Assembly (NCBI RefSeq): GCF_900100385.1
Contig: NZ_FNFC01000018.1
Location: 1 to 32,227, forward strand
Direction: 5' to 3'
From: Halovenus aranensis
GTDB taxonomy: Archaea; Halobacteriota; Halobacteria; Halobacteriales; Haloarculaceae
DNA: 32,227 nucleotides
Positions 1-32,227 of this stretch are shown piece by piece (within the stretch, counting starts at the first letter, position 1; each line of letters begins with the position of its first letter). The notes under the pieces are model-generated. The model had not been told where the DNA came from. It saw only the letters and a list, made by a program, of their open reading frames with translations, and ran no database searches. The position numbers were made by a program, and so were the translations under genes.

Positions 1-94
1 CGGGGCGACCGACTGCTCTGAGAACGAATTTGACGGTTCAGGAGCCGCTGGCTCCGAATGTGTAGAAACCATGAGAACCATTCTATGACACGCT
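1..94. mobile_element. End of an insertion sequence lying mostly left of the window
   Basis: Bases 72-94, read on the minus strand, match bases 14455-14477 on the plus strand at 21 of 23 positions. The second copy lies just beyond the stop of an IS630-type transposase, so both look like the same type of IS terminus. A 6-bp perfect inverted repeat (GGAGCC at 41-46, GGCTCC at 50-55) sits inside this stretch. No coding region can be supported in the first 94 bases. The exact boundary and the identity of the element are inferred. Confidence 0.4.
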
Positions 95-108
95 GAGTTC
101 GGTAGTTA

Positions 109-265
109 TCAGTGCTGTTCTCTGTTGACGTTCTCGTTCGCGTATCCCGCGAAATACGGACCCTCCTCGGCGATGACTTCCGCCGTAGCAAGCTTGACTG
201 CGCTCTCACTTCCCGAAGCACGGACACTGGTCGTCGCGGGCGGTACCCGCTGTCGCAGGGGTTGC
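109..265 (-). pseudogene. 3' remnant of a second moaB-like gene
   Basis: The minus strand encodes a C-terminal stretch (AVKLATAEVIAEEGPYFAG) that closely parallels the C-terminus of the intact MoaB at 653-1225 (AVELATVEIIAEEAPHLAG). DNA similarity continues upstream: the region around 205-258 matches about 765-810, but two single-base losses break the frame (around 219-222 and near 233). It starts directly after the stop of the SufU-like gene, so it looks like the tail of a second MoaB left by recombination or tandem duplication. Only the last quarter of the family is present, with no TTGGTG motif, so it cannot be functional. Confidence 0.65.
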
Positions 266-652
266 TTAGCCATCCGCATAGCTTTCAACGCCGTCCTGAA
301 CCACTTTCTCCGCGAGTACAGCACACGGGACGCGCATCGGCGTCAGCTCGATTCCTAGGAGGTCGAGAGCATCATCACGGTCAAGGTCACGAACGTCTGA
401 GAGTGTCATTCCCTGGAGTTCTTCGGCAAGCAGGCTCGCGCTCGCAATACTGATCGCACAGCCTTCACCAGTAAATGCAACCTCTTCGATCGTTTCGCCG
501 TCCTCGGCGAGTCTGAGGTCGAACGTGAGTTCGTCGCCACAGGAAGCGTTCTCGCCAGTGTGAGAGACGGTAGCTGGCGAGAGTTCGCCCCACCTTCGAG
601 GATTGCGATAGTGATCCAGGATCACCTCCTGATACATTTTGGAACCCTGCAT
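266..652 (-). CDS. sufU: SufU/IscU/NifU-N family iron-sulfur scaffold-like protein
   Basis: 128 residues. The family assembles Fe-S clusters (IscU, NifU-N) or accepts sulfur from a cysteine desulfurase with zinc bound (SufU). The start (MYQEVILDHYRNPRRWG) is characteristic. The three conserved cysteines are present: Cys38 in NASCGD with the adjacent Asp40, Cys65 in GEGCAIS, and Cys110 in RVPCAVL. The ATG follows the moaB stop with no gap, and a GGTGGAG ribosome-binding site lies within the end of moaB, which favours the start at 652 over Met6. It is the last gene of the leftward operon CobW-CobW-MoaB-SufU. No cysteine desulfurase is visible. Its presence here suggests delivery of Fe-S or metal to a particular enzyme; that enzyme is not in the window. 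Confidence 0.8.
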   Translation of the reverse strand: MQGSKMYQEVILDHYRNPRRWGELSPATVSHTGENASCGDELTFDLRLAEDGETIEEVAFTGEGCAISIASASLLAEELQGMTLSDVRDLDRDDALDLLGIELTPMRVPCAVLAEKVVQDGVESYADG

Positions 653-1225
653 CTACTCCACCTCGTGCCTGGTTGCAAGCCCGGCAAGATGCGGGGCTTC
701 TTCGGCGATAATCTCCACCGTGGCGAGCTCGACGGCATTCACACTTCCCGGTAGGACGAACACTGGTACGTCGCGGGCGATGCCCGCTGTCGCACGGGTC
801 GAGACGATACGCGTTCGTACCTCCTCCCACGAGAGCCGTCTGAACGCCTCGCCGAAGCCCGGCAGTTCGCGGTCGAAGAGTTCGCTCACCGCGTCCGGAG
901 TGACGTCGTCGACGGTGACGCCCGTCCCGCCCGTGGTGACGGCGAGATCGACGTCCGGCCGATCCAGGCACTCGCTCACTGTGGTCTTGATCCGGACGTA
1001 GTCGTCCGGAACCATCCGGCGTGACGTGACGACGTGACCCGCTTTGATTAGGATACTCGCAATGGCGTCGCCACTGGGATCGGGTGGCGTCTTTTCGACG
1101 CCATCTCCGCGGGACGACGACACGGTAACGATGGCCACGCCCAGCGGGTCGATACAGTCGTGACCGTCGGTATCCGTCGTTCGTCGGTCCGCTACCGGAG
1201 GAAGTTCGCGGTCATTCTGGATCAC
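653..1225 (-). CDS. moaB: MoaB/MogA-family molybdenum cofactor protein
   Basis: 190 residues. MoaB/MogA proteins adenylylate molybdopterin before metal insertion. The MPT-binding fold signatures are visible: TTGGTG at residues 97-102, the DVTPDAV segment just after, GFGEAFRRLS at 123-132 and a C-terminal LPGSVNAVELA. The N-terminus (about 27 residues, acidic) is extended compared with typical archaeal MoaB. The start codon is GTG and overlaps the stop of the upstream CobW gene (GTGA), so translation is coupled. It lies between two COG0523 GTPases and a SufU-like scaffold, an unusual place for a Moco gene. A non-Moco role of this paralogue is possible but unsupported. Confidence 0.85.
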   Translation of the reverse strand: MIQNDRELPPVADRRTTDTDGHDCIDPLGVAIVTVSSSRGDGVEKTPPDPSGDAIASILIKAGHVVTSRRMVPDDYVRIKTTVSECLDRPDVDLAVTTGGTGVTVDDVTPDAVSELFDRELPGFGEAFRRLSWEEVRTRIVSTRATAGIARDVPVFVLPGSVNAVELATVEIIAEEAPHLAGLATRHEVE

Positions 1226-2541
1226 GATAGGTCACCTACCACGAGGCGTTGTTCCATCGGGGGCTGCGACCACTCCATCGTCCCCGGGAACGGATTCTCG
1301 AACGCCTCCCAGTCGTCTTCCATCCCGGTCTCCGAAACGAGGCAGTCGTCGAGGGTATCCACGATGCTGGATTCGTCCATCCCAGCCCCGATGAAGACGA
1401 GTTTCACTTCGCGGTCACCCCACTGTTCGTCCCAGTGGAGGTCCGACCGCGATTCGCGGTAGGACTCGCGCTGGAACTCGGGGAGTGTGACTGCCCACCG
1501 CCCGTTGACCTCGACGTGGGTCTGTGTTCCCGCCTGGCTCAGGTCGAGGGCGTAGCGCTCGCGGCCAGCGACCCACAGGTGGCCCTTGGCTCTGACGACG
1601 GAATCGGGGAACGAACGGAGCCACTCGCTGAAGCGTTCGGGATGGAACGGCCGGTGGCGCTCGTAGACGAACGAGTCGACACCGAACTCCTCTGGTGGGT
1701 GACGATGGTCGTGCGCTTCGTCGTGGCTATGGTCGTGGTCGTCGCCATGTTCGTGACTGTGGTCGTCCGTCTCCGTCTGGCTCTCGTGGTGGTCGTCTGA
1801 ATCGACGTCTGTGCCGTCTCCGTGGTCGGCCGAGAGTGCCTGTTTCCACCGGGCGGAGTCACTCGCCTCGTCTTGGTCGAACCGACCCGTTCCAAGAACT
1901 CGATCCGGGTCGACGGTGCTTTCGGTCGTTTGGACGATGTCGACACCGGGATGGAGTGTTAGGACGACGCGTTCAACCGCTTCGCGCTCTGTCTCGGAAA
2001 CGAGATCGCACTTGTTGAGGACGAGTACGTCGCAGAACTCGACTTGCTCGGCGAGGAGGTCCGACAGCGGTCTGGCGTCGTCGTCTGTCGACTTGAGTGG
2101 GCGGCCATCGACGAACGCCTGATGGAACTGTGCGGCGTCGACCACCGTGACGGTCGTATCAAGATCGTACAGGGCCGACGCACGTGCGGGCGAGACGAAC
2201 CGCTGGGCGATGGGGACTGGATCGCTGATACCCGAGGCTTCGATGACCAGATAGTCGAACTCCTCGTCGACGGCTAAGCGTTGCAGTTCCTGGTCGAGTT
2301 CGTTCTGCAGCCCACAGCAGATACAGCCGTTCGACAGCTCTGTGACGCCGCCATCTTCCATCGAGAGTTCGGAGCCGTTCTCGATGAGGTCGGCGTCAAC
2401 ATTCACCTCGCCGACGTCGTTGACGAGAACGGCGATATCGTACTCCTCGCCGCCGACGGTAAGGAGGTGGTTGAGCAGGGTCGTCTTGCCCGCGCCGAGT
2501 CCGCCACTGAGGATCGTAACCGGGGGTTGGTCGTCAGCCAT
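1222..2541 (-). CDS. COG0523/CobW-family GTPase with His-rich insert (metallochaperone)
   Basis: 439 residues. The family are G3E GTPases that deliver metals (zinc, cobalt or nickel) to target proteins. Visible motifs: P-loop GGLGAGKTT at about 13-21, the metal-binding CxCC (CICC at 73-76), and the nucleotide specificity motif NKCD at about 176-179. A strongly His/Asp-rich segment spans about residues 251-281, with more than ten histidines, before the C-terminal CobW_C domain. Such segments are known in metal-storing members of the family. The ATG overlaps the stop of the upstream paralogue (TGATG), and the gene overlaps moaB. The metal is not decidable from sequence; the NikR next door suggests nickel or cobalt, while family precedent also allows zinc. 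Confidence 0.88.
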   Translation of the reverse strand: MADDQPPVTILSGGLGAGKTTLLNHLLTVGGEEYDIAVLVNDVGEVNVDADLIENGSELSMEDGGVTELSNGCICCGLQNELDQELQRLAVDEEFDYLVIEASGISDPVPIAQRFVSPARASALYDLDTTVTVVDAAQFHQAFVDGRPLKSTDDDARPLSDLLAEQVEFCDVLVLNKCDLVSETEREAVERVVLTLHPGVDIVQTTESTVDPDRVLGTGRFDQDEASDSARWKQALSADHGDGTDVDSDDHHESQTETDDHSHEHGDDHDHSHDEAHDHRHPPEEFGVDSFVYERHRPFHPERFSEWLRSFPDSVVRAKGHLWVAGRERYALDLSQAGTQTHVEVNGRWAVTLPEFQRESYRESRSDLHWDEQWGDREVKLVFIGAGMDESSIVDTLDDCLVSETGMEDDWEAFENPFPGTMEWSQPPMEQRLVVGDLS

Positions 2542-3758
2542 CAGTCGTCAGCCAGTGCGAGTTCGCGCTGTTCGTCGGCGGTGAACGGGTCCGGGTACTC
2601 GTTCCAGTCCTCCTCCATTTCTGCGTCCGAGAGGACACAGTTTTCGAGTCGCTTGATTAGTGTCTCCTGATCGAATTCGCGGCCAATGAACACGAGTTCT
2701 GACCCGCGGTCGCCCCACTGGTCGTCCCAGTCATCCTTGAGACCTGGACGGGCAGCGAGATACTTCTCCTGTTGGGCCTTCGGCAGCGTGGCGATCCACG
2801 TCCCGTTGGGACCGGCCCTGACCGACTGGCCTGCTTTGTCGAGTCCCATTGCGACGTCTTCGCGACCGGCGGACCAGAAAAAGCCCTTCGCGCGGACGAT
2901 TCCGTCCGGAAGGTCGGCGAAGAGAGTAGCGATTCGTTCGGGATGGAACGGGCGGTCGGCGTCGAAGACGAACGAGGTGACCCCGTGTTCATCGGCAGCT
3001 GACTCGTGATGATGTCCGTGCTGGAGTTCACGCTTCCACCCGGCGGACTGGCTTGCTGCCTCGAAATCGAATCGACCCGTGTTCAGGATCTCCCCGGGAT
3101 CGACGGCGCCGTGTTCGGTGCGGATGATCTCCGCGCGCGGCTGGAGCGTCTTCAGGACGGCCTCCATCTCTTCGAGTTCGTCGTCCGGAACGAGGTCGCA
3201 CTTGTTCAACAAGAGGACGTCGCAGAACTCGATCTGGTCCATGAGGGCTTCCTCGGGGACACGATTGCCCTGCGGCTCCATTTCATCGTCAGTGAGCACC
3301 TGTCCGGCGTCGGAACCCTGCCAGAAGCTGTGGGCGTCGACGACACTGACCATCGTGTCGAGTTCATAGACACCCGTCGGGTCGAACTCCGCGTCCTCGA
3401 ATCCGCGGGCGAACGTCTGGGCGACCGGAATCGGTTCGCTGATTCCGGACGATTCCACGAGAAGGTACTCGAAGTCTCGCTCTTCTGCCAATCGCCCTAC
3501 TTCGTCGAGCATGTCGCCACGGAGACGGCAGCAGATACACCCGTTCGACATCTCGATGATCTCGTCGTCGTTCTGTGTGAGATCTGACTCGCGTTCGACG
3601 AGGTCGGCGTCAACGTTCACTTCTCCCATGTCGTTGACTAAGATGGCGGCGTTCAGTTCCTGCTCGCTACTAAGAATGTGGTTCAGCGTGGTTGTCTTGC
3701 CAGCACCGAGGCTTCCGCTGAGAATTGTCACCGGGATCGGGTCGTCGTTGAACGGCAT
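2541..3758 (-). CDS. COG0523/CobW-family GTPase (metallochaperone)
   Basis: 405 residues from Met at 3758 (MPFNDDPIP). An upstream in-frame Met at 3782 adds eight residues that are unlikely, because a TATA-like stretch at about 3786-3796 suits a leaderless start at 3758. P-loop GSLGAGKT at about 15-22, CICC at about 74-77, NKCD in the middle, and a CobW_C domain. The His stretch is short (GHHHES), unlike the downstream paralogue. First gene of the four-gene leftward operon, divergent from nikR at 3857. The protein resembles the COG0523 gene at 25515 closely (shared NKCDLV, RAEIIRTEHGAVDP and FDFEAASQSAGW), so the two may be products of a duplication. Confidence 0.88.
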   Translation of the reverse strand: MPFNDDPIPVTILSGSLGAGKTTTLNHILSSEQELNAAILVNDMGEVNVDADLVERESDLTQNDDEIIEMSNGCICCRLRGDMLDEVGRLAEERDFEYLLVESSGISEPIPVAQTFARGFEDAEFDPTGVYELDTMVSVVDAHSFWQGSDAGQVLTDDEMEPQGNRVPEEALMDQIEFCDVLLLNKCDLVPDDELEEMEAVLKTLQPRAEIIRTEHGAVDPGEILNTGRFDFEAASQSAGWKRELQHGHHHESAADEHGVTSFVFDADRPFHPERIATLFADLPDGIVRAKGFFWSAGREDVAMGLDKAGQSVRAGPNGTWIATLPKAQQEKYLAARPGLKDDWDDQWGDRGSELVFIGREFDQETLIKRLENCVLSDAEMEEDWNEYPDPFTADEQRELALADD

Positions 3759-3856
3759 ACGCCAATTATGAATTTGATACACTAAAATATTAATTATTAC
3801 TGTACAGTGTTGACAAACATAACATAAGATAATAATTTAGGATTAAGACTTAGTAT
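3759..3856. promoter_or_regulatory. Divergent promoter region with perfect 10-bp palindrome
   Basis: AT-rich region between the CobW operon (left) and nikR (right). A TATA-like GATAATAATTT at 3829-3839 is about 25 bases before the nikR ATG, and AATATTAATTA at about 3786-3796 is about 28 bases before the CobW ATG. Both genes therefore look leaderless. Between the two TATA boxes lies a perfect palindrome, ACTGTACAGT, at 3799-3808, a good position for an operator acting on both directions. The regulator is not known; NikR is the obvious candidate because it is encoded here. Confidence 0.5.
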
Positions 3857-4288
3857 ATGAGCGTCGTTAGCATCTCAATGCCCGAATCACTACTCGGACG
3901 CATCGACGAGTTCGCCGACGAACACGGGTACAGTGGCCGGAGCAAGGTCGTACGCGAAGGCACACGAACGCTACTCGAAGAGTTTCAGGGGCGAGATATC
4001 GACGGGCAGAAACAGATGTATACAGTCACGGTGGTCTTCGAGTACTGCCAACCCGCAGTCCAACAGCGTCTCACCGGAGTACGCCACGAGTACGATGCTA
4101 TCGTCTCCGCGACGACCCATGCACACGTCCAAGACCAGTACTGTATGGAGTTGTTCGTCCTTGAGGGGACCACGGAGGCACTATCCGGCTTCGTCAACAC
4201 CGTCCGGGCAGTACCAGATGTTAAAGCGGTGGATTACTCGATTACCTCATTCGAAAGAGATCCCATTGATCAGCACATCGAGTCGTGA
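3857..4288 (+). CDS. nikR: NikR-family nickel-responsive regulator (canonical site)
   Basis: 143 residues. An N-terminal ribbon-helix-helix DNA-binding domain (residues 1-45, VSISMPESLLGRIDEFA followed by YSGRSKVVRE) is joined to an ACT-like metal-binding domain. The four nickel ligands of E. coli NikR (His76, His87, His89, Cys95) are matched with exact spacing by His77, His88, His90 and Cys96. NikR with nickel bound represses nickel uptake genes in bacteria. The ATG at 3857 has a TATA box at the leaderless distance. The gene is divergent from the CobW-MoaB-SufU operon, which it may control. This is one of four NikR-like genes in the window. Confidence 0.88.
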   Translation: MSVVSISMPESLLGRIDEFADEHGYSGRSKVVREGTRTLLEEFQGRDIDGQKQMYTVTVVFEYCQPAVQQRLTGVRHEYDAIVSATTHAHVQDQYCMELFVLEGTTEALSGFVNTVRAVPDVKAVDYSITSFERDPIDQHIES

Positions 4289-4403
4289 AGGCTTGTTGAA
4301 TCTCTCTGGAAATGAAAGAAACCGTCTGCTGCATACAGAAGATCTATTCATCAGATAGTCGCTAGAACAGTGAGAGGAATTACATATAGGTTTCTGGGAT
4401 TTG

Positions 4404-4411
4404 TTTAAATA
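4404..4411 (+). promoter_or_regulatory. TATA-like box for the 4443 gene
   Basis: TTTAAATA about 32 bases before the ATG at 4443. It supports 4443 as the start, instead of the in-frame TTG at 4401 that lies upstream of and across the box. Confidence 0.35.
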
Positions 4412-4442
4412 CGAGTCAGTGCGTTCGTCGGCCGAGGATTTA

Positions 4443-4844
4443 ATGATAAACAGGGAACAAGAGCTTGATATGCCGGAGAAACAGCGTGGTGACGGATGGA
4501 CAGTTGAGATTGACGACGGCGTGATGACCTGGGAGTTTTTGCCTGGTATGGAGCTGTCGGCATTCCGTGAGGACGCATATCCAGTCTACGAGGATTTGTT
4601 GGACCGGTATAACGTAGACGGAATGGTGACTGTCGTCAAGCTTGACAACGCATTCAACGAGCAGGTATTCGAAGTCTGGGAAAAATCCGCACAGCGAGCC
4701 GAGCAGGCTGGCCTCCAGCGGTGGGCAGTCGTCGCCGAAGGTATCAAGGCGCTGTCGTTGCGCGGAAAAGTCGATACTGGTGGATTGGACACGATGACGA
4801 CCGAGGACCGTACTGAGGCTGTTGAGTGGGCGCGCGACGGGTAA
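4443..4844 (+). CDS. Uncharacterised haloarchaeal protein, possibly STAS/SpoIIAA-like
   Basis: 133 residues from the ATG at 4443; an alternative Met lies at 4470 (MPEKQRGDGW). Acidic and soluble, with no signal peptide or membrane segment. The pattern of an N-terminal beta segment (WTVEIDDGVMTWEF), then a helix-rich part with a hydrophobic core (GMVTVVKLDNAFNEQVFEVW) and a C-terminal RTEAVEWARD, resembles small STAS/SpoIIAA-like proteins of haloarchaea, but I do not recognise it with certainty. No catalytic motif is visible. It stands alone between nikR and the end of the ECF operon, so the context gives no job. Confidence 0.6.
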   Translation: MINREQELDMPEKQRGDGWTVEIDDGVMTWEFLPGMELSAFREDAYPVYEDLLDRYNVDGMVTVVKLDNAFNEQVFEVWEKSAQRAEQAGLQRWAVVAEGIKALSLRGKVDTGGLDTMTTEDRTEAVEWARDG

Positions 4845-4974
4845 GTCTGAGCATCTGTCTCCCCCGAAACAGCGTAGTAACTTCCCATGCTGAGAGATTC
4901 GCGCCATGCACTCAGCACGCTCGTTGTGAAATGTCCTTAATCGAGGACCTCAACAGAGTCAGCCGTGAGGCTGC

Positions 4975-5363
4975 TCAGTGCTCCGCGAGAAGCATCAGCT
5001 TGACCCGACTCACCGCATCGAAATCGCGCAAGCGATACGTGAGGTCCCGGACTCGCGGTGCCGGTCCGCTGCAGAAGAGTGTCTCGAGACACCACTCTCC
5101 TTCGTGAATATGATTCGTGGTCGTGATGACGTCCTGAAACTGATGTGTACGTCGTGAACCTCTTCGATGACCGCTTCGTGTTCGTAATTGAACGCGATGA
5201 TAACGACGACGTCGCCCTCAATGTCCTCCAGTCTGGTGTGTCCCTCGATGTACTCCTGCATCGCTTCGCGGACGGCACGCGAACGCGAATCTAATCCCTC
5301 TGCCTGCCACGTTTCATCGAACTCGGAGTGGAGGTCGTCGGGGATGTTGAAGCTCGTGCGCAT
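4975..5363 (-). pseudogene. Frameshifted NikR-like CopG regulator at the end of the ECF operon
   Basis: The first 76 residues from 5363 form a ribbon-helix-helix domain (MRTSFNIPDDLHSEFDETWQ, then LDSRSRAVREAM) plus the start of a NikR-type metal domain. At about 5134-5139 the frame is lost. In the next frame the rest of the domain is fully readable to a stop at 4975: QDVITTTNHIHEGEWCLETL, then RDLTYRLRDFDAVSRVKLML. The HIH and WCLE positions match NikR ligands. Removing two bases restores the canonical 11-residue His spacing; adding one base also restores frame but gives 12. The gene lies 4 bases after cbiO, so it was the operon's own regulator. A sequencing error is the alternative explanation. 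Confidence 0.7.
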
Positions 5364-5367
5364 CGGT

Positions 5368-6249
5368 CTACTGATTCAATGATGTGCCGTCGGTAGACGA
5401 AACTCTATTTGGGTCCGGTTCGTCAGCCGTCGCTGTGAGGAGCGACACGAGGTCTCCTTCAGTAACCGGCTGTTCGGTTGCCCCCAGCCCTGCATCGCGA
5501 GCCACACGAACCGCACTCGGCGGGTGAAGGTTCGCTTCCGCCAACAGCGCGTCGTCGTAGAACACCTCCCGGGGCGTTCCGCTTCCAACGACGTTGCCGT
5601 CGGCCATCACACAGACACGGTCTGCGACTTCAGCGGCAAATTCGAGGTCGTGTGTCGAGAGAACGACGCTGATTCCGTCCTCGTGAATCTGCTCGATTCG
5701 GTCAGCAACCAGTTGGGAGCGCTCGGGGTCGAGTCCGGCGAGTGGTTCGTCCAGCACGACCACGCTCGGTTCGAGGACGAGCACACCGGCGAGACCGACG
5801 AGGCGTTTCTCGCCGCCGCTCAGGTAGTGGGGGATTCTCTCTTCAAGATGGCTCGCATCGACGGTCGCGAGCGCCTCACGAGCGCGCTCTCTCGCTTCGT
5901 CACCAGACACCCCGTGATTCTGGAGGCCGAACAGCACGTCATCGAGGACTGTGGGCGCAACGAGTTGCGTATCGGCGTCCTGGAAGACGAAGCCGACCTC
6001 CTTGCGGGCGTGGGCTTTGTTGTCTTCCGTGATCGACGTGCCGTCGACGACGAGTTCGCCGTCGTCGGGAACGAGCGTGGCGTTCAAGTGTTCAAGCAGC
6101 GTCGATTTCCCGGCCCCGTTGCCACCGACGAGTGCGACCACCTCGTCGGGGTACACCGAGAAGTCGACAGCGTGCATACCGACGGTCCCGTCGGGGTACG
6201 TGTGGGCCTCACACTGGAGGTCCACCAGCGGCGCGTCGTCTCGGGTCAT
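5368..6249 (-). CDS. cbiO: ECF transporter ATPase, CbiO/NikO type (Ni/Co import)
   Basis: 293 residues. ATP-hydrolysing subunit of a group I energy-coupling-factor importer for cobalt or nickel. Walker A GGNGAGKST at about residues 42-50, Q-loop FQDADTQLV, ABC signature LSGGEKR, Walker B VVVLDEPLAGLDP and the H-loop STHD are all present, so the protein should be active. The C-terminal tail after the ATPase core is typical of archaeal CbiO. The ATG overlaps the stop of cbiQ by 4 bases. Last intact gene of the order M-N-Q-O. Substrate (nickel over cobalt) is inferred from the flanking NikR-type genes. Confidence 0.9.
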   Translation of the reverse strand: MTRDDAPLVDLQCEAHTYPDGTVGMHAVDFSVYPDEVVALVGGNGAGKSTLLEHLNATLVPDDGELVVDGTSITEDNKAHARKEVGFVFQDADTQLVAPTVLDDVLFGLQNHGVSGDEARERAREALATVDASHLEERIPHYLSGGEKRLVGLAGVLVLEPSVVVLDEPLAGLDPERSQLVADRIEQIHEDGISVVLSTHDLEFAAEVADRVCVMADGNVVGSGTPREVFYDDALLAEANLHPPSAVRVARDAGLGATEQPVTEGDLVSLLTATADEPDPNRVSSTDGTSLNQ

Positions 6250-7058
6250 AGTCCCACCCCGTAAACAGCGACCACCGCGTAGCCGATGACAGCAACATAT
6301 GAACCGACCACGAGGAGGAGTTCGTGGATCGGTGGGCGCGAGACGTCGCCATACAGTGTGAGGTCACCATCGTATCCTCGTGCTTCCATCGACTTGACAA
6401 GGCGTTCGGACTGCTCGATTGCCGATAGCATCGTCATCCCGAGGATTCTCGCGTACAGCCGTTTGTTCGACCAGAACTCCGAGAAGTTCGCACCACGGGA
6501 GAGTGCGGCTTTCACGAGGTTCTCTAGCGTCTCGATCATCACAAAAGTAAATCGGTAGGTGAGCAGCGCGACTTGGTCGATTGGACGAGGAAGCAACCGT
6601 CCGAGCATGTATGCGACATCGGCGTATCTCGTTGTCATTGATGCTGCCAGCGTGAACGTAACGACCGTGAGCGACCGGCAGGCCAGTTCACCGAACAACA
6701 CGAGTCCCTCCCACGTGACTGACAAGCTTCCAAGTGGCGTAGAGAGCGCGCCGACGATTGGCGTTCCTGGTTCGAGAAAGGCAAGCGGCCCCGCGACGGA
6801 GATAATGAATAGCAGTGGCAGCGTGTACCAGCCGACGAGCCGACGGTACGGTAGCCCCGCAACCCCGTAGACTGCCAACACCGAAGCGTATAGCCCTGCC
6901 AAGAGTGCGAGGCGGTCGAACACCGTGACTGCGAGGACGAGTGCACCGACAAATCCGACTTTCGTCCACGGATTGATCCGGTGGAGTGGTCCGTCACGGT
7001 GTTCAGCGAACGCTGTGATCAGCCGTGGGTCGGGGACGTGGTTCGAGAGTGTTGTCAC
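6246..7058 (-). CDS. cbiQ: ECF transporter T-component, CbiQ/NikQ type
   Basis: 270 residues. Membrane coupling subunit linking the ATPase to the metal-binding CbiM subunit. Four to six hydrophobic segments are visible, including VGFVGALVLAVTVF, LLFIISVAGPLAFL and VGSYVAVIGYAVVAV at the C-terminus. The two coupling-helix motifs of the T family are recognisable as ALSRGA and MEARGYDG (the Ala-Arg-Gly type motif). The stop overlaps cbiO, and two bases separate it from the small subunit gene upstream, as expected for one transcript. Confidence 0.88.
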   Translation of the reverse strand: MTTLSNHVPDPRLITAFAEHRDGPLHRINPWTKVGFVGALVLAVTVFDRLALLAGLYASVLAVYGVAGLPYRRLVGWYTLPLLFIISVAGPLAFLEPGTPIVGALSTPLGSLSVTWEGLVLFGELACRSLTVVTFTLAASMTTRYADVAYMLGRLLPRPIDQVALLTYRFTFVMIETLENLVKAALSRGANFSEFWSNKRLYARILGMTMLSAIEQSERLVKSMEARGYDGDLTLYGDVSRPPIHELLLVVGSYVAVIGYAVVAVYGVGL

Positions 7059-7060
7059 GG

Positions 7061-7384
7061 TTACTGCGCCTGGCGTTCGCCGTCCTCAAACCCGCCATAG
7101 CGGTCGACGTAGACGTACAGACCGATACCGAGGACAACCAGCAGCGCGACGAGTGCGCCGAACTCGAACATCATGCCGCCTTTGCGAATCGGTCCGGCGA
7201 CGACAATCCCGCGGCCGGCATCAATCAGCGGCCCACCCCCGTCCTTTACGCCGCGCTGCAGTGCTTTTGCGGAGCGTTTGGCCCACGGAAGCGCGCCACC
7301 GGTTGAACTGAATCCCCACAGGCCAGCGGCCAGACAGACACCGAACAGTCCAGCGAGGCCACCGTACTGCTTCCAGCGCTGCAT
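7061..7384 (-). CDS. Small membrane subunit of ECF Ni/Co importer (PDGLE/CbiN-like)
   Basis: 107 residues with one hydrophobic helix near the N-terminus (YGGLAGLFGVCLAAGLWGF) and one near the C-terminus (FGALVALLVVLGIGLYVYV), joined by a glycine-rich extracytoplasmic loop. Size, topology and the place between the M and Q genes match NikN/CbiN or PDGLE-domain subunits, which assist metal loading of the S-component. The sequence itself is poorly conserved, so the assignment rests mainly on position. The ATG overlaps the stop of cbiM (TGATG arrangement). Confidence 0.75.
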   Translation of the reverse strand: MQRWKQYGGLAGLFGVCLAAGLWGFSSTGGALPWAKRSAKALQRGVKDGGGPLIDAGRGIVVAGPIRKGGMMFEFGALVALLVVLGIGLYVYVDRYGGFEDGERQAQ

Positions 7385-8064
7385 CAGGCGGTCACCCCTG
7401 CGGGCTCTTCGCGGTCTTTGCGGTCAGCGAGGTCGACGAGATCGGGCCGGACTGTCGCCAGGAACTGCACGATGAAGCCGGTCAATACCCCCTCGATGAC
7501 GGCGACGCCGAGGTTGAGTCCGACGAGTCCGCCAACGGCGACAGTCAGATCAGCCCTGGGCAGTGCACTACCGTTGACACCGCTGACGACGATGATCGCG
7601 CCCATCAGTATTGCGCCAGAAGAGAGGCCAAGCGTCGCAGCACTCGCGCTCGCGGGGAAGGTGTCCCAGTCCAGTTGGATGAGCGTCTTGAATGCGTAGT
7701 AGGCGACGATCGCTTCTGACGCGTTGACGAGTGTGTTTGCTCCGATTAGCCCGACAGCCCCGTGGCCGAGTGCTGCCGAGAAGATGTTAACGACCAGTGC
7801 GATGAGTGCCCCGAGGAGTGGCCCCGCGAGGATGCCGACGAGACCGGTGAGGTTCATGTGGATGCCACCCCACACCGGGATATTCAGCTGGAAGATCGCG
7901 AAACTCGCGGCCGCGCCGATACCTGCGAGCGCGATCTGGTGTGTCTTGATGCCGCCTTTCCGGACTCGGTAGACGACAGCACTGATCAATCCGGCACCAA
8001 TCAGCGTCCAGAGTACCAATGCCCATAACGGGAACGACCCTTCACCGAGGTGAATGTGTGCCAT
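7384..8064 (-). CDS. cbiM: ECF transporter S-component, CbiM/NikM type (metal-binding)
   Basis: 226 residues, about seven membrane helices. CbiM/NikM binds the metal with its N-terminal amine, His2 and a second internal His. Here the N-terminus is MAHIHLGEGSF instead of the usual MHIxxG. If the initiator Met is removed before Ala, His becomes residue 2 and the site is restored; the GEG part aligns with an offset of two residues. The internal ligand is likely His69 in VWGGIHMNLTG. First gene of the ECF operon, 138 bases downstream of a NikR-like gene, with its own promoter region between them. Confidence 0.88.
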   Translation of the reverse strand: MAHIHLGEGSFPLWALVLWTLIGAGLISAVVYRVRKGGIKTHQIALAGIGAAASFAIFQLNIPVWGGIHMNLTGLVGILAGPLLGALIALVVNIFSAALGHGAVGLIGANTLVNASEAIVAYYAFKTLIQLDWDTFPASASAATLGLSSGAILMGAIIVVSGVNGSALPRADLTVAVGGLVGLNLGVAVIEGVLTGFIVQFLATVRPDLVDLADRKDREEPAGVTA

Positions 8065-8135
8065 GTCTGATTGTTATTTCTAGCACCGATACTAATAAAC
8101 TTAGTGTACTGGAATAACTAGAGTAGCAACTTTGA
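8065..8135 (-). promoter_or_regulatory. cbiM promoter with TTGCTA-type motifs
   Basis: On the minus strand a TATA-like TTTATTA lies at about 8091-8098, some 27-34 bases before the cbiM ATG. A motif readable as GTTGCTACTCTAG on the minus strand (8118-8130) differs by one missing base from GTTGCTAACTCTAG upstream of the second importer (13216-13229). A further partial site (TGCTAGAAA on the minus strand) is at about 8077-8085, between TATA and start. These are candidate operators for a NikR-type regulator; no experiment is implied. Confidence 0.45.
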
Positions 8136-8202
8136 TGTAAGTGCCTAACAGATGTTGGCAGAATGCGAGAGTCAGCTCTCGTTTGCGCAAGTGATGTCGA
8201 AC

Positions 8203-8634
8203 CTATTGCTCGCTTCTCTGTGGGTCCATGACATCGATGGGCACGACCGTGTATTCGACTGAAACTGACTCGTCTGCTCCTCGTACAGTCCCAATAAATT
8301 GCAGAGCGTCGTGGTACGCGGCCTCGATGACGAACGTCTCGACACAGCCGGCGTTCTCTTCGAGGCAGTTGTGGGAGTTCGACCGAATCGGCGCTTCGAA
8401 TTCGTGGCGGATATCCATCATCCGGCGTTCAATCTCCGGCTCGTCGTATCCGAAGACAGCGGTGACTGTCGCCAGCACCCGCTGATCCTGGTACTCTGTC
8501 TCTTGATACTCTTCGAGCAGTGACTGACACGCTTCGCGGATGACCTCACTCCGTCCGCTGTAGCCGTGTTCTTTCGCAAATGTATCGAGATCGTTTCGGA
8601 GTTGCTCTGTCATCGAGGAGCTCACGATGGGCAT
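8203..8634 (-). CDS. NikR-like regulator with altered metal site
   Basis: 143 residues: ribbon-helix-helix domain (residues 1-45, with YSGRSEVIREA) plus ACT-like metal domain. Of the canonical ligand set His-His-His-Cys, His77 and His88 are kept, but the third is Cys90 and the fourth cysteine is shifted by one residue to Cys97 (HNCLEENAGC). The site is thus His2Cys2, which should change metal preference or affinity. It lies immediately upstream of the ECF importer in the same orientation, so it is the likely regulator of that operon. Its promoter carries a TATA-like stretch at 8657-8668. It is called NikR-like instead of NikR because of the changed ligands. Confidence 0.82.
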   Translation of the reverse strand: MPIVSSSMTEQLRNDLDTFAKEHGYSGRSEVIREACQSLLEEYQETEYQDQRVLATVTAVFGYDEPEIERRMMDIRHEFEAPIRSNSHNCLEENAGCVETFVIEAAYHDALQFIGTVRGADESVSVEYTVVPIDVMDPQRSEQ

Positions 8635-8668
8635 ATATATTAAATATTGTCTCGAAGATAATAGTAAT
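8635..8668 (-). promoter_or_regulatory. Promoter of the 8634 NikR-like gene with ATATTAAATATT repeat
   Basis: A TATA-like stretch lies at about 8657-8668, 23-34 bases before the ATG. Between it and the start is ATATTAAATATT (about 8637-8648). Nearly the same sequence (AATATTAAATATT at about 13851-13863) precedes the NikR gene starting at 13832. This could be a shared autoregulatory or simply an AT-rich promoter element. Confidence 0.35.
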
Positions 8669-8773
8669 AGTGGTCCAAACTTATTTTATTAATAACTATG
8701 CAGTAACAGAGTTTCAGTGGCTAGTGTCGCCAGGGCTTCCAAGCTCGTCTCTAAACGAAAAGCAGCGCGAGTT

Positions 8774-8795
8774 CCCCGCCCCACCGTGGGCGGGG
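8774..8795. repeat. Left-end hairpin of the IS200/IS605 element
   Basis: Perfect 8-bp stem (8774-8781 with 8788-8795) and a 6-base loop CACCGT, 11 bases beyond the tnpA stop. Such hairpins are recognised by TnpA. Confidence 0.65.
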
Positions 8796-8805
8796 GTGAA
8801 GCGCG

Positions 8806-9212
8806 TCACTCCGGCGCGTGTTCTGTCTCTTCGATATACCGTTCAACCACTTCCTCCGACACCGCTCCTGTCGTCCCAACGTAGTACCCAACCTTCCAGA
8901 ATCCGCCACCCCAGAAATACGACTCTCGAATTTCGGGATACCGCTCCAGCAAGTGCTTTCCTGAGTACGACTTGAATTGTCGAGCGATGCCGCCGGACTG
9001 TGCTTCGGGTCAGTTTGCACGAACAGGTGTACGTGGTCGTCCGCGATCTCCAACGCCAGAATTTCGTGTCCGAAGTGGTCAGCAGTCTCACCAAACAACG
9101 CTGGCACATCCTCCTCCACTATATCCAGAACCGGGTGTCGATACTTCGGGCACCAGACGAAGTGATACTTGCAGGAACTAACCGAATGTGCATGACTACG
9201 GTACTCTTCCAT
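8806..9212 (-). pseudogene. tnpA: IS200-type HUH transposase TnpA, frameshifted
   Basis: Starts at 9212 (MEEYRSHAHSVSSCKYHFVW). The HUH metal motif is HVH at residues 60-62 (ADDHVHLFVQ). After about residue 73 the frame is lost at about 8990-8995. The next frame continues the family exactly: GIARQFKSYSGKHLLERYPE, then FWKVGYYVGTTGAVSEEVVE and RYIEE to a stop at 8806. One base appears to have been lost. In this family the nucleophilic tyrosine is in the C-terminal helix, here probably the Tyr of VVERYIEE, so the truncated product would lack it. An alternative is a sequencing error in the GC-rich stretch. Confidence 0.8.
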
Positions 9213-9256
9213 TCCTAATCCATACATTTATGACAGTCTGGAACGGTTGTCAAAGC

Positions 9257-10561
9257 ATGGGTGAAGAAGACACGAAGACGATTCAGACGCGCCCTCACAT
9301 AGCGTCTGGTGAACGGTCGTGGCTTCACGATGCCCGCCTCGTGTCACGCGAGATTTTCAACGACACTATCCGCCTCACACAACGGGGATACACGCGCACC
9401 GAGATACAGAAGGAGGTTGACCGCGACGACTTCTTGCGGAACAATAAGTGCGCGGTTGTCGGAAAAGCCCTCCAAACATGGGACTCCTACCAACCACTCA
9501 AAGAATGGTGGGAGAACCAAGACGACCCTGACGGCGGGAAGCCGACGCCGCCGAGTACGGACAAATCTGGTGCATACCCGCTTGTGATGGCGCACACAGA
9601 AGGCTACCGCCTCACCGTGGACGACAACACGAACCGCATCCAGTTCCGCATCAGCCCGAGACCCTACAAAAAGGTGAGAGGCCACCTGCGCGGCGAACCG
9701 GACGCGATGGACGAACTTCGAGAGGCCATCACGTCAGACGAGGTGGATGTGGGGCAGGCCGAACTCCTGTACCGCGATGGCGTGTACTACCTACACGTCA
9801 CGGTCACACGCGAGTTCGACGTGCCCGAACCCGACACCGCCGATACTGTGATCGGCGTGGACATCAACGAGCGCAACGTCGCACTCACCGCCCTTGACCG
9901 CGAGACGATGCAGACGAAAAGTACACTCGTCCTCGATTACGGACGAGTCAAGCAGGAACGCCAACGCTACCACACCATCACGAAACGGTGTCAGGAACAC
10001 GGCAAAACGAGTATCCACCACAGACTCGGTGACAAGGAGGAGCGGTTCACTGAGTGGGTGTTACACCGGCTTTCCCGCGCTGTCGTGGAGTTTGCAGAGC
10101 AGTTCTCGAATCCGGTTATCGTGTTCGAGGATATGAGCGGCATCCGCGACGAAATCAAGTACGGGACGTATATGAACCGCCGGTTGCACAAACTGCCGTT
10201 CCACAAGTTCGAGAAGTTTGTCTCGTACAAGGCGACGTGGCGAGAGATCCCCACGGATACAGTGGATGCGTACTATAACTCCCAGACGTGTTCGTGCTGT
10301 GGTGAGTGTGGAGATCGGCAGGGACGGCGGTTCCGCTGTCCGAACGACGAGTGTGACGTGGTGCAAGACCACGCTGACCGGAATGCATCGGTGAACATCG
10401 CGTGGCGTGAGAAGGCGAAACTTGACGGCGACGAATTAAACTGCCGGACTCACAAAACCCAGCCGCAAGTCAGGTTGGTGCGTCTGTCTGGGTCGGGGCG
10501 CGTAAGCCGCCCAACCTCATCCCGCTCGCTCGCCGAGCAGGGAGTGCTCGCTCAGGGCTGA
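9257..10561 (+). CDS. tnpB: TnpB, IS605-type RNA-guided nuclease
   Basis: 434 residues from 9257; in-frame Met at 9230 is an alternative. TnpB proteins are RuvC-type nucleases guided by an RNA that comes from the 3' end of the element. The three RuvC acidic residues are present: Asp202 in [10 protein letters not shown], Glu291 in [11 protein letters not shown], and Asp374 in [13 protein letters not shown] zinc ribbon (CSCCGECG, later RCPNDEC) lies between the last two. The full-length frame and intact catalytic set suggest an active nuclease, although the partner TnpA is broken. The reading frame runs up to the right-end hairpin, where the guide RNA of related elements is encoded. Confidence 0.9.
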
Positions 10562-11353
10562 GGGAACTACAAAAGCCTCGGGCCACCGCGCCCGAGGTTG
10601 TTTACTCCGCGCGACGTGATCCACGAAGTCACGAGAGGTCCGTTCACGTTGGCGTTCTAACTCAATGGAGAACGTCGACTGCACGGTTCCCGGGTCGGCA
10701 TCCATGACGACCACGCGATCAGCGAGGGTCACTGCCTCGTCGATGTCGTGGGTGACGAACACGACGGTCTGTCCGGTTTGCGTCCAAATATCGAGCAATT
10801 CGCCGTGCAAGCGGTCGCGCGTCCGAGCGTCGACACTACCGAACGGTTCGTCCATCAGGAGTATCTCCGGATCGGGTGCGAGCGCGCGAGCGATACCGAC
10901 GCGCTGTTTCATGCCGCCGGACAGTTCCTTCGGGTACGCGTCCTCAAAGCCGTCGAGCCCTACCAAGTCGATTAACTCCCGGACCTGTGCCTCGCAGTCG
11001 GGACAGTCACAGGCGGGCCGGTCAAGGCCAAACCCGATATTCCCGCGGACGGTTCGCCACGGGAACAGCGCGTACTCCTGAAAGACCATTCCCCTGTCCA
11101 GCCCAGGACCGGTAACCGGGTCTCCACCGACCAGTATCGACCCACCATCCGGATCGTCAAGCCCGGCGATTGCTCGCAACAACGTCGTCTTCCCACACCC
11201 CGAGGGACCGACGACACAGCAGAACTCGCCCTCCGACACCGAGAACGAGACGTCATCGAGCGCCTGCGTCGACTCGTATGACCGGCTGACGTTCTGGATA
11301 GTGATCTTCTCACGTGAGTCTCGACCGGTAGACGAGTCCGAACTCAGCGCCAT
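10517..11353 (-). pseudogene. NitT/TauT-type ABC importer ATPase with IS-derived C-terminus
   Basis: 278-residue frame. Walker [10 protein letters not shown] at 49-57, Q-loop FQEYALFPW, signature LSGGMKQR at about 144-151, Walker B ILLMDEPF and the H-loop THD are intact, so the nucleotide domain is complete. The last 30 or so residues, after about VDHVARSK, are encoded by the right end of the IS200/IS605 element, including its hairpin and the antisense of tnpB. The native C-terminal helix has been replaced; activity is uncertain, so the call as a broken gene is a judgement. An unusual CDCPDC segment (Cys115, Cys117, Cys120) sits in the helical subdomain. Start ATG at 11353 overlaps the permease gene. 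Confidence 0.65.
10576..10597. repeat. Right-end hairpin of the IS200/IS605 element
   Basis: Perfect 8-bp stem (10576-10583 with 10590-10597), loop CACCGC, 15 bases after the tnpB stop. The region just upstream, overlapping the 3' end of tnpB, is where the TnpB guide RNA scaffold would lie. Confidence 0.65.
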
Positions 11354-12186
11354 GCGAGGACCCTCCGTTCGAGTAGTCGGAACCCGACGTCCATACAGAG
11401 GAACGCCAGGCTGATGAGGAACATGTAGGCGACGCTAGTCGCCATCGCGAGGTTGTTCGAGGCGTTGATGATCTCGTAGCCGACGTCTGGTGCGCCGAAC
11501 AGCTCGGCACCGACGACGATCATCCAGCAGCGACCGATGCTCGTCCGGAACCCCGTCAGCACTTGGGGTGCCGCACTCGGGAGCGCGACGAGTTTCAGCA
11601 TCGAGAGGTCACGCTCGACTCCGAGCGTCGATGCGGCATCGGTCAGTTCGGTCGAAACGCCCTCCACGCCGCCGTAGGCGCCGTAGAAGTTGATCCAGAA
11701 CGCGCCGACGAAGACGATGAACGCCGCGCCAGTGTGGTGGATGCCGAACCAGACAATGGCGAAGACGACCCACGCCAGCGGCGGGATCGGTCGCAGTACC
11801 CGAACGAGTGGTCGCAGCCAGTCGTCGAGCGCACCGTTCCAGCCCATCGCAAGGCCGAGACTGATGCCACAGAGCGCGCCGAGGAGGAGCCCCGGCACGT
11901 AGTGGAACAGCGTCTGTGCGAGGTGTGCGAGCCCAGTCGGGAGTACGAGACTCGACCCCAGAACGGGAACTACAATCGCCGTTGAAGTCGCAAACAGCTC
12001 TATAAACGCGTGCACTGATTGGAGGGGGCCCGGAACCAGATACGATGGCTGGGTCGTCATCGCGCCAACCCACCAGACGAGCAGGAACACGAGGAGACCA
12101 CCCAAGCCGCGGAGATACCGCCGCAATCCCCCCTCGAAGCTGCCGGCGACCACCGCGTTGGAACTGGTGTCGGTACGTGTACTCAT
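11344..12186 (-). CDS. NitT/TauT-type ABC importer permease
   Basis: 280 residues with about six membrane helices (for example [44 protein letters not shown] and [18 protein letters not shown]). The cytoplasmic EAA-type coupling loop is readable around [20 protein letters not shown] followed by [12 protein letters not shown]. This is the fold of SsuC/TauC/NrtB permeases. The ATG overlaps the stop of the binding-protein gene and its end overlaps the ATPase gene, so the three genes form an operon. Substrate cannot be read from sequence; the flanking NikR-type genes and shared promoter motif suggest a metal or metal complex. Confidence 0.85.
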
Positions 12187-13211
12187 TCCTGAATGGCGTC
12201 GTAGGGGTCGAACGCGAACAGATTTTCAGTTGCGACCGGATCCTCGATGTTGCCGACGTTGGCAACGAACTCGCCCATCGTCGCGGTCTGGTCGGTGATC
12301 GCGTGCGGGTCCGAGACGAACTCTGATGCCTGAGAGTCCATGGCCGCCGTCGCGAGGTCCTCGCTCACGCCGGAGCCGATGACCGAGGCGGCGTGGGCGG
12401 CGGTTGCATCCGGTGAGTCCGCCGTGAACTCGGTCGCTGCCACGTGCTGTTCGACCAGCGATTGGGCAACCTCACTGTCGTCGAGCACGTGCTGGTTCGC
12501 GAACAGCACCGTGACCGGGTGGTCTTCCAGTATATCTCCAGACCAGACGAGTTCGCCGAAACCGTCATCTTGGCCGATGACCGTCGCGAACGGTTCCTGA
12601 ATGATCGTCGCGTCGATATCGCCCGACTGGATCGTCTGGACCGCCTTCGCTGGCGGGACTTTTGACTTGTTGATTGCGGACTCCATCTCCCCCACGTCCA
12701 AGTCTTCCTGGATCCAGTATCTGAGGACGATGTCGGGGACGCTCCCGTCCGGTGGGGCACCGAACCGGACCTTGCGGCCGCGCTATTGCTCGAAGCGCTC
12801 GAACATGGCTGGGCCTTCCTGTTCGTAGAAATCGACGAGTTCGGTCGTCCCCATGATCTTGAAGCCATTTCTCGAGTTCGCCGCGAGGATCCCGGCGTTG
12901 GTCCCTTTGTCAACGAGGACCATTGCAGGAGTGATCCCGAAAAGCGCAACGTCGACGTCCCCACTCGCGAACGCCTTGACAACACTGGGGCCGGAGCTGA
13001 ACCGCTCTATTGAGACATCTGCCGGAACGTCCTCGTAGTACCCCTCTTGCTCCATCACGTAGTGTTGCATGTTCGGGTAAATCGGGACGTACGCGACCGT
13101 GACGGAATCGAGTGATGCACCTCCCTGACCGAGACAGCCAGCAATTCCCGTCGCACCAATCGTGGTTGCGCCTGCCTTCTGGAGTAGTCTTCGGCGCGAG
13201 ATTTGAACCAT
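12183..13211 (-). pseudogene. NitT/TauT-type substrate-binding lipoprotein with in-frame amber stop
   Basis: 342 codon positions from 13211. The N-terminus is a twin-arginine lipoprotein signal: SRRRLLQKAG at 5-14 and lipobox TGIAGC with Cys26. The periplasmic-binding fold follows (VTVAYVPIYPNMQHYVMEQE, then FASGDVDVALFG). Codon 143, at 12783-12785, is TAG after MFERFEQ. The same frame then continues without any shift (RGRKVRFGAPPDGSVPDIVL) to the normal stop at 12183, which overlaps the permease start. One base change from CAG or GAG would explain it. Unless read through, the importer lacks a full binding protein. Confidence 0.8.
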
Positions 13212-13314
13212 CAGTGTTGCTAACTCTAGAAGTATTTCTAATAATAACAGTGATTCTAGCAAAGGTGGTTAATACTGATAGAGGATAGATTTCGGAGATG
13301 TTGCTAGAGTTAGC
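13212..13314 (-). promoter_or_regulatory. Importer promoter with repeated TTGCTA motifs
   Basis: TATA-like TTATTATTA on the minus strand at about 13239-13248. Three copies of the hexamer TTGCTA/TAGCAA occur: 13217-13222 (plus), 13257-13262 (as TAGCAA) and 13301-13306 (plus). The 11-mer GCTAACTCTAG at 13219-13229 is the exact inverse of CTAGAGTTAGC at 13304-13314. The first site lies between TATA and the start codon, a typical repressor position. The same motif occurs before cbiM. Confidence 0.5.
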
Positions 13315-13403
13315 GTGAATTCAGCGGGAATCCCCCGAGCGACCGCAGGGAGCGATTGGAACGAGCGGAAGGAAGTGGACTCGCCGGAAGGGGCAAAACA
13401 GTA

Positions 13404-13832
13404 TCAGTTCATATCGGCCAGCGGGCCAAAGTCGTCGACGGGTAGCACTGAGTAGTCGATTGTGAGCGTGTCCTTCGTCGCTCGGATCTTCCCGACGAAC
13501 GTCGAGATCTCTTCGAGCGACCCCTCGAGTACGAATAGTTCCATGCAATGATGGCCGCCGACGTGACTATGGAAGTTTGAGGCGACAATATCCTCATGCT
13601 CGTGGCGGAGGTGCATCATCTTCTCCTCGACGCTCGTCGTTTCGTAGTCGAAAAGAACTGTCACGACCCCCATCAACTCTCGATCTTGGAGTTTCTTGTC
13701 CTCGAACTCACTGAGGAGATCCCGGCTTGCCTCACGAAGTACTTCACTGCGACCAGTATAGCCGTGGTCGTCTGCAAACTGGTCAATTTTATTAAGCAAC
13801 TCTTCTGGCATCGAAACACTGACTACACTCAT
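13404..13832 (-). CDS. nikR: NikR-family nickel-responsive regulator (canonical site)
   Basis: 142 residues from the ATG at 13832, which aligns with the MSVVSISMPE start of the first NikR; the longer in-frame extension to 13955 is AT-rich promoter DNA. Ribbon-helix-helix domain at 1-45 ([28 protein letters not shown]), then the ACT-like domain. Ligands His77, His88, His90 and Cys96 have the exact E. coli NikR spacing. A TATA-like stretch overlapping AATATTAAATATT at 13851-13863 lies before the start. It is upstream of the NitT/TauT-type importer in the same direction, 192 bases apart, with the TTGCTA motif region between. Confidence 0.88.
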
Positions 13833-14049
13833 ATAACAATCTGGGCGGCATAAAATATTAAATATTATCATCTTCAGCTGTGGTATTACCGCGATTCTGA
13901 ACACTATCTGTCCCAATAGAGAAATCTCGGTACAGAGAACGCTGAACTGCTTCAAAGAAAGGGATTTGCTTAGAGGTAGGTTACAAGTGCTGCTTCAAGA
14001 GTCAAGTACTGATGTACCGCTTCCAGTCACGGAGCGGGTGTGTCCCCGC

Positions 14050-14340
14050 CTACCAGAGCTTCCCGTCCGCGAACTGTATAAGATCCTCCATGATGTCGGG
14101 CGGGAGCATCAAAGGCTTGTTTCGCCACCCACCGGTTTTAGTGTAGTATCCACCGCGGATTTCTGAGCTACCGTCATCCATTTCGATGAGTTGTAACACC
14201 TTCCAAGACGTTTCCCCGGAGTCATTTTCTTCCAGCACCCCAACTTCACTGACAACAGTTCCAGCACCCTCTTTGTAGTCCCGCGACAATTCGTTCACCC
14301 ATTCCGGCGGAGTCGTGCTGAAGCGGTAGTCATCTGCCAT
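14050..14340 (-). CDS. Uncharacterised acidic protein
   Basis: 96 residues from Met at 14340 (MADDYRFSTTPPEWVNELSR); an earlier Met lies at 14346. Soluble, acidic, no Cys. It contains a conserved-looking beta-rich core (TSWKVLQLIEMDDGSSEIRG) and a C-terminal helix. I do not recognise the family. The composition is normal for a haloarchaeal protein, which supports it being real. It lies between NikR and the insertion-sequence cluster with no operon partner. Confidence 0.5.
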   Translation of the reverse strand: MADDYRFSTTPPEWVNELSRDYKEGAGTVVSEVGVLEENDSGETSWKVLQLIEMDDGSSEIRGGYYTKTGGWRNKPLMLPPDIMEDLIQFADGKLW

Positions 14341-14449
14341 GCACATCTACCAATTTTAATCATGGATATAAGTCTAAATTTTTACTTGAGTTATACATAT
14401 GGTTTTACTGAGTGACGACGTAATAAACTTCCCCGTTTTTACCGATTAA

Positions 14450-15365
14450 GCTCCAGCGTGTCATAGAATCATTCTCAGCCGGTCAGTAGCGGTGTCTATT
14501 GATACTCACGGACATAAGTACGTGAAGACATCTGGAACTTCGATCCGATTGAGTGCAGTGAGCGCAGCATCACGAAGATCGTCGAGTGTGTCGAACAGAC
14601 GGTTGCCAAGCTCTTGATCGAGTTGTCGCCAGCACTCTTCCGCGGGGTTCAGCTCTGGTGAACCCCGCGGAAGGTAACACAGTTCGATCGGCGTGTCTTC
14701 GACGAATTCCTGCACTGCGTTGGCCGTAAAATACGAGGCGTTGTCCAAGACAACGCAGATTTTCTCGCCGAACTCGGTTTGGAGGGCGTCTAGCAAGCGA
14801 ATCGTCGTGTCGCTGTTGAAGTTCTCCGCACAGGGGAGAAAGAACGTTTTTCCGGAATCGCTGACCGCACCGAGCAGCTTGATGCTGTCCCACGCGCCCG
14901 TCACCGGCAGTGACTGGCGCTCTCCTTCTGGAAACCACGCATAGATCAGCGTCGAGAGTACCTGGCGCGTCTGATCGATGGTCAGGATCGTGTATTCGTC
15001 GTCCAAGTTGTCGCGCTTTTTTTGAACCCTTCCTGCCAGGCTTCTTGGGCCCTTTCGTCGGATTTGTAGAACTCTGGCCGGGCTGTCTTCCAGGACAGCC
15101 CGGCCTCAGACATTAATCGCCGGACGTGTCGTTCACAGTACTCAACATCGAATTCTTCGGCAAGATAGTGACGAGCTAGTGGAACAGACCACGCGGGCGC
15201 ATCTAGCCCAGCTTCTTCGGGTGATGCGTGGAGTGTCTCGACGAACTGGTCGTACTGTTCATCAGAAAGTTCGGACGGTCTCCCGGAACGGTGTTCATCG
15301 TAGACAACCTCCTCGAACGGCTCGTCTAGTACGTCAGGGAAGCTTTTGTGCGACTGGAGCCACTC
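14450..15365 (-). mobile_element. IS630-type element, 5'-truncated by a second IS630
   Basis: The left limit contains the 23-base terminus 14455-14477 that is shared with 72-94. The transposase gene runs leftward from about 15362 to 14506 but has no N-terminal helix-turn-helix. Coding similarity stops in the stretch 15320-15365, next to the start of the second IS630 gene, so the second element or a recombination replaced its 5' end. Confidence 0.6.
14506..15362 (-). pseudogene. IS630-type DDE transposase, 5'-truncated and frameshifted at A7
   Basis: C-terminal part (15006 to 14506) holds the DDE catalytic core: first Asp in LTIDQTRQ, second in VVLDNASYF, and Glu in ELNPAEECW. Upstream, in another frame, the family continues from about 15362: DEPFEEVVYDEHRSGRPSEL, then RLMSEAGLSWKTARPEFYKS. 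The frames meet at seven T on the plus strand (15017-15023), that is TTC AAA AAA AGC in the coding direction. A -1 slip there would join the frames, and one extra A would make a continuous gene. Programmed frameshifting is thus possible, but a lost base is the simpler reading, and the missing N-terminus makes the copy dead anyway. Confidence 0.75.
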
Positions 15366-15374
15366 GACCTAAGC

Positions 15375-16475
15375 ATGGTTGGTCGGGAGAAGGAGCTTGT
15401 GCGGCATCTGAGTGAAGACGAACTGGAGCGATTGCTGACTGAAGCTGACGAGATTAAAGTGTACAAACGGCTTGTGTTTCTGAAGCTCCTGTACGGTGGA
15501 GCGACACTCGCGGAGGCAGCGGACGACGTTGGTGTCTCGGAAGGAACGGCTAGTAACTGGGTTGAGCGGTGGAATCAAGGTGGATTGGGGAAGCTAACCC
15601 CGAACTTCGGGGGCGGCAGGCCCCCGAAGCTCGATGAAGCCGAACAACGTGAACTCATTGAACGTCTCCGCGAGGGACAGCCCTGGAAGAAACAAGAGAT
15701 TCAGCACCTCCTTGATGAGGAGTTTGATGTCGAATATCATCCGAACTATCTCCCAACGTTCCTCGACGATCTTGGTCTCCATTACGCTATTCCTCGGACA
15801 AAACGTCCGGACCGACCAGACAACGCCGACGAGATCCTCGACGAACGCGTCGAGTACGCGTTCGAAGAGGACGCCCACGACCAACCGCACAACAAGCGAG
15901 AAGACGACGATGAAGACTGGGACACTGATCACGATGTATGCACTGATGGCGGGACTGTCATCGGGTTTTTCGATATTTCGCATCCGCAACCGTGGGACAA
16001 TTCCCAGCGAGTGTACTCCGTAGATGAGCCACACACCGAGCGGCCGCTGGTGAAAGTCGATACACCAGCGGCCGGATTTTATGCACTCAGCGGTGAGAGT
16101 GTGCTGTCGTTTCCACCGAATCAAGAGAAGGAGAAGATTTGTGCATGCTTCGAACGGATCCGCGAGCAGAATCCCGGCAAGCGGATTCTGCTCGTCTTGG
16201 GCAACTTCTCCTCGCACGTGTGCAAGTACACGCGAAAGCGGGCACACGAACTCGGGATTGCTCTCGTGTTTCTCCCAGTTGGTTCGCCGCATCTCAACCC
16301 AATCGAACCAGTCTGGAAGAGTCTCAAGTGGGAATCTTCACCGCTGATTGTCGACGGCGAAGACGAGTACCGATCACTCCTTGACGACTTGTTCGATCAG
16401 TTGACCGAAAAACTGAGTTTTGCCGCATCGTGGATCGACAATCACCTCGATGGGTTCCTCAATAAGATTCGCTAA
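15375..16475 (+). CDS. IS630-type transposase, full length but second catalytic Asp is Gly
   Basis: 366 residues from Met at 15375 (MVGREKELVRHLSEDELERL); an in-frame start at 15348 is less likely. Helix-turn-helix region around GGATLAEAADDVGVSEGTAS, then GGGRPPKL linker, then the DDE core. First Asp in GFFDISHPQP and Glu in HLNPIEPVWK are present. The second Asp position reads VLGNFSSH where the family has LDNFSSH: GGC instead of GAC, so the enzyme is probably inactive. An Asp/Glu-rich stretch (REDDDEDWDTDHD) is typical of halophiles. Terminal repeats could not be identified by eye. Confidence 0.82.
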   Translation: MVGREKELVRHLSEDELERLLTEADEIKVYKRLVFLKLLYGGATLAEAADDVGVSEGTASNWVERWNQGGLGKLTPNFGGGRPPKLDEAEQRELIERLREGQPWKKQEIQHLLDEEFDVEYHPNYLPTFLDDLGLHYAIPRTKRPDRPDNADEILDERVEYAFEEDAHDQPHNKREDDDEDWDTDHDVCTDGGTVIGFFDISHPQPWDNSQRVYSVDEPHTERPLVKVDTPAAGFYALSGESVLSFPPNQEKEKICACFERIREQNPGKRILLVLGNFSSHVCKYTRKRAHELGIALVFLPVGSPHLNPIEPVWKSLKWESSPLIVDGEDEYRSLLDDLFDQLTEKLSFAASWIDNHLDGFLNKIR

Positions 16476-16476
16476 C

Positions 16477-16837
16477 CACTACGTTCGAGACGTCCGTTCA
16501 ATTCGGCTCGTCCGGTATCGAGATTTTCGATGGCGTCATCGAGAATTTCTCGAAGGAGTGCAACGAAGCCCGGTTCGAACCAGTCGTGGAACGCCGCGTA
16601 GGACAGTTTGTCGCAATCAGCCATCTCGACGTAGCGTTCGAGAAACGCTTGCAGAGAGCGGTCTGTGCCAGCAGCAAAACCAAACGTGAGCGTGTAAAAC
16701 AGCGCGACGATGTCGAATTTCCGCTCTCGTTCGACAAGATTCGTTGCGCGAGCGCGCTCGCGCAACTCATCGGAGGGAAACGCTCTTTGAATTCGATCAA
16801 CAACTACCGAGTCCGGTGGTGAGTACACATCATCCAC
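16477..16837 (-). pseudogene. N-terminal fragment of an IS4/ISH8-like transposase
   Basis: About 118 residues starting MDDVYSPPDSVVVDRIQRAF, with VERERKFDIVALFYTLTFGF and LERYVEMADCDKLSYAAFHD. These are the N-terminal signatures of haloarchaeal ISH8-type (IS4 family) transposases, which are normally over 400 residues. The frame ends right at the 3' end of the second IS630 gene, so the rest was removed or displaced by that insertion. The DDE residues are absent. Confidence 0.7.
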
Positions 16838-16873
16838 CGGGTTCTTCAGCCGGGTAGTTGCGACGATATCTAA

Positions 16874-18334
16874 TCAACAAACAGCGACCGCATTCTCTGC
16901 TAAACTAGAACGCATGATCTGTGCTGTTTGCTCTTCGTTGGCTGCCGCAATGTCATCGATCTCCTCGGCCATCTCGTCAAGTTCGTCAACGAGGCTATCT
17001 ATCGAACTGGCAACTTCCTCGGTTGTCGCCGCCTGATCATCTGTCGCGTCGGACACTTCTGTGATACCTTGTGCAACGTCCTGGACACTTTCAACGATAT
17101 CGCCGAGATCACCCATCGTCTGTTGGACTTCTTCCATACCCTTGGCGACCTGTTCGGTGACTTCTTCGAGACTTTCGGCTGTTTTTCTGGTATCGCGCTG
17201 TGCCTCATCAATTGTCTCCTCAATCTCGGCAGCGTTCTGCTTTGATTCACTTGCCAGAGATTTGATTTCGTCTGCCACCACAGCGAAGCCTTCGCCCGCT
17301 TCTCCCGCGCGCGCCGCTTCGATACTCGCATTGAGCGCGAGCATATTTGTCTGCTCAGCAACATCGTTGATCACACCTGAGAACTCGTTGACTTCCTCCA
17401 TCCGGGACTCGAGTGACCCCATCTCTTCGGTGACTTCTGTCACTGCTGCGCTGATATCTTGCATCGCTGCAAGCGCATCTTCAGCAGATTCCTGTCCAGA
17501 ATTGGCACGTTCTTGGGCCGTATCGCTCGTCTGGTGAACCTCGCTTGCCGTCGATGCAATCTCTTCGATGGTCGCGCTCATCGTCGAGACCTCGCCAGCA
17601 ACATCCTCCATCGAGTCCACTTGCTGTTGGACTGCATCGCTCACTCGTGTCGTGCTTTGTGTCACGTCCTCTGCAGCATCGGAGACGTCCGAGATTGGCG
17701 CTTGGAGTTCGGATGAGACACGTTCTATCAGTTGTTCCTGCTCGTCCATCGTGTCTTTGACCTGCTTGTTGTACGAGTTGATGTAGGTGTCCATCGCCAC
17801 CTGCTGGTCAAGATTGATGAGCTTTTGCACAGCGAGTACTCGGTCAACAAGTGTATCGATTGTCTCCTTGGCGACTTGGCCATCAAGACTCTGCTTCAGA
17901 TCGTCAGCGATTGCATCAATGATGCCACGGTAATAGATGCTGTAGACTCCAAAGTAGATCTTCGGCCCCAAATCGAGCATATCGTGTATCTTCCCGATTC
18001 TTGCACGCCGTTGGAAGTATTTCATGCCGTATTCGCCCTGACCGAGTTCCATCAGATACTGCCGCTGATCCCGTTTCAGAGCCTCGATTGGTCTCGACGA
18101 GGAATCCATAATTGAAATCGTTTCGTCGTAGCTCTGGAGGTGTTGATAGAAGTCGTCAACGAGATCTTCAGAAATATCTTCGAAAATGTGGCTAATAGAT
18201 TCGAGTTGCGCAATATCTTCGTCAGTAAAGTTCGTGTACTCTTTCCGCCACTGGATTTCTTCCTGGTCAATCCCGATTTCGCTCGTCAACGCTGCGCCAT
18301 CCACCATTTGCCGCTTCTCATCGGTTATCTGCAC
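16874..18334 (-). CDS. hemAT: HemAT-type globin-coupled aerotaxis transducer
   Basis: 486 residues. An N-terminal sensor globin (about residues 20-185) contains the likely proximal heme His117 in ARIGKIHDMLDLG. A long coiled-coil methyl-accepting signalling domain follows, with the hairpin tip EQTNMLALNASIEAARAGEAG and GFAVVADEIKSLA that contact CheW/CheA. There is no membrane segment, so it is a cytoplasmic oxygen (or NO) sensor for taxis. The start is GTG at 18334, supported by a TATA box about 27 bases upstream; Met at 18310 is the alternative. It flanks the NO-synthase/KatG block, but no chemotaxis partners are in the window. Confidence 0.9.
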   Translation of the reverse strand: MQITDEKRQMVDGAALTSEIGIDQEEIQWRKEYTNFTDEDIAQLESISHIFEDISEDLVDDFYQHLQSYDETISIMDSSSRPIEALKRDQRQYLMELGQGEYGMKYFQRRARIGKIHDMLDLGPKIYFGVYSIYYRGIIDAIADDLKQSLDGQVAKETIDTLVDRVLAVQKLINLDQQVAMDTYINSYNKQVKDTMDEQEQLIERVSSELQAPISDVSDAAEDVTQSTTRVSDAVQQQVDSMEDVAGEVSTMSATIEEIASTASEVHQTSDTAQERANSGQESAEDALAAMQDISAAVTEVTEEMGSLESRMEEVNEFSGVINDVAEQTNMLALNASIEAARAGEAGEGFAVVADEIKSLASESKQNAAEIEETIDEAQRDTRKTAESLEEVTEQVAKGMEEVQQTMGDLGDIVESVQDVAQGITEVSDATDDQAATTEEVASSIDSLVDELDEMAEEIDDIAAANEEQTAQIMRSSLAENAVAVC

Positions 18335-18356
18335 AACAAGTATATTTCCATCAATA

Positions 18357-18369
18357 CGTATTATAATTT
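18357..18369 (-). promoter_or_regulatory. TATA box of hemAT
   Basis: The minus strand reads AAATTATAATACG (plus 18357-18369), centred about 28 bases before the GTG start at 18334, consistent with a leaderless transcript. Confidence 0.4.
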
Positions 18370-18443
18370 GGTGATGGCAATTGATTTTGATGATGTGTCA
18401 AATCTACTCTTATCCAATACCCGCTGAGCTTCCCACGTAGTAA

Positions 18444-18632
18444 GTCATAGAACGAGGACGTGAACAGACTGAGCGTTTTGGTGCTGAGTTCGAGCACAGG
18501 ACTCTCGAAGCGATAGACACAGAGTCCTTCCCGTTTGAACTATTGCTTTCGACTGGCGATTTGTTACGGTCCCGAGCGGTAATTGTCGCGACCGGTGATA
18601 CGCTCGAACGCTTGGGGTGCCTGGGAGGGGTT
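18444..18632 (+). pseudogene. Internal fragment of a thioredoxin reductase-like flavoprotein
   Basis: A plus-strand frame without a start reads REQTERFGAEFEHRTLEAID, then LLSTGDLLRSRAVIVATGD and LERLG. This is the central part of TrxB-like FAD/NAD(P)-dependent oxidoreductases (ERFGAEF and the ATG dinucleotide-loop motif AVIVATGD). It is bounded by a stop codon upstream and loses similarity after GCLGG. Only about 60 of roughly 300 residues remain. Confidence 0.55.
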
Positions 18633-18644
18633 CTCAAAGTCAGT

Positions 18645-18803
18645 CACGACATCGACTTCATCGTCAACTCTCTCAAGTGCATCCTCACCGCCATACGCGG
18701 TTCGGGTGTCGTAGTCGCTCTGAAGCTGGGCTGTATATGCGTCGGCGACATCCTGCTCGTCATCGACGAGAAGGATGGTCGTCTCAGAAGTAGTTGTATC
18801 CAT
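18645..18803 (-). pseudogene. Truncated receiver domain of a HalX-type response regulator
   Basis: The N-terminus reads ILLVDDEQDVADAYTAQL, then TAYGGEDALERVDDEVDVV, which is the start of a receiver domain of haloarchaeal HalX-type regulators. It stops exactly before the phospho-acceptor segment (LLDRRMP in the family). The open frame continues to 18564 only as antisense of the thioredoxin reductase remnant. Domain, phosphorylation site and output are lost, so it is a remnant joined to foreign sequence. Confidence 0.6.
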
Positions 18804-18981
18804 CTCTGACGCGTTCCGTCTGCAATATCAAACCAGCCGTCACCCTCCAAAATTAAGCTACGTATGGCGATTTACCAGAGCTAATATCTCAAAAGTCCAG
18901 ACCTGATCGAACAACCCTTGATGGGGCGACTTCGCTCTGATGAGTAGTTATTACAGCATCGTTATATACTCGATGAGATGA

Positions 18982-19344
18982 TTAGTATGTGTCGCGGTCA
19001 CGCCACGTTATTTCGAGCGTAAATTGGTCTGCTGATGTATACGTGAGTTCTAGCGAGTCGACGTTCGATTGGTATTCCCTCCTGTGTCGTCCTTCAGTCG
19101 AGGGTTGAAACTGCTCTTCGAGAAGACCCAGCTCCACGAGACAATCGACCTTTCGGTAGATTGATGATGACGAGAGATCGCAGGTTGCTTCGAGTTCCTC
19201 TGCAGACTGCGGATGACAACCAGTTGCCGACAGTATCTCCCGTGCGTGTTCATCAGCCAGAACAGCAAGCACTGTCGATGGGTCGTCCACGGAGGTCGTT
19301 TTTTTATTTGCCTCACAATATGGCAAGGATTTTTGACGTTTCAT
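18982..19344 (-). CDS. Winged-helix (ArsR-like) transcription regulator
   Basis: 120 residues. A winged helix-turn-helix occupies about residues 22-80: STVLAVLADEHAREILSATG, the recognition helix SSSSIYRKVDCLVELGLLEE, then the wing GRHRREYQS. The C-terminal part (LTYTSADQFTLEITWRDRDT) is a short beta-rich tail. Many such one-domain regulators exist in haloarchaea; the target is unknown. It may act on itself or on the neighbouring redox genes. Nothing in the sequence shows a ligand site (a single Cys pair, in GCHP and TCDL, is not a clear metal motif). Confidence 0.72.
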   Translation of the reverse strand: MKRQKSLPYCEANKKTTSVDDPSTVLAVLADEHAREILSATGCHPQSAEELEATCDLSSSSIYRKVDCLVELGLLEEQFQPSTEGRHRREYQSNVDSLELTYTSADQFTLEITWRDRDTY

Positions 19345-19657
19345 TATACTGGTTCTATCAGTTCAGGCTTGGCTCTCCCCAATATTGAGTTGCCAGTTGG
19401 CATGTGCTAACGACAAATCATCGCACAGTTGAGACCGAACATCAGAACGATTCTACGTGCTTTGGAAATATACTCATATGGGCGTTCGTGATTACAGAAT
19501 GTCAAGGCGAATACATCCGCCTTCCCGTGAGGAGGGTATGTTCCGACCACGCGGAGGAGGATGTCAATTTGGGCATGGCCCCACCAAAACGGGCGTGTCA
19601 TGGGTTGAATCAGCCTATCTGTTACTGTACGGCGGTAAAGAGTCACGAACGCCCGTA
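19345..19657. other. Intergenic stretch without recognised gene
   Basis: About 313 bases between the winged-helix gene and the end of the HTH-10 gene. Short open frames exist on both strands, but none has a haloarchaeal composition or a recognisable domain. The right-hand part may hold the 3' untranslated region of the HTH-10 gene, the left part the promoter of the winged-helix gene. Confidence 0.5.
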
Positions 19658-20407
19658 TCAGAGGGTTTGCTGAACAAATTTCGAGACGATGCGGTCTTCA
19701 GCAGTTCGGAGTCGATACTGCACAGTTGATCGAGGTTCATCCAATATTGACGCCAGATCGGAGACAGAAACTGCCCGAGGCCGTTCGTAATAGCCATGGG
19801 TAACAGCAGTTTGTAATACCTGCCAGTGTTCCGGCGAGAGCTCTGACGTAATCCGTTCTGTCGCGTTCCAGTTGCCGCCGCTGGTAATATGTGATAACGA
19901 AAGCGATACCCCATCGCGAAGTTTGGATTCCATTCTGTCGTAAACCTGCCCGATAGGATAGTCACTGGGGAAAAGAACACGCCATCGGTACTCATCATCA
20001 ACACGTCTAGACTCGAATACCGTCCCCTTCTGCACATGGTTCAAAATAAAATATGGGACTGAGCGACACTCTTCGATATCGTGACGGAGCGTGTAAATCG
20101 TTCGACTGGTTTCTCGCCGATCGAGGACGTGATACATGCGTTCAGTATCACAATGCCGGACGTCAAAACACTCGTTGCAGCGGCCCTCATCCAAGAATAC
20201 CTCCTCGAATGTACTCAGCGCTTCGTCTGTTCCTTTTGCGTGGTCGAGTCGCCACATATGATCGTTGCTCACAAAGATGGAAGAAGACCACACCGAGAGA
20301 GATTCGTACTCTCTGAAAATGTCCATTAACTCATCGGCTCCCGAATCAAACTGGAGAACGAACTCAAATTCGCGTGTTTCGTCTACCGTAGGAGACTTGG
20401 CATCCAT
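19658..20407 (-). CDS. HTH-10 (bacterio-opsin activator-type) regulator with cysteine cluster
   Basis: 249 residues. The C-terminus is an HTH-10 domain: LSPEHWQVLQTAVTHGYYER, PRAVSVSDLASILDEPRSTV, QYRLRTAED. The N-terminal part contains Cys77, Cys80, Cys86 (RCNECFDVRHC) and Cys114. Haloarchaeal regulators of anaerobic respiration such as NarO and DmsR have the same domain order and N-terminal cysteines thought to sense oxygen or redox state; the exact spacing here was not compared by alignment. The gene is divergent from the RidA-zinc protein-NO synthase cluster and is a reasonable candidate regulator of it. Confidence 0.78.
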   Translation of the reverse strand: MDAKSPTVDETREFEFVLQFDSGADELMDIFREYESLSVWSSSIFVSNDHMWRLDHAKGTDEALSTFEEVFLDEGRCNECFDVRHCDTERMYHVLDRRETSRTIYTLRHDIEECRSVPYFILNHVQKGTVFESRRVDDEYRWRVLFPSDYPIGQVYDRMESKLRDGVSLSLSHITSGGNWNATERITSELSPEHWQVLQTAVTHGYYERPRAVSVSDLASILDEPRSTVQYRLRTAEDRIVSKFVQQTL

Positions 20408-20874
20408 ATTGGGTATTGCTAATTATTGAATTGGCTAAAATCTGTCGTAAAAAGACATTTGCTCCCCCTACTCGAATAACTTTAGCTCATGCTAAGACAA
20501 AAATGATTACCTAACCAAAAATATGTAGATATGTAATGCCCGATGAGAAAGAATACGGAAATGGTGCTGTTGAACCGAGCGAAGTGCTCTGCTCAATAAC
20601 TACCAAATTCGATGACTCAGCCAGGTTGGCTGACAGTCATACCTCTGGATCACATCCTGCATCAGCACACAGTCATCGAACGAAATGGGGACCGTCACGG
20701 TCGTCGCCTCGACAAAATCGTTGCTATCAGCATGGGGGTTACGATGCTAGCTTCGTTTGCTATACGGCATAGCCGTGTGGTGATGTGCTCTCATCGAACG
20801 ACAATACACCGATTTGCTCGGCCTCAACAGAGGTCACAGCAGAACACTCGCCAACTCGAAACCTGAGAAATATT
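20408..20874. other. Divergent intergenic region with a small uncertain ORF
   Basis: Holds the promoters of the HTH-10 gene (left) and of the RidA gene (right). An ATG at 20536 opens a 78-codon frame beginning MPDEKEYGNGAVEPSEVLCS, whose first 30 residues look like haloarchaeal protein and whose remainder does not. An overlapping frame from 20612 (84 codons) shows a hydrophobic patch IVAISMGVTMLASFAI. Neither matches a family I know. A decayed short gene is possible. Confidence 0.4.
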
Positions 20875-21249
20875 ATGTACGACAACATCACTCGAACGGA
20901 AACGGATCGTCGGTCAGTCAGTAGTCCCTGGTCACGCGACCAGAACACGCAACTTGTCTTTTTTGACGGGCAGATTCCTGACGAGGAAACAGCGCTAAAC
21001 CAGGGAATTCAGCAACAAACACGTGCTACTCTCGAACATCTGTGCGCCGTAGCAGCTGAATCCGGTATCGAAGTTCAGGATCTGCTGCGGACAACAGTCT
21101 ACCTGACAGAGATGAGCCAATCAGGTGCAGTCGAGCGAGCGTATGACGAGTTCTTTGAGAACAAGCGACCATCACTGACTCTCGTTGGTGTTGAGGCTCT
21201 GCCGAACAGCGCAGCAGTACAGATCGAAGCCACTGGAGTAGACCGATGA
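20875..21249 (+). CDS. RidA/YjgF-family protein without the catalytic arginine
   Basis: 124 residues from ATG at 20875. The family fold is clear: LVFFDGQIPDEETALNQGIQ, a helix RATLEHLCAVAAESGIEVQD, and TTVYLTEMSQSGAVERAYDE followed by PSLTLVGVEALPNSAAVQIE. In RidA enamine deaminases the Arg of a PxR motif (Arg105 in E. coli) binds the substrate carboxylate; the aligned position here is Leu (PSL), so it belongs to the non-deaminase Rid groups whose roles are mostly unknown. It is the first gene of a rightward set with the small zinc protein and NO synthase. Met at 20785 is an unlikely longer start. Confidence 0.82.
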   Translation: MYDNITRTETDRRSVSSPWSRDQNTQLVFFDGQIPDEETALNQGIQQQTRATLEHLCAVAAESGIEVQDLLRTTVYLTEMSQSGAVERAYDEFFENKRPSLTLVGVEALPNSAAVQIEATGVDR

Positions 21250-21328
21250 GCACGCAAAATTGCCAATCCGTTCGACTGGAAGAAACGAAATGGAATCACA
21301 GTACAGTACTGTACGCGTATTAGAAACC

Positions 21329-21478
21329 ATGCCAAGCTGTGAAAATTGTGGAGAACACGTTTCAGAACAGTTCAAACGAGTATTTGCTGATGACACGGGG
21401 AACGTCTTTGCCTGTCCCAACTGCTCAGCGAACGCTGGTATCGGTGAAGTCACACGTGAACGGAGCAACCCACGGTGA
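21329..21478 (+). CDS. Small double-CxxC zinc-ribbon-like protein
   Basis: 49 residues from ATG at 21329. Two CxxC pairs are present, CENC at residues 4-7 and CPNC in FACPNCSANAGIG, with a short beta segment between them (SEQFKRVFADDTGNV). This is the pattern of the many small zinc-finger proteins of haloarchaea. An in-frame upstream start at 21260 is less likely because the extra residues are not conserved-looking. It lies between ridA and the NO synthase gene and may be cotranscribed with them. Function unknown. Confidence 0.72.
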   Translation: MPSCENCGEHVSEQFKRVFADDTGNVFACPNCSANAGIGEVTRERSNPR

Positions 21479-21540
21479 ACAGCAGATTGAGATTCCTGCA
21501 AAGGTTCAAGAGAGACAGAAACCCATAAGTTACGTGATAC

Positions 21541-22653
21541 ATGCATTCCCCTGCCTCAACGTATGGACCAAGAGACCGCTATGAAGCAGCAGAAAACTTT
21601 CTCCGCCAGTGTTACAAAGAACTGGGTCGAGAGGGAGATGTTGAGTCACGACTGAAAGAGGTCTGGACATCAATTGGTCGTCAGAACCATTACGTTCACA
21701 CAACAGCAGAACTCGAGCACGGGGCCAAAATGGCCTGGCGCAACAGTAACCGCTGCATTGGTCGGTACTTTTGGGACAGTCTCCACGTGCTTGATCGACG
21801 GGGGATTGACACAGCACAAGGGGTGTACAATGCTCTGATTGAACATATCGACTTCGCAACGAACGATGGTAATATCCGACCCACGATATCAGTGTTTCCT
21901 CCTGCTGTCAGGGGAAACCAGCAGGTCCGTATCTGGAACCATCAGCTACTACGCTATGCTGGGTACGAAACAGAGAATGGTGTCATCGGTGACCCTAACT
22001 CTGTGGCGCTAACTGACTACTGTCGATCCCGTGGATGGTCCTCTCAGCGTACGGACTTTGACATCCTGCCGTTGGTGATTCAAGTTGGCGACAAGACACC
22101 AGAGCTATTTGAAATCCCTGACGACGTAGTGATGGAAGTTCCTCTTTCACACCCAAATTATCAGTGGTTCAGCGACCTTGGTCTTCAGTGGTACGCAGTT
22201 CCTATCATCTCGGATATGCGCCTAGAAATTGGCGGTCTCCAGTATCCCGCTGCGCCGTTCAACGGCTGGTATATGGGAACCGAAATTGGAAGCCGCAATT
22301 TCGGAGACGTTGACCGCTACGATATGCTCCCAACGGTGGCTGACCAGCTAGGTTTGGATACATCGACCGATCGGACGCTGTGGAAAGATGAGGCACTAGC
22401 AGTACTTAACCAGGCTGTGCTTCACTCATTCGAGAAGCAAGGAGTGCGGATCGTTGACCACCACAACGCGGCAGAGCAGTTCAAGCGATTCGAACAGGAA
22501 GAACGAGAGGCAGGCAGGAAGGTGACAGGAGAACGGTCGTGGCTTTTGCCGCCAAACGCATCCTCAACCGTGCATATTTTCGAGAATACATACGAGAACG
22601 AAATCAGGACGCCAAATTTCTTTTATCGCGAAGATCCGCCCCCGTTGCAATGA
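21541..22653 (+). CDS. nos: Nitric oxide synthase oxygenase
   Basis: 370 residues, the size of bacterial-type NOS, with only the oxygenase domain and no reductase. The heme-ligating cysteine is Cys72 in AWRNSNRCIGR. The arginine-binding Glu248 is in NGWYMGTEIGSRNF, and the pterin/dimer region is recognisable in RTLWKDEALAVLNQAVLHSF and LLPPNASSTVHIF. The enzyme oxidises L-arginine to citrulline and NO using an unlinked electron donor. Neighbours are a small zinc protein upstream and katG downstream, with a cysteine-containing HTH-10 regulator divergent, which together suggest a NO/oxidative-stress locus. Confidence 0.93.
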   Translation: MHSPASTYGPRDRYEAAENFLRQCYKELGREGDVESRLKEVWTSIGRQNHYVHTTAELEHGAKMAWRNSNRCIGRYFWDSLHVLDRRGIDTAQGVYNALIEHIDFATNDGNIRPTISVFPPAVRGNQQVRIWNHQLLRYAGYETENGVIGDPNSVALTDYCRSRGWSSQRTDFDILPLVIQVGDKTPELFEIPDDVVMEVPLSHPNYQWFSDLGLQWYAVPIISDMRLEIGGLQYPAAPFNGWYMGTEIGSRNFGDVDRYDMLPTVADQLGLDTSTDRTLWKDEALAVLNQAVLHSFEKQGVRIVDHHNAAEQFKRFEQEEREAGRKVTGERSWLLPPNASSTVHIFENTYENEIRTPNFFYREDPPPLQ

Positions 22654-22732
22654 TGACAACGCAACAGAGGATGGTGGGCATGGATGCTGACTGTGAGTTG
22701 GAATTGGGTAGATATTTCGTAAACTAATATAA

Positions 22733-24988
<2,256 letters not shown>

Positions 24989-25093
24989 GAATGACTCGCT
25001 GAGGAAACGAACGCAACCTTCACGAAAGTTGACGGCGCTGGAATTCCTGAGGATGATAGGATTCTTCCGTTCCAAACACACGAACTAGCCAGG

Positions 25094-25115
25094 AAGTCGC
25101 CTGATTCGGCGACTT
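25094..25115. repeat. Perfect 8-bp inverted repeat between convergent genes
   Basis: AAGTCGCC (25094-25101) pairs with GGCGACTT (25108-25115) around the 6-base loop TGATTC. It lies between the 3' ends of katG (24988) and of the leftward S14 unit (25123), the position of a bidirectional terminator or a processing hairpin. No clear T-run follows. Confidence 0.45.
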
Positions 25116-25122
25116 GATCCCG

Positions 25123-25272
25123 TTAAACATCGACGATCGTTCTTCGGAAGTTCCTAGTCGTCGGCGTCGTCCCGGGAAGGCCAACAACGAGCCCCGACTT
25201 CCCGACGACAGTTTCTTTCCCGCCGTTCCCGGTGGATGGGACGTTGTCAGTGTGACTCTCTGTGTCACTCAT
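25123..25272 (-). CDS. Small unknown ORF coupled to the S14 paralogue
   Basis: 49 residues ([20 protein letters not shown], then [20 protein letters not shown]). Its ATG lies 5 bases before the end of the S14 stop and overlaps that gene by 8 bases, an arrangement typical of translational coupling. The [10 protein letters not shown] start is haloarchaeal in character. No Cys, no recognised domain. It could be a real second member of the unit or the chance continuation of an overlapping frame. Confidence 0.4.
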
Positions 25273-25450
25273 ATTTTTTGAACCCCATTTTTGGAGCCAG
25301 TTCGCGGAACGATTGCCGGCAGAGCCAAATGTCGTACTTACCGACGAGACCCTGTTCGCTCCCCGTCATCTGGCAGACATGTCGGCCGTCGTCTCTCGAA
25401 TCGTTCGGCTGCTCGGTTCCACTGTCTTTCTCCGGATTTTCTTGGTCCAT
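25265..25450 (-). CDS. Ribosomal protein S14 paralogue lacking two zinc-ribbon cysteines
   Basis: 61 residues from ATG at 25450 ([11 protein letters not shown]). The second half is unmistakably archaeal uS14: [20 protein letters not shown] then [10 protein letters not shown]. The canonical protein has two CxxC pairs holding zinc; here they read Cys26-x2-Thr29 and Cys44-x2-Ser47, so one cysteine of each pair is gone and zinc should not bind normally. In bacteria, zinc-free ribosomal paralogues replace the zinc forms during zinc starvation. The gene is divergent from a COG0523 GTPase across a 64-base promoter region, which matches that association. An in-frame Met at 25480 is less likely. Confidence 0.8.
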
Positions 25451-25514
25451 AATTAACAACAATGTTTTTTGAATAGCCAATTATAAATAATATACGCTCT
25501 AATCTTAATAACAG
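25451..25514. promoter_or_regulatory. Short divergent promoter between S14 paralogue and COG0523 gene
   Basis: TATA-like TTATAAATAATA at 25481-25492 is about 27 bases before the COG0523 ATG and, read on the other strand, about 30 bases before the S14 start, so one AT-rich core may serve both genes. A small inverted repeat AACA-N4-TGTT is at 25457-25468 (AACAACAATGTT). With only 64 bases, a single regulator could control both directions. Confidence 0.45.
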
Positions 25515-26783
25515 ATGAGTCGAGAGACGATTCCCGTCACCGTGCTGAGCGGCAACCTCGGCGCGGGCAAGACGACCGTGCTGAACAACCTCCTGAACAC
25601 GCGAACGGACCTGGACGTCGCGGTCCTCGTCAACGACATGGGCGAGGTGAACGTCGACGCCGAGCGCGTCGCCGAACACTCGGACATCTCGGAGGACGAT
25701 GAGGACCTGATCGAACTGTCGAACGGCTGTATCTGCTGTGAGCTACGCGGCGACCTGCTGGACGCGCTCGCGAAGCTCGCACAAGCCCGCGAGTTCGACT
25801 ACCTGGTAATCGAATCAACGGGCGTCGCCGAACCGTTGCCCGTCGCCCAGACGCTCACCATGGGATTCGACCAGGGAGACCTCGATCCCACGGAGTTCTA
25901 CGAGGAGACCGGCATCGAGGTGATGGACTACTACGAACTCGACACGACGGTCACCGTGGTCGACGCCCATCAGTTCTGGACAACGTTCGATTCGAAGGAA
26001 TCGCTGATGGACGGCGACACCGAGAAGGACCTTGGAAGCCTCCTAGTCGAACAAATCGAGTTCTGCGACGTCCTCCTGTTGAACAAGTGTGACCTCGTCG
26101 ACGAGGAGACGCTCGACGAAATCGAAGAGATGATCGAGGTGCTGCAACCGCGCGCGGAGATCATCCGAACCGAACACGGCGCCGTCGATCCGGAGGCAAT
26201 CGTCGATACTGGTCGGTTCGATTTCGAAGCAGCGAGTCAGTCCGCTGGCTGGATGCAGGAACTGCAGGAACCACACGAGTCTGCCGAGCAGGAACACGGC
26301 GTCACCTCATTCGTTTTCGAATCCCGCCGACCGTTCCACCCCGAACGATTCGCCGAGTTGCTGGACGAGTTTCCGACGAATGTGGTCCGGTCGAAGGGTC
26401 ACTTCTGGCTCGCGGGACGTGAAGATATGGCACTCGGGATAGATGCTGCTGGCCAATCTATCCGAATTGCACCCGCGGGCGGATGGATTGCGGCGCTTCC
26501 GACTGAAGAGCGCGAGGCCTACTTCGAGGCCAATCCCCAGCTAGAGGAGGTGTGGGACGAGGAGTGGGGTGACAGAGGAACCCGACTCGTTCTTATCGGT
26601 ACCGACATGGACCACGACGCGCTCCGAACGGATCTCGATGCAGCTACACTGACCGACGAAGAGATGGACGCCGACTGGAATGCGTTCGAAGACCGTTTCC
26701 CGACATTCGACCTCGAAGCAGCGGACGAACAGACGGAAGCGACAGATGCTGACGACGCGGAAGAAGTGGGGTTGGCTGATTGA
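25515..26783 (+). CDS. COG0523/CobW-family GTPase (candidate zinc or nickel chaperone)
   Basis: 422 residues. P-loop GNLGAGKTT at about 13-21, CICC at 72-75 (SNGCICCELRGD), VESTG-type switch (VIESTGVAEP), NKCD in the middle, and a C-terminal CobW_C domain. The tail is Asp/Glu-rich and lacks a His stretch. It is closest in the window to the gene at 2541-3758. It heads the rightward set with a HEAT-like gene 2 bases later and a CooC-like NTPase, and faces the S14 paralogue. The S14 context points to zinc, the downstream NikABCD genes to nickel; the sequence alone does not decide. Confidence 0.9.
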   Translation: MSRETIPVTVLSGNLGAGKTTVLNNLLNTRTDLDVAVLVNDMGEVNVDAERVAEHSDISEDDEDLIELSNGCICCELRGDLLDALAKLAQAREFDYLVIESTGVAEPLPVAQTLTMGFDQGDLDPTEFYEETGIEVMDYYELDTTVTVVDAHQFWTTFDSKESLMDGDTEKDLGSLLVEQIEFCDVLLLNKCDLVDEETLDEIEEMIEVLQPRAEIIRTEHGAVDPEAIVDTGRFDFEAASQSAGWMQELQEPHESAEQEHGVTSFVFESRRPFHPERFAELLDEFPTNVVRSKGHFWLAGREDMALGIDAAGQSIRIAPAGGWIAALPTEEREAYFEANPQLEEVWDEEWGDRGTRLVLIGTDMDHDALRTDLDAATLTDEEMDADWNAFEDRFPTFDLEAADEQTEATDADDAEEVGLAD

Positions 26784-26785
26784 CC

Positions 26786-27046
26786 ATGCCGAGCAAACGA
26801 AGCCTATTCCAGCAGTCCGTCGCAAAGTCTGCCTCCCGTGAGACGCGCCGAGAGGCGGTCAGTGAGCTGAGACGGATAGGTGCTGTCGACCAACTCAGCA
26901 CACTCACGCAGACCAACGGCATCGCTGGCCCCATCCGGCGAGCGGCTGTTAGGAAACTCAAAGAACTCGGCGCGACGGAGGCGCTCGAAACGATTTCTGA
27001 GAGCCGGGCGGTCGACCCCGCCATCAGAGAGCAAGCACAGCTATGA
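26786..27046 (+). CDS. Small HEAT-repeat-like protein
   Basis: 86 residues from ATG at 26786. Two helical hairpins of HEAT type are visible: TRREAVSELRRIGAVDQLST and IRRAAVRKLKELGATEALET, each with the Arg/Ala/Leu pattern and a following Gly-Ala turn. HEAT repeats are protein-binding scaffolds; no catalytic residues are expected. The start is 2 bases after the COG0523 stop, and its stop overlaps the start of the NTPase gene (ATGA), so the three are one operon. It may bring the GTPase and NTPase, or their client, together. Confidence 0.72.
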   Translation: MPSKRSLFQQSVAKSASRETRREAVSELRRIGAVDQLSTLTQTNGIAGPIRRAAVRKLKELGATEALETISESRAVDPAIREQAQL

Positions 27047-27810
27047 GTTCCGGATCGAAGACCGCGCCGACAGAGACTCCCCTCGAGGATCAAACTCGCC
27101 ACGTGGATCGTCAACGGATCGGGTTCGTCGGACCCGAAGGCGCTGGCAAAACGACCGTCGCCACGATGGTCGCGAATCGACTCTCCGAGCGGACCGACGT
27201 CGCAATCGTCGGGGAAGCCGCGACGTTTTTCGAACAGCCTTCGGCTTCGCCTGAGAAGGTCGGCCCCCTTGGCGTCCACTGGACAGTCGTCGATCACTCC
27301 CCGGGAACGGAAATCCTCGAAACTGCAGGTGACGCACTCGATACTGTCTTCGTCGTCGTGACGCCCGCGATGCTGGACCGTGTGGCTGCCTACGAGCGCG
27401 TGATAGACCAGCTCGACTCCGACGTGTTTCTCGTCGTCAATCGCTTCGAGGAGTGCTACCGTGACAGACTCAGTGATCTCGACGGACCCGAACTCGCGGA
27501 ATACTTCTACGAAAACGATACCGTCGCAGCGGCGATATCTGATGAAACGGTTCCAAAGTTAGAAGAGTGGACGACTGAGGCGATACTGTTGGAGTCGCTC
27601 CAGCCCGAACGGCTTGACACCGCCGAAGCGATGGAGGCTCTCAACCGTAGACACCAATCGATTGTCAATGTCGAGGTTGAGAGTGACGCATCGGCTCTGG
27701 CAGTGGCTCGATCGTTCCGCGAAAAGGGCTCCGCTGCAGACTTCTTCCGGTGTAACTGCCGCTTTCACGACGGACACGTCCTCGCCCGTGCGCGACCACC
27801 CAGGACCTGA
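27043..27810 (+). CDS. CooC/MinD-like P-loop NTPase with C-terminal CxC-x2-H-x2-H motif
   Basis: 255 residues. A P-loop GPEGAGKTT at about 30-38 and a Walker-B-like WTVVDHSPG at about 80-88, with VVNRF later, indicate the SIMIBI class that includes CooC, HypB and MinD. The deviant KGG lysine of CooC/MinD is absent. The last 20 residues contain Cys237, Cys239, His242 and His245 (CNCRFHDGH), a plausible metal site. CooC binds nickel through a CxC motif, although at another place in the chain. It ends the COG0523-HEAT-NTPase operon and precedes a nickel-type importer, so a nickel maturation role is a reasonable guess. Confidence 0.65.
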   Translation: MSSGSKTAPTETPLEDQTRHVDRQRIGFVGPEGAGKTTVATMVANRLSERTDVAIVGEAATFFEQPSASPEKVGPLGVHWTVVDHSPGTEILETAGDALDTVFVVVTPAMLDRVAAYERVIDQLDSDVFLVVNRFEECYRDRLSDLDGPELAEYFYENDTVAAAISDETVPKLEEWTTEAILLESLQPERLDTAEAMEALNRRHQSIVNVEVESDASALAVARSFREKGSAADFFRCNCRFHDGHVLARARPPRT

Positions 27811-27916
27811 CTCCGTTCGCCGATATCCTCTCCTCGATTTCTTTTCCTACTGCGTCATCCGTCCAACGAACAGTCGAATCGATGGTCGATCCCCATCTCG
27901 ATCAGACTATGTGGAT

Positions 27917-27980
27917 GTATTAACTCTATAGCTATTATTAACAACTATTATTACTATTCGTCTTAATATTGATAAGTACG
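27917..27980 (+). promoter_or_regulatory. nikA promoter with direct repeats
   Basis: TATA-like TATTATTACT at about 27947-27956 is some 27 bases before the ATG at 27981. CTATTATTA occurs twice (27932-27940 and 27945-27953). TAACTCTATAGCTATT at about 27921-27936 matches TAACTCTAGAAGTATT upstream of the other importer (13221-13236) at 13 of 16 positions, suggesting a shared operator. Confidence 0.4.
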
Positions 27981-29504
27981 ATGCAACAGACGCTTTCACG
28001 ACGCCAGTTACTCGGTGGCGTCGCAAGTGGTGCCGTAGCGATGACCGCCGGTTGCCAGTCACTCGGCGCTGAAACCGGCGGCGGCTCAAAGACGGTCGCA
28101 TTGAGCCAATCCCTTACCAGTGGAGACTGGTCGATGTACGGTGGTGCGGCGCCGTACTATTCACCGATGCACGAGACATTGACGGCCTCATCACACGACT
28201 TCTCGGAGATAGAGCCGTGGCTCGCAACGGAGTGGAAGACGGTCGATGACACGACATGGGAGTTCAGACTTCGTGATGACGTGACGTTCCACAACGGGGA
28301 GGACCTCACTGCGGACGTCGTCGCTCAATCGTTGTCGGCGCTGCTCGCGGACCGGCCACTCGGGTGGGCAAAGGTAACTGATGAGAGTTTTACCGCACTG
28401 GATGACCGAACGCTCCAGATCGAGACCGTCGCACGGTTCGGGGCGCTCGCCGGGACACTGAGCCATCCGCTGTTCGGTATCCAACACCCAAGTAGTTACG
28501 AGCGCCCTATCGGCACTGGACCGTTCGAGGCCGAAGCGGTTGACGCAGACAGCCCACTAGAGACTGTTCGCTTCGGGGACTACTGGGGTGACGAACCGCA
28601 ACTGGAAGAGCTCACTTTCGAGGGAATCTCCGATCCCACGACGCGGTCGACAAGCCTCCAATCCGGCGACATCGATGCGTCGTTCGAGATCCCTCGGCAG
28701 GACTACGAACTCCTCTCTGCGAACGAGGATATCCAGGTTCGCACGAAGCGTGAGCCACGTGCCGGATCTGCGATGGTCAACCTTTACAATTCGCCGACTG
28801 ACGACGCTGACCTCCGTAGAGCGCTCAACTACGCCGTCGACCAGCAGGCCATCGTCGAGTCCATCCTGAGTGGAATCGGTGCACCGGCGAAAGGTCCGTA
28901 CCCGCCGATGATTCCGTGGTCGGCACACGACGATCTCCCTGCGTACGGACCGAACTTAGAGCGTGCTCGTGAACTGGTCGAGCAATCGGCATACGATGGT
29001 GAAGACGTAGAGTTGCACGTGAGTAGCGACACACCGCATATGCAACTCATCGCGACACGGATGCAGGAGCGCTTCGCCGAGATCGGCGTCTCGAGTACGG
29101 TCCGCCAGTTCGGTCGCGGCTCGTTCTACACGACAGAGCAGAGAGCCGACTCGAACCTCACATTGATTGAACTAGGATCGATCAACGGGGCCGCGGACTA
29201 CCTCGTTCGACTGCAATTCCACTCCGAAGGCGGCGATAACGCTGCACTCCACGAATCGGAGGGCACTGGACTGTACAACCTTGGGCCGGATGTGGACGAC
29301 CTCATCGAAACGGGTGACCAGGCACTGGACGAGGAGACGAAACACGAGGCCTACCGCGAGGTACAGCAGCGCGTCATGGAACACGGCGTACTCGTCCCGG
29401 TATACTATAAGGAGTATGTCTTCGGCCAGCGTGCGAACACGACGGTCCCACAGATGCACGCCGTCCCCCACATGACTCGGTGGACGGAGTTCGCAAACGA
29501 GTAG
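27981..29504 (+). CDS. nikA: Nickel/peptide-type ABC substrate-binding lipoprotein
   Basis: 507 residues from ATG at 27981. Twin-arginine signal (SRRQLLGG at 6-13) and lipobox TAGC with Cys25, so an exported membrane-anchored lipoprotein. SBP_bac_5 fold: PWLATEWKTVDDTTWEFRLR, DVTFHNGEDLTADVV, LNYAVDQQAIVESIL, VPVYYKEYVF. This family contains NikA, DppA and OppA; the nickel assignment rests on the NikR-type genes, the three COG0523 genes and the NikB-like permease, not on a seen metal site. Conserved histidines in the pocket were not identified. First gene of the rightward transporter operon. Confidence 0.75.
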   Translation: MQQTLSRRQLLGGVASGAVAMTAGCQSLGAETGGGSKTVALSQSLTSGDWSMYGGAAPYYSPMHETLTASSHDFSEIEPWLATEWKTVDDTTWEFRLRDDVTFHNGEDLTADVVAQSLSALLADRPLGWAKVTDESFTALDDRTLQIETVARFGALAGTLSHPLFGIQHPSSYERPIGTGPFEAEAVDADSPLETVRFGDYWGDEPQLEELTFEGISDPTTRSTSLQSGDIDASFEIPRQDYELLSANEDIQVRTKREPRAGSAMVNLYNSPTDDADLRRALNYAVDQQAIVESILSGIGAPAKGPYPPMIPWSAHDDLPAYGPNLERARELVEQSAYDGEDVELHVSSDTPHMQLIATRMQERFAEIGVSSTVRQFGRGSFYTTEQRADSNLTLIELGSINGAADYLVRLQFHSEGGDNAALHESEGTGLYNLGPDVDDLIETGDQALDEETKHEAYREVQQRVMEHGVLVPVYYKEYVFGQRANTTVPQMHAVPHMTRWTEFANE

Positions 29505-29507
29505 CGG

Positions 29508-30455
29508 ATGCACTGGCAGTATCTCTTCCGCCGGTTGACGCTGACGGCGGTCACCCTAGTGCTGGTCAGCGCTGTCACCTACAGTCTCACCGGGATCGCG
29601 CCAGGGGATCCGGCAGAGCTAGTACTGCAAAAACAGCTTGGCCAAGCGCCGACGACCGAACAAATCGAGGCCTTCCGTGCGAAGCACGGCTTGGACGAGC
29701 CGATACACTGGCAGTATCTCCACTGGTTTGGTGACCTCCTGCAAGGTGATTTGGGCCAGTCGTACTACCACGAGCGGTCGGTGAGCGAACTGCTCATGGA
29801 TCGACTCCCGGGAACAGTCAAACTAGCTGCTGGGGGGCTCGCGGTGTCGCTCGCGGTATCTCTCCCGACGGGTATCCTCAGTGCCCGCCGCCCACAGGGA
29901 CTTGCCGACCACCTGAGCCAGACCATCGCACTTCTCGGCGTTGCGATGCCGAACTTCTGGCTTGGCTACCTCCTGATATTTGCCTTCTCTTTGAAGCTCG
30001 GGCTGACGCCCGTCTACGGCAGCGGGACACTCGCCCATCTCGCCCTTCCCTCGATTACTCTCGGCACTGGACTCGCAGCCGTCCAGACTCGGTTGCTCCG
30101 TGCGACGCTTCAGGACACGCTCGGCGCGGAATTCGTTACTGCCGCGCGCACCCGCGGTCTGAGCGAATGGGTCGTCGTCGGAAAGCACGCGCTTCGAAAC
30201 GCGCTGTTACCATTACTCACAGTGGTCGGCCTCCAGTTGGGATTCGTCCTCAACGGCGCCGTCGTCGTCGAAGTAGTCTTCCAGCGACCCGGACTCGGCA
30301 CCTTGTTGGTGGATGCGATCTTCGACCGGAACTATCCCGTCGTCCAGGGCGTGACGCTGCTCGCCGGTGTCCTGTTCGTGTCGGTCAACACCGTGACTGA
30401 CCTCGCGTATGGGCTGATTGACCCACGAATTAACGTTGGGGGTGACCCAGCGTGA
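29508..30455 (+). CDS. nikB: Nickel/peptide ABC permease, NikB/DppB type
   Basis: 315 residues. Begins MHWQYLFRRLTLTAVTLVLV and has about six membrane helices. The stretch LGVAMPNFWLGYLLIFAFSL is very like that of E. coli NikB (LGVSMPNFWLAFLL). EAA loop readable at ARTRGLSEWVVVGKHALRNA, and the family end VVQGVTLLAGVLF then GLIDPRIN. It starts 3 bases after the nikA stop, so it is cotranscribed. Intact and of normal length. Confidence 0.82.
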   Translation: MHWQYLFRRLTLTAVTLVLVSAVTYSLTGIAPGDPAELVLQKQLGQAPTTEQIEAFRAKHGLDEPIHWQYLHWFGDLLQGDLGQSYYHERSVSELLMDRLPGTVKLAAGGLAVSLAVSLPTGILSARRPQGLADHLSQTIALLGVAMPNFWLGYLLIFAFSLKLGLTPVYGSGTLAHLALPSITLGTGLAAVQTRLLRATLQDTLGAEFVTAARTRGLSEWVVVGKHALRNALLPLLTVVGLQLGFVLNGAVVVEVVFQRPGLGTLLVDAIFDRNYPVVQGVTLLAGVLFVSVNTVTDLAYGLIDPRINVGGDPA

Positions 30456-31339
30456 GTTTTTCCACAGGGGCGGGTGACGAGACATCGTCTCGCTCACGTA
30501 CACGCCGCTTACGACGGGCGCTTCGGAAGCCACAGACGGCTGTTGGCGCGCTGCTCGTGATGACGCTTACCGCCGTCGCACTGCTGGGTCCGGAACTGCT
30601 CGCGACCGACCCACTGGCACAGGACCTCACGAGTCGACTGCAACCTCCCTCGCCAGCGCACCCGTTCGGAACCGATCGACTCGGTCGGGACGTGTTCGCC
30701 AGAATCGTCCACGGAGCGCGGTTCTCGCTGGGTATCGCTATCACAGTCACAGCCGTCAGGTTTCTTCTCGGCGTCGGTATCGGGCTCGTGGCCGGTTATA
30801 GCGGGGGGTGGATCGACGAACTCATGATGCGGTTCGTCGACCTTCTGTTCGCGTTTCCCGGCATCGTCCTGGCACTGGTCATCGCCGGTATCGCTGGTCC
30901 CAGTCTCACGAACGTGTTGCTCGCACTGGCGGTCGTCGGCTGGGGGACCTACGCACGGGTCGTCCGGTCGGAGGTACTGTCCGTTCGCGAGCGTGACTAC
31001 GTTACGGCCGCTCGTCTGTCCGGAACACCACGCTACCGCGTCGTCCTCGAGCACGTCCTGCCGAACGTGCTCGGCCCGACAATCGTCCTCGCAGCCCTAG
31101 ACGTGGGAACGGTCATCCTCGCGACGGCCGGGCTATCCTTCCTCGGGCTCGGCGCACAGCCGCCGACCCCCGAATGGGGGACCATGATCGCCTCCGGCCG
31201 CCACTACCTGCAGACTGCGTGGTGGCTCGTGAACGTTCCTGGAATTGCAATCGTGCTAACAGTACTAGGATTCACGCTTCTGGGCGATGGACTCCGCGAC
31301 GCCCTCGACCCGGACGGACGAACGAACAGGGGGCGTTGA
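30452..31339 (+). CDS. nikC: Nickel/peptide ABC permease, NikC/DppC type
   Basis: 295 residues with a GTG start overlapping the stop of nikB (GTGA). The long cytoplasmic N-terminus, HPFGTDRLGRDVFARIVHGA before the transport helices, the EAA loop (YVTAARLSGTPRYRVVLEHV) and GLSFLGLGAQPPTPEWGTMI are all hallmarks of DppC/NikC permeases. About six membrane segments. Partner of NikB in the transmembrane dimer. Full length. Confidence 0.82.
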   Translation: MSFSTGAGDETSSRSRTRRLRRALRKPQTAVGALLVMTLTAVALLGPELLATDPLAQDLTSRLQPPSPAHPFGTDRLGRDVFARIVHGARFSLGIAITVTAVRFLLGVGIGLVAGYSGGWIDELMMRFVDLLFAFPGIVLALVIAGIAGPSLTNVLLALAVVGWGTYARVVRSEVLSVRERDYVTAARLSGTPRYRVVLEHVLPNVLGPTIVLAALDVGTVILATAGLSFLGLGAQPPTPEWGTMIASGRHYLQTAWWLVNVPGIAIVLTVLGFTLLGDGLRDALDPDGRTNRGR

Positions 31340-31343
31340 GACG

Positions 31344-32192
31344 ATGGAACGACTCGACATTACCAACCTGACAATCACATACAGTAGTGAAAGCCGCCAG
31401 CAAACCGCTGTCGATGATGCGAACCTCACGGTCGAACGTGGGGACCTCATCGCGCTCGTCGGCGAGAGCGGGGCTGGAAAGTCAACGCTCGCCCGTGCCG
31501 TTGCCGGCATCCACGAACCCGCCACCATCCAGTCTGGATCGATACTACTGGACGACCGAGACCTCACCACGGCCACCACCGAGGAGTGGCGGGCCATTCG
31601 CGGTTCTCGCGTCGGATTCGCGTTTCAGGACCCAACGACGGCGTTCGATCCTATATACACCGTCGGTGAGCAGTTGGTAGAAGCAATCCGTGCGGGCGGT
31701 ATCCCAGTCACCGATAGCTCCTTGCTCGAGTCCGTCTCTCACCGCTTTCGGCGGCGCAGTTTTCCACGACACCGTGATCGAGCGATTGCGCTTCTGGAAG
31801 AAGTCGGTATCGACGACCCGGAGGCGTGTCTGGATGCGTACCCGTCGGAGTTGAGTGGCGGGCAATGTCAGCGTGCGTTTCTTGCGACGGCGCTGGCCGG
31901 TGAACCCGATATCCTCGTCGCCGACGAACCGGCGAGTGGTCTCGACGCGACAACACAGGCACGCGTACTTGGACTGCTCGAAGACCTCTCTGAGACGCGT
32001 GACCTCGGGGTGTTGTTGGTTACGCACGACCTCGGGCTTGCAAGTGAACATTGCGACAACGTCACCGTTCTCGCAGACGGACGAACCGTCGACAGCGGAC
32101 CGGTAGAGGAGCTACTTTCGAAGCCCGATCACACTGCTCTATTGAAAATGCGGGACGGGAGTCGGATCATAGCGTTTTGGCGAGTTTCTTGA
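31344..32192 (+). pseudogene. nikD: Nickel/peptide ABC ATPase, NikD/DppD type, 3' end lost to an IS
   Basis: Starts at ATG 31344 (MERLDITNLTI), 4 bases after nikC; the frame upstream of this is out of register with known starts. Walker A GESGAGKST at 40-48, Q-loop FQDPTTAFDP, signature LSGGQCQR, Walker B ILVADEPASGLD and H-loop VTHD are present. After about KPDHTALLK the sequence leaves the family: the usual proline-rich C-terminal extension of DppD/NikD proteins (about 50 residues) is missing, and the last codons read into an insertion sequence. The protein may be shortened or unstable. NikE is not in the window. Confidence 0.72.
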
Positions 32193-32226
32193 GATTGTTG
32201 AGCGCGAACAGGAGGACGATCTCACG
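32167..32226 (-). pseudogene. C-terminal end of an IS transposase at the window edge
   Basis: Minus-strand frame running in from beyond the window: REIVLLFALNNLKKLAKTL then TGA at 32167-32169. The NNLKKLAK pattern is typical of the C-terminus of haloarchaeal DDE transposases. The element lies right of the window, with its end somewhere around 32130-32165, inside nikD. Whether the gene is complete cannot be seen, so it is listed as a partial gene. Confidence 0.55.
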
Positions 32227-32227
32227 G

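Follow-up and report, generated by a model that had tools for sequence, protein, structure and literature searches.

The TTGCTA and TAGCAA copies that precede two metal-importer operons of Halovenus aranensis belong, on balance, to what is probably a conserved composite operator through which NikR-type regulators would control metal uptake in some Halobacteria. The stretch of DNA analysed, referred to here as the window, comprises positions 1-32,227 of the forward strand of contig NZ_FNFC01000018.1 (assembly GCF_900100385.1). The diagnostic part of the proposed operator is element D (RTTRNYAAY), which in nearly leaderless genes falls within the interval that separates TATA box from start codon, and it is accompanied by element U, roughly 57-66 nt upstream of the start codon, and by E3, which adjoins the TATA box. 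The transcription start of H. volcanii znuA1 is given as 4 nt before the start codon in PMC8155600. Metal-loaded NikR-type ribbon-helix-helix (RHH) regulators would most likely bind D, U and E3, the bound regulator would block assembly of the transcription machinery, and metal starvation would turn on several unrelated importers together, with zinc as a likely signal and with cobalt/nickel importers under the same operator. The sequences show where the elements lie, that they are conserved and enriched before their target genes, and that they are linked to nikR-type genes; binding by a NikR protein, a repressing effect and zinc as a signal are inferred.

All of the copies listed by the first-pass annotation were found on re-reading the sequence: GTTGCTAACTCTAG on the plus strand at 13216-13229, GTTGCTACTCTAG as the reverse complement on the minus strand at 8118-8130, TAGCAA at 13257-13262, TTGCTA at 13301-13306 and a partial copy, TAGCAc, at 8081-8086; the claimed one-base difference between GTTGCTAACTCTAG and GTTGCTACTCTAG is one inserted base. 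The window contains 9 TTGCTA where 4.5 are expected, a count reached in 1 of 100 shuffles. By window-internal statistics the sole unusual feature is the trio of copies before the 13211 gene, whose occurrence in the 195-bp upstream region was matched by 1 of 1000 dinucleotide shuffles; the single copy before cbiM, in an upstream region of 141 bp, was matched by 160 of 1000. Since the best local alignment between these two upstream regions was equalled by 104 of 1000 shuffled pairs, the sharing of a motif is insecure from the window alone. It is the orthologous promoters that, on alignment, secure this sharing and also alter which copies correspond. Chance, with absence from orthologous promoters, had been named as the outcome that would undo the idea; the elements proved instead to be conserved in the orthologues. 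The proposal of a shared motif before two importers is thus upheld as a real constraint in orthologous promoters, but the two copies originally compared occupy different positions and are not equivalent, because that at 13216 is the start-codon-proximal element D and that at 8118-8130 is the upstream element U. The exact 13-mer was rejected as the operator (TTGCTANCTCTAG with one mismatch gave 2 matches in the window's own genome against 6 for the control), and so was TTGCTA as the conserved core, because orthologues vary inside it while RTTR..AAY persists.

The first of the two operons begins with an NMT1-type solute-binding protein (SBP) gene (12183..13211, minus strand), which has an in-frame stop in the window and is followed on the same strand by a permease (11344-12186) and an ATPase (10517-11353). 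Element D (GTTAGCAAC on the minus strand, 13216..13224) lies 4 nt before its start codon, and read by eye across de-duplicated orthologous promoters the D position holds TTANYAAY in 19/19 and exact TAGCAA in 11/19; six loci too diverged to align (L046, L047, L048, L052, L075 and L076) were left out before counting and are kept in the family counts. Further upstream on the minus strand stand the TATA box TTATTA (13239..13244), placed by orthologue alignment and genome scan, and then E3 (AATCACTG, 13248..13255) and U (AGTATTAAC, 13268..13276), both placed by orthologue alignment and profile comparison; E3 reads AATCACAG in most SBP orthologues and AAATCATAG before AdcA-type ZnuA genes. A second conserved element in the orthologue alignment, the distal E1 (CTCTAGCAACATCT, 13296..13309, minus strand), includes the 13301 copy, and its position reads TAGCAA in 11/19 orthologous promoters by eye. 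The third TTGCTA copy (13257..13262, minus strand), which is TTTGCTAG in 3/19 de-duplicated orthologue rows by eye, is kept in close relatives only and is probably incidental.

The second operon comprises cbiM (7387..8064), cbiN (7064-7384, assigned from position and synteny alone, a family match being absent), cbiQ (6249-7058) and cbiO (5371-6249), all on the minus strand, as are its promoter elements. The copy first noticed here is element U (GTTGCTACT, 8122..8130, from orthologue alignment), which is mostly ATTGTTATC or ATTATTATC in cbiM orthologues, with the variants GTTGCTAAC in L152, GTTACTAAC in L153 and GTTAACAAC in L150; by eye, the window alone has an exact TTGCTA in U among 23 de-duplicated cbiM promoters, L089 and L098 having been left out of the alignment before counting and kept in the family counts. 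The TATA box, TTTATTAG, was placed by the same alignment at 8092..8099, the E3 position (TACACTAAG, 8100..8108) is degenerate in the window, with TACAGCAAC frequent in orthologues, and the D position (8070..8078), of ATTGGCAAA type in orthologues, is AATAACAAT in the window and fails RTTRNYAA. Two more promoters of the window, both on the plus strand, carry related elements. Before a NikA-like binding-protein gene (27981; promoter 27917..27976) there are U (GTATTAAC, 27917-27924), ATTAACAAC (27937-27945) and D (ATTGATAAG, 27968-27976), and before a third COG0523 gene of the window (25515; promoter 25452..25512) a U-like ATTAACAAC (25452-25460) and a D-like CTTAATAAC (25504-25512) that fails the strict rule. 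By eye, the layout of the latter promoter is like that of the cbiM promoter of L150.

The combination of TATA box and D, framed as a motif after inspection of the SBP and cbiM promoters, is a simple sequence rule that selects importer genes from whole genomes and gives a testable regulon. In the window's own genome it yielded 4 matches against 0 for the control, each preceding the gene of an importer's binding protein (NMT1-type, NikA-like and two of the four ZnuA genes), and 38 against 4 in 116 genomes, spread over 27 of them. Identified importer or COG0523 genes follow 26 of these 38 (13 ZnuA, 9 NMT1-type, 3 CbiM and 1 COG0523); the rest are four ZIP-like by weak match or resemblance, five other and three unexamined. 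In 112 genomes, which hold 33 of the 38 matches, there were 7 for the motif set at a wrong distance from the ATG and 9 for a version with T and A swapped. A pattern without the start codon and with one mismatch was rejected (46 matches against 30 for the control in 40 genomes); it was inclusion of the start codon that gave the 38 against 4. Across 81 loci the rule is satisfied by 61 of 287 TATA-bearing start codons, orthologues and alternative starts among them not being independent, where 400 permuted motifs gave a mean of 3.0 and a maximum of 30. After de-duplication it holds for 18/25 SBP, 21/28 CbiM, 8/9 AdcA-type ZnuA and 2/3 other ZnuA genes, and for 0/72 later genes of both importer operons. 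In an unbiased ZnuA-family sample 8 of 87 genes satisfy it (permuted motifs: mean 0.68, with 3/400 reaching 8), and a general ZnuA regulon was rejected on this count; with matches in only 27 of 116 genomes as well, the rule does not describe a zinc regulon of general extent.

The importers do adjoin NikR-type genes, as had been claimed, the neighbours carrying the NikR_C domain. These are nikRa (3857..4288, plus strand), divergent from two COG0523/CobW GTPase genes (1222..3782, minus strand), nikRb (8203..8634, minus strand), with an altered ligand pattern, and nikRc (13404..13832, minus strand), together with a nikRd remnant (5010..5363, minus strand) whose RHH match is slightly below the Pfam cut-off and whose frame is shifted relative to orthologues. 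Only nikRc fully satisfies the two-domain criterion of RHH plus NikR_C (RHH_1 24.3 bits, cut-off 20.5; NikR_C 78.7, cut-off 22), nikRa scoring 74.2 for NikR_C and 20.3 for RHH_1, just below 20.5, and nikRb 33.5 for NikR_C with no RHH_1 match. The NCBIfam NikR equivalog cut-offs are missed by nikRc (best 86.4 bits against 105; PRK02967.1 82.8 against 83) and by nikRb (53.4 against 119), and on these scores both are relatives of the named NikR equivalogs and not members. In E. coli NikR the nickel ligands are H76, H87, H89 and C95. Aligned to 2bj1 and 1q5v and read by eye, nikRc has all four (His, HxH, Cys), and nikRa and NikR0 have conserved His/His/His/Cys ligands by eye only; those of nikRb differ, with HxC and a Cys displaced by one residue. 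Judged by these conserved residues in nikRa, nikRc and NikR0, nickel fits equally well. A NikR-type gene is present in 385 of 391 genomes.

Whether such a regulator is the binder bears on the first alternative, which we regard as unlikely: that the operator is real and belongs to another metalloregulator (Fur-, DtxR- or other RHH-type), the nikR neighbours having a different operator. Importer-type D occurs in only 1/124 NikR-type genes, whose half-site arrangement is related to, but unlike, that of the importers, and a profile of SBP D elements is weak in nikR promoters (nikRb 0/24, nikRc 2/61, nikRa 0/16, nikRd 4/17). The earlier proposal of an archaeal NikR-type operator is sustained in part, by conserved elements beside NikR-type genes, but is qualified by this different arrangement and by D before some ZnuA genes. 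Adjacency of ZnuA to the universal NikR0 was rejected as a general rule, being found in only 3/69 sampled genomes, all of one genus, and in genome G070 (88% complete) the motif precedes cbiM although no NikR was found there. Outside the 69-genome sample, ZnuA also stands beside NikR0 in G082 and, as a fragment, in G014. Against a different regulator, cbiM U (ATTGTTAT) is identical to the right half of an inverted repeat that surrounds the TATA box of nikRc/NikR0 promoters with a 25-nt gap, at least 5/7 pairs being formed in 37/66 promoters and in 0-19/66 at other gap lengths (dyad score 9.41 against a 95% null of 6.11). With 40 permutations each, the dyad test was clear for nikRc, borderline for SBP (7.87 against a threshold of 7.71), slightly over threshold for nikRb, nikRa and nikRd, and below it for cbiM (6.84 against 7.01). 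Also against it, 35 of 80 nikRc loci have an SBP, CbiM or ZnuA gene within 1.2 kb downstream, and in the 45 where all three are absent over that distance 0/45 downstream starts passed the TATA-plus-D rule, the ORFs there having been picked mechanically and many not being genes; the lack of such an importer gene in those 45 loci also weighs against the reading favoured here.

A second alternative, the form in which the first-pass annotation put it, is a nickel/cobalt-responsive NikR operator serving nickel and cobalt importers only. It accords with the NikR_C domains and the conserved His/His/His/Cys ligands, with targets that include CbiMNQO and the NikA-like importer, and with the block's zinc-chaperone-like GTPase genes, 0/17 of which satisfy the rule; D is absent from the promoters of the two in the window (1222..3782), of which that at 2541-3782 matches the ZigA zinc-metallochaperone model under the model's cut-off. 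We doubt it, because D precedes some ZnuA zinc-importer genes: ZnuA is the commonest class among the 38 matches, D precedes one COG0523 gene (L186), and two D-bearing genes tested for ZIP gave a match under Pfam's cut-off and none in NCBIfam. Zinc-uptake genes supply 13 ZnuA and 1 COG0523 of the 38, and CbiM, NMT1-type and NikA-like genes carry D too. It is conceivable, as a tentative extension of the NikR-type operator favoured here, that in part of the Halobacteria NikR-type RHH regulators are a counterpart of Zur and govern zinc uptake by ZnuABC, ZIP-like and ECF-type importers, acting at an operator flanked by TATA box and start codon, with the metals split among paralogues a-d, one of which has HxC ligands.

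Far less probable is that we are dealing with the usual components of a haloarchaeal core promoter (BRE, TATA, start region) in AT-rich intergenic DNA. D does sit at the location of the transcription machinery, and the TATA box adds to the similarity of the promoter profiles. Yet among TATA-bearing starts D is nearly restricted to importers, TATA-bearing nikR promoters are without it, and genome-wide matches are scarce and importer-enriched. In favour of the operator, the elements are conserved in register at SBP and cbiM promoters, with in-register profile matches (SBP-CbiM z 3.9, SBP-ZnuA 3.5, SBP-nikRb 3.2, CbiM-nikRb 3.7) whose z values take in the TATA box; against it, the best match of CbiM and ZnuA profiles is out of register, at offset -27. 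The SBP D profile has its best site at D in 8/28 cbiM promoters (null mean 1.0, maximum 4) and 6/9 AdcA-type ZnuA promoters, and was rejected as a universal detector. Shared ancestry alone is the least probable explanation: the block is syntenic across haloarchaea, and plasmid records of Halovenus salina, Haloarcula rara and Halorientalis marina contain it, so that it might move as a unit, sometimes by plasmid, and its promoters be alike as recent copies, but spacer bases diverge between retained elements, and importers of several types that are not homologous share the element, among them ZnuA genes that lie elsewhere than in the block.

The operator is indeed unlike that of E. coli NikR, given as GTATGA-N16-TCATAC in PMC7055735: with up to 3 mismatches that site has 6 matches in the window against 8.4 expected, the half-site sequence is other, and the main element here lies between TATA box and start codon. 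Common to both are a NikR-type regulator adjoining an importer and a half-site distance of 22 bp centre to centre, equal to the cbiM U-to-E3 spacing (9-mers 13 nt apart). Delta-proteobacterial NikR sites are, in PMC545781, GTGTTAC-N13/14-GTAACAC, also reported in reversed orientation, with one upstream of a CbiM-like (NikMNQO) transporter; their TGTTA/TAACA core resembles the TTGTTAT/ATAACAA halves here, again with a CbiM-like transporter downstream, and what differs from that description is the 25-nt gap before nikRc, the GTTAGCAAC-type element of the importers and the presence of ZnuA among the matches. With up to 3 mismatches the N13 and N14 forms gave 2 and 0 matches in the window against 0.93 and 0.75 expected, no excess. 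We found no description of a haloarchaeal zinc- or cobalt-uptake operator, nor any earlier one of the D element before haloarchaeal metal-importer genes, in searches of open-access literature. Bacterial Zur is a Fur-family protein that places ZnuA-type zinc importers under a metal-linked operator. The system proposed here would be similar in having ZnuA-type importers under such an operator, and it differs in that the linked regulator is an RHH protein of NikR type and most ZnuA-family genes are without the element; it would give tentative roles to unassigned NMT1-type and CbiM-like importers and may be an instance in which a family of nickel regulators has been taken over for other metals.

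A first-pass annotation had proposed a TTGCTA motif common to the promoters of two importers, and on re-reading of the sequence its copies lie where it placed them: GTTGCTAACTCTAG at 13216-13229, before an NMT1-type solute-binding-protein gene (12183-13211, minus strand), GTTGCTACTCTAG at 8118-8130 on the minus strand, before cbiM, and the shorter copies as well. The window alone gives thin support for a common motif. TTGCTA occurs 9 times (4.5 expected), and three copies upstream of the binding-protein gene are matched by 1 of 1000 shuffles; the single copy upstream of cbiM is not unusual (160 of 1000), and the alignment of the two upstream regions is equalled by 104 of 1000 shuffled pairs. 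Orthologous promoters do reveal constraint, yet the copy at 8118-8130 proves to be U, one of several elements upstream of the TATA box.

Aligned orthologous promoters contain constraint islands in fixed order with variable spacers. In the binding-protein promoter these are E1 (CTAGCAACATCT), U (AGTATTAAC), E3 (AATCACAG), the TATA box (TATTATTATAA), D (GAGTTAGCAACAC) and the start codon, and in the cbiM promoter U (ATTGTTATC), E3 (TACAGCAAC), TATA (TTTATTATAAT) and D (AATTGGCAAAC). Among the 19 binding-protein promoters retained after removal of near-identical and six diverged sequences, inspection by eye finds TTANYAAY at D in all 19 and exact TAGCAA in 11, with TAGCAA at E1 also in 11. Across 23 cbiM rows, exact TTGCTA at U is confined to the window; because this place reads GTTGCTAAC in locus L152 and GTTACTAAC in L153, U and D are taken as variants of one near-palindrome, RTTRNYAAY. 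D of the binding-protein type occurs before cbiM in L073 (GTTAGCAAC) and L098 (GTTAACAAC).

Both importers belong to a block in the order nikRc, an NMT1/SsuA/TauA-type binding-protein/permease/ATPase operon, nikRb, cbiM-N-Q-O, a nikRd remnant and nikRa, with two COG0523 GTPase genes divergent from nikRa. The same order was found again in other haloarchaea, on plasmids in some, and several loci have a ZnuA-like gene after the GTPase pair; metal is tentatively the candidate substrate of the NMT1-type operon. The window's copy looks worn, because the binding-protein gene has an in-frame TAG (12783-12785) that is not in aligned orthologues, nikRd (5010-5363), the fourth NikR-like gene, loses the reading frame of its orthologues from about residue 75 on, an IS200/IS605-type pair (8751-10561) separates the importer ATPase gene from nikRb, and the cbiM promoter is degenerate at E3 and D. 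Probably the binding-protein gene is inactive or the TAG is a sequencing error. One member of the inserted pair is a Y1_Tnp protein whose match is limited to the first half of that profile; the other is TnpB-like and has a Cas12f1-like_TNB domain. CbiM (7384-8064) begins MAHIH; the canonical CbiM start is MH, and the mature N-terminus might be AHIH. Elsewhere in the window a nitric-oxide-synthase oxygenase-domain gene adjoins a peroxidase-family (PF00141) gene (21541-24985), and a Protoglobin domain is fused to a methyl-accepting chemotaxis signalling domain (16874-18334).

A rule drawn up from the promoters of the binding-protein gene and cbiM requires a TATA-like hexamer between -44 and -22 and RTTRNYAA at most 16 nt from the start codon. 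Applied to 16,700 candidate starts from 81 loci, it finds the hexamer at 287; of those 287, 61 also carry D, many of them being orthologues, against a mean of 3.0 and a maximum of 30 for 400 element-permuted motifs. After de-duplication the rule picks 18 of 25 binding-protein, 21 of 28 CbiM, 8 of 9 AdcA-type ZnuA and 2 of 3 other ZnuA genes; it picks none of the 72 later genes of the two operons, none of 17 COG0523 genes and 1 of 124 NikR-type genes. The rule also reaches genes outside the framing set: PF01297 proteins of the ZnuA/AdcA-like kind and, in the window at 27981, a NikA-like binding protein. The window's own cbiM is passed over.

In the window's genome the pattern TTATTA-N12-16-RTTRNYAA-N2-7-ATG has four matches (control, 0): the binding-protein gene, the NikA-like gene and two of four ZnuA genes. 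A slightly stricter pattern gave 38 matches in 27 of 116 genomes, against 4 for the control. Across 112 genomes, holding 33 of the 38, a wrong-distance start-codon control gave 7 matches, two of them within 200 bp of ZnuA matches on the opposite strand, and a T/A-swapped control gave 9, eight being one recurrent site. The 35 matches examined comprise 13 ZnuA, 9 NMT1-type binding proteins, 3 CbiM, 1 COG0523, 4 membrane proteins and 5 others (an integrase, a TctC-type gene, two sites without a gene, and one in genome G145 within 200 bp of a ZnuA match on the opposite strand). Membrane proteins of 286-287 aa with a TATA+D promoter lie outside the block in L170, L171, L172 and L173, their start codon near locus position 1533 of the matched strand; both of those tested match ZIP weakly, below Pfam's cut-off, and have no NCBIfam match, and the other two are assigned by resemblance only.

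The association of D with ZnuA is present but restricted to a minority of the family, because only 8 of the full set of 87 ZnuA-family matches in 69 genomes (one cut by a contig end) fit the rule; the permuted-motif mean is 0.68, and 3 of 400 permuted motifs reach 8. ZnuA targets point to zinc, and by model names the family also includes manganese importers; nickel or cobalt is favoured by the presence of CbiM and the NikA-like gene among the targets and by the conservation of Ni ligands. D is missing before the ZigA-like GTPase genes of the block. A regulon for multiple metals is possible. Neither this operator nor a haloarchaeal zinc-uptake regulator was found described in open-access literature screened by title or abstract start.

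The suggestion that the motif is an archaeal NikR operator stands in part: related half-sites occur in promoters of nikRc and of NikR0, the universal NikR-type protein. There ATAACAA-N25-TTGTTAT spans the TATA box, and the cbiM U element equals its right half. At gap 25 at least 5 of 7 positions are paired in 37 of 66 promoters, the other gaps tested giving between 0 and 19, with the highest count at gap 15, which includes the TATA box. The inverted-repeat profile scores 9.41 (95% null, 6.11). Against the link, nikR promoters lack importer-type D, and 45 of 80 nikRc loci have no importer of these types within 1.2 kb downstream. NikR-type genes are present in 385 of 391 genomes. The closest solved structure to nikRc is 2bj1 (7.8e-19), which we take to be Pyrococcus horikoshii NikR, and to nikRb 2wvd (5.9e-11), presumably Helicobacter pylori NikR. 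In nikRb (8203-8634) the first two His ligands are kept and HxC plus a shifted Cys replace HxH...C, a pattern suggesting another metal or geometry.

For Haloferax volcanii, the znuA1 transcript start is reported 4 nt upstream of the start codon (PMC8155600); given such starts, D would fall between the TATA box and the transcription start. A regulator bound at D would exclude the transcription machinery, and U and E3 could anchor additional dimers. By analogy with known NikR behaviour, it would act as a metal-loaded repressor that is released under starvation.
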